Shown here: one piece after another, positions 1 through 64,000 of the stretch
How positions within the stretch are numbered: the first letter of the stretch is position 1
Layout: each line of letters begins with the position of its first letter
Assembly (NCBI GenBank): GCA_937872095.1
Contig: CALMNW010000085.1
Location: 1 to 64,000 of the forward strand
Direction of reading: 5' to 3'
From: an uncultured Verrucomicrobiota bacterium
GTDB lineage: Bacteria; Verrucomicrobiota; Kiritimatiellia; CAIQIC01; Lenti-01
Length of the DNA: 64,000 bases
Notes under the pieces: generated by a model
Database searches by the model: none
What the model was told of the DNA's origin: nothing
What the model saw: the letters and a program-made list of their open reading frames with translations, nothing else
Translations under genes and position numbers: made by a program

Positions 1-11
1 TCAACGACTTC

Positions 12-611
12 ATGTCGCGCGCCGTCCCGCCGGCGGCGCCGGCGGACGCCCCCGAAGCCCGGCGGCGGGCGGCGGGCCTGCTGCAGAGCGAGTTCGCCAA
101 GAAGGTCCTGGCCGGCGCGGACGGGCAGCCGCTCGTGCCCGCCGCCGAATTGGCGGCGTGGGCGGGCCGGCTGACGAGCCAGCTTTATGGCCAGGGCGAA
201 ACCGTCTTCCGGCAGGGGGAGCCGGGCGCGTGCTGCTACGTGGTGCTGTCCGGGCGGCTGGAAGGACGCATCGCGCACCGGGAATCGGGCCGGACGACGA
301 CGTTCGAACTGGGGCCGGGCGCGGTCGTCGGCGAGATGAGCCTGGTGACGGGTCTGCCGCGCACGGCGGCCGTCGCCGCAAAGGAATCGGCGGAGCTGCT
401 GAAGATTCCGGCGGCGGATTTCGCGGAACTTCTGGACAAGCACGCGGGGCTGGTCGAACAGCTGAGCCAGCTGGTGGCGGAACGGGCGCAGCAGAACCGC
501 AAGCAGCTCGAAGACGCCTTGGCGGCCGGCGCGGCGCCGGTGGAACAGGCGCTGTCGCGCGACGGCATCCTGAAGCGCTTCTGGCGGCTGTTGGGCGGCG
601 GCGCCCGGTAA
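12..611 (+). CDS. Cyclic nucleotide-binding domain protein, possibly the C-terminal part of a larger protein
   Basis: This 199-residue product contains one cNMP-binding beta-roll at about residues 50-145, with the family signatures GETVFRQGEPG, GAVVGEMSLVTGLPRTAAV and a C-terminal LLKIPAADF strand. The canonical phosphate-binding Arg position is occupied (GLPRTA). The final 50 residues are helical, ending in a basic FWRLL segment. The reading frame is open to the left edge (codons for Asn-Asp-Phe precede the Met), so the ATG at 12 may be internal. An upstream partner such as a mechanosensitive-channel domain, a common fusion with this module, cannot be excluded. It is followed after 111 bp by glgC on the same strand. 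The ligand is unknown. Confidence 0.75.
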   Translation: MSRAVPPAAPADAPEARRRAAGLLQSEFAKKVLAGADGQPLVPAAELAAWAGRLTSQLYGQGETVFRQGEPGACCYVVLSGRLEGRIAHRESGRTTTFELGPGAVVGEMSLVTGLPRTAAVAAKESAELLKIPAADFAELLDKHAGLVEQLSQLVAERAQQNRKQLEDALAAGAAPVEQALSRDGILKRFWRLLGGGAR

Positions 612-722
612 AACGCGGTAAAACCGGCGCCGTTTTGCGGTTGATTTGACCGGAACCGGAACGGATACTGTTTTCGATGGCTGGACGGAAAGCGTCCGCG
701 GCCAGGTGCAAAGAGGTAGACG

Positions 723-1952
<1,230 letters not shown>

Positions 1953-1960
1953 CCCGCCGG

Positions 1961-2069
1961 GGTCATGTTGAGCGAAGGCGCATTGCGCCGGAGTCGAAAC
2001 ATCTCGCGCATGGTCCCCATCTGTCGCGATCGGCCATGACGGAGATCCCTCGACAAGCTCGGGATGACC
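1961..2069. repeat. 109-bp intergenic element with terminal and internal inverted repeats
   Basis: The ends GGTCATGTTGAGC (1961-1973) and GCTCGGGATGACC (2057-2069) are imperfect inverted repeats (10 of 13 match). Inside them, GTCGAAACATCTC and GAGATCCCTCGAC form a second imperfect pair. There is also a small GGCGC-ATT-GCGCC hairpin near the left end. The whole can fold as a long imperfect hairpin between glgC and the convergent gene at 2074. It looks like a miniature inverted-repeat (REP/MITE-like) element and could act as a bidirectional terminator. Confidence 0.5.
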
Positions 2070-2073
2070 GGGC

Positions 2074-3075
2074 TTAAGGCGCCGGCGGCTGGTAGGCAGG
2101 GAGCGCGGGACGCCGGTTGGGGCCGACGACCTTGCCGCGGGAGCCCGGGCTGTCGTTTTCCGGCGCCGATCCGAATTCCAGGTTCTGGCGCCGACAATCG
2201 GAAATCAGCCGGTAGCATTTCGAAATATGGTCGCCGACGGGGACGTTGGTAGGCGCGACGCTTTGGATCGCCTCGAATTTCTTCGCGGCCTGGAACGCGG
2301 TTTCCTCGATGGACTTGAGCAAGTCCACTTGCGATTTGTCGTCGAGAAACTGCTTGTACTGCTGCAAGGCCTGGTTGAACAGCTTCGCGCCCTCGAGATA
2401 GTCGGGGTCTTGCCAAGCCTCGCCGGGTTTAAGCGGCGGCGCGGTCGGCCGGGGGGGCGCCTTGACGACGGGGGCCGGCGCGGGAATCGCGGCCGGCCGG
2501 CCGAAATTCCGGGCTTCCAGCGCCAGCTTCTGGCAGCGGGCGATATATTCGGCGAGCGGCACCGCGGCCGGGGCTTCGGCGCGGATCTGGTTGAACGCCA
2601 CGGCCGCCTGGAGCGCGCCGTCTTCGATCAGCTTCAACTGGCCGTCCGGCCGGCGGTCGCGCTGGTAGGCGCGGTAGCGGTCCAGCGCCTGGTTGAACAG
2701 GCGCACGCCCAAGATGAATTGGGGGTGGTCCCAAGCGGCGGCGGAAAGAAAATCCAGCGCGATCGGGGCGGCCGGCGCGGGAGACGAAACGCCGGCCGCC
2801 GGCTCCGCGGAGGCCGCGGGCGCCGTCGATTCCGCCTCGACGGGTTGCGTTGCGTCCGCCGGAGCCTCGTCCGCCGGGAACCAATACGGCAACCAGCTGT
2901 CCTGGAAATACCACAGCACGTTGCCCAAGGCGGCCAGCACCAGCAACCCGACCAGCCCGAACGCGATGCGCTTCTTCCGGGGCGAAGAAATCTGCATGGC
3001 ATAGACTTCGGATTTCGTCAGGCGGATCTTCTTCCGGCCGGTCGGCGGCGGGGGTTGGGGCGTGGGTTCATCCAT
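2074..3075 (-). CDS. Single-pass membrane protein with two about 80-residue helical repeats, function unknown
   Basis: The 333-residue product starts at the ATG at 3075. Longer starts would read through an AT-rich intergenic stretch. It has a basic cytoplasmic N-terminus (KKIRLTKSE), one membrane segment at about 65-80 (FGLVGLLVLAALGNVLWYF) and an Ala/Pro-rich linker. Two copies of a helical repeat follow (WDHPQFILGVRLFNQALDRY and WQDPDYLEGAKLFNQALQQY), each ending in a Cys-containing helix (ARCQKLALEARNFG and SKCYRLISDCRRQNLEFG). The repeats look TPR-like and probably face the periplasm. It is convergent with glgC and divergent from the glycosyltransferase. I do not recognise the family. Confidence 0.75.
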   Translation of the reverse strand: MDEPTPQPPPPTGRKKIRLTKSEVYAMQISSPRKKRIAFGLVGLLVLAALGNVLWYFQDSWLPYWFPADEAPADATQPVEAESTAPAASAEPAAGVSSPAPAAPIALDFLSAAAWDHPQFILGVRLFNQALDRYRAYQRDRRPDGQLKLIEDGALQAAVAFNQIRAEAPAAVPLAEYIARCQKLALEARNFGRPAAIPAPAPVVKAPPRPTAPPLKPGEAWQDPDYLEGAKLFNQALQQYKQFLDDKSQVDLLKSIEETAFQAAKKFEAIQSVAPTNVPVGDHISKCYRLISDCRRQNLEFGSAPENDSPGSRGKVVGPNRRPALPAYQPPAP

Positions 3076-3178
3076 GCCAAAAGAATGCGAAAAATCACCG
3101 GGAAAAACAATGTCAATTGCATCTTCGCAAGCGCGAAACCGCCCAACGGATGCCGTTCTCGGATGGCCGGACGTTTTT

Positions 3179-3220
3179 ATGATATTTATAAATAACATAT
3201 ATGATATTTATAAATAACAT
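3179..3220. repeat. Tandem 20-bp AT-rich repeat in a divergent promoter region
   Basis: The 20-mer ATGATATTTATAAATAACAT occurs exactly twice (3179-3198 and 3201-3220), a 22-bp period. Each copy contains the perfect palindrome ATTTATAAAT. It lies between the divergently transcribed genes starting at 3075 and 3286 and is strikingly AT-rich for this genome. An operator or nucleoid-protein site is plausible but not proven. Confidence 0.6.
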
Positions 3221-3285
3221 AATTCGCCGGCGGCGGAGTTTGATCGACGGAGGTCTTCTTTTTCAGGAGGAAAGAGAGTATAAGG

Positions 3286-4407
3286 ATGGGCATGAAAGTC
3301 TGCATGGACATCCAGGCGGCGCTGGGCCAGCGCGCGGGCGTGGGGCGCTACGTGCGCGAACTGCTTTTCCATCTGGGGGCCGCCGCGGGCGCGGACGAGC
3401 TGGCGGCGTTCTATTTCGACTTCAAGCGCACCGGCCTGGACGCCGCGCCGCCGGGCGTGGAGCTGCGCTCGTGCCGCTGGCTGCCCGGCCGCGTCGCGCA
3501 GGCCGCGTGGAAGCGCCTCGGCTTTCCGCCCTACGAATGGTTCGCGGGCCGAGCCGACCTCTACCACTTTCCCAACTTCATCCGCCCGCCGCTCGGGCGC
3601 GGACGGAAATCCGTCGTGACGATCCACGACGTGTCTTTCCTGCGCATGCCCGAAACGACGGAAGCCAAGAATCTCGCCTGGCTCTCCGCCGAAATCCACG
3701 CCACCGCCGAACGCGCCGACGCCATCCTGACCGACAGCCGGTTCTCCGCGCGCGAGATCGTCGAGCTGCTGCGCGTGCCGGCGGAAAAGGTGTTCCCCGT
3801 TTGGCTGGGCCTGCCTAAGTTCGGTCCGCCGCCCGCGCCGGAAGCCGCCGCGGCCGCGCGCCGCGCCCTGGGCTTGGACAAGCCGTACCTGCTGATGGTC
3901 GGCACGATCGAACCGCGCAAGAACATCCCGTTCCTCGTGAAGATCTACGAAGCGCTGCGGGACTTCGACGGCGATCTCGTGCTGGCGGGCGGACTCGGCT
4001 GGAAGACTGGGCCCACGCTGAAGGCCATCGCCGAATCGCCGCGCAAGGGCGGGATCAAGCTGCTGAAGCACCTGAGCGACGCGCAGCTCTCGGCGCTCTA
4101 CGCCGGCGCCGCGGCGTTTACGTTTCCGACGCGCTACGAAGGGTTCGGCTTCACGCCGCTGGAAGCGATGGGCCGCGGCGCGCCCGTGGTTTCCGCGCGG
4201 AACAGTTCTTTGCCCGAAGTGCTCGGCGATGCCGTCGCATGGGTGGAGGGATATGATGTCGAAGCCTGGGCCGCCGCCATCCGCGGCGTGCTGAACGATT
4301 CCGCCCGCGCCGCGCACCTGCGCGCCGCCGGCCTCGAACAGGCCCGGAAATTCACCTGGGAAGAAACCGCGCGCCAAACCTGGGAAGTCTACCGCCGCCT
4401 CGCCTAA
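3286..4407 (+). CDS. GT4-family (GT-B fold) glycosyltransferase
   Basis: The 373-residue product resembles group 1 glycosyltransferases that move a sugar from a nucleotide donor to a glycan or lipid acceptor. Supporting motifs are the N-terminal GVGRYVRELLFHL loop, TIHDVSFLRMPE, the inter-domain LLMVGTIEPRKNI, and the C-terminal donor site YEGFGFTPLEAMGRGAPVV with the EX7E-type glutamates, followed by SLPEVLGDA. An AGGAGG sits about 13 nt upstream of the first ATG; a second in-frame ATG at 3292 is nearer and equally possible. The acceptor is not predictable. It may act in exopolysaccharide or LPS synthesis. Confidence 0.9.
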   Translation: MGMKVCMDIQAALGQRAGVGRYVRELLFHLGAAAGADELAAFYFDFKRTGLDAAPPGVELRSCRWLPGRVAQAAWKRLGFPPYEWFAGRADLYHFPNFIRPPLGRGRKSVVTIHDVSFLRMPETTEAKNLAWLSAEIHATAERADAILTDSRFSAREIVELLRVPAEKVFPVWLGLPKFGPPPAPEAAAAARRALGLDKPYLLMVGTIEPRKNIPFLVKIYEALRDFDGDLVLAGGLGWKTGPTLKAIAESPRKGGIKLLKHLSDAQLSALYAGAAAFTFPTRYEGFGFTPLEAMGRGAPVVSARNSSLPEVLGDAVAWVEGYDVEAWAAAIRGVLNDSARAAHLRAAGLEQARKFTWEETARQTWEVYRRLA

Positions 4408-4447
4408 AATCCCCCCCGCTCCCGGCGAGGGGAATCGCGGCTTAACG

Positions 4448-5116
4448 TCAGTGGGCAGGGGATCCGGCACCTTGTGGCGCGTACCCTGCACCCCCTTGGG
4501 CACTCGGTCGTTCTTCTTCGATTAGATCATACAGAACATTACCGCTCTCAAACAAAAACTTCAGTCCGGTAGGCGTGAGGCTCCATGTGCTCATGCCGGA
4601 TCGACCCTTGTTATGACGCTCAATCATCCCCATATCAGCTAGCTTTAGCAGCTTGTATTCCAATTCAAGAGGAGCGTATTTGAGGTGATGTTCGACAAGC
4701 TGTTTTGTCCCCATCGGAATCCCTTCCTCATAACCGTCATGGAGCAAATACTGCATAAAATATATATCATCTTCGTCTGGCGTCTGCCCGGGTGTCTGAT
4801 TAAGAGTGTTGTTGTCTGGCGCACATAGATGTTTGCCAATTATCGGAAGGGCTAATTCTATTAACTTGTGTACCGGGCCGTTAAAAAACTCGCGATTCTT
4901 GTTTGGCCGATAAGATGCCAGCGTATCATGTATCGATTTTTCACAAGTATCGGGTTCAGTGACCTGGAATGTTGCAACGACTTGAAATGGTTGCGGAACC
5001 CCAGTAGCAGAAAGTTGTCGAAGCCTGGTCTCAATGGTTCCAGCAGTGCGGCCAATTTTAACAAGGCCAGGCATGGCGGAGTTGATCAAGAAATATATAG
5101 TACCATTGTTACTCAT
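4448..5116 (-). CDS. T5orf172/GIY-YIG-type nuclease-domain protein with C-terminal winged-helix-like region
   Basis: The first 95 residues match the T5orf172 variety of the GIY-YIG fold: the beta-strand IYFLINSAMPGLVKIGRT, the Arg in RLRQLSATG, a helix with Glu-Lys-Ser-Ile-His and a final REFF. The middle and C-terminal part (about 115-200) looks like a winged helix (MGTKQLVEHHLKYAPLELEYKLLKLADMG). Base composition is clearly lower in GC than the flanks, indicating acquisition by transfer. The last about 20 residues (SAQGGAGYAPQGAGSPAH) are encoded in high-GC DNA, so the original 3' end may have been replaced at the insert junction near 4500. It is probably co-transcribed with the gene at 5753. 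No strong ribosome-binding site is visible. Confidence 0.75.
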   Translation of the reverse strand: MSNNGTIYFLINSAMPGLVKIGRTAGTIETRLRQLSATGVPQPFQVVATFQVTEPDTCEKSIHDTLASYRPNKNREFFNGPVHKLIELALPIIGKHLCAPDNNTLNQTPGQTPDEDDIYFMQYLLHDGYEEGIPMGTKQLVEHHLKYAPLELEYKLLKLADMGMIERHNKGRSGMSTWSLTPTGLKFLFESGNVLYDLIEEERPSAQGGAGYAPQGAGSPAH

Positions 5117-5216
5117 GTGGATTGTGCCCAGTAAAACAGGTCAGGTAGTTTGACGCAATTGTGTAGATCCTTGGTAGCCGATTGTCGTTTTCATGGCTTG
5201 AAAAAGTGCGGTCCAT

Positions 5217-5753
5217 TTAAGCATGTGCATCGTGGTACTGGTTCATGGAGAAATATAAAACCAACCCCAACTGTGCCTGTGGCGCATTGTTTCCGATCCT
5301 GCGTGATAGAATCCAATCGCAAAGCCGCTTGCTGGAAAATGTCAGCTTTTGAGATTCCAGATAAAATTCAAAAAGGTAGCGCATTATTGCGCGATGTGTT
5401 TTATCTGGTATCCCGTCTAGCATGATATTCACTATCGATCTGTTAGAGATATTTCCGCTACAATCTGATATTCCTTTGCAGGCCTTGACCATTCCTTTGA
5501 AAAGGTCGTAATTGGGCCCGATCATTTCTGGGGAAAGCACGACAAATACATTTTGGATCCCGAGTGAAGTCCCCAGCGTCAGTTCGCATTGTGTAATCCA
5601 ATCTGTTTGATCATCAACAGTGAGCTCCTTGTCGGGTAATCTGGGCAAGATAAAGTCACAATTAACCTGAAAATGATTCTTGGATGCGGATGCCACCTGT
5701 TCAGGAGAAACTCGGCGTTTAAGAAATAACGACAATAGACTCGGGTATTTCAT
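5217..5753 (-). CDS. Hypothetical protein in a low-GC insert
   Basis: The 178-residue product is not recognised. It has no signal peptide or membrane helix and looks like a mixed alpha/beta soluble protein (DFILPRLPDKELTVDDQTDW, NVFVVLSPEMIGPNYDLFKG, helical HRAIMRYLFEFYLESQK). The N-terminal LLSLFLKRRVSPEQVA could be a short DNA- or protein-binding helix. Codon use is AT-shifted, like the GIY-YIG gene 100 bp downstream, and unlike all other genes here. The pair probably arrived together as cargo. A role in defence or mobile-element biology is possible from context only. Confidence 0.55.
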   Translation of the reverse strand: MKYPSLLSLFLKRRVSPEQVASASKNHFQVNCDFILPRLPDKELTVDDQTDWITQCELTLGTSLGIQNVFVVLSPEMIGPNYDLFKGMVKACKGISDCSGNISNRSIVNIMLDGIPDKTHRAIMRYLFEFYLESQKLTFSSKRLCDWILSRRIGNNAPQAQLGLVLYFSMNQYHDAHA

Positions 5754-5813
5754 TTTGTATTTCTCTTATGGCCATGAGGATTTATTCACTGAATTTCAGG
5801 TTGTCCCTATGCT

Positions 5814-6064
5814 GTCAGCGGCCCATTCCGTTGGATGACATGGTAGGCGGGGAAAGAGGGGCGGTCAAGGCGGCGGAGGGGGCTCAAAACGGGTCGAAAT
5901 GCCTCGAAAATGGCTTATTGGGGCCCTAAAACGGCCAAAACTGCGATAAAACGCAAAATGGGGGGCAAAAAATGGCCGAGCGGACGCTCGGCGTACCCAG
6001 AAAGGACGGTTTTGATGGCGGCGGGCCCCATTTGCGTCCCTCCGCGTTCATTTGCGGTCGGATT
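5814..6064. repeat. Non-coding direct repeat, copy 1 (about 250 bp)
   Basis: This stretch matches 7092-7332 along its whole length at roughly 85-90 percent by eye. Shared long words include GGGGCTCAAAACGGGTCGAA and GCAAAATGGGGGGCAAAAAA. It contains the small perfect hairpin CCGAGCG-GA-CGCTCGG (about 5978-5993). No plausible coding sequence spans it on either strand. With 6065-6214 it fills the 461-bp gap between the genes at 5753 and 6215. The remainder of that gap holds a GCGCGAAGGC-type tract and the second short repeat at 6168. Confidence 0.8.
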
Positions 6065-6167
6065 TTCCGGATTATCGTCTCGCACGAAGGCGCGAAGGCA
6101 CGGAGAAGCTGCGATTTGTGTCCCTTGGCGGCTTTGTGTCTTGGTGTGAGCGGATCCGGACCTTTTC

Positions 6168-6206
6168 GCGATTTGTGGTGCGGAGAGGGCGTTCAGTGGA
6201 ATCAGG
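6168..6206. repeat. Short direct repeat (copy 1) abutting a gene 3' end
   Basis: GCGATTTGTGGTGCGGAGAG and the following GGCGTTC...ATCAGG recur at 7667-7706 with few changes. Each copy lies within about 10 bp of the stop codon of the minus-strand gene to its right (stop at 6215 here, 7702 for copy 2). The two repeats therefore bracket a longer duplicated module whose centre has diverged. Confidence 0.65.
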
Positions 6207-6214
6207 CGCGTTTT

Positions 6215-6679
6215 TTACCACAGGCGGGGGATGAAACGACCCGTGCGCTTGGCGTACGCCACATATTCATCGCCGAATTGGGCGACCATGCCCTTTTCTT
6301 CCACGGCGATGACGAGATGCCAGAGCACGTGGAGCGCCACGATCCAGAGGAGCCAAATCCAATGGTCGAGGAAGACGGCGACGCCGGGCGCACCCAGGGA
6401 AATGAACGATGCGTAGAGCGGGTGGCGCACCCAGCGATAGGCGCCTCCCGTGCATAAGCCGTGGCCGCGTTGAGCCACCGGGAGGGAACGGAAGGACCAG
6501 ACGACCCCGGCCAAGTTGCCCAGACCCGCGACGATCAGGACCCCGTATCGGACCTGCGGCGAAAGCCCCAGGGTGCCGGCAGGAAAACGGTTCTGGCACC
6601 ACAAGGCGAGACCGATAAGAGCGAGGGTGAGCAGAACGCCCAGCGGGCCTGCTCCAAAGATTCGGAAAAACGCGTTCAT
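6215..6679 (-). CDS. Isoprenylcysteine carboxyl methyltransferase-like membrane methyltransferase
   Basis: The 154-residue integral membrane protein starts at the ATG at 6679, preceded by a GGAGA Shine-Dalgarno 5 nt upstream. It shows at least four hydrophobic segments and the ICMT/PEMT-type C-terminal signature: GAYRWVRHPLYASFISLGAPG with the conserved Arg-His-Pro, and a late EEKGMVAQFGDEYVAYAKRTGRFIP that matches the SAM-binding E-x(n)-Y-x2-Y-x5-R-F-I-P pattern. It probably transfers a methyl group from SAM to a membrane-located substrate; the substrate is unknown. It lies between the two copies of a non-coding repeat. Confidence 0.85.
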   Translation of the reverse strand: MNAFFRIFGAGPLGVLLTLALIGLALWCQNRFPAGTLGLSPQVRYGVLIVAGLGNLAGVVWSFRSLPVAQRGHGLCTGGAYRWVRHPLYASFISLGAPGVAVFLDHWIWLLWIVALHVLWHLVIAVEEKGMVAQFGDEYVAYAKRTGRFIPRLW

Positions 6680-6764
6680 GAAATCTCCGAAATGATTTGG
6701 GCGTCGCGGTTCAGGCGGAGGCGACTTGCGGCCGATGGCCGCCAATGCCTTCTTGGCGGTCTTT

Positions 6765-7040
6765 CTATTTCGGTTTCTTGGATTCTTCCAGTTGCCTTAA
6801 AAATGCGGGGTTGAGTGCCCTTACTTCGGTAAAAATAATGTCCTGCTTCATTTCTTTTCCGATGAGAGGAGGGCGTTTTCGCAGGACATACGCTTTGCCA
6901 TCGGCCTGGCCGATGTATTCGTACCAGTAGAAAGAGTTCACAACTTGTAGGTCTGTCTGGAATTTCTCTGGCGTAACTTTATGAATGCTAGAGCAACCGG
7001 TTAGCGCCATTGCGAGGAGCAGTATGGTTGCCTTTTTCAT
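6765..7040 (-). CDS. Small predicted lipoprotein
   Basis: The 91-residue product starts MKKATILLLAMALTGCSS, a textbook lipoprotein signal with lipobox LTGC, so the mature chain begins at Cys16. A GAGGG Shine-Dalgarno precedes the ATG at 7040. The mature part is short and polar (LQVVNSFYWYEYIGQADGKA, LRKRPPLIGKEMKQDIIFTE), with no recognised domain. It lies 85 bp upstream of the methyltransferase on the same strand. Base composition is lower in GC than the neighbourhood average. Confidence 0.7.
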   Translation of the reverse strand: MKKATILLLAMALTGCSSIHKVTPEKFQTDLQVVNSFYWYEYIGQADGKAYVLRKRPPLIGKEMKQDIIFTEVRALNPAFLRQLEESKKPK

Positions 7041-7091
7041 TCTTTCCCTCGAACAGTATTTATTCAACGAACGACGAGTTATTTTTTTGCC

Positions 7092-7332
7092 GACAGCGGT
7101 TCATTCCGTTGGATGCCATGATAGGCGGGGAAGGAGGGGCGGTCAAGGCGGCGGAGGGGGCTCAAAACGGGTCGAAATGCCTCGAAAATGGCTTTTTGGG
7201 GCCATGAAACGGTCCAAACCGCGATAAAACGCAAAATGGGGGGCAAAAAATGGTCGAGCGGACGCTCGGCGGACCCAGAAAGGCGGTTTTTGGGGTAATC
7301 AGGTCCCATTTGCGTCCATTTGCGGTTGGATT
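7092..7332. repeat. Non-coding direct repeat, copy 2 (about 240 bp)
   Basis: This is the second copy of the module at 5814-6064, with the same order of words and the related hairpin CGAGCG-GA-CGCTCG. Together with 7333-7701 it fills the 661-bp gap between the lipoprotein gene and the methyltransferase gene at 7702. The right half of the gap holds the hairpins at 7308-7374 and 7404-7478, an AACAGGATG/CATCCTGTT inverted pair (7531-7539/7553-7561) and the short repeat copy at 7667-7706. No coding sequence is supported in the gap. Confidence 0.8.
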
Positions 7333-7374
7333 ATGGGCCGAAAACGGCGATCTGGACCGCAAATGGACGCAAAT
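7308..7374. repeat. Long nested hairpin
   Basis: ATTTGCGTCCATTTGCGGT (7308-7326) is perfectly complementary to 7356-7374, a 19-bp stem with a 29-nt loop. The loop itself contains GCCG-AAAA-CGGC (7337-7348), a tetraloop-type inner hairpin. Copy 1 of the flanking repeat has a degraded left arm and no right arm. It could be a structured RNA, a terminator or a transposon-related palindrome. Confidence 0.75.
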
Positions 7375-7403
7375 CCACGCATATGGGGGCTGGAAGCGGT
7401 CGA

Positions 7404-7478
7404 CCGGGACGAGGTCGTCCCGGCACCAAGCAGCCACGGGATACATGTCTTTGGAGCCCCCGACGATCCCGTCGGGGG
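7404..7478. repeat. Two adjacent perfect 9-bp-stem hairpins
   Basis: CCGGGACGA-GG-TCGTCCCGG (7404-7423) and CCCCCGACG-ATCC-CGTCGGGGG (7457-7478) are perfect inverted repeats separated by 33 bp in a gene-free stretch. Neither is followed by a clear T tract, so simple intrinsic terminator function is not obvious. Confidence 0.6.
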
Positions 7479-7666
7479 ATGGAGCGGCCGCGGTATTCTG
7501 AAAATAGCCCTAAAACGGGGATTTCAGCACAACAGGATGGGAAAGGGGGATTCATCCTGTTTTCCTGAGCATTTCCTGTTTTCCTGCTTCGGTTTTATGG
7601 ATGAGCGGACCTGATTCACCCGTCACGCGAGGTGGCGGGGGTCTAAGAGGGAAAAACGGGGCAGCC

Positions 7667-7706
7667 GCGATTTGTGGCGCAGGGAGGGCGTTCGGCGGGG
7701 ATCAGG
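7667..7706. repeat. Short direct repeat (copy 2), overlapping a stop codon
   Basis: This matches 6168-6206 (GCGATTTGTGGCGCAGGGAG then GGCGTTCGGCGGGGATCAGG). The TGA stop of the minus-strand methyltransferase gene (7702-7704) lies inside it, so the repeat boundary reaches into the gene end. Confidence 0.6.
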
Positions 7707-9057
7707 AATTCCGGTGGAGGAGGGCGAGGGTTTCGACGTGGAAGGTGTGGGGGAAGAGGTCGAAAGGTTCGACGGCTTCGAGGCGGTAGGGGGATTGGAG
7801 GAAGAGCTTGAGATCGCGCGCGAGGGTGGCGGGGTTGCAGGAGACGTAGAGGATGGTGGCGGGCTCGAGCTTGGCGATCCAGGCGATGGCTTCGGGGGAA
7901 AGGCCGGGGCGCGGCGGATCGACGACGACGAGATCGACCTTTTCCGGCATGCCGGGGGGCAGGGCTTCGTTGACGTCGGCGGCCAGCACGTCGACGTTCT
8001 GGACGTCGTTGAGGGCGAGGTTTTCGCGGGCGGCGGCGACGGAGGGTTCCCAGCTTTCGACGGCGACGACGCGGTCGGCGACGGCGGCGAGATGGAGGGC
8101 GATGGGCCCGGTGCCGGCGAAGAGATCGAGGGCGACGGCGGGGCGTCCGTGGCGGACGGCCAGTTCGCGGAGGCGGGTGAAGAGTTTTTCGGCCTGGGCG
8201 GTGTTGCTCTGGAAGAAGGTGTCGGGGCCGATGCGGAAGCGCAGGCCGTTGAGGATTTCCTCGATGGCGCCGGAGCCTTTGAGGACGGTGCGTTTTTCGG
8301 GCCGGGGGGAGCCGTAGATGTTGGTGTCGATGGAGAAGTAGAGGACGTCGACGAGGTCTTCGAGGATGGCGAGGAGGTGCTCGGCGAGGCCGGGATAGGC
8401 GGTGGTGGTGACGAGTTCGACCATGCGCTGGTTCGTGCCGCGGGCTTCGCGGATGGTGAGGGAGCGGAGGCCGGGGGTCTTTTTGATTTCGTGGAAGGCG
8501 GGAACGTTCATCTGCTTGGCGAGGGCGAGGACGCGGCGGACGATTTCGCGGGAGCCTTCGGACTGGAGCCAGCAGGTATCCGCCGGGATGATGTGCATGA
8601 AGCTGCCGCGGCGGTGCAGGCCGAGGCGCAGCTCGCCTTCCATGGTGGCGCCGAAGCTGAAGACCATTTTGTTGCGGTAGTCGGTGGTCTGTTCGGCGGG
8701 GACGACGTCGCGGACGAGTTCCTGGGCGCCGGGGACGCCGTGGAGGGATTCGACGAGGACTTCTTTCTTGAAGCGGAGCTGGGCGGGATAGGCGCAGTGG
8801 CGGAAGGTGCAGCCGCCGCAGTCGCCGGTCCAGGGGCAGTCGGAAGGGATGCGCTCGGGGGCGGGCTCGAGGATTTCGACGGCGCGGCCGAAGGCGAATT
8901 GCTTCTTCTTCTTGTAGAGCCGGGCGCGGACGGTTTCGTTGGGCAGGGCGTCGTCGACGAACACGACGAAGCGGTCGGCGCGGGCGAGGGCTTGGCCGCC
9001 GTAGACCATTTTTTCGGTGCGGACGGTCAGTTCTTGGGGGGGGAGGCGTTTTTTCAT
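7702..9057 (-). CDS. rlmD: 23S rRNA (uracil-5-)-methyltransferase, RlmD/TrmA family
   Basis: The 451-residue enzyme transfers methyl from SAM to C5 of a uridine in rRNA (or tRNA). It has an N-terminal TRAM-like RNA-binding domain. The iron-sulfur type cysteine cluster CPWTGDCGGCTFRHC at about 80-95 is characteristic of RlmD. The RNA-binding centre follows, then the Rossmann methyltransferase: DTFFQSNTAQAEKL, LDLFAGTGPIALHLA, the active-site DPPRPGL and the nucleophilic Cys in YVSCNPATLARDL. The start was set at MKKRLPPQ (9057); a start 7 codons upstream is in frame. The 3' end overlaps a non-coding repeat. The exact target uridine is inferred from family resemblance. Confidence 0.9.
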   Translation of the reverse strand: MKKRLPPQELTVRTEKMVYGGQALARADRFVVFVDDALPNETVRARLYKKKKQFAFGRAVEILEPAPERIPSDCPWTGDCGGCTFRHCAYPAQLRFKKEVLVESLHGVPGAQELVRDVVPAEQTTDYRNKMVFSFGATMEGELRLGLHRRGSFMHIIPADTCWLQSEGSREIVRRVLALAKQMNVPAFHEIKKTPGLRSLTIREARGTNQRMVELVTTTAYPGLAEHLLAILEDLVDVLYFSIDTNIYGSPRPEKRTVLKGSGAIEEILNGLRFRIGPDTFFQSNTAQAEKLFTRLRELAVRHGRPAVALDLFAGTGPIALHLAAVADRVVAVESWEPSVAAARENLALNDVQNVDVLAADVNEALPPGMPEKVDLVVVDPPRPGLSPEAIAWIAKLEPATILYVSCNPATLARDLKLFLQSPYRLEAVEPFDLFPHTFHVETLALLHRNS

Positions 9058-9067
9058 GGGGGAAATC

Positions 9068-9169
9068 TCAATGTCCAATGTTCAATGACCAATATCCAAT
9101 CTTCAAGTGAGCAGCCGGATCGGACTCGGTCCCAACCGTGAACCGTGAACCGCTGAACCGTTGAACCCC
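9068..9169. repeat. Short-word repeat tracts between smpB and the rlmD-like gene
   Basis: Positions 9068-9101 are a degenerate tandem of CAATGTC/CAATGTT words. Positions 9135-9169 are a tandem of GTGAACC/CTGAACC/TTGAACC words. The second tract is related to the GGTTCAACGGTTCAG tract at 40556-40650. Such tracts recur in intergenic DNA of this window and look like slippage-prone or dispersed micro-repeats. Confidence 0.55.
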
Positions 9170-9640
9170 CTACCGTCTCATCTCGCGGGCGGCTTCGCGT
9201 TCGTCGGTTTTGCGGCGGAGGGATTCGCGTTTGTCGTAGAGGAGCTTGCCCTTGCCGAGACCGAGCTCGAGCTTGATCTTGCCGCGGGCGAGGTAGAGCT
9301 TGAGGGGGACGAGGGCGTGGCCCTTGAGCTGGAGGGTGCCGGCGAGGCGGTCGAGCTCGCGGCGGTGCATGAGGACCTTCTTGGGGCGGTCGGGCTCGTG
9401 GGTATTGAAGCCGGACTTGGCGGCAAGGTAGGGCTGGATGCGCATGCCGTAGATGAAGAGTTCGCCTTTGTCGAAGGCGGCGTAGGCTTCGGCGAGGCTG
9501 GCTTGGCCGGCGCGGCAGCTTTTGACTTCGCCGCCGGTCAGGGACAGGCCGACTTCCCAGGAGTCCAGGATGTGGAACTCGTGGCGGGCCTTGCGGTTGG
9601 TGGCCAGCGCGCCGGAGCCGGCCTCTTGCCGAGGGGTCAT
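9170..9640 (-). CDS. smpB: SsrA-binding protein SmpB
   Basis: SmpB binds tmRNA and delivers it to stalled ribosomes for trans-translation. The 156-residue product has the family beginning NRKARHEFHILDSWEVGLSL, the central TGGEVKSCRAGQASLAEAY and the basic C-terminal tail LYDKRESLRRKTDEREAARE, which inserts into the decoding centre. Length and motif order are standard. It is followed downstream on the same strand by the rlmD-like gene and preceded, 15 bp away, by rpoZ. The tmRNA gene itself is not in this window. Confidence 0.96.
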   Translation of the reverse strand: MTPRQEAGSGALATNRKARHEFHILDSWEVGLSLTGGEVKSCRAGQASLAEAYAAFDKGELFIYGMRIQPYLAAKSGFNTHEPDRPKKVLMHRRELDRLAGTLQLKGHALVPLKLYLARGKIKLELGLGKGKLLYDKRESLRRKTDEREAAREMRR

Positions 9641-9655
9641 GGCGCGGGAAGCGCC

Positions 9656-9904
9656 TTACAAGGCGAGCAGGGAGCTGCCGCCCCGGTCGGCCCGCGGGCT
9701 CGTGAAGGCGCCGAGTTCGGCGGACAGCTTGCCTTCGGCGATTTCCTTGAGGGCGAGATCGAGGTGGTCCATGTCCAGCGTGTCGGGCTTGATGAGGGGG
9801 CGCTGGCCGGCGTTGAGCTGGCGGACGCGCTTCGAAACCACGTTGACCAGCAACGGGATGTTGGGCATCCGTTCTTTCGCCTTTTCCAAATACGTCGCGT
9901 TCAT
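9656..9904 (-). CDS. rpoZ: DNA-directed RNA polymerase omega subunit
   Basis: The 82-residue product matches the omega subunit, which helps assemble and stabilise RNA polymerase. Residues 14-40 (NIPLLVNVVSKRVRQLNAGQ) carry the family's N-terminal helix with the conserved Val-x-x-Arg-x-x-Gln pattern. LDLALKEIAEGKL matches the second conserved helix. The ATG at 9904 is preceded by a clear GGAGG; upstream in-frame starts would add unrelated sequence. It sits just upstream of smpB on the minus strand and divergent from the zinc-ribbon gene. Confidence 0.88.
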   Translation of the reverse strand: MNATYLEKAKERMPNIPLLVNVVSKRVRQLNAGQRPLIKPDTLDMDHLDLALKEIAEGKLSAELGAFTSPRADRGGSSLLAL

Positions 9905-10078
9905 GCGGGGCCTCCAGACTGCGTGCGGGAACTCATCAAAGCGGCGCACTATACGGGCGGGCCCGGGGGGAGTCAATGGCGAAAATGGCGGGCCGGAAGG
10001 CTTGCCAGCGCCGGGGAAGGGGGTGTATAACCACCGGGACAGTTCTTTGTTTGGCTGGAAGAAAAGCGAGGGATAGGC

Positions 10079-10783
10079 GTGGCGAAAGCGATCGAGCAAC
10101 TATTGGTTTTGCAGGAATGCGACCAGGAAATCCGGCGTTTGCGCAAGGAAATGGAAGACATTCCGTTGCGGAAACAGCAGATCGAATCGCGCCTGGATGC
10201 GCACAAGGAGGGGCAGGCCCAGGCGGAACACGTGCTGCTGGAGGCGAAGGCGGCCATCAAGCGCCTGGAAGGGGAAATCGAAGCCGCGCGGCAGCAGGTC
10301 AAGAAATACCGCGACCAGCAGCTCCAGATCAAAAGCAACGTGGAATACAAGGCGCTCGAGAAGGAAGTGGCCGCGACCCAGCAGGGCATCCGGGCGCTCG
10401 AGGACCAGGAACTGGCGGCGATGGAAGCCGTCGAAGAAGCGACCGCGGCCACGAAGGGCCGCCAGGAAGCGCTGGCGAAAGAACAGGTCCGGGTCGACGG
10501 GGAAATCCAGGAATTCATGGTGCGCAGCGCCGGGCTGGGCGACGAACTGAAGCGCAAGGAAGAGGAACGCAAGGTCCTGGCGGCGGACGTCGATCCGGTC
10601 TGGCTGTCCCGCTACGAGCGGCTGTTCGCCAAGCAGCGGGACGCGGCGATCGCCCTGGTGGAACACGGCACGTGCGGCAGCTGCCACATGAAGCTGTCGC
10701 CTTCGCAGGTGGTGGAAGCGCGGAAGCCGGATTCGCTGACGCTGTGCGACTTTTGCGGGCGGATGTTGTATCTTGGGTCCTAG
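10079..10783 (+). CDS. Coiled-coil zinc-ribbon protein (DUF164/CT398 family)
   Basis: The 234-residue product starts with GTG after a GAGGGA Shine-Dalgarno. Residues 1-165 form a long antiparallel coiled coil (heptad-rich QLLVLQECDQEIRRLRKEME onward). The C-terminal C4 zinc ribbon has CGSC (residues about 199-202) and CDFCGRML at the end. This matches the C4-type zinc-ribbon/CT398-like family found in many bacteria, whose precise role is uncertain; a link to RNA metabolism or secretion has been suggested. RNase P RNA follows 34 bp downstream on the same strand. Confidence 0.88.
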   Translation: MAKAIEQLLVLQECDQEIRRLRKEMEDIPLRKQQIESRLDAHKEGQAQAEHVLLEAKAAIKRLEGEIEAARQQVKKYRDQQLQIKSNVEYKALEKEVAATQQGIRALEDQELAAMEAVEEATAATKGRQEALAKEQVRVDGEIQEFMVRSAGLGDELKRKEEERKVLAADVDPVWLSRYERLFAKQRDAAIALVEHGTCGSCHMKLSPSQVVEARKPDSLTLCDFCGRMLYLGS

Positions 10784-10816
10784 GCGGACGACCGCCGGAC
10801 GATTTTTAGGATCTTT

Positions 10817-11220
10817 GACAGCCGGGGCTCCGGGCGCCGGTCGCCGGCGGGGTGCGCAAGCGCGTCCGCCGGAGGAAAGTCCGGACTCCATAGGGCAGGA
10901 TGTCCGCGTTGGCAACGATGCGGAATCCCTTTGGCAAACGAAGGGAAAGGAAAGTGCCACAGAAACCAAACCGCCCGGGCGCGCCGCAAGGCGAGCCCAG
11001 GTAAGGGTGAAACGGCGGTGCAAGAGACCACCGTGCGGGATCGAGAGGTCCCGCGCAAGGCAAACCCCGTCCGGAGCAAGATCAAATAGGGAACCGCAGG
11101 GGCGGCCCGTCCCGAAGCGCGGCGACGCGCGGCGGTTCCGGGTTGATCGCGCAGACAAATGACCGGGCCCGCGCAAGCGGGCGACAGAATCCGGCTTATT
11201 CGCCCGGAGTTCCGGCTGTC
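10817..11220 (+). ncRNA. rnpB: RNase P RNA, bacterial type A
   Basis: The region carries the universally conserved core: GAGGAAAGTCCGGACTCCA near the 5' end, GTGCCACAGAAA, the P10-P12 region GGTAAGGGTGAAACGGCGG with GCAAGAGACCACCG, the AAGGCAAACCCC and AGCAAGATCAAATAGG segments, and the 3' core AGACAAATGACCGGGC...GACAGAATCCGGCTTA. The ends GACAGCCGG (10817) and CCGGCTGTC (11220) pair as helix P1. At about 404 nt it has normal type A length. It is the ribozyme subunit that matures tRNA 5' ends. Boundaries are set by P1 pairing. Confidence 0.97.
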
Positions 11221-11243
11221 AAAACTTTTTCGGGAACGTGCAG

Positions 11244-12146
11244 ATGGCGATGGCGAACAAAGGATGGACGTGGGCGGCGCGGGCGCTGTGGGCGCTGGCG
11301 GCGCTGCTGGCGCTTCGCCTGGCGGTCGGCCTGTGGGCCGCGCGGACGCCGGAAGCCGCCTCGACGGGGGAGGCGACTAGCGCTCCGGAACCGTTCCGCT
11401 GGCCGGCGCTGGACGCGGAGACGTGGAAATCGTTTCGCTCGGGCGCTCCGCTGGCCCCGCCCGCGCCGGTCGGCGCGCTGGCGGCCCGCTATCGCCTGGC
11501 CGGCGTTTTCCTGATCCTGTCCGATCCGACGGCCGCCGCTTCCGAAAACCGCTGCGCCATTCTCGACGATCTGCAGGAGCAGCGGCAGGTCCTGGCCGGC
11601 GAAGGGGAAGACATGGGGGCCGCCCGCGTAGTCCGCGTGGCCGCCGACCACGTGGTGCTCTCCGACGGCCGGCACGAAGAAACGATCGTTCTGGCGGCCG
11701 GTTCGCTGGCGGGCCAAGGCAAGGGCGGGACCGCGGGCGCGCCGGCGCCGGCGCCGTCCCAGATCCTCGAAACCACCCGCTTCGGCAACCGCGTGGGCGA
11801 AACGCGCTGGGAAATCAACAAGCAGGCGGTTTTGGACTATTATCAGGAGATGATGGACAACCCCGAACGCCTGGTGGGCCTGTTCGACGCCATGGAACCC
11901 GACCGCGACGAGGCCGGCAAGGTGGCCGGCTACCGCCTGAACGTCGCGCGGGGCGAAAAGGATTTCTACACCCAGGTGGGCTTGCAAGACGGCGACGTCG
12001 TCCGCAAGGTCAATTCCATGCGCATGACCAGCCAGCGCCGCGCCGAATATTTCATCGGCGAATTCGTCCAGGACCGCCTGGGCGCGGTCGTCATCGACGT
12101 GGAACGCAACGGCCAACCCCAGAAGCTGGTCTATCTGGTCAAGTAG
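11244..12146 (+). CDS. GspC-like type II secretion inner-membrane protein
   Basis: The roughly 300-residue product has one N-terminal membrane helix (AARALWALAALLALRLAVGLW) and a periplasmic part. A homology-region-like beta domain sits at about 80-165 (YRLAGVFLILSDP, NRCAILDDLQEQRQVLAGEG, VRVAADHVVLSDGRHEE). The C-terminal PDZ-like domain (about 205-300) is YRLNVARGEKDFYTQVGLQDGDVVRKVNSM. This is the GspC layout that connects the inner-membrane platform to the secretin. No other gsp genes are adjacent. The start is uncertain: GTG 11238, ATG 11244 or ATG 11250. The next gene begins 8 bp downstream, suggesting co-transcription. Confidence 0.75.
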   Translation: MAMANKGWTWAARALWALAALLALRLAVGLWAARTPEAASTGEATSAPEPFRWPALDAETWKSFRSGAPLAPPAPVGALAARYRLAGVFLILSDPTAAASENRCAILDDLQEQRQVLAGEGEDMGAARVVRVAADHVVLSDGRHEETIVLAAGSLAGQGKGGTAGAPAPAPSQILETTRFGNRVGETRWEINKQAVLDYYQEMMDNPERLVGLFDAMEPDRDEAGKVAGYRLNVARGEKDFYTQVGLQDGDVVRKVNSMRMTSQRRAEYFIGEFVQDRLGAVVIDVERNGQPQKLVYLVK

Positions 12147-12154
12147 GAGGGGGC

Positions 12155-13087
12155 ATGGCGGTCCCGGGTGCAGGCGACGTCCTCGAACCGGTCGTCCTGT
12201 CCGCCAGCCGGGCCACGGACGTGCCGGCATTCTATGCGGACTGGTTCATGAACCGGATCCGCGCGGGGTTTTTCCGGTGGCGGAATCCGTTCCGGCCGAC
12301 GCAAGTTCAAACGATCTCCGTCGCGAAGACGCGGGCCATCGTGTTCTGGTCGAAAGATCCGGCGGGTCTGGAGCGGCATCTGGACGAACTGGATCGGCGC
12401 GGCTTCCGCTATTATTTCCAATACACGCTGAACGACTACGAGGCGGAAGGGCTCGAGCCGCGGCTGCCGCAGCTGGCGGAGCGGATCGACCGGTTTCGGC
12501 GGCTGGCGGACCGGCTGGGGCCGGAGCGGGTGGTTTGGCGCCTGGATCCGCTGCTGCGGACCGACCGGCTCGGCGTGGCGGAATGGCTGGAACGAACCGC
12601 GCGGCTCATGCCGCAACTGGCGAGCCACACCCGCAAGCTGGTGTTCAGCTTCGCGGATCTCGAGCGCTATCCGGCGGTGCGGCGCAACTTGGCGCGCGCG
12701 GGAATCGCGGCTCGCGAAGGCACCCGCGAGGAGATGGAAGCCTTCGCCCGGGGGCTGGCGGATCTCAACCGGCGGCACGGGTTGGCGCTGGCGACCTGCG
12801 CGGAGGAGATCGATCTCGCGGCGTACGGCGTCGCGCACAACCGGTGCGTGGACGGCGAACTTCTGGCGCGGTTGTGGCCGGACGACGTGCCGCTGATGGA
12901 ATTCCTGGGTTCGCGCGCGGCGCGGAAAGACAAGGGCCAGCGCAAGGCCTGCGGCTGCCTCGCCAGCAAGGACGTCGGCCGCTATCGGACTTGTCCGCAT
13001 CTGTGCGCGTACTGCTACGCGAACGGCTCGCGCGCCGAGACGGAACGGAATTCCCGGGCGCACCGTCCCGAGAACGAAAGCCTCTGA
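12155..13087 (+). CDS. DUF1848 family protein with C-terminal cysteine cluster
   Basis: The 310-residue product starts at the ATG at 12155, directly after GGAGGGGGC. It matches the DUF1848 family: VVLSASRATDVPAFYADWF at the N-terminus, IVFWSKDPAGLERHLDEL, FQYTLNDYEAEGLEPRLP, and the terminal cysteines KACGCLASKDVGRYRTCPHLCAYCYAN. That pattern suggests a metal or iron-sulfur site on a TIM-barrel-like fold. The biochemical function is unknown to me. It is translationally close to the gspC-like gene, but nothing links the two functionally. Confidence 0.82.
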   Translation: MAVPGAGDVLEPVVLSASRATDVPAFYADWFMNRIRAGFFRWRNPFRPTQVQTISVAKTRAIVFWSKDPAGLERHLDELDRRGFRYYFQYTLNDYEAEGLEPRLPQLAERIDRFRRLADRLGPERVVWRLDPLLRTDRLGVAEWLERTARLMPQLASHTRKLVFSFADLERYPAVRRNLARAGIAAREGTREEMEAFARGLADLNRRHGLALATCAEEIDLAAYGVAHNRCVDGELLARLWPDDVPLMEFLGSRAARKDKGQRKACGCLASKDVGRYRTCPHLCAYCYANGSRAETERNSRAHRPENESL

Positions 13088-13198
13088 CGGAACCGGCGGA
13101 TTAAGGGCTTGCCTGCCGCGCAATTCCGATACAAAATCCACGAAGATATAGGCAGAAGTGGCGGAGCCGGGGAACTTGGTCACGGAGAGGTGAACAAG

Positions 13199-13966
13199 AT
13201 GAAAAAAATCCGGATTGGGCTGTTTGGATTCGGAAAGACCGGGAAACTGGTCGCCAACGAATTCATCAAGGACGAGCGCTTCGAGTTGGTCTGGGTGATC
13301 AAGCGGACCCGGACCAACGCCGAAAAGTACGCCAGCCGCCTGCTGGGGTACGAGTTCAACGAGGGCAAGATCCATTGCGTGGCCAAGGCGGGCCCGCGGT
13401 TTTTCGCGAAGAACCCGGTGGACGTCCTGGTGGATTTCTCCAGTTCGCAGGGATATCTGAACTACGCGCCGGCGGCGGAACTGGGCGTCAAAATCATCAC
13501 GGCGATTTCCAAGTACGGCCCGAAAGACCTCGCGGCGCTGAAGGCGATGGCCAAGAAGACGGCGGTGCTGGTGTCGCCGAACATCACGCTGGGCATCAAC
13601 TTCCTGCTGGTGGCGTCCCAGGTGCTGCTGAAAATCGCGCCGCACGCCGACGTCGAAATCGTGGAGGAGCATTTCCGGCAAAAGCAGGAGACGTCGGGCA
13701 CGGCGCTGAAGATCGCGGAAGTGCTCGGGCTGGAAAAGGCGAAGCACGTGAATTCGATCCGGGTGGGGGGCATCGTGGGCCGGCACGAGGTGGTGTTCGG
13801 GCTGCCGAACCAGACCATCCGCCTGGTGCACGAAAGCATCAGCCGGGCGGCGTTCGGGCAAGGGGCGATTTTCGGGGCCCTGTGGCTGGTGGGCAAGGGG
13901 GCGGGGCTGTATTCGATGGAGCAGATCGTAGCGGACAAGATGAGCCGCAACATCCCGATTTTCTGA
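13199..13966 (+). CDS. Divergent dihydrodipicolinate reductase (DapB) family protein
   Basis: The 255-residue protein has an N-terminal nucleotide-binding Rossmann fold (IRIGLFGFGKTGKLVANEF) and the DapB-type C-terminal domain (VDFSSSQGYLNYAPAAELG, VSPNITLGINFLLV, HESISRAAFGQGAIFGALWL, GLYSMEQIV). DapB reduces tetrahydrodipicolinate precursors in lysine and peptidoglycan-precursor synthesis. The catalytic segment is altered: VEEHFRQKQETSGTA keeps the first His and the Lys but replaces the second His by Phe and lacks one residue before SGTA. It may be a genuine lineage variant or a paralogue. GGAGAGGTG precedes the ATG at 13199. Confidence 0.8.
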   Translation: MKKIRIGLFGFGKTGKLVANEFIKDERFELVWVIKRTRTNAEKYASRLLGYEFNEGKIHCVAKAGPRFFAKNPVDVLVDFSSSQGYLNYAPAAELGVKIITAISKYGPKDLAALKAMAKKTAVLVSPNITLGINFLLVASQVLLKIAPHADVEIVEEHFRQKQETSGTALKIAEVLGLEKAKHVNSIRVGGIVGRHEVVFGLPNQTIRLVHESISRAAFGQGAIFGALWLVGKGAGLYSMEQIVADKMSRNIPIF

Positions 13967-13985
13967 CGTGGAGCGAAAAAAAGGG

Positions 13986-14013
13986 TTGCGCGGGGGAGGG
14001 CACGTGATAGATT
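13986..14013 (+). promoter_or_regulatory. Putative sigma-70 promoter for tRNA-Gly
   Basis: TTGCGC (13986-13991) and TAGATT (14008-14013) are separated by 16 bp and lie 19 bp upstream of the tRNA. Nearly the same layout occurs before trpS and metK. Confidence 0.4.
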
Positions 14014-14032
14014 CCCCGCGTCCTGTAAAGGG

Positions 14033-14107
14033 GCGAGCGTAGCTCAGTGGTAGAGCGCCACCTTGCCAAGGTGGCTGTCGTGGGTTCAAATCCCATCGCT
14101 CGCTCCA
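14033..14107 (+). tRNA. tRNA-Gly (anticodon GCC), CCA encoded
   Basis: A full cloverleaf is visible: acceptor stem GCGAGCG/CGCTCGC, D arm GCTC/GAGC, anticodon arm CCACC-TTGCCAA-GGTGG with anticodon GCC, and T arm GTGGG-TTCAAAT-CCCAT. Discriminator T and a genomically encoded CCA follow. It stands alone between the dapB-like gene and mscL. Confidence 0.97.
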
Positions 14108-14175
14108 ATTTTTTTGTCCGGTTCCCGGGGATTGCGCAGAACCCGATCAACCAAGCCGAAACAAGGAGAGGTCGC

Positions 14176-14529
<354 letters not shown>

Positions 14530-14580
14530 CGGCCGGCAACCCGCCGCGGCGGGCGTAAACGGGGCCAACAGGGGGCGACG

Positions 14581-14601
14581 AGGCGCGGCGAGGCCGCGCC
14601 T
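14581..14601. terminator. GC-rich hairpin downstream of mscL
   Basis: AGGCGCGGC-GAG-GCCGCGCCT is a perfect 9-bp stem with a 3-nt loop 52 bp after the mscL stop. No strong T run follows, so terminator function is only possible. Confidence 0.35.
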
Positions 14602-14635
14602 CCGCGCGTTTCCGCGCCGAAACGCTCTTTTGGCT

Positions 14636-14663
14636 TTGCGCGGGGGGGAGGGGGCGGTAGGAT
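14636..14663 (+). promoter_or_regulatory. Putative sigma-70 promoter for trpS
   Basis: TTGCGC (14636-14641), a 16-bp G-rich spacer and TAGGAT (14658-14663) precede the trpS start by 40 bp. The -35 hexamer and spacing equal those proposed for tRNA-Gly. Confidence 0.4.
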
Positions 14664-14703
14664 GCGCGGGTTATTTGTCCAAGGAAGATCGGAAAGCGAA
14701 GAG

Positions 14704-15666
14704 ATGAGAATTTTGTCGGGCATCCAGCCGTCGGGCAAGCTGCACATCGGAAACTATTTCGGGATGATGCGGCCGGCCCTGGAACTGCAGAACAAGGGCG
14801 ACGCGTACCTGTTCATCGCGAACTACCACGCGCTGACGTCGGTGGCGGACGCCGCGGCGATGCGGCAGGGGACGTGGGACGTGGCGCTGGATTTCCTGGC
14901 CTGCGGGCTGGATCCGGAGCGGACGGCGTTCTACCGGCAGAGCGACCTGCCGGAAGTGCACGAGCTGGCGTGGCTGCTTTCCAACGTGACGCCGCTGGGG
15001 CTGCTCGAACGCTGCCATTCCTACAAGGACAAGCTGGCGAAGGGCATCGCCCCGAACCACGGCTTGCTGGCCTATCCGGTGCTGATGGCGGCGGACATCC
15101 TGATCGTGCAGTCCAACGTGGTGCCGGTCGGCAAGGACCAGAAGCAGCACGTCGAGGTGACGCGCGACGTCGCCATCAAGTTCAACAACGCGTTCGGGGA
15201 GACGTTCACGATTCCGGAACCGCAGATTTCGGAGGACGTGGCGGTGGTGCCGGGGCTCGACGGCCAGAAGATGTCGAAAAGCTACGGCAACACGATCGAG
15301 ATTTTCGGGGATCCGAAGGCGACGCGGAAGCGGTTCATGGGGATCGTGACCGACAGCAAGGCGCTGGAGGAGCCGAAGGATCCGGAAGCCTGCAACGTGT
15401 TCAAGCTCTACAAGCTGTTCGCGACGCCGGAACAGCAGGCGGACTTGGCGGCGCGGTACCGGGCCGGGGGCCTGGGCTACGGGACGGCGAAGAAGGAGCT
15501 GGCGGACCTGTTCGAGGCTCATTTCGCGCCGATGCGGGCGAAGCGCGCCGAACTGGCCGCCAACCCGGACTACGTCGAAAACGTCCTGCGGCAGGGCGCG
15601 GCGAAAGCCCGGGCGCTCGCCAGCGAGACGCTGCGGAAAGCGCGGCGGGCCGTCGGATTGGAATGA
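14704..15666 (+). CDS. trpS: Tryptophan--tRNA ligase
   Basis: TrpRS charges tRNA-Trp with tryptophan. The 320-residue class I synthetase starts at MRILSGIQPSG (ATG 14704). The HIGH-equivalent is KLHIGNYFGMM, the substrate loop includes HALTSV and GLDPERTAFYRQSDLPE, and the second signature is DGQKMSKSYGN. The C-terminal anticodon-binding part has GTAKKELADLFEAHFAPMR. Length is typical of short bacterial TrpRS. An in-frame ATG at 14662 overlaps the proposed promoter and is less likely. The scpA gene follows on the same strand. Confidence 0.95.
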   Translation: MRILSGIQPSGKLHIGNYFGMMRPALELQNKGDAYLFIANYHALTSVADAAAMRQGTWDVALDFLACGLDPERTAFYRQSDLPEVHELAWLLSNVTPLGLLERCHSYKDKLAKGIAPNHGLLAYPVLMAADILIVQSNVVPVGKDQKQHVEVTRDVAIKFNNAFGETFTIPEPQISEDVAVVPGLDGQKMSKSYGNTIEIFGDPKATRKRFMGIVTDSKALEEPKDPEACNVFKLYKLFATPEQQADLAARYRAGGLGYGTAKKELADLFEAHFAPMRAKRAELAANPDYVENVLRQGAAKARALASETLRKARRAVGLE

Positions 15667-15686
15667 ACCGGGCCGGTCCCGTCCGA

Positions 15687-15719
15687 AATGAAGAATTGAG
15701 AATGAAGAATTAGGAATTT
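15687..15719. repeat. Short tandem tract between trpS and scpA
   Basis: AATGAAGAATTGAG/AATGAAGAATTAGG is an imperfect tandem duplication of a 14-bp AT-rich word, similar in kind to the CAATGTC tract near 9068. Confidence 0.5.
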
Positions 15720-15728
15720 CTCCGTCCC

Positions 15729-16520
15729 ATGGCGCACGAAGAGGAATACAAGGTCAAGCTGGAGGTGTTCGAGGGCCCCCTCGATCTGCTGCTCTACCTG
15801 ATCAAGAAGGAAGAGCTCGAGATCCACGACATCCCGATGGAGACCATCACGACGCAGTACGTGCAGTATCTCGAGCTGATGAAGATGCTGGACCTGAACG
15901 TCGCGGGGGAATTCCTCGTGATGGCGGCGACGCTGATGATGATCAAGAGCCGCATGCTGCTGCCGGCGGAAGACCGGCCGGAACTGGAAGAGGAAGAAGA
16001 GGATCCCCGCTGGGACCTCGTGCGGCAGCTGGTCGAGTACAAGAAATTCAAGGATGCGGCGCTGCATCTGGAAGCGTTGGAACTGCGGCGGGAGGACATC
16101 TTCGGCCGCGACGGGGCGGACGCGGTGCTGGACGGAACGACGTCCGAGGTGGCGCTGCACGACGTGGGGCTGTTCGACCTGATCAGCGCGTTCAGCGAGG
16201 CGCTGAAGAAGGTCAAGAGCGAGGAGCTGCGGGAGATCTTCGCGGAGCGCTTCACGGTGGCGGAGAAGATCGAGACGCTGGGCGACCGCCTGCGGCGGGA
16301 GAAGCGGTTTTCGATTTCGCGGATGTTCGAAGGGATGCGTTCGCGCCACGAGATCGCGTGCACGTTCTTGGCGCTGCTGGAACTGATCCGGCTGAACCAG
16401 GCGCGGGCGGTGCAGAGCGAGACCTACGGGGAAATTTTCATCGAGCGGGCGGAAGGCATCGTGGAGCTGGTGCCGCCGCTGGTGGAGGAAGTCCCGGCGC
16501 CGGCGGGCGACGGGGAGTGA
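15729..16520 (+). CDS. scpA: Segregation and condensation protein A
   Basis: ScpA is the kleisin of the bacterial SMC-ScpAB condensin; it bridges SMC heads and helps organise and segregate the chromosome. The 263-residue product begins YKVKLEVFEGPLDLLLYLIK, the hallmark ScpA N-terminus. It continues with IPMETITTQYVQYLELMK and GEFLVMAATLMMIKSRMLLP. The acidic linker LEEEEEDPRWDLVRQLVEYKKFKDAA and a C-terminal winged-helix region (TFLALLELIRLNQARAVQ) follow. It lies 10 bp upstream of scpB. Confidence 0.95.
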   Translation: MAHEEEYKVKLEVFEGPLDLLLYLIKKEELEIHDIPMETITTQYVQYLELMKMLDLNVAGEFLVMAATLMMIKSRMLLPAEDRPELEEEEEDPRWDLVRQLVEYKKFKDAALHLEALELRREDIFGRDGADAVLDGTTSEVALHDVGLFDLISAFSEALKKVKSEELREIFAERFTVAEKIETLGDRLRREKRFSISRMFEGMRSRHEIACTFLALLELIRLNQARAVQSETYGEIFIERAEGIVELVPPLVEEVPAPAGDGE

Positions 16521-16530
16521 GGAAACGACG

Positions 16531-17409
16531 ATGAACGATTTTACGTTGCCGGAACTGAAGCAGATCATCGGGGCGATGCTGTTCGTCCGCAAGGAGCCGC
16601 TGACGACGGCGGAGATCCGCCGCGTGCTGGCCGCGACCGCCGAACGGCGCGGCGGCATCACGAGCGATTTCGCCAAGGCGAACGAAGCGTTGATCCGCGA
16701 GGCGGTGGACGCGCTGGGGCGCGAGCTGGCCGAGCGCAAGACGGGCTTCCACGTCATCGAAGTGGCGGGCGGTTTCCGGCTGGAGAACGACGCGAACTGC
16801 GGGCCGTGGCTGCGGACGATGCTGCAGAAGGGGCGCGGGGCGCGGCTGTCGCTGCCGGCGCTGGAGACGCTGGCGATCGTGGCCTACCGGCAGCCGTGCG
16901 TGCGTTCGGAAATCGAAGCGGTGCGCGGCGTGGCCGTGGACGCGATCCTGCGGAACCTGCTGGAGATGCAGCTGGTCCGCGTGGTGGGCCGCAGCGAGCT
17001 GCCGGGCCGGCCGTGGATGTTCGGCACGACGCAGAAGTTCATGGAGCATTTCGGGCTGAAGAGCCTCGACGACCTGCCGGGAACGGACGAACTGCGGCGC
17101 TTGGAGGCGGAACAGGCGCGCGCACGCGCGCCGAAGGCGGCGGAAACGCCGGAAATGGCCCCGGAAGATCCGAACCAGATGAAACTCGAAGGGGTTGAAA
17201 AAGCCGTGGCCGCGGAAGCCGTGGCGGACGGCGTCGCGGACGAGGAAGAGCCCATCGAGCGCGAAGAACTGTCGGCGGAAGACATCGTCGGGGGCGACGA
17301 GGACGACGAAGACGAATTTGATGAGGACGAAGACGACGAGTTCGACGACGAGGACGAAGACGAATTCGACGATGACGACGACGATGAGGATGAGGAGGAA
17401 GAAGAATGA
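16531..17409 (+). CDS. scpB: Segregation and condensation protein B with a long acidic tail
   Basis: ScpB dimerises through tandem winged helices and binds ScpA in the SMC complex. The folded part (about 1-185) is canonical: LKQIIGAMLFVRKEPLTTAEI, GFHVIEVAGGFRLEND, LSLPALETLAIVAYRQPCVRSEIEAVRGV and GRPWMFGTTQKFMEHFGL. After residue about 190 the chain becomes disordered. It ends in some 37 residues made only of Asp, Glu and three Phe, in the repeating pattern DEF-DEDEDDEF-DDEDEDEF. Its stop overlaps the hisC start (ATGA), suggesting translational coupling. Confidence 0.94.
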   Translation: MNDFTLPELKQIIGAMLFVRKEPLTTAEIRRVLAATAERRGGITSDFAKANEALIREAVDALGRELAERKTGFHVIEVAGGFRLENDANCGPWLRTMLQKGRGARLSLPALETLAIVAYRQPCVRSEIEAVRGVAVDAILRNLLEMQLVRVVGRSELPGRPWMFGTTQKFMEHFGLKSLDDLPGTDELRRLEAEQARARAPKAAETPEMAPEDPNQMKLEGVEKAVAAEAVADGVADEEEPIEREELSAEDIVGGDEDDEDEFDEDEDDEFDDEDEDEFDDDDDDEDEEEEE

Positions 17410-18521
17410 GCCTGTTTGCACCGTTGGCGAATTCCTGGATCGCGTCGCAGCGCCCGTACCAGCCCGGGCGCCCCATCGAAGAGGTGGCGCGCGAACTGGG
17501 GTTGGGCGACGTGGAAGGCATCGTGAAGCTGGCGTCGAACGAAAATGCGCTGGGACCTTCGCCCAAGGCGCAGGAAGCGATGAGGAAGGCGATTCCCCAG
17601 ATGCACCTCTATCCGGACGGCGGTTCGTTCTATCTGCGGCAGGCCATCGCGAAGAAGTACGGGATTTCCGACGACATGACGATGCTGGGCTGCGGTTGCA
17701 ACGAGCATGCCGTGCTGCTGGCGCATGCGTTCATGGACAAGGGCGACAACTGGGTCGTCTCGGAGCGTTCCTTCGTGGTCTACAAGCTGGTGGCGTCGCT
17801 GTACCACTGCCAATGCATCGAAGCGCCGATGAAGGGGATGACGCACGATCTGGACGCGATGCTCGCGGCGATCACGCCGCGGACGAAGGCCGTCGTGGTG
17901 GGCAATCCGAACAACCCGACGGGCACGATGGTGTCGCAGGCGGACGTGGACCGGTTCGTGGACGCGGTGCCGGCCAGCGTGGTGACGGTGTTCGACGAGG
18001 CCTACATGGAGCTGGTCGACCCGCGAAACCAGGTGGACACGCTCAAGCACGTGAAGGCGGGGAAGAAGCCGGTGGTGACGCTGCGGACGTTTTCCAAGGC
18101 CTACGGGCTGGCGGGACTGCGGGTGGGCTACGCGATGGCGCAGCCGGACGGCATCGACCTGCTGAACAAGGTGCGCCAGGCGTTCAACGTGAACGCGATG
18201 GCGCAGGCTGCCGCGGTGGCCGCGCTGGAGGACGACGCGCATCTGGACGCGACGCGCAAAATGCTGGTCGCGGGGCGGGCCCAGTTGATGGACGGCATGC
18301 GGAAGTTGGGGCTGGACCCGGTGGAATCCGTCACGAATTTCATCCTGTTCCCGTTCCAGAAAGCGGCGGGCCTGACGGCGGCGCTGACGAAGCGCAAGGT
18401 GATCGTCCGTCCGATGGCGGGCTTCGGCCTGCCGGAGCATGTGCGCGTGAGCGTGGGGACGGCGCAGGAAAACGCGCAGTTCCTGCGCGCGCTGTCGGAG
18501 GCTCTGATCGAGTTGCGCTAG
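17406..18521 (+). CDS. hisC: Histidinol-phosphate aminotransferase
   Basis: HisC is a PLP enzyme transferring the amino group of glutamate to imidazole-acetol phosphate in histidine synthesis. The 371-residue fold-type I aminotransferase has IVKLASNENALGPSPKA, LYPDGGSFYLRQAIAKKYGI, GCGCNEHAVLL, the NPNNPTGTMV segment and VFDEAYMELVD. The PLP-binding Lys lies in TFSKAYGLAGLRVGY and the C-terminal Arg in HVRVSVGTAQEN. A related specificity (aromatic or cobalamin-type aminotransferase) cannot be fully excluded. It overlaps scpB by 4 bp; no other his genes are nearby. Confidence 0.88.
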   Translation: MSLFAPLANSWIASQRPYQPGRPIEEVARELGLGDVEGIVKLASNENALGPSPKAQEAMRKAIPQMHLYPDGGSFYLRQAIAKKYGISDDMTMLGCGCNEHAVLLAHAFMDKGDNWVVSERSFVVYKLVASLYHCQCIEAPMKGMTHDLDAMLAAITPRTKAVVVGNPNNPTGTMVSQADVDRFVDAVPASVVTVFDEAYMELVDPRNQVDTLKHVKAGKKPVVTLRTFSKAYGLAGLRVGYAMAQPDGIDLLNKVRQAFNVNAMAQAAAVAALEDDAHLDATRKMLVAGRAQLMDGMRKLGLDPVESVTNFILFPFQKAAGLTAALTKRKVIVRPMAGFGLPEHVRVSVGTAQENAQFLRALSEALIELR

Positions 18522-18536
18522 AACGGCGCGCCAGCG

Positions 18537-19979
18537 TCAAGCCGTTCCGCCGGCCGCAGGCCAGCAAAGCGTCATGATGGTGCCCGCGCCGGGCGTGCTG
18601 GCAGCGGAGATCCGGCCGCCGTGGGTTTCGACGATGGCTTTGCAAATCGCCAAACCGAGTCCGGCATGTGCGGCCGAATGGGAGCGCGCCGGGGACGTCC
18701 GGTAGAAGCGGTCGAAGACGTGCGGAAGATCGGCGGGGGAAATGCCGATACCGGTATCCGCGACGGTCGCCGTTGTTTTTCCGTCCGGCGTGCCGGTGGT
18801 CACGCGGATTCGGCCTTCCGGATGGCTGTATTCCAGCGCGTTGGAAATCAGATTGGCGAACACCCGGGCGATCTGGTCGGGGTGGCAGGCGAGCGGCGCC
18901 GGCCGCAGATCCGTTTCGATCTGGACGTTCCGCTGCGCGGCCAGCGGTCGCAGCTGCGCGGTGCAATCCGCCGCGATCTGGGCCAGATCGGCATCGATCC
19001 GCTGGCCCTGTTCGCCGGCGGCATCCAGCCGGGCCAGTTCCAGCAGGGAATCGGACAGCCGGCGCATCTGCTGGGCGGCTTCTTCGCAGGCGCGGATCGA
19101 ATCGCGGTATTCCTCCGGCGCGCGGTCGCGCCGCAGGGCGGTCTGGGTTTCGGAGAGGATGACGGCGAGGGGGGTGCGCAATTCATGGGCGGCGTCCGCG
19201 GTGAACTGCTGCTGGCGCGCGAAGGCGGCGTCCAGGCGGGCAAAGGTGGAATTGAGCACGTCGGCCAGTTCGCCCAGCTCGCGATCCATGTCGGCGGCGG
19301 GGATGCGTTCCGCCAGATTGCCGTCGGCGATGCGCCGGGCGGTCGCGCCGATGCGCCGGATGGAAGCGAACAGGAGGCGCGAAGCCATGCCGCCGCCACC
19401 GAGGCCCAGCAGGAGGACGAGCACGCCGGCGACGACCAGCTGGCCGGCGAAGAGCCGCAGCCGGGCTTGCAGCGGGGCGAGGTCGCGTCCCGCCAGGATG
19501 CAATCGCCCCGTTCCGTGTACAGATAGGCTTCGCGGATCGAGCCGCGGGTCCGGTAACGGAGCCGGGTTTCCGTCGGGGAATCGGTTGGCCGGGGAATGG
19601 CGTCCGCTTCCGGGCCGGATTGGGCCAGGAGCCGGTTTTCGCGCAATCCCCAGACGGCGAAATAGTCGCCGGGTTCGAATTGGCGCAAGACCTCGTCCGG
19701 CAATTGGACGGGCGTGCGGTTGTGGAACCGCGGTCCGAAATCGGGCGGCGGCCCGTGGTGGCGATCCTCGTGGAAGTCCGGCGGCGGCGGCGGATGGGGC
19801 TCCGAACCGCGGAACGCGCGGCTGACCGCGTCCACGCGAAGCGCCAAGGCGGCGTCGACGTCGCCGAAATCGGCCCGCTTCTGGAACTGGAACGCCACGA
19901 CGCCGAATCCGGCGACCAGCGCGGCGAGAAAAAACCCGAACCACGCCAGCAAGCGCAGGCGGATGGATTTTCGGCGCAT
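18537..19979 (-). CDS. Membrane sensor histidine kinase with His/Pro-rich periplasmic domain
   Basis: The 480-residue kinase has a first membrane helix at about 9-31, a periplasmic sensor (35-175), a second helix (177-200) and HAMP (200-250). The DHp helix carries the phosphorylated His265 in AAHELRTPLA. The ATPase domain has an N-box ending at Asn380, DTGIGI at 408-413 and GLGLAI at 440-445. The sensor holds PHPPPPPDFHEDRHHGPPPD, a His/Pro/Asp-rich stretch that could bind a metal ion (inference). Its start is 1 bp after the response-regulator stop, so the two form a tight operon. It probably phosphorylates the regulator at 19981. Confidence 0.93.
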   Translation of the reverse strand: MRRKSIRLRLLAWFGFFLAALVAGFGVVAFQFQKRADFGDVDAALALRVDAVSRAFRGSEPHPPPPPDFHEDRHHGPPPDFGPRFHNRTPVQLPDEVLRQFEPGDYFAVWGLRENRLLAQSGPEADAIPRPTDSPTETRLRYRTRGSIREAYLYTERGDCILAGRDLAPLQARLRLFAGQLVVAGVLVLLLGLGGGGMASRLLFASIRRIGATARRIADGNLAERIPAADMDRELGELADVLNSTFARLDAAFARQQQFTADAAHELRTPLAVILSETQTALRRDRAPEEYRDSIRACEEAAQQMRRLSDSLLELARLDAAGEQGQRIDADLAQIAADCTAQLRPLAAQRNVQIETDLRPAPLACHPDQIARVFANLISNALEYSHPEGRIRVTTGTPDGKTTATVADTGIGISPADLPHVFDRFYRTSPARSHSAAHAGLGLAICKAIVETHGGRISAASTPGAGTIMTLCWPAAGGTA

Positions 19980-19980
19980 G

Positions 19981-20634
19981 CTACTCCTCGATGCAGTAAC
20001 CCAGCCCGCGCCGGGTGACGATGAGATCGCAGGCCAGTTTTTTGCGCAGGTTGTAGACGTGGACGTCGAGCAGATTGGACATGGTATCCGCGCGTTCGTC
20101 GAACACGTGTTCGTAGAGTTCTGTGCGGGTGATGACCTTGCCCCGGTGGTGCGCGAGATATTCCAGGATCATGTATTCCTTGGCGGTCAGCGGGACGGGT
20201 TGGCCGCCGACGGAGACCGTGCGGGCGCGGGTGTCGATTTTCACTTCGCCCAGCGCGATTTCCGGGCTGGGCCGGTCGGCGGCGCGGCGGATCAGCGCGC
20301 GGAGGCGCGCGAACAATTCGGACAGGTCGAAGGGTTTGACGAGATAGTCGTCGCCGCCGCCGTCGAGTCCCCGGATGCGGTCGGCGGTGGTGTCGCGCGC
20401 CGTCAGGAACAGGACGGGGGTTTTGCGGGTTTTGCGCAGGCGGGCGAGCACTTGCCAGCCGTCGAGGCCCGGCAGCATGACGTCGAGCACGATGGCGTCG
20501 TAGTCGCTGTTCTGGGCTTTGTAGAGCCCCTCCTCGCCGTCGGCGGCCGTATCCACGGCATAGCCTTCCTCGCGCAAGGCCTTGGCCAGGTTGCGCAGCA
20601 GCCGGACTTCGTCTTCGATCACGAGCAGTCTCAT
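19981..20634 (-). CDS. OmpR-family response regulator
   Basis: The 217-residue regulator begins MRLLVIEDEVRLLRNLAKAL, with acidic-pocket residues Glu7 and Asp8, phosphoacceptor Asp51 (IVLDVMLPG), conserved Thr near 79 (LFLTARD) and Lys near 101 (LVKPFD). The C-terminal OmpR/PhoB winged helix includes LTAKEYMILEYLAHHRGKVI and DVHVYNLRKKL. The start is at 20634; an in-frame ATG at 20649 is possible. Three TGAAG-N6-TGAAR boxes in the divergent region upstream are candidate binding sites, implying autoregulation and control of the gene at 20947 (inference). Confidence 0.93.
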   Translation of the reverse strand: MRLLVIEDEVRLLRNLAKALREEGYAVDTAADGEEGLYKAQNSDYDAIVLDVMLPGLDGWQVLARLRKTRKTPVLFLTARDTTADRIRGLDGGGDDYLVKPFDLSELFARLRALIRRAADRPSPEIALGEVKIDTRARTVSVGGQPVPLTAKEYMILEYLAHHRGKVITRTELYEHVFDERADTMSNLLDVHVYNLRKKLACDLIVTRRGLGYCIEE

Positions 20635-20680
20635 AGGCGCATTCTTCATAGCATCTGGACCAAAGCTCGCACAAGGCGGA

Positions 20681-20696
20681 TGAAGGGAGCATGAAG
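20681..20696 (+). promoter_or_regulatory. Candidate response-regulator box 1
   Basis: TGAAGGGAGCATGAAG: two TGAAG half-sites with 11-bp period, as expected for a tandem OmpR-family dimer. It lies 47 bp upstream of the response-regulator start. Confidence 0.5.
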
Positions 20697-20771
20697 CCCC
20701 CAAACCGGTTCTTTCGAGACCGGCGGGCCCGCTCCGGGCGTTCGGAAGCGCGGTTCCGAAGGGGTCGTCCG

Positions 20772-20787
20772 TGAAGATCAAATGAAG
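20772..20787 (+). promoter_or_regulatory. Candidate response-regulator box 2
   Basis: TGAAGATCAAATGAAG repeats the TGAAG-N6-TGAAG pattern in the same orientation as box 1, in the middle of the divergent intergenic region. Confidence 0.5.
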
Positions 20788-20822
20788 CTGAAAAACCGTT
20801 TTTTCCCAAATATTCTCCGCAT

Positions 20823-20838
20823 TTTCATGCGGCCTTCA
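20823..20838 (-). promoter_or_regulatory. Candidate response-regulator box 3 (inverted)
   Basis: On the minus strand this reads TGAAGGCCGCATGAAA, a TGAAG-N6-TGAAA match in opposite orientation. It lies 108 bp upstream of the secreted beta-helix gene. The 312-bp region 20635-20946 otherwise shows only an AT-rich stretch near 20795-20820. Confidence 0.5.
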
Positions 20839-20946
20839 TCGGGGTTTCGGCAGAGTGCCGTTGTCAGGTGGATCTATGGCGGCGTCCGAGCCATGCCGGC
20901 GCCGCGGGCGGAATGTATGCGACGAGTTCGAAGGAGTGGTGGAACG

Positions 20947-22980
20947 ATGAAATCGCGATGGGCGGGAATCTGGGCGGGGACGGCGGGGCTGGCCTGCGCC
21001 GCGGCGTTCGGGACGGACGCGGACTACGTGGAGGCGGCGGCGTTCACGCAAACCGTGTCCGTGACGTTTTCCGGCGCGACGGCGACGGTGTCCAACGGCG
21101 CCGGCGCGGGCGTAGCTGTGTTGCGGGACGGGGCGAACGTGGCGCTGACCTCGACGGTCGCGGGCGTGGAAGTCCGCGTGTCCGGCACGGCGTCGCCGGG
21201 TTCGCTGCAAATCGGCAGCAGCCAGCCGATCCAGCTGACGCTGGCCGGCGTGGATCTCGCGAGCGCGACCAATCCGGCCATCGGCGTTTGGACGAGCAAC
21301 CGCTGTTTCGTGGTGCTGGCGAAGGGCACGACGAACGTCCTGGCGGACGGCGCGGTCAACGCGGCCGGCGGAGCGTTCTACGGCAGCGGCCCGCTGACGT
21401 TCAGCGGGCCCGGACGGCTCGCCGTCCGCGGCCTGAAAAAACACGGCATCTACGGCGCCGAAGCGATCCGGATCCGGGACGGCGAAATCGAGGTGTCGCA
21501 GGCGGTCTCCGACGCCATCCACGCGAGCGGAACGTTCCGGCTGGACAACGGCACGCTGAAGTTGGCGGCCGACAGCGACGGCATCGACGCCGACGCGGTG
21601 CGGATCGACGGCGGCGCCCTCGCGATCGCGAGCGTTTTGAACGGCACGCGCGCCATCCATTGCGACGGCGCGATGACGGTCGGCGGCGGGCTCATGGACG
21701 TGGCGGTGCGGGGAGCGCAGGGCAAGGGCATTTCCGCCACGGACCTGACCGTCGACGGGGGCACGATGCTGTTCCGGTTGACGGGCGACGCGGTGGTGGC
21801 GACGGTCACCAACGTCAGCACCAACGGCGCGACGGTCGCGACGAACGTCTACGGAAATCCTTCCTATTGTTCGGCCATCAAGTGCGGCAGCAACCTGACG
21901 GTCAACGCGGGGACGATCGTCGTGACCCATTCCGGCTTGGCGGGCAAAGGGCTTTCCGCGGACGGCGACGTCACGATCAACGGCGGCACGCTCGACCTGT
22001 TCACCAGCGGCGGCAATTCCGCGGCCTTCACCAACGCCGACAAGACGTACGACGTGGCGGCGGCCGACTGCCTGAAGGCCGACGGCACGCTGCGCATCCT
22101 GGGCGGCACCGTCCGGGCGACCAGCACCGGGGCGGCGGGCGACGCCATCTCGACGGAAGGCGCGGCGATCATCGGCGTGGCGGGCATCACCAATACGCCC
22201 TACGTCGAGGTGGCTACGCGCGGCGTGCGGGTCTATTTGTCCGGATCGAACGACGGCGCGGCCTATTCCAACCCGAAGACTTTTTGCGCGCAGGGCAACG
22301 TGACGGTCAACGGCGGCACGTTCCGCGCCACGACGGTGAACGACGGCGGCGAGGGTTTGGAGAGCAAGAACGTCCTGACGATCAACGGCGGCGATCTGGA
22401 GATCGTCTGCTACGACGATTGCATCAACGCGGCCACCAACATCACCATCAACGGCGGGCGGATCTACTGCTACAGCACGGGCAACGACGCCATCGACTCC
22501 AACGGCACGCTGACGTTCAACGGCGGCCTGATCGTGGCGTCGGGCACGACCGCGCCGGAAGAGGGTTTCGACTGCGACCAGAACACGTTCGCGATCCGGG
22601 GCGGAACGCTGGTGGGGACGGGCGGCGCCAGCAGCACGCCGACCGCGGCGAACTGCACGCAGCGGTCGGTGCTCTACAAGGCGGTGGGCACGTCGGGCAC
22701 GGTGGTGCGGGTCGCGACGGGCGGCAACGATGTCCTGGTCTACAAGCTGCCGCGGACGTATTCGGGCGGCGGCGGGCCGGGCGGACCGGGCAGCACCACG
22801 ACCAGCATGACGATGCTGTTCAGCCTGCCTGGCCTCACCAACGCGACCTATTCCATCGTGACCAACGCCGTGGTTTCCGGTGGCACCGAATTCCACGGCT
22901 ACTACGTGGGGGCGACGGTGTCCGGCGGCCGGACGTCGAAGACCTTCACGGCTTCGTCCATGGTCACCACGGTCCAGTAA
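20947..22980 (+). CDS. Secreted beta-helix carbohydrate-binding-like protein (Cthe_2159/DUF4353-like)
   Basis: The 677-residue product has a signal peptide (MKSRWAGIWAGTAGLACAAAFG). A long right-handed beta-helix follows, built from repeats of the type TVNGGTFRATT, TINGGDLEIVCYDDCINA, TINGGRIYCYSTGNDAIDSN and TFNGGLIVASG. The NGG turns and DAI/DGI corners match the carbohydrate-binding-domain family typified by Cthe_2159, which binds calcium and acidic or cellulosic polysaccharide. A Gly/Pro-rich linker (SGGGGPGGPG) leads to a C-terminal beta domain. AAGGAG precedes the ATG at 20947. Box 3 upstream suggests two-component control. An LRR protein gene follows 11 bp downstream. Confidence 0.85.
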   Translation: MKSRWAGIWAGTAGLACAAAFGTDADYVEAAAFTQTVSVTFSGATATVSNGAGAGVAVLRDGANVALTSTVAGVEVRVSGTASPGSLQIGSSQPIQLTLAGVDLASATNPAIGVWTSNRCFVVLAKGTTNVLADGAVNAAGGAFYGSGPLTFSGPGRLAVRGLKKHGIYGAEAIRIRDGEIEVSQAVSDAIHASGTFRLDNGTLKLAADSDGIDADAVRIDGGALAIASVLNGTRAIHCDGAMTVGGGLMDVAVRGAQGKGISATDLTVDGGTMLFRLTGDAVVATVTNVSTNGATVATNVYGNPSYCSAIKCGSNLTVNAGTIVVTHSGLAGKGLSADGDVTINGGTLDLFTSGGNSAAFTNADKTYDVAAADCLKADGTLRILGGTVRATSTGAAGDAISTEGAAIIGVAGITNTPYVEVATRGVRVYLSGSNDGAAYSNPKTFCAQGNVTVNGGTFRATTVNDGGEGLESKNVLTINGGDLEIVCYDDCINAATNITINGGRIYCYSTGNDAIDSNGTLTFNGGLIVASGTTAPEEGFDCDQNTFAIRGGTLVGTGGASSTPTAANCTQRSVLYKAVGTSGTVVRVATGGNDVLVYKLPRTYSGGGGPGGPGSTTTSMTMLFSLPGLTNATYSIVTNAVVSGGTEFHGYYVGATVSGGRTSKTFTASSMVTTVQ

Positions 22981-22991
22981 GGGAGGACGCC

Positions 22992-24752
22992 ATGAAGCGC
23001 ATGAACGGATGGATGGGCTTGATCGGGGCGCTGGCGCTGGCAGGCACGGCGCTGGGGTCCGTCAACGTGGATTCGGCCGCGAACTATTCCGCCGGCTGGA
23101 CGAACGGCGCGAACGGCGGCGGCGGTTTCGGCGCGTGGAGCATCGTCGCGGATTCCGGCGCCGGCTGGGCGGGCTGCGGCATCTGGGACAGCTCCCTCGC
23201 GTCGCTCAACCTCGGGACCGCGTTCGGCTACGTGGCCAAGGGCGCGGGAGCCTATATCGATATGGACCGGCCGTTCGCGACGGCGCTGGCCGCCGGCGAC
23301 ACCTTCAAGCTCGATCTGGGCCTGAACTACGACTCCGGCACCGGCGGGAACAAGGGCTTCTCCCTGCGCACCGCCGACAACCGCGAAATCGTCGTGGTGA
23401 ACCAGGCCGATTCGGAGATCGTCACGGTGAACGGCGTCGCCGCCCTGACCAACTACGGCGTGAACACGATGTACTGGACCTTCACGCAGGTGTCGGCCAC
23501 GCAGGTGATGGTATACGCGACGGGCCGCGCCGGCGCCGAAACCTTTACGACCACGGTGGGCACCAACGTGGCCAGCTATCTCGCCAACGTCCATTTCTAC
23601 GCCGCGGCCATCGCCAACGACGCGGATGCGGAATATCGCCAGGTGTATTTCGACAACCTGACGCTGACGCAGGGCGCGTCCGACACCAACCTGTTCCGCT
23701 ATGCCGTCGAAAACGGCCGGGCGGTCGTCACGAGCGTGCTGGCCAGCGCCGCGGGCGATCTCGTCGTGCCGGCCACGTTGGGCGGCTACGTCGTCGGCGG
23801 CATCGGGCGCGGGGCGTTCCAAAACCTCACCAACGTCACGGGCATTGCGTTTGCCGGCGGGGCGAACGTGACGAACGTCGGCCCGCAGGCCTTCCAAGAC
23901 TGCACCGCCTTGGCCATCGCCGTGCTTCCAGATGGCTTGACGGCGCTGGCTCCGGGCCTGTTCTGCGGCTGCACGGAACTGGGCGCGGTGACCATCCCCG
24001 GCGGCGTGACGAACGTCGGGGACGCGGCGTTCGCCGAATGCCGCAACTTGGCGGCGATCGCCTTGCCGAGCGGCCTGACCGGGCTGGGCGAGTCGCCGTT
24101 CCTGAATTGCCGCAACTTGGCTGCGATCGCCGTGCCGGCGGGCGTCGCGGCCATCCCGGCCCAGTTCTGCTACGAATGCCGGAGCTTGGCGTCCGTCGAT
24201 CTGCCGGACGGCGCGACGCAAATCGGCCGGGCGGCGTTCTTCAATTGCTTTGGGCTGACGGCGCTGACGCTGGACGGCGCGCTGGACGCGGTCGGGGACC
24301 AGGCGTTTGCCGGCTGCGACGGGTTGGAGAAGCTGGCGTTCAGCGGCGGCGTGGCCGGTCTGGGGACGAACGTCTTCGGCAACTGCTCGTCGCTGGCGGG
24401 CGTCTATTTCCTCTGCGACGAACCGGCGGCGGGGGACGACCTGTTTCTCGGCGCCGATCTCGCCACGGTTTATTATCTGGTTTCGCCGTCGAGTTGGGGG
24501 GCTACCTTTAGCGGGGTACCGGCCGTGGAATGGGCGCCGGAAGCCGTCAGTCTCGCGGCGACAAACGGCGTATTCCGGATCGAGTTGGAGTGGGCGGACG
24601 GGCAATCCGTCAAAGTACAGGCCAGCGGCGATCTGGTGGCGACGGACTGGCGGGACGTGGGCTCCTGCGTCATCGCGAACGGAACCGCCAGCGTCGCAGA
24701 TACGAACTGGCCGGCGACGGCGGTGCGATACTATCGTTTTATCGCGCCTTGA
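22992..24752 (+). CDS. Secreted BspA-type leucine-rich-repeat protein
   Basis: The 586-residue product has a signal peptide (MKRMNGWMGLIGALALAGTALG) and an N-terminal jelly-roll-like domain (about 25-220). At about 245-500 it has a run of about eight BspA-type (LRR_5) repeats of the form LTAIxxPxGVTxIGxxAFxxC, e.g. AVTIPGGVTNVGDAAFAECR and ASVDLPDGATQIGRAAFFNC. It ends in a beta domain with VRYYRFIAP, a common ending of secreted proteins in PVC genomes. GGGAGGA lies before the ATG. Such LRR proteins usually act at the cell surface in adhesion or protein interaction. It is likely co-transcribed with the beta-helix gene. Confidence 0.88.
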   Translation: MKRMNGWMGLIGALALAGTALGSVNVDSAANYSAGWTNGANGGGGFGAWSIVADSGAGWAGCGIWDSSLASLNLGTAFGYVAKGAGAYIDMDRPFATALAAGDTFKLDLGLNYDSGTGGNKGFSLRTADNREIVVVNQADSEIVTVNGVAALTNYGVNTMYWTFTQVSATQVMVYATGRAGAETFTTTVGTNVASYLANVHFYAAAIANDADAEYRQVYFDNLTLTQGASDTNLFRYAVENGRAVVTSVLASAAGDLVVPATLGGYVVGGIGRGAFQNLTNVTGIAFAGGANVTNVGPQAFQDCTALAIAVLPDGLTALAPGLFCGCTELGAVTIPGGVTNVGDAAFAECRNLAAIALPSGLTGLGESPFLNCRNLAAIAVPAGVAAIPAQFCYECRSLASVDLPDGATQIGRAAFFNCFGLTALTLDGALDAVGDQAFAGCDGLEKLAFSGGVAGLGTNVFGNCSSLAGVYFLCDEPAAGDDLFLGADLATVYYLVSPSSWGATFSGVPAVEWAPEAVSLAATNGVFRIELEWADGQSVKVQASGDLVATDWRDVGSCVIANGTASVADTNWPATAVRYYRFIAP

Positions 24753-24927
24753 CGGCGTCTCCGCCGTCGCAACACGATGCGGTGAAAAGAAATGCGCGGC
24801 CGAGCCGATTTTTTGCCCGGCTGCCCGTTTTTAGGGTGGAAAAAATGCCGAAGGGGGGAGTATGGTTCCCGCTCGAATCGCGTCCCGCGGGACGCGCGGG
24901 AAGGCGTGCCGGCGAACCGGAGTTTTT

Positions 24928-25965
24928 ATGATCGTGGTGATGAAAAAAGGGGCCGACGAGGCCCAAATCCAGGCCATTTCGGAGCGGGCCGCGGGCTGGG
25001 GCCTGAAGGCGCACGTCAGCGCGGGCGCCGAAGTGACGGTGATCGGCCTGATCGGCGAGGAAGCCGCGGCGCAGGGGCCCGCGCTGGAGATGATGCCGGG
25101 GGTGGAAAAAGTCATGCCGGTGATGAAGCCCTACAAGCGGGCCAGCACGGAATTCCACCCGGAAAAGACCGTGATCAAGATCCCGCCCGCGCGCCACGGC
25201 GACCGGGGGCTGAATATCGGCGGTCCGGGCGTGGTGGTGATGGCGGGGCCCTGCTCGGTCGAGAACCGCGACATGATCCTGTCGCTCGGGGCGTTTCTGA
25301 AAGGAACGGGGGCGCACATGTTGCGGGGCGGGGCGTTCAAGCCGCGCACCTCGCCCTATGCGTTCCAGGGGCTGGGCGTCGAAGGCCTCCGCTATCTGGC
25401 CGAGGAACGTTCCGTGGTGGGCTTGCCGGTCGTGACCGAAGTGATGGACACGCGCGACGTGGAAATGGTTTCGGAGTTCGCGGACGTCATCCAGGTGGGC
25501 GCCCGGAACATGCAGAATTTCAACCTGCTCAAGGTGCTGGGGCGCTGCCGGAAACCCGTGATGCTCAAGCGCGGCCTGGCCAGCACGCTGGAAGAGCTGC
25601 TGATGAGCGCGGAATACGTGATGAGCGAAGGCAACACGGAGGTGATCCTGTGCGAACGGGGCATCCGCACCTTCGAAAAGTTCACGCGCAACACGCTGGA
25701 TCTGAGCGCGGTGCCGGTGCTGAAGCGCGAAAGCCATCTGCCGGTGGTGGTGGACCCGAGCCACGGCGTGGGCCATTGGGACCTGGTGGCGCCGATGGCG
25801 AAGGCCGCCGTGGCGGCCGGCGCGGACGGCCTGCTGCTGGAGGTGCATCCCGATCCCGCCAAAGCGGTGTCGGACGGGCCCCAGTCGCTGACGCCCAAGC
25901 GCTTCAAGGAACTGATGGGCGAATTGGAACTGGTGGCGCGGGCCGTGGGGCGCAATCTCCATTAG
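24928..25965 (+). CDS. aroF: 3-deoxy-7-phosphoheptulonate (DAHP) synthase, type I-beta
   Basis: DAHP synthase condenses phosphoenolpyruvate and erythrose-4-phosphate, the first step of the shikimate pathway. The 345-residue product starts [17 protein letters not shown] (ATG 24928, GGAG 5 nt upstream). It has the N-terminal ferredoxin-like regulatory domain of the I-beta class (about 1-70), then the TIM barrel with [72 protein letters not shown] and [12 protein letters not shown]. It heads a run with tyrA, aroA, cmk and plsC. Confidence 0.95.
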
Positions 25966-25987
25966 GCCGGAGCCGGGAACGACGGAA

Positions 25988-26872
25988 ATGACCAAAGAAC
26001 CGTGCATTTCGATCCTCGGGCTGGGGCTGATGGGCGCCTCGCTGGCGATGGCCTTGCGCAAGCGGGGCTACGCCGGCCGGCTCGCGGCCTATGCGCGCAA
26101 GGAAGCGACGCGCAAGGAAGCGCTGGCCCGCGGCATCGTGGACGAGGCGTTCGCCGATCCCGACGCGGCGGTCCAGGCGGCCAGCCTGGTGGTGCTGTGC
26201 GCGCCGATCCGTTCCTGCGCGGAACTGGCGGCCGACGTCGCTCCGGCGATCCAGCCGGGAACGGTCGTCACGGACGTGGGCAGCACCAAGGGTTGGATCG
26301 GCCGCCAAATGGCGGGTCTCCTGCCGGCCGGGGTCTTCGTGGGCAGCCATCCCATCGCGGGTTCGGAAAAACAAGGTCTCCAGGCCGCCTCGGCCGATCT
26401 GTACGAAAACGCCCTGACCGTCATTGCCGGCTCCGCGGACGCGCCGGAAGCGGCGGTGGCGCGCGTGGCGGATCTCTGGAAATCGGCGGGTTCGCGGACG
26501 TGCCGCATGGCGCCGGAAGATCACGACCGCCTGCTGGCGCGCACGAGCCATCTGCCGCATGTGGCCGCCGCCGCGCTGGCGAAGGCCATCGGGCGCGACT
26601 CCGCCGCGCAGGTCGGCACCTTCTGCGGGACGGGCTTCTACGATTCCACCCGGGTGGCCTCCGGCTCCATCGAGATGTGGAACGACATCCTTCGGACCAA
26701 CGCGCCGGCCGTCGCCGAGGAATTGAGAGCTTTCAAATTGGAAGTCGAGCGGGTATATGATGATCTCCAAGCAGGTCGGTTCGACGACGTGGCGGCGTTC
26801 TTGGAACGCGCCCGGGCGGCCCGCGCGGAATTGTTGAAGGGTCGCGGCCCCGGTGCCGCCGTTCCTCCATAA
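25988..26872 (+). CDS. tyrA: Prephenate dehydrogenase
   Basis: TyrA oxidatively decarboxylates prephenate (or arogenate) toward tyrosine. The 294-residue protein has the NAD-binding start ISILGLGLMGASLAMALRK, the DVGSTKGWI segment and the GSHPIAGSEKQGLQAA catalytic loop with the conserved His. A helical dimerisation domain follows (DHDRLLARTSHLPHVAAAAL, GFYDSTRVASGSIEMWNDI). It sits 22 bp after aroF and just before aroA, consistent with an aromatic amino acid operon. Arogenate versus prephenate preference cannot be told. Confidence 0.92.
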   Translation: MTKEPCISILGLGLMGASLAMALRKRGYAGRLAAYARKEATRKEALARGIVDEAFADPDAAVQAASLVVLCAPIRSCAELAADVAPAIQPGTVVTDVGSTKGWIGRQMAGLLPAGVFVGSHPIAGSEKQGLQAASADLYENALTVIAGSADAPEAAVARVADLWKSAGSRTCRMAPEDHDRLLARTSHLPHVAAAALAKAIGRDSAAQVGTFCGTGFYDSTRVASGSIEMWNDILRTNAPAVAEELRAFKLEVERVYDDLQAGRFDDVAAFLERARAARAELLKGRGPGAAVPP

Positions 26873-26891
26873 CGTACAACCAGGCAAACCG

Positions 26892-28214
26892 ATGGTTATC
26901 CAAAAACAGACGAAGATCGTACATCCCGGCGGATTCGACGGCGGCGTGGTCCGCGTGCCGGGCGACAAGAGCATTTCGCACCGGACGGCCTTGCTGGCCG
27001 GCATCTCCTCGGGAACCTCGGAAATCCGCGGCTTCCTGCAGGCGGAGGATTGCCTGAACACGCTCAAGGCCATGGAATCCTTCGGCGCGCGGTCGTGGAT
27101 CGACGACGAAGGCGTCCTGTCGATCCAGGGCACGGGCGGCAAGATGATCGAGCCGGTCGGTCCGCTGGACGTGGGCAATTCCGGCACGGGCATGCGCCTG
27201 CTGGCGGGTTTGTGCGCCGGTTCGCCGATCCACGTGACGCTGACGGGCGACGAATCGCTGCAGTCGCGCCCCATGCGCCGCATCAAGGAACCGCTGGAGC
27301 TGATGGGCGCGAAGGTGGACCTCACGCCGCAGGGCACCGCGCCGATGACGATCCAGGGCGGCCAGCTGCGCGGCATCGAATACTGCCTGCCGACGGCCTC
27401 CGCGCAGGTGAAAAGCTGTTGCATCCTCGCCGGCCTCTACGCCGAAGGCCGCACGACGGTCCTCGAGCCGATCCCGACGCGCGACCACACGGAACGCATG
27501 CTGCGCGCGGTCGGCGCGCCCATCCGCGTGGAAGGGCAGAACATTTCCGTGGACGGCTACGGTCCCAAGGGGCCCAAGTTCCTCGCGCGCCCCTACGTCG
27601 TGCCCGGCGATTTCTCCTCCGCGGCCTATTGGCTGGCGGCCGGCGCCGCGGTCCCCGGCGTGAGCGTCCGTGCGGAAGGCGTGGGCCTGAACCTGCGGCG
27701 CACCGCGCTCCTGGACGTCCTGCGTCGCATGGGCGCGCGCGTCGAGATCGAACGCACCTCGGCGCCCACCGATCCCGAAGTCTACGGCAACGTGACCGTT
27801 TACGGCGCGGAACTCAAGGGCACCGAAATCGGCGGGGCGGAAATCCCGAACCTGATCGACGAGCTGCCGCTGGTGGCCGTGCTCGGCGCCCTCGCGCAGG
27901 GCCGCACCGTCATCCGCGACGCCAGCGAGCTGCGCGTGAAGGAATCCGACCGCGTCGCGGTCATGGTCGAGAATCTCGCCGGCATGGGCGTGACGGTCGC
28001 CGAACAGCCCGACGGCATGGTCATCGAAGGCCCGACGAAGGTCTCGCCCACGAAGAGCATCCGCAGCTACGGCGACCACCGCGTGGCCATGAGCATGTCG
28101 ATCCTGGCGATTTTCGCCGACCAGCCGGTCACGATCGCCAACGTGGCGTGCGTGGACACGTCGTATCCGGAATTTTGGGAGCAGCTGAGCCAACTGGGAG
28201 TGAAAGTTGAATAA
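26892..28214 (+). CDS. aroA: 3-phosphoshikimate 1-carboxyvinyltransferase (EPSP synthase)
   Basis: AroA joins shikimate-3-phosphate and PEP in the sixth step of the shikimate pathway. The 440-residue product has VRVPGDKSISHRTALLAGIS, the LDVGNSGTGMRLLAGL PEP-site loop, LQSRPMRRIKEPLELMGA, GDFSSAAYWLAAGA, the catalytic PNLIDELPLVAVLGALA and LRVKESDRVAVM. It ends with YGDHRVAMSMSILAIFAD. The start at ATG 26892 is chosen over a GTG at 26853 that would overlap tyrA. Its end overlaps the cmk start by 8 bp. Confidence 0.96.
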   Translation: MVIQKQTKIVHPGGFDGGVVRVPGDKSISHRTALLAGISSGTSEIRGFLQAEDCLNTLKAMESFGARSWIDDEGVLSIQGTGGKMIEPVGPLDVGNSGTGMRLLAGLCAGSPIHVTLTGDESLQSRPMRRIKEPLELMGAKVDLTPQGTAPMTIQGGQLRGIEYCLPTASAQVKSCCILAGLYAEGRTTVLEPIPTRDHTERMLRAVGAPIRVEGQNISVDGYGPKGPKFLARPYVVPGDFSSAAYWLAAGAAVPGVSVRAEGVGLNLRRTALLDVLRRMGARVEIERTSAPTDPEVYGNVTVYGAELKGTEIGGAEIPNLIDELPLVAVLGALAQGRTVIRDASELRVKESDRVAVMVENLAGMGVTVAEQPDGMVIEGPTKVSPTKSIRSYGDHRVAMSMSILAIFADQPVTIANVACVDTSYPEFWEQLSQLGVKVE

Positions 28215-28893
28215 ACAAGTGACGATCGTGGCGGTGGACGGCCCTTCGGCCTCCGGGAAATCGACCGTGTCCCGCAAGACGGCCCAGGCCGTCGGGTTCA
28301 TCTACGTGGATTCCGGCGCGCTCTATCGGGGCGTGACCTGGAAGTGCGTCAAGGAAGGCATCGACGTGAAGGACGCGCAGGCGGTGACGAACCTGCTGAT
28401 CCGGATGAACATGGAACTGGTGCTGCAGGACAACGCCGTTGGCTACCGCATCGACGGCGAGGATCCGGGGCAGGAAATCCGGGCCGAACCCGTGCGCGAG
28501 CGCGTCGCGGACATCGCCTCCCAACAGGCCGTGCGCGTCTACATCGTCGAAAAACTGCGCATGATGACCAAGTTCGGCAGCCTCGTGATGGAAGGCCGCG
28601 ACATCGGCACGGTCGTGTTCCCCGACACCCCCTTCAAGTACTACCTCGACGCCGATCCCGAGGAGCGGGCCCGCCGCCGCGCCGCCGAGATCAAGGTGCA
28701 GGAAGGCACCGAGGACGTCGGCGCCGTGCTCAGTTCCCTGCGCCGCCGCGACCAAAAGGACTCCAGCCGCGCCACCGCGCCGCTGCAGATCGCCCTCGGC
28801 GCCAAGATCATCAACAGCACCGGCATGACCGTCGAGCAGGTGGTGGACACCATCGTCGTCGACCTGAAGAAGGCCGGCGCGGTGCCGGCCTGA
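28207..28893 (+). CDS. cmk: Cytidylate kinase
   Basis: Cmk phosphorylates CMP and dCMP with ATP. The 228-residue product begins at a TTG codon (28207) inside the aroA end, with GGGAGTG just upstream. It has the P-loop VDGPSASGKSTVSRKTA, YVDSGALYRGVTW, the CMP-binding EGRDIGTVVFPD, a DADPEERARRRAAEI lid and RRRDQKDSSRATAPL. The aroA-cmk junction is widely conserved in bacteria. plsC follows 4 bp later. rpsA, often the next gene in other genomes, is absent. Confidence 0.95.
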   Translation: MNKQVTIVAVDGPSASGKSTVSRKTAQAVGFIYVDSGALYRGVTWKCVKEGIDVKDAQAVTNLLIRMNMELVLQDNAVGYRIDGEDPGQEIRAEPVRERVADIASQQAVRVYIVEKLRMMTKFGSLVMEGRDIGTVVFPDTPFKYYLDADPEERARRRAAEIKVQEGTEDVGAVLSSLRRRDQKDSSRATAPLQIALGAKIINSTGMTVEQVVDTIVVDLKKAGAVPA

Positions 28894-28897
28894 TCCC

Positions 28898-29545
28898 ATG
28901 CGCGAAGGCCTTTTCACGCAGCCGCTCTACTGGCTTTCGCGCGGGTTCGTCTATTTTTGCCTCCTGCTGAAGTACCGCATGCGGATCTCCGGCCGCGAAC
29001 ACGTGCCGGCGCAAGGCGGCGCCGTGATCGCCGCCAACCACTGCAGCTACCTCGATCCGCCGGTGATGGCCGGCTCCAACAACCGGCGCATCGTGCATTT
29101 CATGGCGCGCGACACGCTCTTTTCCAATCCCATCGCGCGCTGGTTCTTCCCGCGGGTGGGGGTGATCGCGCTCGACCGGACCAAGGGGGATCTCGGCGCG
29201 TTGAAGAAAGCCATCGCCACCCTTAAAGGAGGCCAGGTCATTGGCCTGTTCCCCGAAGGCACCCGCTCGCCGGACGGCCAGATGCGCGACGCCAAGGGCG
29301 GCATCGGCTTCCTGATCGCGAAGGGCGACGTGCCCGTCGTGCCGCTCTACATCTCCGGCACCCACGGGGCATTTCCGAAGGGTGCGGACAAACTCCGCCC
29401 CGGCCGCATCGTCGCGCGATTCGGTCCGGCCATCACGCCCGAGGAAATCCGCGCCGCCATGCCCGCCAAGAACGACTACGCCGCCGTCGGCGCCCTCGTC
29501 ATGCGACGCATCCGCGCACTCGCGGATGAAACCGCCCCGGCCTGA
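28898..29545 (+). CDS. plsC: 1-acyl-sn-glycerol-3-phosphate acyltransferase (PlsC family)
   Basis: PlsC acylates lysophosphatidic acid to phosphatidic acid at the inner membrane. The 215-residue product has an N-terminal hydrophobic helix (PLYWLSRGFVYFCLLL), catalytic motif I ANHCSYLDPP (NHxxxxD variant), motif II-like RWFFPRVGVIALDR, motif III GLFPEGTRSPDGQ and motif IV VPVVPLYISGT. The position behind aroA-cmk is common. It is the last gene of the operon; a TTTTACGTAGCGTGGAAAAA repeat lies 26 bp downstream. Confidence 0.93.
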   Translation: MREGLFTQPLYWLSRGFVYFCLLLKYRMRISGREHVPAQGGAVIAANHCSYLDPPVMAGSNNRRIVHFMARDTLFSNPIARWFFPRVGVIALDRTKGDLGALKKAIATLKGGQVIGLFPEGTRSPDGQMRDAKGGIGFLIAKGDVPVVPLYISGTHGAFPKGADKLRPGRIVARFGPAITPEEIRAAMPAKNDYAAVGALVMRRIRALADETAPA

Positions 29546-29570
29546 GCCTCCCGCAAATCGCAGTTTCTCG

Positions 29571-29593
29571 TTTTTACGTAGCGTGGAAAAACG
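29571..29593. repeat. Dispersed intergenic repeat TTTTACGTAGCGTGGAAAAA
   Basis: The 20-mer at 29572-29591 is shared with 63224-63243 and, in inverted form, with 41772-41790. It lies between plsC and the TonB receptor gene. The two other copies sit next to perfect TTTTCCAC palindromes. Confidence 0.65.
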
Positions 29594-29690
29594 GCTGGGT
29601 CGCCCGCCTTCGCCAATTCCTCGCGATTGAACTTTTTTGCGGCCGAAAGCGTTTCTTTCCATGGCAACCACTTTGCCTGGAGGAAGAAAC

Positions 29691-31865
29691 GTGCAGGAAA
29701 CGATTCGGACGATCATGTTGGGGGCGGCGCTGGGCGTCGCCGGCGCCGGAAGTTGTTGGAGCCAGACCGCGGTCGCCGCCGCCGCGGCGCTGCCGGAAAT
29801 CGTCGTGACGGCGACGCGGACCGAGGAAAACGCCGTCCGGCTGCCCCAGTCCACGTGCGTGGCGACGGCGGAGGAGATCCGGGAACGGCATCCGACGCAG
29901 CCCGTCGAAGCGCTGCGCAACGAGCCGGGCATTTGGATCCAGAAGACGGGCGCCGGGGGCGGCACGCCGGTGGTGCGCGGCATGATGGGCAACACGGTGC
30001 TGTATCTGGTGGACGGCATCCGCATCAACAACGGGCGGCTGTTCAGCGGGCCCAACGCGTTTTTCAACCAGATCGACGTCGGTTCGATCGACCGGATCGA
30101 GATCCTGAAGGGGCCCGGTTCGGTGCAGTACGGCAGCGACGCCATGGGCGGCGTCATCCAGATGCAGACGCCGACGCTGGATTTCTTCCCCGAATCGCCC
30201 GTTTGGGGAGGTCGGCTGGCGGGGCAATACAGCACGGCCGACGAAGGCGGGCTGGGGCACGGCGAGGCCTATTACGCGGACAGCCGCATGAACGCCAGCG
30301 CGGGCGCGACCTATTTCACGGCGGACGACGTCCGCGCCGGCGGCGGCGACAAGCTGGAGCACACGTCGCTGAACAGTTCCGGCGGTTTCGGCAAGGCCCG
30401 GATCAAGCTGGGCGAGGGGCACGTGCTGACGCTGGGCTGCCTGGAAAACGTCCGGACGGACGTGGAGCGCCACGACCAGTCCGCGCGCAATCCGAACAGC
30501 GGCGAGCCCCGGTTCTTCACGCCGCGGGAGGAACGGACGCTGGTGTACCTCAAGGACACGTTCGACCGCGAGGGCGGAGTCGTTTCGCATCTGGAACCGT
30601 ATCTGTACTACCAGAACTACCAAGCGAAGTCGTACTACAACACGGAGAAAGACGCGACGACCTTCCAGCGCGACGTCACGCAACAGGACCAGGACATGGT
30701 CGGGGCCGGATTGACCGCCGCAAGCCCGCTGGGCGACGGGCTCAAGCTGGTTTACGGGGCGGACTACCGCTATGAAAACTTCACGGAGGACAAGGATCGC
30801 TGCGTTTGGTCTCCCGGCGGCGGCGACGGGACGTGGTCGCTGCCGAAAGGCACGACGCCGGACGGGACCTACGACGTGGCCGACGCCTTCGCCATGCTCG
30901 ACTGGAATCCGATCGAACGCCTCCGCCTGACCGCGGGCGCCCGGTTCGAAAGCACCCATCTGAACTCCGATCCGGAGGCGCAAAACGCCACGGCCGGCTT
31001 CACGACGGACGATCTCGATCTGGACGAACGCTGGAACTCGACGACGTACAGCCTGGGCGGCATCTATTGGTTCACCACGAACCTGGCGCTGAGTTCCCAG
31101 GCTTCGACCGGCTATCGCGCGCCGACCTATTCCGACGTGCTGAGCTTCGGACCGTTCACCTACGGCGTGAGCGTTCCCAGTCCCGACGTGGGGCCCGAGA
31201 AATGCACGACCTGGGAAATCGGTCCGCGGTTCGAGTCCGAGGCGGTTTCGGCCTCGGTCACCTACTTCTACACGTGGCTCGACGACATGGTCGACAGCGC
31301 GCGCGTCGAGGGCTACACCGACGTCAACGGCAACGGCGTCGAGGACGCGGGCGAGGGGAACTACGCCAAGGGCAACTACGGAACGGGCTATATCCAGGGC
31401 GTGGAATCGGCGGTCGAGTGGCGGTTCCTCGAAGACTGGGCGCTGTTCGGCAACTTGGCTTGGGCGGAAGGCTGGAACGACGAGCAGCACGACCATCTGC
31501 GCTTCATCCCGCCGCTGAACGGCGTCGCCGGCGTGCGCTGGCACGCGACGGATCGGCTGGCGCTGTCCGCGTACGCCCGCATGGCGGCCGCGCAGGACAA
31601 GATCTCGGAGGACGACAAGAGCGATCCGGCCCGCGCGAGCGATCCGTCGCGGACCTATCCGGCGGACGACAATCCGCCGCTGCGCGCGGATTATTCCGTG
31701 CCGGGCTTCGTGACCTACCATGCCCGCGCCGATTTCGCGGTCCGCGAAGGGCTGAGCCTGTTCCTGGCCGGCGACAATCTCTCCGACAAGAACTATCGCG
31801 AGGCGTTCAGCCGCCTGGACGCTCCCGGCATCAACTTCACGCTGGGCGCGGAATGGAACTTCTAG
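29691..31865 (+). CDS. TonB-dependent outer-membrane receptor
   Basis: The 724-residue product starts at a GTG (29691) 7 nt after GGAGG. It has a signal peptide (about 1-24), a TonB-box-like segment PEIVVTATRTEEN, the plug domain (AEEIRERHPTQPVEALRNEP, VLYLVDGIRINNG, IDRIEILKGPGSVQYGSDAMGG) and a 22-strand-type barrel ending in INFTLGAEWNF. The C-terminal Phe suits outer-membrane insertion. The region STGYRAPTYSDVLSFGPFTY...SPDVGPEK resembles the FRAP/NPDL box of heme receptors but lacks the His usually found between. The ligand could be heme, a corrinoid or another metal complex. It is followed after 1 bp by the CobN-like gene. Confidence 0.92.
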   Translation: MQETIRTIMLGAALGVAGAGSCWSQTAVAAAAALPEIVVTATRTEENAVRLPQSTCVATAEEIRERHPTQPVEALRNEPGIWIQKTGAGGGTPVVRGMMGNTVLYLVDGIRINNGRLFSGPNAFFNQIDVGSIDRIEILKGPGSVQYGSDAMGGVIQMQTPTLDFFPESPVWGGRLAGQYSTADEGGLGHGEAYYADSRMNASAGATYFTADDVRAGGGDKLEHTSLNSSGGFGKARIKLGEGHVLTLGCLENVRTDVERHDQSARNPNSGEPRFFTPREERTLVYLKDTFDREGGVVSHLEPYLYYQNYQAKSYYNTEKDATTFQRDVTQQDQDMVGAGLTAASPLGDGLKLVYGADYRYENFTEDKDRCVWSPGGGDGTWSLPKGTTPDGTYDVADAFAMLDWNPIERLRLTAGARFESTHLNSDPEAQNATAGFTTDDLDLDERWNSTTYSLGGIYWFTTNLALSSQASTGYRAPTYSDVLSFGPFTYGVSVPSPDVGPEKCTTWEIGPRFESEAVSASVTYFYTWLDDMVDSARVEGYTDVNGNGVEDAGEGNYAKGNYGTGYIQGVESAVEWRFLEDWALFGNLAWAEGWNDEQHDHLRFIPPLNGVAGVRWHATDRLALSAYARMAAAQDKISEDDKSDPARASDPSRTYPADDNPPLRADYSVPGFVTYHARADFAVREGLSLFLAGDNLSDKNYREAFSRLDAPGINFTLGAEWNF

Positions 31866-31866
31866 G

Positions 31867-34800
31867 GTGAGACGCCGCTCCAGTTTCTGGGGCGCGTTGG
31901 CCGCCGTCGCCGCGCTGTCGTGCGGCGCGGCGGCGTCCGCCGATCCGGGGGCGGCCGGTCTCCGGTTCGGTTTCGTGGGCCTGCACGGGGGCGTGTTCGA
32001 CGCCCTGCAGGAATGCGCCCCGGCGCTGGATCTCCGGTTGATCTATTTCGCGGACGAGGACGTGCGCCGCGACGGATTCGGTTTCGACGGCGTGGGCGTC
32101 GTGTTTTTCCAGCACCTGCGCGCGGAGGACAAGGACCGCTACGTCGAGAAGCTGACGGCGGCCAAGGCGCGGAACCCCCGGTTCGCGGCGTTGACCTGTT
32201 CGCCGCTGCCGGGGGCGCTGCTGCCGGAACTGGTGCAGAACGGAATCGTCGTCGACGATCCGGAGGTCCACCGCTACTACGGTTCTACGAAGGAAAACCT
32301 GCGGCGCCTGCTGGCCTATGCGGCCATCCGCTACGGCGGACGCGCGGGCACCGTCGAGCCCCCGCTGGACGAAATGCCGCCGCCGGTGTTCCACCCGGAC
32401 CATCCCGAAGGTTTTCCGGACGTTTCGTCGTTTCTGGAATGGGCCGCCGCCTGCCGGGCGGAAGACCCGCAAAAAGGCCGCGTGCTGGTCGTCGCGCATC
32501 CGTTGCACCTGGCGTTCCAGCAGGCCCGCGTGGTGGCAGCGCTGGTCCGCGAATGCGAGCGGCGGGGAATGTTGGCGGCCTGCATCACCGACGGCACGCC
32601 GGGGTGGGAGGAGCGCGAGCGCGAATTCCGGCCGGACGTCGTCGTCCACACCTGCCACGGCAGCGAACCCCTCGCGCTGCGCGAGGAACTGGGCGCTCCG
32701 CACGTGTCCTCCCTGTACACGAAGGCCGGCGCCATGGAGGCGTATCTGCGGGATCCGGAAACCGGACTCGCGCCGGGCGAGCTTCAACACCAAGTCGTCT
32801 CGCAGGAATTGCTGGGCACCGTGGAACCGCTGTTCGTCGGCGCCACCCCGCGGGGCGGCGGCAGCGAAGAGGCGGTCGAGCCCGTGCCCGAGCGCGTGGA
32901 ACATCTCGCGGCGCGGGCGGAAGCCTGGATCCGGTTGCGGAAAACGCCGGCGGCGCAGAAGAAGATCGCGATCGTCTACTACGACCGCTCGATGGGCAAG
33001 AGCGAGCTGATGCGCGGCACGGCGTCGGGGATGTTCCTGAACGCGCCGCGCAGCCTGCTGCGCGTCCTGAAGCGCCTGGGCGATGAAGGCTACGCGCTGG
33101 ACCATCCGTCGGAGAGCGAGGACGATCTGCTGGCGCGGATGAAGGACCACGGGCGGCAGGTCGGCGTGTGGGCGCCCGACGTGCTGGACCGGCTGGCCCG
33201 CGGCGGCCAGGCCGTGCTGGTACCGGCCGAGACCTACCGCGAGTGGTTTGAAACGAAAGTGCCGGAAGCCCGGCGCGAGGAAGTGATCAAGCAATGGGGC
33301 CCGCCGCCCGGCAAGTTCATGGTCTGGGAGCGGGACGGGCAAGCCTTCATCGTGATTCCGCGCGTGGATCTCGGCAACGTGATCCTGCTGCCCCAACCGC
33401 TGCGCGGCGAGGCGCAGACGGTTTCCGCCCTGTCCGCCCAGACGCACGACAAGCTCACGCCGCCGCCGCACAACTACCTGGCGACCTACTTCTGGCTGCA
33501 GGAGGGGTTCCGGGCGGATGCCATGGTCCATTTCGGGACGCACGGGTCGGAATTCCTTCTGCCCGGCAAGCCCGACGGGCTGGTCGCCGGCGATTGGTGC
33601 GACATGATCGTCGGCGCCCTGCCGAACGTCGGCCTGTGGATCGTCAACAATGTCGGCGAATCGACGCCGCTGCGCCGGCGCAGCTACGCCACGATCGTGG
33701 ACCACCTCACGCCGCCGCTGGTGGAGGCGGAGCTTTCCGACGAGCTCAAGAACCTGCAGGCCGACGTCCAGAAGTGGGAGACGCTGGAGGACGGCGCCTT
33801 GCGGGACAAATTCCTGGAAGCCGTCGGCCGCCAGATGCGCGACCTGCATCTCGACCGCGATCTGCACCTGGATCTGTCCGGCGAGCGCCGGCCGACGGCC
33901 GACGAAATGGCGCAACTGTCCCGCTATCTCGAAGCCATCGCCAACGAACGGATGCCCGCCAGCCTCCACGTGCTGGGCGAGATTCCGCCCCGCGATCTGC
34001 TCACGCCCTATCTCGTGCGGTGCGCCGGGCGCACCTTTCTCGACGGCTATCGCGCGCTGCTGCCGGCGCCGGCCGGCGCGGAAGCGCCGACCGAATCCGC
34101 GGCGCGGAAGCGGGCCGAAGAGGCGCTGGACGCGGTTTTGCTCCGGAAGCTGACGCCGCTCGAGGCCCTGCAAGCCCAGGGGTGCGCCGCGGCCGAAGCC
34201 CTGCCGAAGGTCGTCCAGGACGGCTTCGACCTGATGGCGCAGCTGGACGCCGACTACCGGAAGACGGGGCAGGAAATCGACAATCTCGCGGGGGCGCTGG
34301 CGGGACGCTTCGTGCCGCCCGGGCCGGCCAACAGCCCCGACCGGAATCCCGGTTCGGTGCCCACCGGCCGCGACATGTTCGTGGTGAATCCGGAGGAAAT
34401 CCCCACGCCCCAGTCATGGGAGATCGGCACGCGCCTGATCGACGAGATCCTGCGGAAGCAATGGGAGCAGAAGGGACGCTATCCGGACAAGATCGCCTTC
34501 AGCCTCAATTCGTTTTCGTCCTATCGCGACTACGGCGTCATCGAATCCCAGATCTTCTATCTGCTGGGCGTGCGGCCGGTGTGGGACGCGAAGCGGCTGG
34601 TGGAAGACGTGGAGGTGATTCCGGCGAGCGAACTGGGCCGCCCGCGCATCGACGTGTTCCTGTCCGCGCGCAGCTACTACCGCGACCAGTTGCCGACCCG
34701 CATGCATCTGATCGACAAGGCGATCCGGATGGTCGCGGATCTCGACGAACCGGACAACCGCGTGCGCGAGGATTCCCGGCGGGTGGAGACCGAGCTGGTC

Positions 34801-35883
34801 CAGCGGGGCCTGGATCCCGCGCGGGCCCGCTTGCTTTCCCGCGCGCGGATGTTCGGCAGCTCGCCCGGCCAGAACGGATCGGCCTGGTACTACTATCTGG
34901 CGGAGAAAACCGGCGAGTGGAACGACCGCGCGGATCTGATGCGGACCTATCTGGAACAGAGCCAGTACGTCTACACGGAAGACGCCTGGGGCGAAAACGC
35001 GCCCGAGGCCTACGAGCGCAACATCCAGGGCGCCGAAATGGTCATCCGCAGCTGGGCGGACACCGTCTCCAGCCCGCTCGCCAACAAGTACACCTGGTAC
35101 ATCGACGGCAGCTTGGCGCAGGCCATCAAGCATCTGACGGGCCGGGAGCCCGAATTTTTCCTTGCCGACGTGCGCGACGCCGGCCAGGTGCGGATGGTGC
35201 GGGCGGAGGACGCGTTGGAAACCGATTTCCGCGTGCGGCTGTTCAACCGGAAATGGATCGAAGGCATGATGAAGGAAGGCTACGCGGGCGCGGACCAGGT
35301 GGCCGTCCACGTCTCGAACATGCTGGGCTGGGAAATCATGCGCGAGAACAGCGTGTCCGCCGAAAACTGGCAGGAAGTGGTGGATGTCTATGTCCGCGAC
35401 CGCAAGAACCTGCGCATCCGGGAATGGTTCGACCAAAACAATCCCCAGGCGTTCCAGGGCATGACGCAGGTATTGCTGGAAACGGTGCGCAAGGGCTACT
35501 GGAGCCCGGATGCCGCCACGGTTCGCGAAATCGCCGAAGCCCACGCCCGCTCGGTCGTGCGGTTCGGCAAGAACAGCGGCATCCGCGGCGGCGGCAACGT
35601 CGCGTTCCAGAAGTTCATCCAAAACGCGCTGGATGTGCCCGGCGACGAGCGGGCGCAGCGCCTGCTGGCGGAATATCGCGCCACGCGGACCGCGGCCGCG
35701 CCGGCCGCCGAACCGACGCCCGCCGTGCCGGCGCCGGAAACCCGGACGGTCACCGGCCAGAAGCTCGAACCGGTGCCCGCCGCGCCGCATTGGCAGCGCG
35801 CGGGGTTCTGGCTGGCCGCCGCCGGCACGTTTCTGGGCTTGCTGGCGTACGGCTTCGTCCGCCGGAAGGGAACGATCCAATGA
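31867..35883 (+). CDS. Periplasmic, membrane-anchored CobN/HmuS-like chelatase subunit
   Basis: The 1338-residue product is a CobN/BchH-family large chelatase subunit with an unusual location. It has a signal peptide (residues 1-26, LAAVAALSCGAAASA) and a C-terminal membrane helix (FWLAAAGTFLGLLAYGFV) with a basic tail. The chelatase core is clear: MVHFGTHGSEFLLPGKPDGL (about 555), LPNVGLWIVNNVGESTPLRR, TIVDHLTPPLVEAELSDEL, then IAFSLNSFSSYRDYG and RPRIDVFLSARSYYRDQLP. Cytoplasmic CobN works with CobS/CobT ATPases, which are absent here and could not act in the periplasm. The closest known arrangement is Bacteroidetes HmuS, linked to removal of iron from heme. It starts with GTG; its stop overlaps the next gene (ATGA). 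Confidence 0.9.
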   Translation: MRRRSSFWGALAAVAALSCGAAASADPGAAGLRFGFVGLHGGVFDALQECAPALDLRLIYFADEDVRRDGFGFDGVGVVFFQHLRAEDKDRYVEKLTAAKARNPRFAALTCSPLPGALLPELVQNGIVVDDPEVHRYYGSTKENLRRLLAYAAIRYGGRAGTVEPPLDEMPPPVFHPDHPEGFPDVSSFLEWAAACRAEDPQKGRVLVVAHPLHLAFQQARVVAALVRECERRGMLAACITDGTPGWEEREREFRPDVVVHTCHGSEPLALREELGAPHVSSLYTKAGAMEAYLRDPETGLAPGELQHQVVSQELLGTVEPLFVGATPRGGGSEEAVEPVPERVEHLAARAEAWIRLRKTPAAQKKIAIVYYDRSMGKSELMRGTASGMFLNAPRSLLRVLKRLGDEGYALDHPSESEDDLLARMKDHGRQVGVWAPDVLDRLARGGQAVLVPAETYREWFETKVPEARREEVIKQWGPPPGKFMVWERDGQAFIVIPRVDLGNVILLPQPLRGEAQTVSALSAQTHDKLTPPPHNYLATYFWLQEGFRADAMVHFGTHGSEFLLPGKPDGLVAGDWCDMIVGALPNVGLWIVNNVGESTPLRRRSYATIVDHLTPPLVEAELSDELKNLQADVQKWETLEDGALRDKFLEAVGRQMRDLHLDRDLHLDLSGERRPTADEMAQLSRYLEAIANERMPASLHVLGEIPPRDLLTPYLVRCAGRTFLDGYRALLPAPAGAEAPTESAARKRAEEALDAVLLRKLTPLEALQAQGCAAAEALPKVVQDGFDLMAQLDADYRKTGQEIDNLAGALAGRFVPPGPANSPDRNPGSVPTGRDMFVVNPEEIPTPQSWEIGTRLIDEILRKQWEQKGRYPDKIAFSLNSFSSYRDYGVIESQIFYLLGVRPVWDAKRLVEDVEVIPASELGRPRIDVFLSARSYYRDQLPTRMHLIDKAIRMVADLDEPDNRVREDSRRVETELVQRGLDPARARLLSRARMFGSSPGQNGSAWYYYLAEKTGEWNDRADLMRTYLEQSQYVYTEDAWGENAPEAYERNIQGAEMVIRSWADTVSSPLANKYTWYIDGSLAQAIKHLTGREPEFFLADVRDAGQVRMVRAEDALETDFRVRLFNRKWIEGMMKEGYAGADQVAVHVSNMLGWEIMRENSVSAENWQEVVDVYVRDRKNLRIREWFDQNNPQAFQGMTQVLLETVRKGYWSPDAATVREIAEAHARSVVRFGKNSGIRGGGNVAFQKFIQNALDVPGDERAQRLLAEYRATRTAAAPAAEPTPAVPAPETRTVTGQKLEPVPAAPHWQRAGFWLAAAGTFLGLLAYGFVRRKGTIQ

Positions 35884-36485
35884 ACGGATTGATCGGATTG
35901 TTGTTCGCCGTCTGCAACGTGCTGTTGATTCCGGTGATCCTCGTGCTGCTGGCGTTCCTGGGTTGGACCGTCGTTCTGTTCGGCGGATTTTTGCGCGAGA
36001 CGTGGGCGCGGCGCGGCGCGCGGAGAACGCTGGATCGCGCTTTGGCCGCCGCGAAGCGCGGCGCGGCGCCGGCGGAACTGTGGGCGACGCTGTGCGCGGC
36101 CCGGTCGGGACTGGCGCCCGCTTTTTGCGCGCATGCCATACCCGGTACGGCGGATTCCGCCATTCTCGCCCATGCCGTCGCGGAACTGGAGCACGGCATC
36201 ACCGACGCCATGGCGCGGCTGTCTTTGCTGACGCGCGTCGGGCCGATGCTCGGCCTGATGGGCACCCTGATCCCGCTGGGGCCCGCCTTGGCGGGACTGG
36301 CCGCCGGCGACATGCAGGGCATGGCGCAGAACCTGGTGGTCGCGTTCACGACCACCGTGATCGGGGTGCTGGTCGGCGCGCTGTCCTACGCCATCGGCCT
36401 GGTGCGCCGCGCGTGGTACACGCGCGATCTATGCGACCTGGAATTCGTCTGCCAGCGGCTGGCGGCGAAAACGGAGGCGCCATGA
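35880..36485 (+). CDS. MotA/TolQ/ExbB-family proton-channel protein
   Basis: The 201-residue inner-membrane protein has three membrane segments (about 5-35, 118-145 and 150-175). The family's pore-lining region is TRVGPMLGLMGTLIPLGPALAGLAAGDM followed by VVAFTTTVIGVLVGALSYAI. These proteins use the proton gradient to drive a periplasmic partner. Here the partner is probably the DUF2149 protein, whose start overlaps its stop (ATGA), in place of ExbD. Overlap with the CobN-like gene upstream implies that all are made together. It corresponds in position to HmuU of the Bacteroidetes hmu operon. Confidence 0.88.
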   Translation: MNGLIGLLFAVCNVLLIPVILVLLAFLGWTVVLFGGFLRETWARRGARRTLDRALAAAKRGAAPAELWATLCAARSGLAPAFCAHAIPGTADSAILAHAVAELEHGITDAMARLSLLTRVGPMLGLMGTLIPLGPALAGLAAGDMQGMAQNLVVAFTTTVIGVLVGALSYAIGLVRRAWYTRDLCDLEFVCQRLAAKTEAP

Positions 36486-36811
36486 ACCGCAAGCCGCGCC
36501 GGTGGGAAGTCGTCGGAGAGGACGATCCCGGGGCCGGTCTGCTGAACCTGCTGGATGTGTGGGTGGCCTTTTCCGTGGCTTTGCTGCTGGCGCTGTTCGG
36601 CTATCTCCACAGCGTGAGGGCGCTCGCTCCGGTGGAGGCGCGGCAACCGGACAAATTGCCCGTCGCGGCGCTGCAAAAGGCGTTGAAAATGCCGCATTTC
36701 CGGCCGGCGAACGACGCGAGCACCGGCGAAGGAACGCGGCTGGGCGTGGCCTACCAGTTGCGCTCCGGGGAAGTCGTCTACGTGCCGGAAGAGGTCGTCG
36801 CCGCGCGCTGA
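36482..36811 (+). CDS. DUF2149 membrane protein (HmuV-like)
   Basis: The 109-residue product has a short cytoplasmic N-terminus with DDPGAGLLNLLDVWVAFSVALLLAL, where one membrane helix carries an Asp at its start, as in ExbD/TolR/MotB-type partners. A small periplasmic part contains YQLRSGEVVYVPEE. This matches DUF2149, a family repeatedly found beside CobN-like and MotA/TolQ-like genes. It probably forms the stator partner of the preceding protein. It is the last gene of the cluster; the next gene is convergent, 14 bp away. Confidence 0.85.
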   Translation: MNRKPRRWEVVGEDDPGAGLLNLLDVWVAFSVALLLALFGYLHSVRALAPVEARQPDKLPVAALQKALKMPHFRPANDASTGEGTRLGVAYQLRSGEVVYVPEEVVAAR

Positions 36812-36825
36812 GCGCGCGGCGGGAA

Positions 36826-37482
36826 TCAGCGCGCGAAGGCGTCGAAGGCAGCGGCCCAATCGGCTTGGGTTTCGAAGGGGACGCACCGCGCGTTCAAGGC
36901 GTCGAGCAGATCGGGGGAGGGGTCTTCGAGGGCGATGAAGCCGCCGAGGGGCGCGCTGTCTTCTTCGGCGGCCCGCCAGAGCACGAGCGTGGCGGAAGAT
37001 TCGCCGGCCGTCCCGAGTTGGTAAGCGGTTTCGATGATCATCGGAGGCAGGACGAGACTTTCGGCGGCATGGGCGACGGGCACGAGATTCGTGTTGGAGG
37101 CCGGGCCGGCGTCTTCCTGCGTGCGGGTGGTGCGCCAGGCGCCGTCGGGATTGCGGTGGCGGCGGACGAACGTCCCGGTCTCGCCGGGCGCGAGTTGATC
37201 GGGGAGCATGTCGCCGCGCCAGTAGAGGAGCCCGTTGCGTTTCCGGATTTTGCCGTCGGGCGTGTCGAACGTCAGCAGCACCTGCGGCGGCAGGGGGCGG
37301 GGATCGGGGGCGAAAGCCAGGCCGACGGCCTGCGCGGCCGAGGCGACACGTTGTTCGGCGTCCGTGAACACCTCGGCTCCGGCGAGCGAAGCGGGATCGA
37401 GCGGAATGCGCGCGGGACGGGCGAAAGTCGTGGCGGCGCCGAGCAGGAACAGGAGGACGATGGGCGGCAGGCGGCGGACCAT
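36826..37482 (-). CDS. Hypothetical secreted protein
   Basis: The 218-residue product has a signal peptide (MVRRLPPIVLLFLLGAATTFA) and no recognised domain. The mature chain contains LLTFDTPDGKIRKRNGLLYW and GGFIALEDPSPDLLDALNA, with mixed beta and alpha content. It begins 1 bp after the folE stop, so the two are co-transcribed, but no functional link is evident. Confidence 0.65.
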   Translation of the reverse strand: MVRRLPPIVLLFLLGAATTFARPARIPLDPASLAGAEVFTDAEQRVASAAQAVGLAFAPDPRPLPPQVLLTFDTPDGKIRKRNGLLYWRGDMLPDQLAPGETGTFVRRHRNPDGAWRTTRTQEDAGPASNTNLVPVAHAAESLVLPPMIIETAYQLGTAGESSATLVLWRAAEEDSAPLGGFIALEDPSPDLLDALNARCVPFETQADWAAAFDAFAR

Positions 37483-37483
37483 G

Positions 37484-38038
37484 CTATTCGGAGGAGCGGT
37501 GCCGGGACAGGTGCAGGAACTCGTTGCGGGTGGCGACGGAGTCGTGGAAGCTGCCGAGCATCGCGCTCGTCACCATGCGGGAATTCTGCTTTTCGACGCC
37601 GCGCATCATCATGCACAGGTGCTGGGCTTCGATGATCACGCCGACGCCTTCGGGCTGGAGCGTGTCCATGAGCGTGCGGGCGATCTGGTTGGTGAGGCGC
37701 TCCTGCACCTGGAGGCGGCGAGCGAAGAGGTCCGCCAGGCGGGCGATCTTGCTGACGCCGATGATCTTGCCGCGGGGGATGTAGCCGACGTGGCAGACGC
37801 CGAAGAACGGCAGGAGGTGGTGCTCGCAGAGGGAATAGATTTCGATGTCGCGGACGATGACCATGTGGTTGGCCTCGACCTCGAAGACGGCGGATTTCAG
37901 GAGGGCGGTGGGATCCTGCTGGTAGCCGCGGGTCAGATAGCTCCAGGCGGAGGCGGCGCGCTTGGGGGTGGCGCGCAGACCCTCGCGGTCGGGGTCTTCG
38001 CCCATGGCGACGAGCATCTTGCGGAAAAATTCTTGCAT
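37484..38038 (-). CDS. folE: GTP cyclohydrolase I
   Basis: FolE converts GTP to dihydroneopterin triphosphate, the entry to folate (and, in many bacteria, queuosine) synthesis. The 184-residue product has ATPKRAASAWSYLTRGY, the zinc and active-site region IEIYSLCEHHLLPFFGVCHVGYIP with Cys and His ligands, KIARLADLFARRLQVQERLTNQIA, and VIIEAQHLCMMMRGVEKQNS with the second zinc Cys. The start is at ATG 38038; a GTG at 38056 is in frame. No clear Shine-Dalgarno is visible. The thioredoxin-fold gene lies upstream on the same strand and queA is present elsewhere in the window. Confidence 0.95.
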   Translation of the reverse strand: MQEFFRKMLVAMGEDPDREGLRATPKRAASAWSYLTRGYQQDPTALLKSAVFEVEANHMVIVRDIEIYSLCEHHLLPFFGVCHVGYIPRGKIIGVSKIARLADLFARRLQVQERLTNQIARTLMDTLQPEGVGVIIEAQHLCMMMRGVEKQNSRMVTSAMLGSFHDSVATRNEFLHLSRHRSSE

Positions 38039-38098
38039 GGGGTCGGATTTCACCACAAGCGGGCGGGCTCCGCAACCCCGGAAAACGCGCGGCCGGCG

Positions 38099-38593
38099 CT
38101 AGTCGAGCGGGAGTTTCGGGCCGGCCGGACGATCGGGCGGGCGCATGGCGTAGCGCGAATGGGCCTGCTGGATGGCCCGGATGAACGCTTCGGGGCCGCC
38201 GGGCTGGTAGCCGAGTTGGCCGATGAGTTCGCCGCCGGGGCTGAACAGCAGCACGGTGGGAAAGCCCTGCACCTGGAAATGCCGCATGAGGCGCTCGTTC
38301 TGGGCTTGCAGCGCCGGGTCCTGTTTCGCGCGGCGGGGAAAATCCGCGAGCACGCAGACGAGGTTCGCGTCGGCGTACGTCTTGAAAGCGTCGGTGGAAA
38401 AGACTTCCGCGTCGAGGCGCTTGCACCAGATGCACCAATCGGACCCGCTGAAATCCAGCAGGAGGAGCTTTTGGCCTTGGCGGGCGTCTGCGGCGGCGGC
38501 CGGCAGGTCGGTGCGCCATTCGAAGGATTGGCCGACGCGGGGGGCGCAGGAAATGAGCAGGGCGGCCAGCAGGCCGGGAACGATTCTCTTCAT
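38099..38593 (-). CDS. Thioredoxin-fold lipoprotein
   Basis: The 164-residue product begins MKRIVPGLLAALLISCAP, a lipoprotein signal with lipobox LISC. It continues into a thioredoxin-like domain with LLLLDFSGSDWCIWCKRLDA (active-site CxxC as WCIWC) and the cis-Pro loop FQVQGFPTVLLFSPGGEL. This resembles periplasmic thioredoxin_7/DsbD-gamma-like proteins acting in disulfide reduction or cytochrome maturation. AAGGAA precedes the ATG at 38593. It is divergent from the LpxL-like genes and 60 bp upstream of folE. Confidence 0.88.
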   Translation of the reverse strand: MKRIVPGLLAALLISCAPRVGQSFEWRTDLPAAAADARQGQKLLLLDFSGSDWCIWCKRLDAEVFSTDAFKTYADANLVCVLADFPRRAKQDPALQAQNERLMRHFQVQGFPTVLLFSPGGELIGQLGYQPGGPEAFIRAIQQAHSRYAMRPPDRPAGPKLPLD

Positions 38594-38684
38594 GTACGGA
38601 TTTCCTTCCATGGATGGACAAGGATAGCACGGGACGGGGCGTTCCGCAAACGGGACTTGGCGGGAGGCGGGACGCTGGGGTAGC

Positions 38685-39584
38685 ATGACCCGCATGTTTG
38701 CATGGATTCTCCATCGATTTGCCCGGGCGGTCGCGGCCTTGCCGTTGGGCGGAGCGACGGTTCTTGCGCGCGCGGTGGGCTGGGTTCTGGCGAATGTCGT
38801 GCGCCTGCGCCGGACCTACGTGCTGAAAACGCTGGGGCGCTGTCTGCCGGACAAGACCGACGCGGAACGGCGGGCGATTTATGCGGAAGTCTGCCGCCTG
38901 CAGGTCCTCGGCATGATGGAATTGCTGCGCTACGCGGGGGGGCGGGAAGCGGAACAGGAAGCCCGCCTCGAAGTGAGCGGGAGAGAGCATGTCGAAGCCG
39001 CGCGGGCGCGGGGCAAGGGCGTGCTGGTCCTGATCGCCCATTTCGGCAACTACGCGCTGCTGGCGCTGCAGGTGCCCAAGCTGTTCGGCTATCCGCTGTC
39101 CGTGATCGCCAAGCCGCTGCGCAACGAGACGCTCAACGCCCTGTGGTGGGAACTGCAGCGGAAAGCGGGCGTGAACGGCATTCCGGCGCGCAACGCGTAC
39201 CGGGCCAGCGTGCGCGCGCTGAAGGACAACGGCCTGGTCGGTTTCATGCTGGACCAGAACCGGCCGGCGGACCAAGGGGTGTTCGTGGATTTCTTCGGCC
39301 GACCCGCCTCGACGACGCCGGGACTGGCCGTGATGTCGGCGCATACGGGAGCCCCGGTGCTGCCCGTGTTCATCCGCCGCCTGCCGGACGGACGGAACAT
39401 GGTCGAGGCCCGGCCTCCGATCGAACCGCCGCCCGACCGCCAGCCGGAGACGATCCGGGCTTTCACGGAGGCCTGCACGAAGACCATCGAAGACGAAATC
39501 CGGCGCTATCCGGAACAATGGCTGTGGTGGCACAAGCGCTGGAAGAGCCGGCCGCCGGAAGAACCGGCCGCGGCGGCGCCGTAG
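38685..39584 (+). CDS. LpxL-family lauroyl/myristoyl acyltransferase, copy 1
   Basis: The 299-residue product belongs to the lipid A late-acyltransferase (HTRL) family that adds secondary acyl chains to lipid A at the inner membrane. It has an N-terminal hydrophobic region, the HxxxxD-type catalytic segment VLVLIAHFGNYALLA (His-x4 with Tyr in place of Asp/Glu), GFMLDQNRPADQGVFVDFFG and a C-terminal WLWWHKRWKSRP. The catalytic acid position is changed relative to copy 2 (HFGNWE), so activity could differ. A TAGCAT -10-like element overlaps the first ATG; the ATG at 38694 is an alternative start. It is followed after 12 bp by copy 2. Confidence 0.85.
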   Translation: MTRMFAWILHRFARAVAALPLGGATVLARAVGWVLANVVRLRRTYVLKTLGRCLPDKTDAERRAIYAEVCRLQVLGMMELLRYAGGREAEQEARLEVSGREHVEAARARGKGVLVLIAHFGNYALLALQVPKLFGYPLSVIAKPLRNETLNALWWELQRKAGVNGIPARNAYRASVRALKDNGLVGFMLDQNRPADQGVFVDFFGRPASTTPGLAVMSAHTGAPVLPVFIRRLPDGRNMVEARPPIEPPPDRQPETIRAFTEACTKTIEDEIRRYPEQWLWWHKRWKSRPPEEPAAAAP

Positions 39585-39596
39585 CGGGACGGACGG

Positions 39597-40547
39597 ATGG
39601 CGCGCAAGAAATCTCCATGGCTGCGGCTGCGCCAGGCGCTGGAAGCGCCGGCGATGCGCCTGGGCCTGGCCGTGGTGCCGCGCTTGCCGCGTCGCGCCGT
39701 GCTGGGGCTGGCGCGCGCGCTGGGCGACGGCGCTTATCTCTTTTCGGCGCGGTCCCGCCGTCTCGGCTTGGCCAATCTGGATCTGGCGTTCGGCGCGGAA
39801 AAGACGCCCGCGGAAAAGCGGCGCATCCTGCGGAACTCCCTGCGCCATTTTTCGCTGGTGATGCTCGACCTGCTGTGGTTTTCCCGGAATTCGGCGGCGC
39901 GGATGGAGCGGTGGTTCGAGGTCGCTCCCAGCATGCGGGACGCGATGGCGGTCCGGCGCGCGCGCGTGGGCGTGACCGGGCATTTCGGGAATTGGGAACT
40001 GATCGGCCGCTATTGGGCGATGAGCGCCGGCGGCCTGATGAGCGTGGCGATGCCCCTGAAGAACCCGACGGTGGACGCGATGCTGCGGCAGGCGCGCCAG
40101 ATGACGGGCCAGCAGATCGTCGAGCGCGAAGGGGCGCTGAAGAAGCTGGTCCGTTGCCTGCGGGACGGGGGGACGGTGGGCTTGTTGCTGGACCAGAATA
40201 CCGATCCGGACGAAGGCGGGACGTTCGTCGAGTTTTTCGGCAAGCCGGTGGCCGTGTCGCCCGCGGCGGGCATCCTGGCGCCGATGACCGGGGCGGAAAT
40301 CGTCTTCGGGTACGTGCTGCCGCGGGCGGACGGAACCTATCTGGGCGACATCCCGCACGTCGTTTCCGCGGCGGAGATCGCGGCGCTGGATCGCAAGACC
40401 GCCGCGCAGGAGTTGACGCAGCGGATCACCGGATTCTACGAAGAAGCCATCCGGGCCCGGCCCGAGTGCTGGCTGTGGAGCTACAAGCGCTGGCGGCACG
40501 TACCGCCGGGAATGTCGAAGGACGGATTTCCGTATTATGCCAAGTGA
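39597..40547 (+). CDS. LpxL-family lauroyl/myristoyl acyltransferase, copy 2
   Basis: The 316-residue paralogue of the preceding gene has the complete catalytic motif VGVTGHFGNWELIGRYWAM (HxxxxE/D), the GTVGLLLDQNTDPDEGGTFV substrate region with FFGKPVAVSPAA, and the C-terminal CWLWSYKRWRHVPPG. It very likely adds a secondary fatty acid to lipid A using acyl-ACP. Two tandem members suggest a lipid A with two secondary chains, or different chain-length preference (inference). It starts 12 bp after copy 1. Confidence 0.9.
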   Translation: MARKKSPWLRLRQALEAPAMRLGLAVVPRLPRRAVLGLARALGDGAYLFSARSRRLGLANLDLAFGAEKTPAEKRRILRNSLRHFSLVMLDLLWFSRNSAARMERWFEVAPSMRDAMAVRRARVGVTGHFGNWELIGRYWAMSAGGLMSVAMPLKNPTVDAMLRQARQMTGQQIVEREGALKKLVRCLRDGGTVGLLLDQNTDPDEGGTFVEFFGKPVAVSPAAGILAPMTGAEIVFGYVLPRADGTYLGDIPHVVSAAEIAALDRKTAAQELTQRITGFYEEAIRARPECWLWSYKRWRHVPPGMSKDGFPYYAK

Positions 40548-40555
40548 TCGGAGAA

Positions 40556-40650
40556 CAAGTTCAAGGTTCAACGGTTCAGCGGTTCAAGGTTGGAAAACCT
40601 CCGGACTTCGCGCAACCGTTGAATCGTGAATAACGGAACTGTTGAACCCC
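40556..40650. repeat. GTTCAAC-type short-word repeat tract
   Basis: The stretch is built from GGTTCAACGGTTCAGCGGTT-like words and their complements (GTTGAATCG, GTTGAACCCC), and forms partial inverted repeats. It is related to the GTGAACC/TTGAACC tract at 9135-9169. It lies between the LpxL-like gene and the MazG-like gene. Confidence 0.6.
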
Positions 40651-40667
40651 ACCGAAAGGAACGCACC

Positions 40668-41003
40668 ATGCTGGATTTCGCGACGTACCAGAAACAAGCC
40701 CTGACGACGGCGGTCTACCCGGGCCGCGGCGAAGGCAATTTCACCTATCCCGCGCTGGGGCTCGCCGGCGAGACGGGCGAAGTGTGCGAGAAGCTGAAAA
40801 AGGCCATCCGCGACGAAGGCGGCAAAGTCTCCGAAGAGCGCCGCGCGCTGCTGGCGAAGGAACTCGGCGACGTGCTGTGGTACGTCGCCACGCTTTCGAC
40901 CGAACTGGGTCTGGACCTCGAAGCGATCGCCGCGGGCAACCTGGCCAAGCTGGCGGCGCGCAAGGAAGCCGGCAAGATCCACGGCAGCGGGGATCTGCGC
41001 TGA
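40668..41003 (+). CDS. MazG-like nucleotide pyrophosphohydrolase
   Basis: The 111-residue all-alpha protein has the MazG signature: LGLAGETGEVCEKLKKAIRD (ExxE) followed by LLAKELGDVLWYVATLSTEL (ExxD), which binds magnesium and hydrolyses non-canonical or excess NTPs to NMP. AAAGGA lies 8 nt before the ATG at 40668. The HAD phosphatase gene begins 1 bp downstream, and the two probably form an operon. Confidence 0.9.
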   Translation: MLDFATYQKQALTTAVYPGRGEGNFTYPALGLAGETGEVCEKLKKAIRDEGGKVSEERRALLAKELGDVLWYVATLSTELGLDLEAIAAGNLAKLAARKEAGKIHGSGDLR

Positions 41004-41004
41004 C

Positions 41005-41706
41005 ATGCGCGCGCCGGCGGCGGTCCTGTTCGATTTCGACGGCGTCATCGTGGACAGCGAGCGGCTGCACCACGAGACGATGGTGGAAACCATGGCCGGG
41101 CAGGGCCCGGCCACGCCGTGGGCATTCTACCGCGAAAACCTGATGGGGCTCGACGACCGCGGCGCGTTCACGGTCCTGTTGCGGCGCGCGGGGATCGAAC
41201 CGGCGCCGGAGGAACTCCGCCGGCGCATCGCGCGCAAGGCGGAGCTTTTCGCGCGGCACGCGGCGGCGGGCCGGGTGCCGGCGTTTCCCGGCGCGGCGGA
41301 CCTGGTCCGCGCGTGCGCGGCGGCCGGGCCGGTCGGGCTGTGCAGCGGGGCGCTGCGCAGCGACGTCGATCCGGTGCTGGCGGCGCTGGGAATCGAAGCC
41401 TGCTTTTCGGAAAAAGTGACGGCGGAGGACGTGCCGGCGAGCAAGCCGGATCCCGCCAGCTATCGCCTGTGCGTCGAACGGCTCGCGGCGCGGTTCCCGG
41501 ACCGCGGGATCGCGCCGGCCGCCTGCGTGGCGATCGAGGATACGGGCGATGGCATCGCCTCGGCCCGCGGCGCGGGGATTCCGGTGGTGGCGGTGTCCAC
41601 GAATCTGCCCGCCGTCCTGCTGGAAAAAGCGGGGGCCGCGGCGGTCGTCGAATCGCTCGCCGGCCTTACGCCCGTCCGCTTGGCCGAATTGGCCGGCCTG
41701 CGGTAG
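41005..41706 (+). CDS. HAD-superfamily phosphatase (beta-phosphoglucomutase/phosphoglycolate-like)
   Basis: The 233-residue protein has all HAD motifs: I, VLFDFDGVIVDSE; II, GLCSGALRSDVDPV with the Ser; III, the Lys in ASKPDPASY; and IV, CVAIEDTGDGIASARGAG. The C1-type helical cap (HHETMVETMAGQ...FPGAADLVRAC) is typical of beta-phosphoglucomutase or small phosphate-ester hydrolases. The substrate is unknown. It lies 1 bp after the MazG-like gene. Confidence 0.88.
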   Translation: MRAPAAVLFDFDGVIVDSERLHHETMVETMAGQGPATPWAFYRENLMGLDDRGAFTVLLRRAGIEPAPEELRRRIARKAELFARHAAAGRVPAFPGAADLVRACAAAGPVGLCSGALRSDVDPVLAALGIEACFSEKVTAEDVPASKPDPASYRLCVERLAARFPDRGIAPAACVAIEDTGDGIASARGAGIPVVAVSTNLPAVLLEKAGAAAVVESLAGLTPVRLAELAGLR

Positions 41707-41717
41707 CGGCGGCGCGG

Positions 41718-41790
41718 TTTTTCCACGTTGTGGAAAAACGGCCGCCGAATTTTACGGAGCGTGGAAAAAAGTTTTCCACGCTACGTAAAA
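41718..41790. repeat. Double palindrome of the TTTTCCACG family
   Basis: TTTTTCCAC-GTT-GTGGAAAAA (41718-41738) is a perfect 9-bp-stem palindrome. TTTTACGGAGCGTGGAAAA (41750-41768) pairs with TTTTCCACGCTACGTAAAA (41772-41790) with one mismatch over 19 bp and a 3-nt loop. Relatives occur at 29571-29593 and 63171-63245. The hairpins could terminate the mazG-like/HAD transcript. Confidence 0.7.
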
Positions 41791-41844
41791 CCGGGGGCTG
41801 GTCCGCGGGCCGCGAACCCCCTCTCCGGGGGGATTTATTGCGGC

Positions 41845-41874
41845 TTGAAGGGGCGGGGCGGGGGGTGATAGGGT
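41845..41874 (+). promoter_or_regulatory. Putative promoter for hldD
   Basis: TTGAAG (41845-41850), an 18-bp G-rich spacer and TAGGGT (41869-41874) lie so close to the gene that the GTG at 41882 would be at or next to the transcription start, suggesting a leaderless mRNA. Confidence 0.35.
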
Positions 41875-41881
41875 GGGCGCC

Positions 41882-42865
41882 GTGAAAACCAGCACAGACA
41901 GTCCGGCTTGGACCGTGGTGACCGGCGCCGCCGGATTCATCGGACGCAACGTGGTGGCGGAATTGAACCGCCGCGGCGTGGAGCGCATCCTGGCCGTGGA
42001 CGATCTGGGGTCGGACGAGCGCTGGAAGAACTTGCGGGGGTTGACGTTCGAGGATATCTGGACCATCGCGAAGTTCCGCGAGGCGGTCTTGGCCAACCGG
42101 TTGCCGCCCGTGCAGACGGTCTATCATCTCGGGGCCTGCAGCGCCACGACGGAAACGAACGCGAGCTATCTGCTGGACAACAACACCCAGTACACGCGGG
42201 AGCTGTGCGAATGGTGCCTGGGGCACGGCGCGCGGTTCGTCTACGCCTCGAGCGCAGCGACCTACGGCGACGGGGCGCAGAGCTATTCGGACGCGGACGA
42301 AACGACCCCGACGCTGGTGCCGCTGAACATGTACGGGATGAGCAAGCATCTCTTCGACCTGTGGGCGCTGCGCAACGGGCTGCTGGGGCAGATCGCGGGG
42401 CTGAAGTATTTCAACGTGTACGGCCCGGGCGAGGGCCACAAGGGCGACATGCGCTCGGTAATCCACAAGGCCTATGGCCAGATCCGCGAGACGGGCACCG
42501 TGAAGCTCTTCAAGTCGTATCGGCCGGAATACCGGGACGGCGAACAGGTCCGCGACTTCGTGTTCGTGAAGGACGCGGTGGACGTGACGCTGTTCTGCGG
42601 AGAGAACCCGCAGGCGTCGGGCTTGTTCAATTGCGGAACGGGCCAGGCGCGGTCGTGGAACGATCTGGCGAAGGCAACGTTCGCGGCGATGGGACTGGAG
42701 CCGAAGATCGACTACATCGAGATGCCGGTCTCGCTGCGGAGCAAATACCAGTATTTCACGCAGGCGGAGATGGGCAAACTTCGGGCGGCGGGTTACGCGC
42801 AGCCGTTCACGTCGCTGGAAGACGGCATCCGCGCATACGTGCAGGGCGATCTGGCGAAAGGCTGA
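41882..42865 (+). CDS. hldD: ADP-L-glycero-D-manno-heptose 6-epimerase
   Basis: HldD makes ADP-L-glycero-beta-D-manno-heptose for the LPS inner core. The about 327-residue short-chain dehydrogenase/epimerase has VVTGAAGFIGRNVVAELNRRG, the HldD-specific LGACSATTETNASYLLDNN, YASSAATYGDG with the Ser, and the catalytic Tyr-Lys in NMYGMSKHLFD. FNVYGPGEGHKGDMRSV and a C-terminal SLRSKYQYFTQA follow. Two GTG starts are possible (41873, 41882); the second fits the promoter position. kdsA, another LPS core gene, follows 8 bp later. Confidence 0.93.
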   Translation: MKTSTDSPAWTVVTGAAGFIGRNVVAELNRRGVERILAVDDLGSDERWKNLRGLTFEDIWTIAKFREAVLANRLPPVQTVYHLGACSATTETNASYLLDNNTQYTRELCEWCLGHGARFVYASSAATYGDGAQSYSDADETTPTLVPLNMYGMSKHLFDLWALRNGLLGQIAGLKYFNVYGPGEGHKGDMRSVIHKAYGQIRETGTVKLFKSYRPEYRDGEQVRDFVFVKDAVDVTLFCGENPQASGLFNCGTGQARSWNDLAKATFAAMGLEPKIDYIEMPVSLRSKYQYFTQAEMGKLRAAGYAQPFTSLEDGIRAYVQGDLAKG

Positions 42866-42873
42866 GGCGCGGC

Positions 42874-43716
42874 ATGGGCAAGAATTCGTTTCCAAAGGCG
42901 CCGGTCAAGGCGGTCAAGGCGGGTCGCGTGCGGTTCGGCGGCGGCGCGCCGCTGGCGCTGATCGCGGGGCCCTGCGTGATCGAAAGCCGCGCCATGGCGT
43001 TCGACCTGGCGGCGCGACTGGTCGCGCTGGCGAAAAAGGAAAAGATCCCGCTCGTCTTCAAGGCGTCGTACGACAAGGCGAACCGCACGAGCGTGAAGGC
43101 GTTCCGGGGCCCCGGGTTGGCGCAGGGACTGGAGATCCTGGCGGGCATCAAGGAAAAATTCGGCGTGCCGATCCTGGTGGACGTGCATCAGGTCTCCGAA
43201 GTGAAGCCCGCGGCGGAAGTGGCCGACATTTTGCAGTTGCCGGCGTTTCTGTGCCGCCAGACGGATTTGGTGACGGCGCTGGGCGAGAGCGGCCGCGTGG
43301 TCAATATCAAGAAGGGCCAGTTCCTGGCGCCGTGGGACGTGCGCCACGTGATCGAGAAGGTCGAGAGCACGGGCAACCGGCGGATCCTGCTGACGGAACG
43401 CGGCGCGAGCTTCGGCTACAACAATCTGGTGGCAGACATGCGCAGCCTGCTGATCATGCGCCAGTTCGGCTATCCCGTGGTCTTCGACGCGACCCACAGC
43501 GTGCAGCTGCCGGGCGGCCGCGCGGAGGGCACGGGCGGCGACGGCAAATGGGCGCCGTATCTGTCCAAGGCGGCCGTGGCCGCAGGCTGCGACGGCCTGT
43601 TCTGGGAAACGCACCGGAATCCGCCCGAGGCGAAGTCCGACAAGGACAACGCGCTGCCGCTGGACGTGATCGGGCCGCTGTGGCGGCAGTGCCGGAGGAT
43701 CGATGAGCTGGCGTAG
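42874..43716 (+). CDS. kdsA: 3-deoxy-8-phosphooctulonate (KDO-8-P) synthase
   Basis: KdsA condenses PEP with arabinose-5-phosphate to KDO-8-phosphate for the LPS core. The 280-residue TIM-barrel protein has LALIAGPCVIESRAMAFDLA, FKASYDKANRTSVKAFRGPG, ILVDVHQVSEVKPAAEVADI, LQLPAFLCRQTDL, NIKKGQFLAPWDV and VVFDATHSVQLPGG. The Asn in KANRTS and the missing metal Cys (AGPCVIE keeps one) place it in the usual KdsA group. Its end overlaps the LptC-like gene by 14 bp. Confidence 0.96.
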   Translation: MGKNSFPKAPVKAVKAGRVRFGGGAPLALIAGPCVIESRAMAFDLAARLVALAKKEKIPLVFKASYDKANRTSVKAFRGPGLAQGLEILAGIKEKFGVPILVDVHQVSEVKPAAEVADILQLPAFLCRQTDLVTALGESGRVVNIKKGQFLAPWDVRHVIEKVESTGNRRILLTERGASFGYNNLVADMRSLLIMRQFGYPVVFDATHSVQLPGGRAEGTGGDGKWAPYLSKAAVAAGCDGLFWETHRNPPEAKSDKDNALPLDVIGPLWRQCRRIDELA

Positions 43717-44185
43717 GGCGGCCCTGGCGGCGGCTTTCCTGGGATGGGCTATGGCGGCGGCCGCGCAGATGGAAGGCCAGACCGTCACGGGCTTTCGCCT
43801 CCCGGAGTACGACGAGGACGGCAAGCTGAAGCAGCAGCTCTACGGCCAGACGGCGACTTTTCTGCAAGACGGCATCATCCAGCTCACGGGGCTGAAGATC
43901 GAGATATTCCGCAAGGGCGAGGTGACGGCGCGGGTCTATTCGTCGCTGTGCGCCTACGACCCGAAGCGCAAGCGCGCGGCCTCGAAGCAGCACATCCGCG
44001 TGGTGACGGAAAAGGCGGTGCTGACGGGCGACGGGTTCGCCTGGAACGGCGAAACCCAGCAATTCCAGATTTTCGAGAACGCGAAAGTGACGCTCGACGG
44101 GCAGATGGATACCCAGGGCCTCGTGGCGCCGGGCCCGGCGCCGGAGGCGCCGCCGGCCGCGGAGCCGGATGCGAAAGAGGAATGA
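43703..44185 (+). CDS. LptC-like LPS export protein
   Basis: The 160-residue product has an N-terminal signal or anchor (RRAALAAAFLGWAMAAAA). An LptC/LptA-type beta-jellyroll segment follows (VTGFRLPEYDEDGKLKQQLY, GQTATFLQDGIIQLTGLKIE, HIRVVTEKAVLTGDGFAWNG). LptC links the LptB2FG transporter to LptA in the periplasm. It is shorter than E. coli LptC but lies where LptC is expected, between kdsA and lptA, overlapping both (ATGA with lptA). Confidence 0.82.
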   Translation: MSWRRAALAAAFLGWAMAAAAQMEGQTVTGFRLPEYDEDGKLKQQLYGQTATFLQDGIIQLTGLKIEIFRKGEVTARVYSSLCAYDPKRKRAASKQHIRVVTEKAVLTGDGFAWNGETQQFQIFENAKVTLDGQMDTQGLVAPGPAPEAPPAAEPDAKEE

Positions 44186-44709
44186 ACATGGCGAGAGTCG
44201 GCAAATGGATTTGGACGGCGGCCGCGGCCGCGGGCCTGTGCGCGGCCGTCCCGGCGCGGGCCGCGATGGAAGACGACGGGCGGTCGCTGGAGGCCTCGCC
44301 CGACGCGACGGTGGTGACCTCGGACAAGCTGACGTTCGACTACATCAAGAAATTCGCGCTGTTCGAGGGCCGCGTGCTGGTCAACGATCCGCGCCTGCAG
44401 CTGAGCTCGGACCGCCTGACGATCGTCTTCACGGAAGACGGCGGCGCGCAGACGATCAAGGCCGAGGGCAAGGTCCTGCTGACGCAGGGCGACAAGAAGG
44501 CGCGGTCGGACGTGGCGACCTACGACGTGGCGACGGGGAAGATCGTGCTGGCGGGGGGGCCGCCGCAGGTCATGCAGGGCCGGAACATCCTGGAAGGGGA
44601 AGTCATTACCTTCTGGCGGGATGAGCAACGGCTGGAATGCAAACCGAAGGCCCGCCTGGTGGTCTATTCGGAAGATTTCGGCGATGCGGAGTCCTATTTC
44701 AAGCCGTGA
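44182..44709 (+). CDS. lptA: LptA-like periplasmic LPS transport protein
   Basis: LptA forms the periplasmic bridge carrying LPS from LptC to LptD. The 175-residue product has a signal peptide (WTAAAAAGLCAAVPARAA) and an OstA-type repeat domain: VVTSDKLTFDYIKKFALFEG, VLVNDPRLQLSSDRLTIVF, TIKAEGKVLLTQGDKKARSD and VATYDVATGKIVLAGGPP. The ATG at 44182 overlaps the LptC-like stop; a second ATG at 44188 is possible. lptB follows 66 bp downstream with its own candidate promoter. Confidence 0.9.
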   Translation: MNMARVGKWIWTAAAAAGLCAAVPARAAMEDDGRSLEASPDATVVTSDKLTFDYIKKFALFEGRVLVNDPRLQLSSDRLTIVFTEDGGAQTIKAEGKVLLTQGDKKARSDVATYDVATGKIVLAGGPPQVMQGRNILEGEVITFWRDEQRLECKPKARLVVYSEDFGDAESYFKP

Positions 44710-44723
44710 GGGGCAATTACGTC

Positions 44724-44752
44724 TTGCCAAACCGCGGATTCGGGGTTAAATT
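44724..44752 (+). promoter_or_regulatory. Putative sigma-70 promoter for lptB
   Basis: TTGCCA (44724-44729), a 17-bp spacer and TAAATT (44747-44752) precede the lptB GTG by 23 bp. Confidence 0.4.
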
Positions 44753-44775
44753 CTTAGCGTGATGAGGTACCGATA

Positions 44776-45519
44776 GTGGCCGAATCCAATCGAAGCGACT
44801 TGCTCGTCGAAACTCGGGGGCTGGTGAAGGAATATCGCCGCAGGCGGGTGGTGAACGGCATCGCGATGAACGTGCGCGAGGGGGAAATCGTGGGCCTGCT
44901 GGGGCCCAACGGCGCCGGCAAAACGACGAGTTTCTACATGATCACCGGCTTGATCCGTCCGACGAGCGGCCACGTGTATTTCAAGGGCCGCGACGTCACG
45001 AAGCTGCCGATGTACCGCCGCGCGCGGATGGGGCTGGGCTATCTGGCGCAGGAACCGAGCATCTTCCGCAACCTGACGGTCGAGGAAAACGTCCTGGCGA
45101 TTCTCGAAACGCTGCCGATCGGCGCGCGCGAACGCCGGCGCCGGCTGGAGTATCTGCTGGAAGAGCTGAAGATCGGCTACCTCGCGAAACAGAAAGCCTA
45201 CACGCTCAGCGGCGGCGAGCGCCGCCGGCTCGAGATCACGCGCGCGCTGGTGACGGATCCGGCGCTGATCCTGCTGGACGAGCCGTTCAGCGGCGTGGAT
45301 CCGCTGGCGGTCTACGACGTGCAGCAGATCATCCGCGATTTGAAGCAGCGCGGGCTGGGCATCCTGATCACCGACCACAACGTGCGCGAGACGCTGTCCG
45401 TGGTGGACCGGGCGTACGTGATCTATTCGGGCGAGGTGCTCACCGAGGGCACGCGCGAGTTCCTGGTGAACGATCCGCAGGCGCGGGAGAAGTACTTGGG
45501 CAAGGCTTTCAGCATGTGA
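44776..45519 (+). CDS. lptB: LPS export ABC transporter ATPase LptB
   Basis: LptB is the cytoplasmic ATPase that powers LPS extraction by LptFG. The 247-residue product starts with GTG. It has Walker A LGPNGAGKTTSFYMITGL, the LptB-typical Q-loop region GLGYLAQEPSIFRNLTVEEN, the ABC signature TLSGGERRRLEITRAL, Walker B ALILLDEPFSGVDP and the switch His in LITDHNVRETLS. lptF and lptG are not in the window. hpf follows 49 bp later. Confidence 0.96.
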   Translation: MAESNRSDLLVETRGLVKEYRRRRVVNGIAMNVREGEIVGLLGPNGAGKTTSFYMITGLIRPTSGHVYFKGRDVTKLPMYRRARMGLGYLAQEPSIFRNLTVEENVLAILETLPIGARERRRRLEYLLEELKIGYLAKQKAYTLSGGERRRLEITRALVTDPALILLDEPFSGVDPLAVYDVQQIIRDLKQRGLGILITDHNVRETLSVVDRAYVIYSGEVLTEGTREFLVNDPQAREKYLGKAFSM

Positions 45520-45568
45520 AGAACGGATTTTCGTCGAAGACAACCAGAAGAAAGGAAAGGAAGCCGTA

Positions 45569-45907
45569 ATGGACATCCAGATCACAGGTCGGAACGTGAC
45601 GGTGAACGATGGATTGAAGGAATACGTGGACGGGCGGCTGGGTCCGGTGCTGGCGGATTATGCGCGAGTCGAAAGCTGCCACGCGATCTTGGCGCACGAA
45701 AAGTACCGCTTCACGGCGGAAATCATCGTGCAGGGTCGGGACAAGCTGCGCGAAGTGGCGCAGGAGACGACGGACGATCTGTACGCCTCGATCGACGCGG
45801 CGGCGGACAAGATCGACAAGCAGCTGCGCAAATCGCGCGAGAAAATGATCGACAAGCACCACGACCGCCAGCGGTTGGCGGACGTGGAGGAACCCTCCGA
45901 GGCGTAA
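45569..45907 (+). CDS. hpf: Ribosome hibernation promoting factor (RaiA/HPF short form)
   Basis: The 112-residue protein has the HPF/RaiA fold: MDIQITGRNVTVNDGLKEYV, the basic helix and strand around KYRFTAEIIVQGRDKLREVA, then DDLYASIDAAADKIDKQLRK and a basic tail. It binds the 30S subunit and inactivates ribosomes in slow growth. AAAGGAAAGGA precedes the ATG. The place after lptB is conserved in Proteobacteria, where rpoN normally lies between; here rpoN is missing. Confidence 0.94.
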   Translation: MDIQITGRNVTVNDGLKEYVDGRLGPVLADYARVESCHAILAHEKYRFTAEIIVQGRDKLREVAQETTDDLYASIDAAADKIDKQLRKSREKMIDKHHDRQRLADVEEPSEA

Positions 45908-45922
45908 GGCGCCGCACGGAGC

Positions 45923-45947
45923 GGGGGCCGGCCGCCGGCCGGCCCCC
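45923..45947. terminator. Strong GC hairpin between hpf and hprK
   Basis: GGGGGCCGGC (45923-45932) pairs with GCCGGCCCCC (45938-45947), a perfect 10-bp stem with a 5-nt loop. No T tract follows, so it may pause, attenuate or protect mRNA rather than terminate. Confidence 0.4.
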
Positions 45948-45967
45948 GGCGAAAGGAACACGATCCC

Positions 45968-46921
45968 ATGTGGAGGACAGCCGAAAGCCCGCGGATCACG
46001 GTCGCCGATTTCTTCGACGCGGGCCGCGTTTCGCTGCAGATGGACTGGGAAGCCAACCCGGAAGCGTCCGTCGGCCGCGAAATCACCGAGGTGTCGCTGA
46101 ACCGGCCGGGGCTGGCGTTGGCCGGGTTCGTCCGCTATTTCGCCTATCGGCGCATCCAGGTGCTCGGTTTGGCGGAGATGACCTATCTGGGGAGCCTGCC
46201 GATGGCGGAACGCATCGAGCGCCTCCGCGTTCTGGCGCGCGTGCCGGCGGTGGTGATGTCGCGCGGGCGCCGCTTGCCGGCCTACGTCCGGCAAGTGTTC
46301 GCGGAATTGAACGTTCCGGTGATGCGGACGCATCTGGTGACCGGGCATTTCATGAACGCGGGCACCGTGCTGATGCAGAACATGACCAGCCCCCGCATCC
46401 GGGTGGCCGGCACCATGATCGAGATCAACGGCGTCGGCGTGCTGTTGGAAGGGGAACCGGGCATCGGCAAGAGCGAAATCGCGCTGGCGCTGATCAAGCG
46501 CGGCCACAGCCTGGTGGCGGACGACACCACCATCCTGACCCGCGACAGCACCGGAGTCATCCACGGTTCGGCCGTGCCCATCACGCGCGAACACATGGAA
46601 ATCCGCGGCCTGGGCATCATCCACGTGCCGGGTCTGTTCGGCGTGGCCTCGATGCGGGAAGGCATGCATCTGGACCTGATCATCCGGATGCAGAAATCGG
46701 CCGTGGGCGAAGACAACATCGACCGCACCGGCCTGGACACCCAGTTCCGCAACGTGCTCGGGGTCGACATTCCGTTGATCGCGGTGCCCGTCGCGGCGGG
46801 CCGCGACTTGACGAACGTGGTCGAAGTGGCCGCGTTGAACCAGCGCATGAAGCAAATGGGCCACGACGCCGCGAAGGAGCTGGACGACAAGCTCAAGGTG
46901 GCGTTGGCCCGGAAAGATTGA
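45968..46921 (+). CDS. hprK: HPr kinase/phosphorylase
   Basis: HprK phosphorylates and dephosphorylates HPr on its regulatory serine, linking carbon status to gene control. The 317-residue product has the N-terminal MurF-like domain and a C-terminal kinase with Walker A GEPGIGKS at 162-169, the ADDTTIL segment, the bifunctional signature MEIRGLGIIHVPGLFG and the C-terminal LIAVPVAAGRDLTNVVEVAALN. ptsH and ptsI follow within 20 bp. Confidence 0.95.
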   Translation: MWRTAESPRITVADFFDAGRVSLQMDWEANPEASVGREITEVSLNRPGLALAGFVRYFAYRRIQVLGLAEMTYLGSLPMAERIERLRVLARVPAVVMSRGRRLPAYVRQVFAELNVPVMRTHLVTGHFMNAGTVLMQNMTSPRIRVAGTMIEINGVGVLLEGEPGIGKSEIALALIKRGHSLVADDTTILTRDSTGVIHGSAVPITREHMEIRGLGIIHVPGLFGVASMREGMHLDLIIRMQKSAVGEDNIDRTGLDTQFRNVLGVDIPLIAVPVAAGRDLTNVVEVAALNQRMKQMGHDAAKELDDKLKVALARKD

Positions 46922-46924
46922 CGA

Positions 46925-47227
46925 GTGAGCCCTGAAACCGCAAAACCGAACGCCGGAACCACGCTGACGCGGGACGTGTCGGTCCTGAACCGCTACGGCA
47001 TCCATGCGCGGCCCGCGGCGCTGCTGGTGAAGACCGCGACCCGTTTTCCCTGCGAGATTTGGCTGGAAAAGAACGGGGTCAAGGTGAACGCGAAAAGCAT
47101 CATGGGCCTGCTGACCCTCGAAGGCAACCACGGCGCCAAGATGAAGATCCACGCCACGGGCGCCGAGGCCGCCGCCGCGCTCGCCGCCTTGGCGGAGCTG
47201 TTCGAACAGAAATTCTTCGAGAACTGA
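46925..47227 (+). CDS. ptsH: Phosphocarrier protein HPr
   Basis: The 100-residue protein starts with GTG, 3 bp after hprK. It contains the PEP-dependent phosphorylation His27 in NRYGIHARPAALLVKTA and the regulatory Ser58 in VNAKSIMGLLTLEGNHGAKM, the site targeted by HprK. Both sites are intact. With no EII gene visible, it may serve mainly as a signalling relay, as in other Gram-negative bacteria with partial PTS (inference). Confidence 0.94.
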   Translation: MSPETAKPNAGTTLTRDVSVLNRYGIHARPAALLVKTATRFPCEIWLEKNGVKVNAKSIMGLLTLEGNHGAKMKIHATGAEAAAALAALAELFEQKFFEN

Positions 47228-47241
47228 AGGAGAACGCCTGG

Positions 47242-49011
47242 ATGGAGGCGAAGCGGGAACTCGAACTCAAGGGGATCGGGGCTTCCCCGGGAATCGTGGG
47301 CGGTCCGGTCCTGCTGCTGAAAACGGACGACGATCCGCTGCCGGAATACGCCATCTCCGCCGAAGACGTGCCCCGCGAAATGATCCGCCTCGAGACGGCG
47401 CTGATCGAAACGCGCCGGCAGCTCCACGAGATCCAGCAGCGCGTGGGCGAGGCGATGGGCAGCGAAAGCGCCGGCATCTTCGAGGCCCACCTGCACGTGG
47501 TGGACGATCCCAGCTTCGTGGACGAGGTCTATCGCGACGTGCGCGAGAAGCGCAAGAACGTCGAAAAGATCCTGTTCGAGACGTCCGAACGCTATGCCCA
47601 GACCTTGTTGGAGGTGGAAGACGACTATCTTCGCGAACGGGCCACCGACATCCGCGACGTGACGCGCCGCATCCTGCGGAACCTCGCGGGCGGCGGGAGC
47701 GATTGGCTGGCGGGCCTGGAAACTCCCCGGGTCCTGGTTGCGCGCGACATCGCGCCTTCCGAAATGGCCGCATTCGATCGCCGCAAGATCCTCGGGGTGG
47801 TGACGGAAATGGGCAGCCCCACGTCGCACGCCGCCATCATGGCCCGGGCGATGGATCTGCCGGCCATCGTGGGGTTGCGGGGCGCTTCCTCGCGGCTGGC
47901 GGACGGCGACCGCGTCGTGCTCGACGGCGTCCGGGGGATTCTGGTCCTGCATCCGTCGCCGGCGCGCGAGGAAGCCTACGGGCAGATCGCCCGCAGCCGC
48001 ATGGTCATCCAGAAACGCCTCGGCACGCTCAAGGAGGAAGAAGCCGTTACGCTGGACGGCCACGCGGTCGTCCTGTCGGCGAACATCGAGATGCCGGCGG
48101 ACGTGGAAGCGGTCTGGGCGCGCGGCGCGCGCGGCATCGGCTTGTTCCGCAGCGAATATCTCTTTTTGGCGGAGGGGGGGGAACCGAGCGAGGAGCGCCA
48201 ATACGAGGCCTACGCCGAGGTCGCCCGCAAGATCCTGCCGGAGTCGGCCATCATCCGGACGCTGGATCTCGGCGGCGACAAGGTGGCGGCGGCGGGCAAG
48301 ATCGCGGGGGAGGCCAATCCGTTTCTGGGCTGGCGCGCCATCCGCCTGTGCCTGGACCGGCCGGCGACCTTCAAGACGCAGCTGCGCGCGATCCTGCGCG
48401 CGTCCGCGCACAATCCCAAGGTGCGCATCATGTATCCGATGATCAGCAGCGCCGGCGAGGTGGATCGGGCCAACGTCCTGCTGGAGGAATGCAAATCCGA
48501 GCTGGCGGCGGCGGGCACGGCGTTCAATCCCGACGTCGAAGTCGGGGTGATGATCGAAATCCCGTCGGCGGCGCTGACGGCGGATCTGATCGCGCCGAAA
48601 GTGAAGTTTTTCAGCATCGGGACCAACGACCTGGTGCAGTACACGCTGGCGGTGGACCGCGGGAACGAACGGATCGCGCAACTCTACGAACCGACCCATC
48701 CCGCCGTGCTCCAGCTCATCCGCCACGCGGTGGAAGCGAGCCATCGGCACGGCATCTGGACGGGCGTCTGCGGTGAAATGGCGGGCAACCCGATCTTGGC
48801 GCCCCTGCTGCTGGGCCTGGGGGTCGACGAGCTGAGCGCCAGCCCCGGCGCCGTCCCGCTGGTGAAGGACGTCCTGCGCCACATCCGTTTTTCCGAGGCC
48901 CAGGACCTCGCCGAAGCCGCCCGGGGCATGTCCACGGGGGCCGAAGTGCTCGACCATTGCCGGGCGCTGGTTCGGCGGGCGGCTCCGGAAATACTTGAAT
49001 TGGCCGAATAA
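47242..49011 (+). CDS. ptsI: PTS enzyme I (phosphoenolpyruvate--protein phosphotransferase)
   Basis: Enzyme I takes phosphate from PEP and passes it to HPr. The 589-residue product has LKGIGASPGIVGGPVLLLK at the start, the HPr-binding helices (60-140) and the phosphorylated His196 in TEMGSPTSHAAIMARAMDLP. The PEP-binding barrel has GIGLFRSEYLFL, EANPFLGWRAIRLCLDRP, VRIMYPMISSAGEVDRA, FSIGTNDLVQYTLAVDRGN and GVCGEMAGNP. AAGGAG precedes the ATG at 47242. It has canonical length and all catalytic residues. Confidence 0.96.
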   Translation: MEAKRELELKGIGASPGIVGGPVLLLKTDDDPLPEYAISAEDVPREMIRLETALIETRRQLHEIQQRVGEAMGSESAGIFEAHLHVVDDPSFVDEVYRDVREKRKNVEKILFETSERYAQTLLEVEDDYLRERATDIRDVTRRILRNLAGGGSDWLAGLETPRVLVARDIAPSEMAAFDRRKILGVVTEMGSPTSHAAIMARAMDLPAIVGLRGASSRLADGDRVVLDGVRGILVLHPSPAREEAYGQIARSRMVIQKRLGTLKEEEAVTLDGHAVVLSANIEMPADVEAVWARGARGIGLFRSEYLFLAEGGEPSEERQYEAYAEVARKILPESAIIRTLDLGGDKVAAAGKIAGEANPFLGWRAIRLCLDRPATFKTQLRAILRASAHNPKVRIMYPMISSAGEVDRANVLLEECKSELAAAGTAFNPDVEVGVMIEIPSAALTADLIAPKVKFFSIGTNDLVQYTLAVDRGNERIAQLYEPTHPAVLQLIRHAVEASHRHGIWTGVCGEMAGNPILAPLLLGLGVDELSASPGAVPLVKDVLRHIRFSEAQDLAEAARGMSTGAEVLDHCRALVRRAAPEILELAE

Positions 49012-49022
49012 AGCGGTAGATT
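48995..49022 (+). promoter_or_regulatory. Putative sigma-70 promoter for metK
   Basis: TTGAAT (48995-49000), a 16-bp spacer and TAGATT (49017-49022) lie 43 bp before the metK ATG, overlapping the end of ptsI. Confidence 0.45.
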
Positions 49023-49065
49023 CTCCGCCATCGTTTGGTCCAAAGACAACCAGAAGGAGAACTCC

Positions 49066-50259
49066 ATGTCCAAGAATACCGTGTTCACGTCCGAGTCCGT
49101 TTCCGAAGGGCATCCGGATAAATTGTGCGATGCCGTCTCGGATGCGATTCTGGACGCGTGCCTGGCGCAGGATCCGAAGAGCCGCGTGGCCTGCGAATCC
49201 CTGGCCAAAACCGGCATGGTCGTCGTCGCCGGCGAAATCACCACGAAGGCCATCGTGAACTACGCCGACGTGGCCCGCAAGGCCGTTCTCGATATCGGCT
49301 ACAACCATCAGGAAGCCGGGTTCAACGGCAGCATCTGCGCCGTTCTCGTCGCCATTGAAAACCAGTCTCCCGACATCGCCCAGGGCGTGAACGCCAAGAA
49401 GGCCGAAGGCAAGGCCACGGCCGAACAGGGCGCCGGCGACCAGGGCATGATGTTCGGCTACGCCTGCGACGAAACCCCCGAACTGATGCCGATGCCCATC
49501 GTTTTGGCGCACCGGATCATGCGCAAGCTGACCGATCTGCGCAAGGCCGGCAAGATGCCGTGGGTCCGCCCCGATTCCAAGAGCCAGGTGTCCGTCGAAT
49601 ACGACCAGGACGGCAAGCCCGTCCGCGTGGACACCGTCGTCGTGTCCACCCAGCACGCGCCGCACGTTTCGAACAAGCAGATCCGCAAGGAGATCATCGA
49701 GAAGGTCATCAAGACCTCGGTGCCCGCGAAGCTGCTGGACAAGCGGACGGTCTACCACGTCAATCCGACGGGGCGGTTCGTGGTCGGCGGCCCGCAGGGC
49801 GACTGCGGCGTGACCGGCCGCAAGATCATCGTGGACACCTACGGCGGCATGGGCCGCCACGGCGGCGGCGCGTTCTCGGGCAAGGATCCGTCCAAGGTGG
49901 ACCGCAGCGCGGCCTACATGGCCCGCTACGTCGCCAAGAACGTCGTGGCCGCCAAGCTGGCCAAGCGCTGCGAGGTCCAGTTGGCCTACGCCATCGGCTA
50001 TCCCGACCCCGTCTCCGTGCACGTCGATACCTTCGGGACCGGCACGGTTTCCGACGACAAGATCTCCAAGGCGGTGCGCGCGACGTTCGGCCTGAAGCCG
50101 GCCGAGATCGTCAAGCAGCTCGACCTGCTCCGGCCGATCTATTCCCTGACCGACCAGTACGGCCACTTCGGCCGCAAGCAAGGCGACAAGAACTTCAAGT
50201 ACTTCACGTGGGAGCAGACCGACAAGGCCGCCGCCCTCGTCAAGGCCGTCGCCAAGTAA
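49066..50259 (+). CDS. metK: S-adenosylmethionine synthetase
   Basis: MetK forms SAM from methionine and ATP. The 397-residue product has [20 protein letters not shown] with the catalytic His, the hexapeptide-like [67 protein letters not shown] and [28 protein letters not shown] precedes the ATG. The leader (49023-49065) is too short for a SAM riboswitch. A 12-bp hairpin terminator follows. Confidence 0.97.
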
Positions 50260-50282
50260 CCGCTCCCCATCGGGAGAGCCGG

Positions 50283-50314
50283 ACGGGCGCCGCGGGTTAC
50301 GCGGCGCCCGTTTA
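50283..50314 (+). terminator. Intrinsic-type terminator of metK
   Basis: ACGGGCGCCGCG (50283-50294) and CGCGGCGCCCGT (50300-50311) form a perfect 12-bp stem with loop GGTTA, followed by TTA. It lies 24 bp after the metK stop. Confidence 0.65.
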
Positions 50315-50347
50315 CGGTCCGGGCCGCCGCCGCCGGGCCGGATTTGA

Positions 50348-50376
50348 TTGATTTCCGGGCCCGCTGCGGCTAGAAG
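50348..50376 (+). promoter_or_regulatory. Putative promoter of the carboxypeptidase-queA operon
   Basis: TTGATT (50348-50353), a 17-bp spacer and TAGAAG (50371-50376) immediately precede the carboxypeptidase start at 50385. Confidence 0.35.
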
Positions 50377-50384
50377 GGAAGGCT

Positions 50385-51443
50385 ATGAAAAACTTCTGGG
50401 TGATTTTGCTGGTGGCGGCGTTCGGAATCCCGGCGGCGCGGGGCGCGATTTCGCGCGATCCGTATCTGGGGGCGATCGCGATCGATGCGAACACCGGCGA
50501 TGTCCTGTTCGAGGACGGCGCCGACCGGCCCGGCTATCCGGCCAGCATGCTGAAGCTGATGGACCTGTTTCTGGTGCTCGACCGGGTTTCGCAGGGGAGC
50601 GTTCGCCTCGAGGATCCGGTGTTGATCACGAAGGAAGTGGCGGCCATCGGCGGTTCGCAGGTCTATCTGGACCCCCGCGAGTCGTTCACCGTGGACGAAC
50701 TGCTCTATGCGCTGATGGTCCAGTCGGCGAACGACGCGGCCATGGCGTTGGCCCTGCACGTGGCGGGCACTCGCGAGGGCTTCGTCCGCATGATGAACGA
50801 CAAGGCGAAGGAATTGGGGCTGTCGCCGGTCACGCAGTTCCAGTCGCCGCACGGGCTGCCGCCCGGCGCCGGCCAGCGTCCCGACATCACCACGCCCCGC
50901 GATTTCGCGAAGCTGTGCCGCGCGCTGATCCGGGCCCATCCCGAGGCGCTGAAATACACCTCGACGACCTTCAAGGTGTTTCGCCAGGACCCGCTGTTCG
51001 AAATGCGGACGCACAACCACCTGCTTGGCGTCGTGCCCGGCTGCGACGGCCTCAAGACCGGTTATTTCAGGGACGCGGGCTATTCGATCGCCGCGACGGC
51101 GCAGCGCGACGGCGCGCGGGTCGTCGCGGTCGTCATGGGCAGCGTGGACCGCAAGGTCCGCGACGCCAAGGCCACCGAACTGCTGGCGCGCGGCCTGCTC
51201 GACGCTTCGCGCGCGTCGGTTCCGCCGCCGCCGGCCGTGGTGCCCGTGCCGGCTGCCGCTCCTGCGGCCGCGATCGACGACGAAGCGCAAGGCGAGGATC
51301 TGCCCGAGGCGGTCGCCGCCGCAGAGCCCGAGACCGGAAAATCGGGTTTTGGCTGGCTGAAAAGCGTCGGGCTGGTCGTGCTGGGCGCGTTCCTCGCCGT
51401 CGTCGTCGGCTTGGCGGTCCAGCGCCGGTTGCTGCTGCGATGA
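50385..51443 (+). CDS. D-alanyl-D-alanine carboxypeptidase (PBP5/6-type, S11 family)
   Basis: The 352-residue protein trims the terminal D-Ala of peptidoglycan stem peptides in the periplasm. It has a signal peptide (ILLVAAFGIPAARG) and the three penicillin-binding motifs: S54-M-L-K57 in YPASMLKLMDL, S114-A-N116 in MVQSANDAAM, and K224-T-G in DGLKTGYFRDAGYS. A Pro/Ala linker leads to a C-terminal membrane helix (SVGLVVLGAFLAVVVGLAVQ) with a basic end, replacing the amphipathic anchor of PBP5. It overlaps queA (ATGA). Confidence 0.92.
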   Translation: MKNFWVILLVAAFGIPAARGAISRDPYLGAIAIDANTGDVLFEDGADRPGYPASMLKLMDLFLVLDRVSQGSVRLEDPVLITKEVAAIGGSQVYLDPRESFTVDELLYALMVQSANDAAMALALHVAGTREGFVRMMNDKAKELGLSPVTQFQSPHGLPPGAGQRPDITTPRDFAKLCRALIRAHPEALKYTSTTFKVFRQDPLFEMRTHNHLLGVVPGCDGLKTGYFRDAGYSIAATAQRDGARVVAVVMGSVDRKVRDAKATELLARGLLDASRASVPPPPAVVPVPAAAPAAAIDDEAQGEDLPEAVAAAEPETGKSGFGWLKSVGLVVLGAFLAVVVGLAVQRRLLLR

Positions 51444-52492
51444 AAGTCGCCGATTTCGACTACGAGCTTCCGCCCGAACTGATCGCGCAGGAGCCCGCCG
51501 CGCGCCGCGACGGCGCCCGCATGCTGGTGCTCGACCGCGCCGCGCGCACCGTCGCGCACCGGACGTTCGCCGATCTGCCGGCTTATCTGCGCGCGAACGA
51601 CCTGCTGGTGGCGAACGACACGCGCGTGATCCCCGCCCGCGTCTTCGGCCGCAAGGCGAAGGAAGGCACCGGCGGAAAAGTGGAATTTCTGCTGCTGGAA
51701 GAGACCGAACCCGGCGTTTGGGACGCGCTGATGCGGTCCCGTCGCCGTCCCAAGGTCGGCGAGCAGGTGATCCTCGACGACGATCTCGCCGTGGCCACCG
51801 TGCTGGCGGACGGCGAACTCGGCCGCGTGAAGGTGCGGATGGAATCGCAGCTGCCGTGGCTGGAGGTGCTCGAACGCATCGGCCAGACGCCGTTGCCGCC
51901 CTACATCCAGCGCAAGGAGGCCACTCCCGAACGTCGCGCCGCCGACAAGGTACGCTACCAGACCGTTTTTGCGCGCGAACCGGGCGCAGTGGCCGCGCCC
52001 ACCGCGGGGCTCCACTTCACGCCCGAGGTGCTCGCGCGTCTCGCCGGGCAAGGCATCGGCCAGGCCACCGTCACGCTGCACGTGGGCATCGGCACCTTCC
52101 GGCCGGTTTCGGCGGAAAACGTCGCGGAGCACCGGATGGACTTCGAACGCTGGCAGATTCCGGCCGGGACCGCGGCGCAGATCGCGGCGGCGAAAGCCGC
52201 CGGCGGGCGCGTGGTGGCCGTCGGCACGACGAGCGTGCGCACGCTGGAAAGCGCGGCGGCGCGGCCGGAAGGCTTCGGCGCGGGGCAGGGTCGCACGGAT
52301 CTGTTCATCTATCCGCCCTACGAATTCAAGGTCGTCGACGCGATGGTCACCAATTTCCACCTGCCGAAATCGACGCTGATCATGATGATCAGCGCCTTTG
52401 CGGGACGCGAATTCGTGCTGGAGGCCTACCGGGAGGCCATCCGCGAGCGCTATCGCTTCTACAGCTACGGCGACTGCATGCTCATCCTATGA
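51440..52492 (+). CDS. queA: S-adenosylmethionine:tRNA ribosyltransferase-isomerase
   Basis: QueA transfers and isomerises the ribose of SAM onto preQ1 at the tRNA wobble base, forming epoxyqueuosine. The 350-residue product begins FDYELPPELIAQEPAARRDG and has LLVANDTRVIPARVFGRK, GKVEFLLLEE, HFTPEVLARLAGQGI, HVGIGTFRPVSAENVAEHRM, VVAVGTTSVRTLES and a C-terminal ERYRFYSYGDCMLIL. All are standard for QueA. It is coupled by ATGA overlaps to genes on both sides. Confidence 0.96.
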   Translation: MKVADFDYELPPELIAQEPAARRDGARMLVLDRAARTVAHRTFADLPAYLRANDLLVANDTRVIPARVFGRKAKEGTGGKVEFLLLEETEPGVWDALMRSRRRPKVGEQVILDDDLAVATVLADGELGRVKVRMESQLPWLEVLERIGQTPLPPYIQRKEATPERRAADKVRYQTVFAREPGAVAAPTAGLHFTPEVLARLAGQGIGQATVTLHVGIGTFRPVSAENVAEHRMDFERWQIPAGTAAQIAAAKAAGGRVVAVGTTSVRTLESAAARPEGFGAGQGRTDLFIYPPYEFKVVDAMVTNFHLPKSTLIMMISAFAGREFVLEAYREAIRERYRFYSYGDCMLIL

Positions 52493-52863
52493 ACCCGGTC
52501 GCATTGGAACGGATGGCGAAGAGGGAAGTGGAGGCCTTGCGCCTCGAACTCCCGCGGGAAATGGCGCGCCGGGCGGCGGAAGTGCCCGTGGTCTATCTGC
52601 CGCGGCCGACGAAAGCCATGGTGCGCGACGACGGCGTCGATCCGGATCTGCTGGGCCTGTTCGTGGGGCCGAACTGCGCCGAGGGCGTCGAGAGCGGCGA
52701 CCCGCTGCCGCCCGAAATCCTGCTGTTCCTCGAAAACCTTTGGGACTACGCGGAAGGCGACGAGGAAATTTTCCGCGAGGAAGTCCGCGTGACCTACTTC
52801 CACGAGCTGGGGCACTACATCGGGCTCGAGGAAGACGATCTGGAAGATCGAGGGCTGGAGTAA
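52489..52863 (+). CDS. Zincin-like metallopeptidase family protein
   Basis: The 124-residue protein has the zinc-protease motif HELGHYIG (His105, Glu106, His109) in VTYFHELGHYIGLEEDDLED. The N-terminal half has PVVYLPRPTK and PEILLFLENLWDYAEGDEEI, matching the small PF06262-type metallopeptidase family common in Actinobacteria and PVC bacteria. There is no signal peptide; it is probably cytoplasmic. The substrate is unknown. Its start overlaps the queA stop. Confidence 0.88.
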   Translation: MNPVALERMAKREVEALRLELPREMARRAAEVPVVYLPRPTKAMVRDDGVDPDLLGLFVGPNCAEGVESGDPLPPEILLFLENLWDYAEGDEEIFREEVRVTYFHELGHYIGLEEDDLEDRGLE

Positions 52864-52926
52864 GGGGGCTGCGGGCCTGCTTAGGAGCCGGCAGAATCCG
52901 GGTTGGATCCGGATTCAAGTCGCGAT

Positions 52927-53895
52927 TCAATGCGCAGAAGGCGGTGGCGTCGCGGGCGGTTGCGGCGTTTTCGGCTGAGCAGAAGGCGGCGGCGTAGAGG
53001 GCGGGCGGGGAGTTTTTTTCTGCGAGACGAGCGGGGGCAGGTCGGCGAGTTTCCGGGAGCCGTCGCGCTTGACGGGCGCGGCGGCATAGAGGGCCTGGGC
53101 TTCGGCGAGATGCGCGCGGAGCCGCTGGGAACGCTTGAAATCGCGCGGATGCGTGGCGAAGATGCTGAGGACCTTCGCGAGTTGGCTGTCGCTGGCGCCG
53201 GCGAGGCGATCCCAGACGCGCGGGGCGGCGGCGGGATCGTAGCCGGCTTTGGCCATGTACATCATGCCGATGCGATCGGCTTCCAATTCGTCCTCGCGGG
53301 AGTACTTCGTTCCGACGAGCCCGTTGTAGGCCAGCATCGCGCCCCCGATGATCAATTGCGCGTCGTCTTTCTCCTCGATTTCGGCCCAGATCGCGGCGCC
53401 GGCTAGGATCAGGTTCGGCAGCATTTCGCGCGTCATGGCCTCGGTGGAGTGGCGGCAATTGACATGGGCGATTTCGTGCGCGACGACGGCGGCCAGCTCG
53501 TCCTCCGTCTGGACGAGGCCTTCCTTCGGGTTCCAGAGGCCTTCGAAAACCAAGATGTTGCCGCCGGGCAGAGCGTAGGCGTTGACGAAATCGGGATCGC
53601 CGACGAACGTGGCTTTGTAGGGCAGGGAAGGAATGTCGGCGACCGCGGCGATGTTGGCCGTGATCTCCCGCACGAGCGCGACTCGGACTGAATCTTGATC
53701 GATCGGGGCGTTTTCTTTCTTCAGTTCGCCGACGGTCTGGGCATAGAACTTTTGGCCCAGCTCGACGTCCTCGTCGAGGCTGTACATGTTCTGGACGCTT
53801 TTTCCGGTGACGTAGTCGGTGGTGGCGCAGCCGGACGCGAGGGCGAACAACCCGGCAACCAGGGCCGGGCGGCAGATCGGATGGAACCTATTCAT
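52927..53895 (-). CDS. M48-family metalloprotease lipoprotein
   Basis: The 322-residue product has a lipoprotein signal (ALVAGLFALASGC, Cys23). The catalytic domain has H140-E-I-A-H144 in AVVAHEIAHVNCRHS and the third-ligand helix SREDELEADRIGMMYMAKAG, typical of M48 peptidases such as LoiP and BepA that survey outer-membrane protein quality. FVNAYALPGGNILVFEGL is the family's edge strand. The C-terminal about 35 residues are Pro/Ser/Thr repeats (TPPPSAQPKTPQPPATPPPS). It is convergent with the preceding operon. Confidence 0.92.
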   Translation of the reverse strand: MNRFHPICRPALVAGLFALASGCATTDYVTGKSVQNMYSLDEDVELGQKFYAQTVGELKKENAPIDQDSVRVALVREITANIAAVADIPSLPYKATFVGDPDFVNAYALPGGNILVFEGLWNPKEGLVQTEDELAAVVAHEIAHVNCRHSTEAMTREMLPNLILAGAAIWAEIEEKDDAQLIIGGAMLAYNGLVGTKYSREDELEADRIGMMYMAKAGYDPAAAPRVWDRLAGASDSQLAKVLSIFATHPRDFKRSQRLRAHLAEAQALYAAAPVKRDGSRKLADLPPLVSQKKTPRPPSTPPPSAQPKTPQPPATPPPSAH

Positions 53896-53976
53896 GGGGC
53901 GAACACTAGCGGATTTGGGGCCATCCCGCAAAAAACTTTCGCGCAATTAAAGCGTTTCGGCTAACATGCCCCGCGT

Positions 53977-55488
53977 ATGGCCTCCTCGGCGCTCCAGATG
54001 ATCTACGCGAAAAACGTGGTGTCCCGGACGGTGCACGGCACCGTCCAGGAGCTTTCGTTCGCCGTGCGCGTGCGCAACGTGGGCTTCGGCAAGCGGGTGA
54101 CGATCCGTTGGTGCGGCGAGGACGGCGTCTGGCAGGAAACGCCCGCCGAATATCGCGCGCCGCTCCCGGCTGGCGACGAGGCCTGGGTGGCGGAAACGGC
54201 CGTGCCCCTGACGAAGGAATCGGCGATTCCGGGCAATATCCAGTTCGCGGCCCGTCTCGAGCATGACGGCCAAACGCATTGGGACAGCCAATTCGGCCGG
54301 AATTACCGTTCGGACGCGGATTCGGGGGTCATCGTGTTCGAGCCGATAGCCGTCCGCGTGGTCGGGTGCGGCCCGCGCCTGCCCGACGGGCTGGTTTCGC
54401 TGCCGCTGGAGATCGCGGTGCGGCAGGAATCCGAGCCGGAAGCGGTGCTGGTGCACTGGACCACGGACGGCTGGAACACGCAGCAGGTCGCGCCGGCCTA
54501 TTTCCGGCGGAACCATTGGGACCGGACCATCGGCAGCAACGCGCGCAACCCCAACCGCTACGGCTGGGCCGTCTGGGCCGCCCGCTTGCGGCTGCGGCAT
54601 GCCTACCGCGTGGAGTTCGCCGTCGAATGCCGTACGAAACACGGCGTCGTCTGGGACAACCGCGGCGGTCTGAACTACCGCGCGCAGCACGGTCCGCTCC
54701 GGGTCCTGACGCTGAACCTGCACACCTACCAAGAGGAAGACCAGCTCGCGAAATTCGCGACGATCGCCCGCGCGATCCGCGAGCGGCGGATCGATCTGGT
54801 CTGCCTGCAGGAAGTGGGCGAGCACTGGAACGACGGCGCGGGCGACTGGGCGTCGAACGCGGCGCGAATCATCAACGAGCAGTTGCCGGCGCCGTACCGC
54901 CTGCACACGGACTGGTCGCACCTGGGCTTCGACCGGTTCCGCGAGGGCGTGGCGATCCTGAGCCGGCATCCGTTCGTTTTCACGGATGCGGGCTACGTCT
55001 CCGACTCGACGGATCCCTACGACATCCATTCCCGGAAGATCGTCATGGCGCAGTTGCGCGTGCCCTACGTGGGGCTGGTCAACGTCTTCAGCGCGCACCT
55101 GAGCTGGCCGAGCGACGGGTTTTATCCGCAGTTCGAGCGCCTGCAGGCCTGGGTGACGGAAAAGCAGATGCCGGAGGTGGCCGCCACGCTGGTGTGCGGC
55201 GATTTCAACGTGTCGGCCGGCAGCGAGGCCTATCGCGCCGTCGTGGATACCGGCGAATTCGAGGACCAGTTCCTCAAGATCGCGAATCCGCCGGCGTTCC
55301 AGAAGGTCTTCCGCGCGCGGACGCCGGGCGCGCTGGACGCGCTGGCGAACGACGGACGCATCGACTACTTGTGGCTGCGGGAAGGCGGCGCGCTGCGGGC
55401 GGTCGCCGCGGAAGAGCTGTTCACGCCGGCTCGCTACGGCCGGGTGTCCGACCACACGGGCTATGCGGTGGAGTTCGAACGGCGGTAG
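53977..55488 (+). CDS. Endonuclease/exonuclease/phosphatase-family hydrolase with tandem CBM21 modules
   Basis: The 503-residue protein has no signal peptide. Residues about 18-112 form a CBM21 module: VRVRNVGFGKRVTIRW, VWQETPAEY and FAARLEHDGQTHWDSQFGRN closely follow the pattern of glycogen-targeting subunits. Residues about 125-237 form a second one (VLVHWTTDGWNTQQVAPAYF, VEFAVECRTKHGVVWDNRGG, NYR). The EEP domain (240-503) has all catalytic features: LTLNLHT, LVCLQEV (Glu279), His374 in FSAHL, GDFN (408-411), RIDYLW and SDH (491-493). It probably cleaves a phosphodiester or phosphomonoester on or near an alpha-glucan such as glycogen (inference). The PLD-family gene follows 8 bp later. 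Confidence 0.88.
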   Translation: MASSALQMIYAKNVVSRTVHGTVQELSFAVRVRNVGFGKRVTIRWCGEDGVWQETPAEYRAPLPAGDEAWVAETAVPLTKESAIPGNIQFAARLEHDGQTHWDSQFGRNYRSDADSGVIVFEPIAVRVVGCGPRLPDGLVSLPLEIAVRQESEPEAVLVHWTTDGWNTQQVAPAYFRRNHWDRTIGSNARNPNRYGWAVWAARLRLRHAYRVEFAVECRTKHGVVWDNRGGLNYRAQHGPLRVLTLNLHTYQEEDQLAKFATIARAIRERRIDLVCLQEVGEHWNDGAGDWASNAARIINEQLPAPYRLHTDWSHLGFDRFREGVAILSRHPFVFTDAGYVSDSTDPYDIHSRKIVMAQLRVPYVGLVNVFSAHLSWPSDGFYPQFERLQAWVTEKQMPEVAATLVCGDFNVSAGSEAYRAVVDTGEFEDQFLKIANPPAFQKVFRARTPGALDALANDGRIDYLWLREGGALRAVAAEELFTPARYGRVSDHTGYAVEFERR

Positions 55489-55496
55489 GAGCGCGC

Positions 55497-57107
55497 ATGG
55501 AATTCGCCGAACAATACGCCGCGCCGACGGAGGCCTATCTGGGGCCGCTCTACCCGCGCCGGAACGAGTTCAAGGAGCTGTTCTACCTGCGCTGGGGGCG
55601 CATCCGCTTCCGCGTGGACTGGGGCGCCGAAATGAACGTGAAGGTGGTTCTCAAGGTCTTCCACGAGGACGGCACCTTCGAGCAGTATCTGGCGCACACG
55701 GATCCATGCGGCGGAAACTGGAACCGCCATGAACGCGAAACGCGCGACTTCTTCATCCATCCGCAGCCGCTGCACCAGGGCCGCGTCACCTGCGTGAAGT
55801 TTTCCTACGTCCTGCATCTCCACGGCCGCTCCATTCCGTCGCGGCTCGAATACATTTTCATGGACGGGCACGAATTCCGGAACGAAGGCGAAGTCCGGCG
55901 GTACGTCAGCGAGCAGTGGGCCACGCCGAACCCGTACCGCACGCACGAGGTGGATGCCGGCCAGCTCCAGCGCGACGTGGACTGGCTGAACCACCACTTC
56001 GACGCGCTGGGCCTGATCCCGAAATTCACCAAGGGGCAGGCGTGGCATCCGTACCATCCCAAGCGCTATCTCCACGACCTGATCGACACGATGATTTGGC
56101 GGCGCCAGACCCAGCCCGGGCGGCCCTGCGGCATCAAGGTCTGCGTGGACTGCATCGACGACGGCGATTTCATCCGCCACCTGATCCACGCGCACCGCAG
56201 CGGCGTGCCGGTGCAGATCGTCGTGGACTGGCGCAAGATGACGCTGACCAACAGCGGCAACTACCTCGATCTGAAGCGGTCGGGCATCGAGCTGCTGGGC
56301 GAGGTTTGCACCACGCGCGATCCCCTGGCCGAAGTGGCGACGGACATGCACAACAAGTTCGTGATCTTCGGCGACGAGGACGCCATCGTGGGCTCCTTCA
56401 ACATCACCTTCGACCGCTGGGGCAGCAACTGGGAATCGGGGATGACCTTCAAGTCGTTCGGCGTGTGCCGGCTGCTGGACAATATTTTCCAGGCCTGCCG
56501 CGGGGGCGTGATCCAGCGCTACGGCGTCGATCCGCTGGCGCCGTTCAACCTGCTGTACACCTTCGGGCGGACGGCGATGCTGAACGGGGCCTACTACCGC
56601 CCGCACCAGGCGATCCTGGCCGAGATCAACCGCGCGCGGCATTCGATCCACCTGTGCCTGTTCCTGATCGGCGAGCTGCGCGGGGAGCACGGCGACAGCG
56701 TGGTCGATGCGCTGATCGCGGCGAAGCACCGCGGCGTCTACGTGCGGATCGTCCTCAACGGCCACTTGGCCTGGCAGGGCGATCCGGGCCGCGAGCGCAG
56801 CTGGCACGAAGAACTCCAGCGTCCGCTGCTGCCCGCGGTGCGGCGGCTGCAGGAGGCGGGCATCGCCATCGCGCTGGTCTACGGCGTCCACGACCGCGCC
56901 GTGCCGTATTCGCCCGTGCACTCCAAGCAATGCGTCATCGACGAGTCCGTCGTCCTCGACGGCAGCTTCAACTGGTACAACACCTCGACCCTGTCGCACG
57001 ACCTGATGGTCGTGCTGAACCACCGCGACGTCGCGCGGCTCTACCTGCAGGAAGCCCAGCAAATCCTCGAGGGCTTCCGCGTCGTCTGGATCAGCCTCGC
57101 GCGCTGA
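55497..57107 (+). CDS. Phospholipase D-superfamily protein with a novel N-terminal beta domain
   Basis: The 536-residue protein lacks a signal peptide. Residues 1-130 look like an all-beta domain (FRVDWGAEMNVKVVLKVFHE, FSYVLHLHGRSIPSRLEYIF) that I cannot assign. Two PLD half-domains follow: HNKFVIFGDEDAIVGSFN (H285, K287), where the usual Asp of HxKx4D is shifted or replaced by Gly, and a standard HSKQCVIDESVVLDGSFN (H475, K477). PLD-family enzymes cut phosphodiester bonds in DNA, RNA or lipids. Pairing with the CBM21-EEP gene 8 bp upstream suggests joint action. Confidence 0.85.
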   Translation: MEFAEQYAAPTEAYLGPLYPRRNEFKELFYLRWGRIRFRVDWGAEMNVKVVLKVFHEDGTFEQYLAHTDPCGGNWNRHERETRDFFIHPQPLHQGRVTCVKFSYVLHLHGRSIPSRLEYIFMDGHEFRNEGEVRRYVSEQWATPNPYRTHEVDAGQLQRDVDWLNHHFDALGLIPKFTKGQAWHPYHPKRYLHDLIDTMIWRRQTQPGRPCGIKVCVDCIDDGDFIRHLIHAHRSGVPVQIVVDWRKMTLTNSGNYLDLKRSGIELLGEVCTTRDPLAEVATDMHNKFVIFGDEDAIVGSFNITFDRWGSNWESGMTFKSFGVCRLLDNIFQACRGGVIQRYGVDPLAPFNLLYTFGRTAMLNGAYYRPHQAILAEINRARHSIHLCLFLIGELRGEHGDSVVDALIAAKHRGVYVRIVLNGHLAWQGDPGRERSWHEELQRPLLPAVRRLQEAGIAIALVYGVHDRAVPYSPVHSKQCVIDESVVLDGSFNWYNTSTLSHDLMVVLNHRDVARLYLQEAQQILEGFRVVWISLAR

Positions 57108-57207
57108 ACGCCCAAACCGGCGCGGGGGCTGGGCGTTACCCGGGATTTCTTCCATGGCGGTCTTCGCCGCGCTTGCGCAACCCGATGGTTTCGGGCACAT
57201 TTCCGGC

Positions 57208-60200
57208 ATGGGTTTGCGTTTTCAGGGCGGCGGGGCCGCAAAGGCCATCCGATGGGCGGCAGCGTGCGCAGCCCTGCTGGGTACGTCCGCGTTCGCGCAA
57301 ACGGAGGCGTTTGAAGGCGCCCTTTTTCCGCCGGCCGGCTGGACGAACGGGGGGACCGCGATCTGGTTCAACTACGCCGTCTCCGCGTACGGCGTCGGAA
57401 CGAACTCCGCCATGGCGGCCTTCTATTCCGTCTCCGCGGGAACCGGGATGCTGGAAACGGCCCTCTTCGAAGCGCCCGCGGCTGGCGCCACCCTCGGGTT
57501 CGATTATGCCTATGCGGCCTTTGGCGCCGACTACGTCGACCGTCTGGCGATCCAGGTCTCCACGAACGCGGGCGCGACTTATTCCCTTTTGCTGGATATG
57601 CCCGGCGGCACCAACGCCGCCCTCAACACGGCCGGCACGCAAAGCAGCTATTTCGTGCCGACCGCCGCGGAATGGAAAACCAAAAGCATTCCCCTGCCGA
57701 CCGGGGCCAATCGGATTCGGTTCGACGCGATCACGGACTATGGAAACAATCTGTTTCTCGACAACGTGCAGATCTACGACGGAACGTCCGCCGCCGATCT
57801 GGCGCTGTCGTTGGCCGATTCGCCCGATCCGGTCTTGGGGGGCAGCAACCTGACCTATGCGATTGCGGTGTCCAATGCGGGGCCGGCGACGGCCGAGGGC
57901 GTGGTTTTGACCAACGGGTGGCCGGCTGGGGCGATTCTGGTTTCCGCGGAGGCCAGCCGGGGAAGCTGGATCACGAACGGCGAAACCATCGTGGCTGATC
58001 TCGGGTCGCTCGCCGTCGGGGAGGCGGCGACCGCGACGCTGGTCGTGCAGCCCCTATCCGCAGGCATCGCCACGAACGTCGCCGAGGTGTCCGCGGCGAC
58101 CTGGGATCCCCAGACGGGGAACAACCGGGCGACCGAAACGACGGCGGTGGATCCCGCCGATCTGGCGCTGACGGTGGTCGATTCGCCCGATCCGGTCGCG
58201 GTGGGCAGCAACCTGACCTATGCGATTGCGGTGTCCAATGCGGGGCCGGCGACGGCCGAGGGCGTGGTTTTGACCAACCGGTGGCCCGCCGGCGCGCTTC
58301 TGGTGTCCGCGGAAGCCAGCCGGGGAAACTGGATCACGAACGGCGAAACGATCGTGGCCGACCTCGGTTCGCTCGCCGTCGGTGAGATGGCGACCGCGAC
58401 GCTGGTCGTGCAGCCGCAGTCCGAAGGGACCATCACGAACTGGGCGGAAGTATCCACGTCGAGTTTCGATCTCCAATCGGGAAACAACCGCCAAAGCGCG
58501 GCGACGCTGGTGAGCCATGCCGGCGGCAACGTGTACGTCCGGACGAACTTCTACGGCGTGAGCGAGGATCGCGGCACGCTCGCGCTGTACCTGTATCGCA
58601 CGAACGGCGTGATCGGAGAAATCTCCATCGATTACGAGACCGTGGACGGCACGGCGACGGCCGGAAGCGACTACACGGACCGCCGGGGAACGCTCGTCCT
58701 CAGCAACAACGTGACCTCGGCCTCGTTGTCCATTCCCATTCTGAACGACGCGGATCCCGAGGACGACGAATCCTTCACGGTCCGGCTGTACAATCCCCAG
58801 GGCGGGGCGGTGCTGTCCGCGCCCAGCAACGCGACGATCCTGATTCACGACGAGGATGGCCTGGCCGCGTTGCCGTTCGAGGAAGGATTTGAATCGGGCG
58901 CGCTTTCCAACTACTGGGGTTTCTACTCGACCGCGACGACCGGTCCCAAGATCGACACCAACGATCTTCCCCACGGCGGGATTCGGCATCTCAACATGAA
59001 TGGCGTTCCCACCTATTCGCTCAACGAACTGGTGTTGAACGCGGACCTGTCCGGGCGGGAGGGGGTCCATCTCCGGTTCTGGCACAAGCGGCTGCCGTAC
59101 GAAACGGACAGCGCCATGAGCGAAACTTTCCAAGGCCATTCCTATGCGGACGGCGTGGCGATCAGCGTGGACGGGACCAATTGGTGCAAAGTCCATGGGT
59201 TGACGCTGGCCGAAACCGGCACGAACGAATACCGCCAGTTCGACGTGGCGCTCGATCCGATCCTGGCGGCGTACGGCTTGGGGTACACCAGCCGCGTGCG
59301 CATCAAATTCCAGGCGTACGGCTACTATTATCCTCCATATTACGGCCGTTTCTTCGACGACGTCGAACTCTACACCAGCGCCGGCAATCTGCGGTTCGCC
59401 GCGGAGGAATGGATGGGAACCGAAGCCGGCGGAGCGGTGACCGTGACCGTCGAACGCGTCGTGGGCGATTCGGGCGAAGTCGGCGTGGATTACGAAACCT
59501 TCGACGGCTCGGCGCTGGCGGGAAGCGATTACGCCGCCGCGACGGGCACGCTGACGTTTTCCAACGGCGTGCGGCAGCAGGCTTTCGTCGTGTCGATCCT
59601 CGACGACGGCGACGACGAACCGCAGGAAGCCTTCGGCATCCGCCTGTTCAATCCGCAGGGCGGCGCAGAACTCGCCAGCCCGACGCAGGCCGTGGTCCGC
59701 ATCGACGACGACGACGGCCCCGGGGAAGTGGCCTTTGCCGCGGCGCAATACGCGGAGCAGGAAGACAACGGTTTTGCGGCCATCGCGGTGAACCGCCTGT
59801 ATGGCCGGGACGGAGAGGTGTCCGTCCGTTGGCGGACGCAGGCCGGCACGGCGACGCCAGGCGCGGATTACGTGGAATCCACCGGAACGGTCGTCTTCGC
59901 GGACGGCGAAGTCCAATCCTTGTTCGAGATTCCCCTGCTGGACGATGCGACCGTCGAAGGACCGGAGACGGTCCAGCTTTTCCTGGAAGAGCCGGGAGGC
60001 GGCGCGACGCTCGGAACGCCCACCAACGCATGCCTGACGATCCAGGACGACGAGGCTCCGCGCGCCGCGTTTCCCTTCTACGCGGGCTTCGAATCCGGCG
60101 TGTGGTCGAACTACTGGACGGTGCGCACGAACGGGCCCGGCCGAATCCAGCAGATCAACCGGACCAACGGGTTCGAGGTCAACCGCAGCCTGACGATGGA

Positions 60201-63129
60201 TTCCGCCGGCGGGGCCGCCCTCAACGAAGCGACCCTGACCGTGGACCTGTCCGGCCAGACCAGCGTCATTTTCCGCTGCTGGGCGCGCGACTTCGCGGAT
60301 GCGGTCCAGCCGATGCCCGCGACGTTCGTCTATTCCACCAACGCCGACGGCATCGCCGCCAGCGCCGACGGACTGACTTGGTACCGGCTCGTGGATCTGA
60401 CGACGCCGGGCACCCAGAGCGCGTACACGAATTTCGTCGTGGATCTGGCGGCCTTCGCCGCGGAACAAAGTCTGCCGCTGACGTCGACGTTCCAGATCCG
60501 TTTCCAGCAGTACGGCGATGCCGCGTTTCCCGCGGCCGGCCGTTCGTTCGACCACGTCAGCCTGACTCCCGCGCCGCCGGCCACCTCCACCGTGATCCGC
60601 GCGCAGGGCTTCGAGGGCGAAACCGGCGACACCTGGGCGTTCAAGATCGTGCCGTCGCTCGGCCAAATCGCCGTGCGGAACGAACGGAAGGCCAACGGCA
60701 CGCGATCGCTGCGTCTGGCCGGCGCGCCTCTGAACGCCAACGTGGATCCGTACGCGGAATTCGAGAACGTTTCGATCGGTTCGTACAACCACGTCCGCCT
60801 GGCCGTGGCATTCAGCGCCCAGGGCGCCGATTCGGGCGACGACCTCTATCTGGACGTTTCGTATGACAACGGCGCGACGTGGAACGGCGCGGGGAGCGTC
60901 AAGCTCGTGGACGGCTACAGCAACGGCGACGTGCCCTTCGGGGGCACCAACGCCAGCAATCCGACGACGGTCACCAACAATCCATGGGAATTCGAAGTGC
61001 CGGCCGGCATGGCCCAGATCAAGGTGCGGTTGCGGTTCGACGAGGCTTCCGCGAAAAACAACACCAACGATTTCTACTTCGTGGACGACCTGCGCCTGTA
61101 CTATCTCCCGACGAACCAGCCGCCGGCGCTGGATCCGATCGGCGACTGGACCGCGCTGGTCAGCAACCGCCTCGAATTCGCCGTGGTGGCGACGGACATC
61201 GACAGCAACGAGGTTGCCCTGGTGGCCAGCAACCTGCCGGCGGGCGCGACGTTCGCGCCGCTTTCGGGAACGGCGCCGGTCACGAACTGGTTCGCCTTCA
61301 CGCCGGACGAAACCCAGGCCGACGCCGTCTATCCCGTGGTCTTCCACGTGTCGGACGTGGACGGCTACAACGCGCAGACCGCGACGATCCAAGTGCTGGA
61401 CAAGATCGTGACCTTCTCCACGAACCGCCTGTTCGTGGACGAGGAATCCGGCGCCGCGACGCTGGGGATTTCGCTGTCCCGCGCGGCGGACGCGACGGTG
61501 CCCTTGGCGATCGGCGGCCTCGCCGCCCTGGACGGCGACTACGTCCTGTCGAGCACCTCCCTGACGTTCGCGGTGGATGGCCCCAGCGAGCAAACCGTCG
61601 AAATCGCGCCCATCGACGACGAGCTTTCGGAGGGGCCGGAGAACGTCCGGATTTCCGTGGCGAGCAATCCGGAAAGCGCGGCGGGCGACGACGGCTGCGA
61701 GATCTTCATCCGCGACGACGACAGCCTCACCCTGGCCACGGCCAACCTGACCAGCGGCGGCAGCGCCATCTACATGGACGCCGGCGCGCGCATCCTCCAG
61801 GCGCTGGTGGCGGACGTCGTGGCCATCCAGGAATTCAGCGTGACGAACGCCGCCGGGCACCGGGCGTTCGTCGACCTGAATTTCGGAACCAATTTCCATT
61901 ACTGCGTGGAGCCGACGGGCAACCTGCCCAACGGCGTCATCAGCCGCTGGCCCATCTTGGACTGGGGCGAGTGGGTGGATCCGCAAGTGTCCGACCGCGA
62001 TTTCGTGTGGGCCACGGTGGACGTGCCCGGCGGGCGCCCCCTGCACGTCGTGAGCGTGCACCTGCACGCCTCCGGCGGCACCGCGTCGCGGGAAATCGAG
62101 GCCCGCCTGCTGACCAACTACGTCGCCCAGGCCGGATTCCATCCCATGGATTTGGTGGCGCTCTGCGGCGACCTGAACACGCAGAACCGCTCCGAGGCCG
62201 CCTTCCAGATCCTCAAGACCCTCCTGTCGGACGACCGCAAGCCGACCGACCAGTACGGCGACACCGATACGAACCAGCCGCGGGACAAGCCCTACGACGT
62301 GGTGCTGCCCATTCCCTATCTCGACGCGCGCCATCTGCCGGTGCATTTCGGCGGCCTGACGTTCGCGGAAGGCCTCGCCTTCGACACGCGTCTCTGGACC
62401 GAGGACACCATTCCCTATCCGGCGCTGGTTTCCGACTCCGGCACCTTGAGCATGCAGCACATGGGCGTCGAGAAGGTCTTCGCGCTGGATCGGTTCGTGA
62501 GCATCCTCACGCAGGCCGGCGTCCACGGCGCCATCGGCCCCGCCGACCCCGAGGTGGGCGTGGGGTCGAACCAGACCTTCGTCGTGGCCGCCGATCCGTA
62601 CTACCACGTCGACGGTCTGGCCACCAACGGCTTCGCCTGGACTCCGCCGGAAGCGACGAACGAACTGGTTTGGGTATGGAGCAACGCGCAGGACAACGCC
62701 TGGCTGGACGTGTCGTTCGCCGAGAACCTCACGCCCGCGCACGGCATTCCCGAATGGTGGCTGGCCGCGCACGGAATCACGGACCACTTCGCCGAGGCCG
62801 AGGAAGACGATCTGGACGGCGACGGATTCTTCACCTGGCAGGAATACGTCATGGACACCCATCCGCGGGATTCCGAATCGTTCCTTCGCCTGGATTCCAT
62901 GGAATGCGCGCGGGACGGCGACGAAGTCGTGGTGGGTTACGTCCTGAGCTGGCCTGCCTCGACCGGCCGCGTCTACGACGTGGAATATCTGGCCGATCTG
63001 GTCGGCGACGCCTGGCTGCCGCTGGAAGGCCTGACCAATCTGACCCCGTCCTCGGGCCAGCAGGCCGTCACCAACGTCTTCCACGACGGACGCCTGCGGA
63101 TGTTGCGCCTGCTGGTCCGTCAACCCTGA
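57208..63129 (+). CDS. Very large secreted multidomain protein: DUF11, Calx-beta and EEP-like domains
   Basis: About 1973 residues from the ATG at 57208, which gives a normal signal peptide (AAACAALLGTSAFAQ); an in-frame ATG at 57154 would add 18 residues. By numbering from 57154: an N-terminal jelly roll, two near-identical DUF11 repeats (about 212-330, 334-450), a Calx-beta domain (458-565), a beta domain, Calx-beta domains 2 and 3 (744-850, 859-963), further jelly rolls, a cadherin-like domain (1323) and Calx-beta 4 (1418-1519). An EEP-like domain (about 1528-1790) follows with VVAIQEFS, VSVHLHA and GDLNTQN; a clear SDH motif is lacking. EF-hand-like DLDGDGFFTWQEYV lies near 1886. It is probably a surface or extracellular nuclease/phosphatase-like protein. 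Confidence 0.88.
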   Translation: MGLRFQGGGAAKAIRWAAACAALLGTSAFAQTEAFEGALFPPAGWTNGGTAIWFNYAVSAYGVGTNSAMAAFYSVSAGTGMLETALFEAPAAGATLGFDYAYAAFGADYVDRLAIQVSTNAGATYSLLLDMPGGTNAALNTAGTQSSYFVPTAAEWKTKSIPLPTGANRIRFDAITDYGNNLFLDNVQIYDGTSAADLALSLADSPDPVLGGSNLTYAIAVSNAGPATAEGVVLTNGWPAGAILVSAEASRGSWITNGETIVADLGSLAVGEAATATLVVQPLSAGIATNVAEVSAATWDPQTGNNRATETTAVDPADLALTVVDSPDPVAVGSNLTYAIAVSNAGPATAEGVVLTNRWPAGALLVSAEASRGNWITNGETIVADLGSLAVGEMATATLVVQPQSEGTITNWAEVSTSSFDLQSGNNRQSAATLVSHAGGNVYVRTNFYGVSEDRGTLALYLYRTNGVIGEISIDYETVDGTATAGSDYTDRRGTLVLSNNVTSASLSIPILNDADPEDDESFTVRLYNPQGGAVLSAPSNATILIHDEDGLAALPFEEGFESGALSNYWGFYSTATTGPKIDTNDLPHGGIRHLNMNGVPTYSLNELVLNADLSGREGVHLRFWHKRLPYETDSAMSETFQGHSYADGVAISVDGTNWCKVHGLTLAETGTNEYRQFDVALDPILAAYGLGYTSRVRIKFQAYGYYYPPYYGRFFDDVELYTSAGNLRFAAEEWMGTEAGGAVTVTVERVVGDSGEVGVDYETFDGSALAGSDYAAATGTLTFSNGVRQQAFVVSILDDGDDEPQEAFGIRLFNPQGGAELASPTQAVVRIDDDDGPGEVAFAAAQYAEQEDNGFAAIAVNRLYGRDGEVSVRWRTQAGTATPGADYVESTGTVVFADGEVQSLFEIPLLDDATVEGPETVQLFLEEPGGGATLGTPTNACLTIQDDEAPRAAFPFYAGFESGVWSNYWTVRTNGPGRIQQINRTNGFEVNRSLTMDSAGGAALNEATLTVDLSGQTSVIFRCWARDFADAVQPMPATFVYSTNADGIAASADGLTWYRLVDLTTPGTQSAYTNFVVDLAAFAAEQSLPLTSTFQIRFQQYGDAAFPAAGRSFDHVSLTPAPPATSTVIRAQGFEGETGDTWAFKIVPSLGQIAVRNERKANGTRSLRLAGAPLNANVDPYAEFENVSIGSYNHVRLAVAFSAQGADSGDDLYLDVSYDNGATWNGAGSVKLVDGYSNGDVPFGGTNASNPTTVTNNPWEFEVPAGMAQIKVRLRFDEASAKNNTNDFYFVDDLRLYYLPTNQPPALDPIGDWTALVSNRLEFAVVATDIDSNEVALVASNLPAGATFAPLSGTAPVTNWFAFTPDETQADAVYPVVFHVSDVDGYNAQTATIQVLDKIVTFSTNRLFVDEESGAATLGISLSRAADATVPLAIGGLAALDGDYVLSSTSLTFAVDGPSEQTVEIAPIDDELSEGPENVRISVASNPESAAGDDGCEIFIRDDDSLTLATANLTSGGSAIYMDAGARILQALVADVVAIQEFSVTNAAGHRAFVDLNFGTNFHYCVEPTGNLPNGVISRWPILDWGEWVDPQVSDRDFVWATVDVPGGRPLHVVSVHLHASGGTASREIEARLLTNYVAQAGFHPMDLVALCGDLNTQNRSEAAFQILKTLLSDDRKPTDQYGDTDTNQPRDKPYDVVLPIPYLDARHLPVHFGGLTFAEGLAFDTRLWTEDTIPYPALVSDSGTLSMQHMGVEKVFALDRFVSILTQAGVHGAIGPADPEVGVGSNQTFVVAADPYYHVDGLATNGFAWTPPEATNELVWVWSNAQDNAWLDVSFAENLTPAHGIPEWWLAAHGITDHFAEAEEDDLDGDGFFTWQEYVMDTHPRDSESFLRLDSMECARDGDEVVVGYVLSWPASTGRVYDVEYLADLVGDAWLPLEGLTNLTPSSGQQAVTNVFHDGRLRMLRLLVRQP

Positions 63130-63170
63130 TTCCTCTCGCGGGGGCTCGCGGCTTGAGCCGGAAACGAACG

Positions 63171-63245
63171 TTTTCCACGGTGTGGAAAAAAGTTTTCCAC
63201 ACCGTGGAAAAATGCCGCAAAGATTTTACGTAGCGTGGAAAAACC
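63171..63245. repeat. Palindrome cluster of the TTTTCCACG family
   Basis: TTTTCCACGGTGTGGAAAA (63171-63189) and its exact reverse complement TTTTCCACACCGTGGAAAA (63194-63212) form a nested inverted pair, followed by TTTTACGTAGCGTGGAAAAA (63224-63243). It lies between convergent genes and may serve as a bidirectional terminator or be a REP-type mobile palindrome. Confidence 0.7.
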
Positions 63246-63254
63246 GGGGCAGGG

Positions 63255-64000
63255 TCAGTAGGCGGTGGTGCGGAAAACGGGCTGGAAAAGCCGGGTTTTG
63301 CGCGCGCAGATGGCTCGCACGGGGCAGGCCGGGCAATCGGGTTCCGTCGTTTCCGGGCACCGGGTCCGGTTCTGGAAAAAGAACCAGTCCACGGCGGCCG
63401 CGGACAGTCCGGACCGGGCCATGAGCTTCTCGATGGCTTCGTAGGTGGCCGCGCGGATCAGCTCTTCTTCGGCTTGGGAAAGGATTTCGCGCGCTTCGAG
63501 CCGGTTCCGCAGGGCGGGATCGCCGACGCGGACGAGGCCGGTGCGCAGCGCGCTGCGCTGGAGATGGTAGTCGATGATCGGCACGGCGGATTCGGGATCG
63601 GAGACCTTCAAAAAATGCTCGGGCCGGTTTTCGAGCACGATGGCCAGCAGCATCGCCTTTTTCTGGAGCGGGTCTTCCGCGTAGCCCGGGATTTCGGCGA
63701 GCGCCGTCAGCAGCGCGTACAGCGGTTTCGGGGCGGCCGCGGCGCGGCGGAGCACGTCGGCAGGCTCTTGATTCCGGGAGACGAACCACTGCGCGTAGCC
63801 GCGGATCAGCGCGAGATGTTCGGGCCACATGGGCAGGGGAATCGCGCCGGCGTCGTCGCGGAAGAGCTCGCCGAGTTCGGCGTTGGAACGGCCGGCGAGC
63901 GTGGCCGGGAGGAAGGCCGCCGGATCGGCCTGCCAAGCCCGCGTGCAGGCGCGGAAGAGGAAGTCGGACCCCTTGAGATCGCGGCCGTCGAGGCGCGCGA
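63255..64000 (-). CDS. Helix-rich protein with EndoIII-like four-cysteine loop, Qng1-like (5' end outside window)
   Basis: The frame is open to the right edge, so the start is missing; at least 247 residues are present. The visible chain has GRDLKGSDFLFRACTRAW, ELGELFRDDAGAIPLP, KKAMLLAIVLENRPEHF, AVPIIDYHLQRSALRTGL and a C-terminal WFFFQNRTRCPETTEPDC. The order and helices distantly recall queuosine-salvage (DUF2419/Qng1) proteins. The end has cysteines spaced C-x7-C-x2-C-x5-C, almost the EndoIII iron-sulfur loop. A nucleobase or nucleotide N-glycosylase role is a guess. Confidence 0.65.
   Translation of the reverse strand, partial: ARLDGRDLKGSDFLFRACTRAWQADPAAFLPATLAGRSNAELGELFRDDAGAIPLPMWPEHLALIRGYAQWFVSRNQEPADVLRRAAAAPKPLYALLTALAEIPGYAEDPLQKKAMLLAIVLENRPEHFLKVSDPESAVPIIDYHLQRSALRTGLVRVGDPALRNRLEAREILSQAEEELIRAATYEAIEKLMARSGLSAAAVDWFFFQNRTRCPETTEPDCPACPVRAICARKTRLFQPVFRTTAY

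Follow-up and report, generated by a model that had tools for sequence, protein, structure and literature searches.

Four co-directional genes were found on the forward strand at 29691-36811 of the window (the whole 64,000-nucleotide stretch of DNA that was analysed, from an uncultured Verrucomicrobiota-type bacterium), with gaps of +1, -4 and -4 bp between them. The first gene (29691..31865, GTG start with GGAGG upstream) encodes a TonB-dependent outer-membrane receptor that resembles heme receptors and is an analogue of HmuR; it scored 90 bits against Pfam Plug and 121 bits against TonB_dep_Rec. The product of the second (31867..35883, also with a GTG start) is a class I chelatase homologue predicted to be secreted and membrane-anchored, and its match to CobN-Mg_chel (PF02514; 884 bits across 1079 residues), its fold and its tree position mark it as HmuS-like but in a separate clade with NKY and HTCH motifs. 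The third (35880..36485) encodes a proton channel of the MotA/TolQ/ExbB family (HmuU analogue; MotA_ExbB, PF01618, 31 bits against a cut-off of 22.9), an assignment that also draws on a family alignment and a profile match to MotA in the PDB, and the fourth (36482..36811) a DUF2149 protein (HmuV analogue; PF09919, 49.5 bits against a cut-off of 27.1) with one predicted TM helix at residues 16-48. An earlier note on this DNA had described the same four genes, positions and gaps and had recognised the component types of an hmu-like system, namely a TonB receptor and CobN-type, ExbB-like and DUF2149 proteins. These were borne out by the open reading frames and the Pfam search, in which the TonB plug and barrel, CobN, MotA/ExbB and DUF2149 profiles all scored above cut-off. 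As the note had also said, HmuY- and HmuT-like genes are missing: no hmuY- or hmuT-type gene was found at 28898-38695 around the operon, and this absence is normal for the clade of the chelatase.

The genes on either side have housekeeping functions, with DAHP synthase, tyrA, aroA, cmk and plsC upstream and folE and a thioredoxin-like gene downstream. Elsewhere, the window encodes a 1294-residue protein with leucine-rich repeats of the BspA type (20868-24752) and a 1991-residue protein with Calx-beta, DUF11 and endonuclease/phosphatase domains (57154-63129).

The host assembly (3.33 Mb, 93% complete) was examined for related functions, and the chelatase was found to be its only PF02514 protein. 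ALAD, ferrochelatase (HemH) and CbiC were not found in this 93% complete genome, nor was a CobS/T/ChlD-type partner, for which TIGR02442 gave at best 46 bits (cut-off 779). With genome incompleteness allowed for, the host therefore seems unable to make tetrapyrroles by known routes. The cobS/cobT genes and complete B12 pathway that the earlier note had named as evidence against its reading were not seen. The genome does encode TonB and FeoB.

The upstream block from tyrA to plsC is shared with five relatives of the same genus at 74-95% identity. None of the four operon genes follows plsC in the sequence available from these relatives, the contig ending soon past plsC in two of them, and no match to the chelatase was found in three same-genus genomes of 93-94% completeness. 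The presence of the shared upstream block in relatives without the operon speaks against the contig being contaminated, and favours gain in the host lineage or loss in other lineages. A precise empty site could not be defined within the genus, as the relatives have the genes as far as plsC but no operon, and continue with downstream genes other than those of the window, leaving no clean junction.

The chelatase begins with a predicted Sec-type signal peptide (residues 1-25; 31867..31941) and ends with a predicted transmembrane anchor (residues 1313-1331; 35803..35859) followed by RRK, both read from the sequence, and its body is thus predicted to be periplasmic. Its best solved relative by sequence is HmuS (PDB 9d26; 465 bits), followed by CobN (359 bits) and ChlH (335 bits). 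An AlphaFold2 model of residues 28-1226, built from an input alignment that left out plasmid-derived rows, had a pLDDT of 84 and a pTM of 0.82. A fold search with this model returned HmuS 9d26 first (TM 0.80) and CobN second, and the six-domain fold of class I chelatases was present in the model.

In a quick tree of 40 proteins, in which the archaeal and BchH rows were long-branched, the chelatase grouped with three Lentisphaerota proteins (support 100), and this group then joined Planctomycetota to form a clade of 19 rows (support 100). The chelatase of G163, a genome of the same order, branched outside the 19-row clade (support 100). The clade and G163 together were sister to HmuS of Prevotella and its Verrucomicrobiota relatives (support 98), with true CobN and ChlH/BchH apart from this branch (support 98). 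The clustering with cytoplasmic CobN that would have spoken against the earlier note's reading was therefore not observed, and the chelatase also scored far under all CobN/BchH equivalog cut-offs. As three features that define HmuS are not found in it, the chelatase is counted, by sequence, as a member of a sister clade that is separate from HmuS and has an altered active site, though its mode of action may well be similar.

Heme de-chelation by HmuS of gut Bacteroides has been proven (EMBO J 2025; PMC12583661), so that iron removal from heme, to which the earlier note gave HmuS as linked, is now a published activity. HmuS converts heme to protoporphyrin in an NADH-dependent reaction that is lost in H538A, His538 of the HFGTHG motif being essential, and His1209 of LSLDHxxEFMGG lies opposite across the cavity (PMC12583661). 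The first motif is kept in the window chelatase as H555FGTHG560 (residues 555-560; 33529..33546), including His559 at the catalytic position of His538. The second motif is PLANKYTWYIDGS, which does not match the HmuS motif with its His1209 and Glu1212; within NKYTWY (residues 1073-1078; 35083..35100), Lys1074-Tyr1075 stand in place of HmuS Asp1208-His1209. Lys-Tyr was found at this position in 19 of 19 clade members and, among the rows compared, Tyr in the His1209 column is confined to this clade. The residue there is His in HmuS, BchH, G163 and the Azospirillum relative, and Asp in the methanogen, Pseudoalteromonas and true CobN.

Further HmuS residues have been replaced. These include Gln1198, Ser1199 and Trp1202, and all of the predicted propionate-binding residues have changed, as have His1209 and Glu1212. 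The heme site formed in HmuS by Met79 and His254-Gly-Arg is not matched, as HTCH (residues 261-264; 32647..32658), which occupies the His254-Gly-Arg place in the clade alignment, keeps a His while Gly-Arg is unconserved across the clade. The head motif that the clade conserves is GLHGG, without Met-Gly, though alignment of the head region with HmuS is weak, and the Met-rich insertion of domain IV is absent (the 230 residues ahead of PTGR hold 4 Met, as against 31 in Prevotella HmuS). Seven head and neck residues (His40, His211, His214, His261, Cys263, His264 and His279) are conserved, each of them in no fewer than 18 of the 19 sequences. With the axial His, Glu1212, the propionate-site residues, Met79 and the Met-rich insertion of HmuS all changed or gone, the substrate or the chemistry may differ. 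Tyr ligands occur in other heme proteins, and on chemical grounds Tyr1075 could act as a tyrosinate axial ligand aided by the neighbouring Lys1074. The clade, with Tyr for His, offers a set of natural variants with which the reaction mechanism can be studied.

The best families for the receptor were heme and hemoglobin receptors, all below cut-off, with TIGR01785 (TonB-hemin) the best NCBIfam at 229.5 bits (cut-off 316.85) and the B12 family at 97 bits; its best solved match was PhuR. Heme receptors are hence its nearest relatives, rather than the unrelated siderophore or sugar receptors that the earlier note had considered as the contrary outcome. The FRAP and NPDL boxes are present as YRAP and SPDV and, as previously noted for the window, no His lies between them in either the window receptor or that of G163, though His190, His244, His300, His423 and His677 are common to both. 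These two receptors, which occupy the same place in their loci, are 62% identical, whereas identity to the order's other receptors is ~31%, and the G163 receptor gene comes after a tonB gene. As His stands at position 1209 in the chelatase of G163, one receptor type appears to serve both active-site types, which favours a common ligand, heme.

The genetic context of related chelatases was compared, and the set of chelatase, ExbB-like and DUF2149 genes was found in every clade relative with enough flanking sequence and in most relatives outside the clade, indicating that the gene set in the window is more than chance. Genes of the ExbB-like and DUF2149 types adjoin the chelatase gene in the Prevotella hmu operon, several other Verrucomicrobiota, Azospirillum, Pseudoalteromonas and Methanobrevibacter. 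The pair was not found beside S. meliloti CobN, Spirosoma CobN, BchH or ChlH, and was not nearby in some Verrucomicrobiota relatives (L072, L073 and L075, and the truncated L068 and L069); G009, one of the Verrucomicrobiota genomes without a nearby pair, has a DUF2149 gene elsewhere. Methanogens have no outer membrane. The persistence of the set in a methanogen, and the fact that its three genes stay together while the uptake partner varies, suggest that the proton motor works for the chelatase, not for the receptor, the pair going with the chelatase even in an archaeon that lacks an outer membrane, where outer-membrane transport can hardly be its purpose.

The Methanobrevibacter operon (L061:8462-15796) encodes a secreted CobN-like protein, a DUF2162 predicted transporter, an ExbB-like protein and a DUF2149 protein, and the genome carries six DUF2149 genes. 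An equivalence between HmuT and the archaeal DUF2162 protein at the same operon position was rejected, as the two share no similarity. A chimeric operon, combining a chelatase of the planctomycete clade with a receptor and motor of the G163 type, was also considered but not adopted, as the AU test on the ExbB + DUF2149 tree accepts both groupings.

The invariant positions of the DUF2149 protein are P16, N22, L23 and D25. The earlier note had called this protein stator-like; the feature that it has in common with an ExbD-like stator is one Asp in a TM motif. A comparison by hhalign with one ExbD of the host genome gave a probability of 1.5% over 21 columns spanning the TM Asp, and a profile search of the PDB gave no match. 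Profile comparison and structure prediction showed no homology, and a reading of DUF2149 as an ExbD homologue is not supported.

Among the window and the planctomycete, Lentisphaerota and other Verrucomicrobiota stretches, a TonB receptor gene is present at the chelatase locus only in the window and G163. In nearly all of the receptor-less loci, a pseudopilin gene lies directly upstream on the same strand, its product carrying an N-methyl motif and scoring, where it does score, as DUF1559. A pseudopilin gene (DUF1559 in Planctomycetota) takes the place of the window receptor in L040-L048, L050-L054, L056, L060, L065-L067 and L071-L073, and only a handful of other pseudopilin genes were seen in those same stretches. 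Many Planctomycetota loci add a lipoprotein of ~90 residues with CxxC...CxxxC, which is perhaps a receiver of the released metal. This small gene lies upstream of the pseudopilin gene (L041:8444-8734 and L054:8525-8797, also L042-L045, L047, L051 and L056), and its product has no Pfam family. Neither the window nor the planctomycete loci encode a permease-like HmuT. An HmuT homologue with 30% identity to Prevotella HmuT is encoded at L066:12736-13488, in an HmuS-type Verrucomicrobiota locus without a TonB receptor. The chelatase relative on plasmid p4 of Azospirillum brasilense, with its ExbB and DUF2149 genes (L102:532-8573), is neighboured by genes for a FecBC-type ABC transporter, a ferredoxin-domain protein and a TonB receptor and by nikR, a setting that hints at nickel or another metal. 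Planctomycetota of the chelatase clade carry ALAD and ferrochelatase.

On balance, it is probable that the operon directs an hmu-type acquisition of tetrapyrrole iron, with periplasmic removal of the metal driven by an ExbB-DUF2149 motor and with heme as the most likely ligand. In the scheme proposed, in which the ligand, direction of reaction, motor role and energetics are inferred, the receptor, powered by the TonB of the cell, would pass its ligand, most likely heme or else a related metallo-tetrapyrrole, to the periplasm. The anchored chelatase would hold the tetrapyrrole between its halves, where His559 would approach it from one side and Tyr1075, with Lys1074 behind it, from the opposite side, and take the metal out in what would be the chelatase reaction in reverse; the released Fe(II) could then enter via FeoB. 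Cytoplasmic chelatases have an ATP-driven AAA+ partner, CobST or ChlID. The ExbB-like channel and DUF2149 protein would, in place of such a partner, form a proton-driven motor acting on the chelatase, raising the concrete question of whether metal removal can use a proton-driven force instead of ATP. More tentatively, the clade may be a second class of periplasmic tetrapyrrole de-chelatases, recognisable by a His/Tyr(Lys) active site and a site rich in His and Cys in the head and neck. A dedicated ExbB-DUF2149 proton motor would in that case act straight on the chelatase, and the surface part that supplies the substrate would be exchangeable, being a TonB receptor in the host and a pseudopilin of type II in Planctomycetota and Lentisphaerota. 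Such a clade would carry HmuS-type chemistry into Planctomycetota, some of which have heme synthesis genes of their own.

The same machinery could serve another ligand, with the Lys-Tyr clade acting on a corrinoid or a Ni or Mg/Zn tetrapyrrole and freeing Co, Ni or another metal. The cavity motif and the head and neck residues differ from HmuS as a block that is strictly kept across 19 sequences, the Planctomycetota of the clade combine heme synthesis genes with the lack of a TonB receptor gene at the locus, and the Azospirillum relative adjoins nikR and the ABC transporter genes. However, this is rather unlikely, given that the receptor scores heme far above B12 families, that the 62% identical G163 receptor is paired with a chelatase with His at 1209, such that both active-site types seem to share a ligand, and that no B12 riboswitch was found in the 64-kb window.

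It is also improbable that the protein is a carrier which picks up heme at the receptor and delivers it to the inner membrane for a crossing powered by ExbB/DUF2149. A chaperone role has been proposed for P. gingivalis HmuS, heme is still dechelated, and protoporphyrin still made, by the B. fragilis btuS1 btuS2 double mutant (PMC6460266), and the locus has no heme ABC transporter. The effect of H538A on the HmuS reaction (PMC12583661), with the equivalent His kept in the window chelatase, argues against this, as does the lack of a permease-like HmuT in the window and the planctomycete loci. The name of the PF02514 family, and the automatic annotation of such proteins as CobN, would make the protein a biosynthetic cobaltochelatase or Mg-chelatase H subunit, a role that is very improbable. 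It is refuted by the equivalog scores, the pathway gaps (no CbiC, ALAD or CobS/T/ChlD found in the ~93% complete genome), the signal peptide and anchor, and the well-supported position in the tree away from CobN/ChlH, unless the genes concerned sit in the missing ~7% of the genome.

Hmu-type heme de-chelation thus remains the preferred reading, and the interpretation in the earlier note is upheld in part. Points that weigh against this reading are the replaced HmuS residues, the receptor score under the TonB-hemin cut-off together with the lack of a His between the two boxes, the ALAD and ferrochelatase genes of the Planctomycetota in the clade, the protoporphyrin made by the B. fragilis double mutant and the nikR neighbour in Azospirillum. 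The Bacteroidota hmu genes are up 11- to 290-fold under iron limitation (PMC10434189), and the Bacteroidota papers leave open the roles of HmuT, HmuU and HmuV and the power source of HmuS. The superfamily map in the HmuS paper includes many clusters without an assigned function (PMC12583661), and no papers on such loci in Planctomycetota or Verrucomicrobiota were found in the open-licence literature.

CobN and ChlH/BchH share the six-domain class I chelatase fold with the window protein, but they are cytoplasmic, need AAA+ partners, belong to biosynthetic operons, have other residues in the second motif and lack ExbB/DUF2149 neighbours. The broad label of exported CobN-like proteins, which are not tied to B12 synthesis and for which metalloporphyrin salvage has been proposed, covers HmuS and others, whereas the window clade is not described in the literature found. 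The closest likeness in gene content is to hmuYRSTUV of B. thetaiotaomicron, P. gingivalis and Prevotella, which has the receptor, anchored CobN-type, ExbB-like and DUF2149 genes in the same order, though HmuY and HmuT are absent from the window. The chelatase shares HFGTHG with HmuS, and has 9d26 as its best fold match, but differs in lacking the Met-rich insertion and Met79, in having Lys-Tyr for Asp1208-His1209 and HTCH for HGR, and in belonging to a clade of its own.

Follow-up and report, generated by a model that had tools for sequence, protein, structure and literature searches.

Tandem CBM21 modules fused to a MapP-type EEP domain in Verrucomicrobiota: a putative alpha-glucan phosphatase encoded with a PLD-superfamily partner

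In the window, that is, the whole 64,000-nucleotide stretch of an uncultured Verrucomicrobiota bacterium analysed here, the gene at 53977..55488 (+ strand, ATG start) encodes a protein of 503 aa in which two CBM21 modules precede an EEP domain of the MapP type. The gene forms a two-gene unit with a PLD-superfamily gene, a partner that the original prediction had missed. Because CBM21 modules are associated with binding of intracellular alpha-glucan and the catalytic domain is MapP-type, the protein is read as a putative cytoplasmic alpha-glucan (glycogen) phosphatase assisted by the PLD phosphodiesterase, a reading to which we give a probability of roughly 0.58.

Profile search and structure prediction, two of the checks proposed with the original prediction, agree with its domain order. 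CBM_21 (1.4e-13; 51.5 bits for a cut-off of 28.9, in two stretches) and Exo_endo_phos (2.4e-16; 60.6 bits for a cut-off of 24.5) both match above the Pfam cut-off, and in a six-frame search of the entire 3.3-Mb genome CBM_21 was found twice and only here, at 54040-54309 and 54436-54681. The AlphaFold2 model (mean pLDDT 89) consists almost exclusively of strands in residues 1-237, followed by the alpha/beta EEP fold. Searched against PDB sequences, module 1 matches the solved CBM21s of the PP1 glycogen-targeting subunits PPP1R3B (2eef, 4.4e-6) and PPP1R3C (7qf7, 5.6e-4), and the family profile of the CBM21-EEP proteins matches 2eef, 7qf7, 2m83 and the CBM21 of Rhizopus glucoamylase (2djm). A generic Ig-like fold of the N-terminal modules, the alternative raised at the outset, is ruled out by these CBM21 profile and PDB sequence matches. 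The sequence shows no N-terminal hydrophobic stretch and no apparent signal peptide, the latter as had been said originally, so the protein is probably cytoplasmic.

Module 1 (aa ~6-112, 53992..54312) and module 2 (aa ~119-236, 54331..54684), both on the + strand, end literally in the predicted WDxxxGxNYR motif, as WDSQFGRNYR and WDNRGGLNYR. The FxKxVxIR core had also been assigned to both; it occurs in module 1 (FGKRVTIR) and not in module 2, which reads EAVLVHWTTDGW and is devoid of FxK. In the structure of the PTG CBM21 with beta-cyclodextrin, site I comprises R187, W193, Y196, C235, W246, N248 and N253, and the dominant site II N177, F180, E181, K182, Y203 and D214 (PMC9582199). Alignment places site II of PTG on N34, F37, G38 (Glu in several orthologues), the invariant K39 and Y59 of module 1, and site I on R44, W52, the invariant W102 and N109, although where W52 and the equivalent of D214 (E68 or W70) fall hinges on small gaps. 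In module 2 site-I-like residues are W166 and N233, both invariant, and W226; site II is lost, and a conserved, family-specific ARNPNR insert occupies residues 189-194. Judged by this alignment, module 1 keeps most of both sugar sites and module 2 keeps site I only. The PP1 glycogen-targeting subunits (PPP1R3B, R3C/PTG and R3A), animal regulators of glycogen for which CBM21 is best known, carry it with largely the same sugar-site residues, but they recruit the protein phosphatase PP1, whereas here a catalytic domain other than PP1 is fused to the modules.

CBM21 also occurs in other proteins of the class. Four relatives (L064, L070, L077 and L082) encode separate CBM21 proteins of ~280-430 aa with signal-peptide-like starts, in which no catalytic Pfam domain was found; those of L077 and L082 contain several starch-binding modules each (CBM21 and CBM53), which suggests secreted starch-binding scaffolds. 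These proteins resemble the CBM21-EEP protein in CBM21 modules with a WDNNGG..Y ending, and differ from it in that they are apparently secreted and no EEP domain was found in them. The protein encoded at L081:1-2259 is a candidate bacterial CBM21-amylase fusion: its signal-peptide-like start is followed by a weak CBM21, after which a GH13 alpha-amylase domain begins.

The EEP domain (aa 237-503, 54685..55485, + strand) carries the catalytic set N247, E279, H374, D409, N411, D463, D492 and H493; the motifs TLNLH, QE, SAH, GDFN, RIDY and SDH are all present, and the claim of a catalytically complete domain stands. In a maximum-likelihood tree of 13 CBM21-EEP domains, five MapP-type proteins and 19 further EEP domains of three genomes (that of the window and those of two relatives), the CBM21-EEP and MapP-type domains form one clade (support 100/99, stem of 1.45 changes per column); the support for the CBM21 side inside the MapP-type clade is lower (61/96). 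The MapP-type relatives in the tree were chosen as best matches, at pairwise identities of 27-29% to the CBM21-EEP domain. Residues shared by the clade and rare elsewhere include L246, H249, E253, K259, N294, H315, G317, E323, W377 and F382. The closest structure to the EEP part is 3teb (27% identity, Z 30.6, rmsd 2.4 over 237 residues), an entry titled by family alone; it matches the MapP-type protein of Priestia at 3e-68 and is, by this comparison, a MapP-type protein itself. An ExoIII assignment is ruled out by the tree, where the domain is separate from the ExoIII-like rows, and by low NCBIfam scores. A sphingomyelinase assignment was rejected as well, with an NCBIfam score of 13.6 bits for a cut-off of 248 and with the grouping of the domain with MapP.

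Five MapP-type relatives were inspected, from Enterococcus, Lactococcus, Priestia, Leclercia and Cetobacterium. They have 261-274 aa and no CBM, and all five lie directly downstream of a PTS IIBC gene (alpha-glucoside-type PTS transporter), with GH65 phosphorylase plus beta-phosphoglucomutase, beta-phosphoglucomutase alone or alpha-glucosidase encoded nearby. MapP is reported to be a maltose-6-phosphate phosphatase of the EEP family in Enterococcus, encoded behind malT (PMC3737437). Since the relatives share the gene arrangement of mapP and one clade unites them with the CBM21-EEP domains, the catalytic domain is read as MapP-type. The CBM21-EEP protein may work like MapP, though it is not filed as MapP. 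The likeness lies in the clade, the family-specific residues and the alpha-glucoside context; MapP-type proteins, however, consist of one domain and have a PTS transporter gene as their neighbour, whereas here two CBM21s are fused, a PLD partner is constant, and no alpha-glucoside PTS gene was found directly before the CBM21-EEP gene in the 64-kb window or in the scanned neighbours of its orthologues. Given the 27-29% identity to MapP-type domains, the substrate may differ. Phosphate removal and the cutting of a nucleotide signal had been offered originally as possible activities; the MapP-type grouping favours the former over the latter. Another EEP enzyme of sugar 6-phosphates, the Bacteroides mannosyl-6-phosphatase BT3783 (4c1r), shares the fold (Z 24.5, rmsd 2.9 over 226 residues) but acts on another sugar and, at 20% identity, is further removed in sequence. 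Among 72,556 plasmid records the best relatives of the catalytic domain were EEP-only proteins, and only MapP-type relatives of this domain were found to be plasmid-borne.

Further EEP domains are present in the same genome. The downstream gene 57154-63129 encodes an apparently secreted protein of 1991 aa with Calx-beta and DUF11 repeats and an unrelated EEP near its C-terminus. Outside the window, an EEP match (G000:C14:197838-198395; L145) lies within one open frame 12,857 aa long, and more are found in frames of 1183, 1972 and 2699 aa; the genome appears to fuse EEP domains repeatedly to very large proteins.

The second gene of the unit (55497..57107, + strand) starts 8 bp after the CBM21-EEP stop codon, with which its Shine-Dalgarno-like AGGAG (55487..55491, + strand) overlaps. 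It encodes a protein of 536 aa with two HKD-type motifs and no apparent signal peptide, assigned to the PLD superfamily by PLDc_2 (5.7e-36, two stretches, Pfam). Motif 1, HNKFVIFGDEDAIVGSFN (56349..56402, + strand), has Gly at the usual Asp position and keeps H, K and GSxN, with H285, K287, G299, S300 and N302 invariant; motif 2, HSKQCVIDESVVLDGSFN (56919..56972, + strand), is a canonical HxKx4Dx6GSxN, with H475, K477, D482, G489, S490 and N492 invariant. Across 20 sequences neither the catalytic His nor the catalytic Lys varies. The N-terminal strand-rich domain (aa 1-150, 55497..55946, + strand) has no Pfam or PDB sequence match; a CBM21 in this domain was rejected, as profile comparison with both modules, Pfam and PDB profile searches gave no match. 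In the fold searches the PLD domain filled the list of matches, which includes PLD3 and PLD4 (Z 31-33; for PLD3 Z 33, rmsd 3.1 over 329 residues), phosphatidylserine synthases, PLDs and polyphosphate kinase. Such matches speak for the fold, not for the substrate.

The two genes are adjacent in 23/23 genomes found to carry either: 20 of 20 in the class of the window, one genome of another Verrucomicrobiota class (G336), and two of Planctomycetota, namely G547 and a Pirellulaceae MAG, where they are adjacent but divergent. Orthologues of the CBM21-EEP gene are thus known from 22 other genomes, at about 45-88% identity and all full length except one contig-edge fragment. The class accounts for 20 carriers among 240 genomes (the fragment included; full-length identities 50-88%), and the gene of G336 has 45% identity and that of the MAG, identified by a single-protein scan of the genome contigs, 48%. 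The PLD partner is better conserved (about 57-94%). Outside the class of the window the pair is rare, the partner having been found in one of 384 genomes of the class of G336 and in two of 392 sampled Planctomycetota genomes. Inheritance of the pair is lineage-stable in families f1 and f10. For each of the three domains of the CBM21-EEP protein dN/dS against the nearest relative is 0.20-0.26; therefore the CBM modules are under selection and not decaying.

This inheritance bears on whether the pair might be one of nucleases, with EEP and PLD cutting nucleic acid in DNA repair or against phages and CBM21 perhaps targeting glucosylated DNA. Nucleases exist in both superfamilies, the exonucleases PLD3 and PLD4 are among the PLD matches, and the partner has weak DrmC and MkoC profile matches. 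Against it, the EEP domain is MapP-type and lies apart from the ExoIII-like rows of the tree, the stable inheritance is accompanied by no relatives of the PLD partner found in viral contigs, and the DrmC matches (39.7 bits for a cut-off of 133 for DISARM DrmC, NCBIfam) represent generic PLD similarity. A defence system was rejected too, with no PADLOC match to the EEP protein and only such generic similarity in the partner. A nuclease pair is hence very unlikely.

Around the pair, no wider conserved neighbourhood was found except for a peptidase gene, which close relatives share, and for Omp85/TamB, seen in a single genus. In most genomes read the neighbours are unrelated genes, in a survey that is incomplete, the ORF caller having often chosen shadow frames in these GC-rich genomes. 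The peptidase gene (52927-53946, - strand) is divergent, starts 30 bp from the CBM21-EEP start, so that any promoters must overlap, and encodes a look-alike of lipoprotein M48-type metallopeptidases (HExxH, by eye); a similar ORF is present in five other loci. In genus g34, Omp85 and TamB-like genes follow the pair on the same strand (L104:3935-8436, by a Pfam run, and L107:3547-8057, by similar ORFs), possibly as one operon with it. Together with the phosphatidylserine synthases and PLDs among the structural matches of the partner, and with a pairing that resembles phospholipase plus phosphatase chemistry, this linkage could point to PLD and a sphingomyelinase-like EEP acting on membrane-associated or imported lipid or glycolipid, with CBM21 for a glucosylated head group. 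Yet the linkage was seen in that genus only, no signal peptide or membrane segment is apparent, and the EEP domain groups with MapP and stays far below the sphingomyelinase cut-off given above. Lipid-active enzymes are highly improbable here, and like nucleases they fit the evidence poorly.

An alpha-glucan setting is found in G336, the sole genome of its class in which the pair was found. There, a GH13 gene, a treS-maltokinase fusion (TIGR02456, 914 bits; TIGR02457, 448 bits) and glgE (GlgE_dom_N_S, 187 bits) precede the pair on the same strand, at a distance of ~0.2 kb. This glgE linkage is a single case and could be due to chance, but a role in alpha-glucan metabolism would predict it. Of the 21 carriers examined, 19 have the glycogen synthase GlgA (the two that lack it are 69-71% complete) and 18 have glycogen phosphorylase; this co-occurrence is not discriminating, as non-carriers have both about as often. 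GlgE was rejected as a general partner (2/21 carriers). The G336 locus, with trehalose, maltose and maltose-1-P as its intermediates, and the action of MapP, the nearest characterised relative, on a disaccharide phosphate would also suit a phosphatase of small alpha-glucoside phosphates (maltose-6'-P, trehalose-6-P, maltose-1-P or maltodextrin-P) that CBM21 merely concentrates on glycogen as a scaffold, helping glycogen turnover. Nevertheless, the two CBM21 modules imply a polymer, the five inspected MapP-type proteins having none, most carriers lack GlgE, and the obligate PLD partner would be left unexplained. Glycogen as a mere scaffold is considered rather unlikely, though more probable than the nuclease and lipid readings.

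In the preferred reading, that of an alpha-glucan phosphatase, the two CBM21 modules would hold the 503-aa protein on an intracellular alpha-1,4-glucan, be it glycogen or another, and the MapP-type domain would hydrolyse phosphate monoesters. The phosphate would probably sit at C6 of the glucosyl residues, either in the polymer itself or in phosphorylated maltodextrins that it gives off. The material would be shared with the PLD enzyme of the same operon. On chemical grounds, this enzyme would most likely turn phosphodiesters (R-O-P-O-R') into monoesters, for the EEP domain to remove afterwards. The dephosphorylated glucan would again become accessible to phosphorylase, branching and debranching enzymes. 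The PLD enzyme shares its fold superfamily, and phospho-histidine chemistry, with polyphosphate kinase, and the operon might conversely be a complete write-and-erase system for glycogen phosphate, in which the glucan receives a phosphoryl or phospho-alkyl group from PLD and loses it again to the CBM21-EEP protein; such a system is, in our estimate, very improbable.

The glucan phosphatases described so far, such as laforin and SEX4, come from animals, algae and plants. The job proposed for the CBM21-EEP protein is the one that laforin, the human glycogen phosphate remover, and plant SEX4 perform, with a carbohydrate-binding module and a phosphatase acting on glucan-bound phosphate. Laforin, however, is a cysteine dual-specificity phosphatase with CBM20, and SEX4 has CBM48 as its binding module, whereas the bacterial protein has CBM21 and the metal-dependent EEP fold in place of the laforin-type combination. 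Since binding module and phosphatase fold both differ, any likeness would be one of convergence, not membership, and the CBM21-EEP protein looks like a bacterial counterpart of laforin as an analogue only, unrelated to it. Phosphorylation of bacterial glycogen has been treated as a matter for speculation (PMC13011383). In the literature searched, with subscription journals mostly outside it, no description of a CBM21-EEP protein or of a bacterial glucan phosphatase was found, nor any characterised homologue of the CBM21-CBM21-EEP layout, in line with the novelty claimed at first.

The fusion suggests a range for MapP-type EEP domains that extends beyond PTS sugars. If the reading as a glucan phosphatase is true, some bacterial glycogen is predicted to be phosphorylated or phosphodiester-modified, and the CBM21-EEP/PLD operon would offer a direct handle on whether bacterial glycogen carries phosphate. 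Moreover, the protein would then represent a convergent answer to the laforin problem, reached from an unrelated phosphatase fold.
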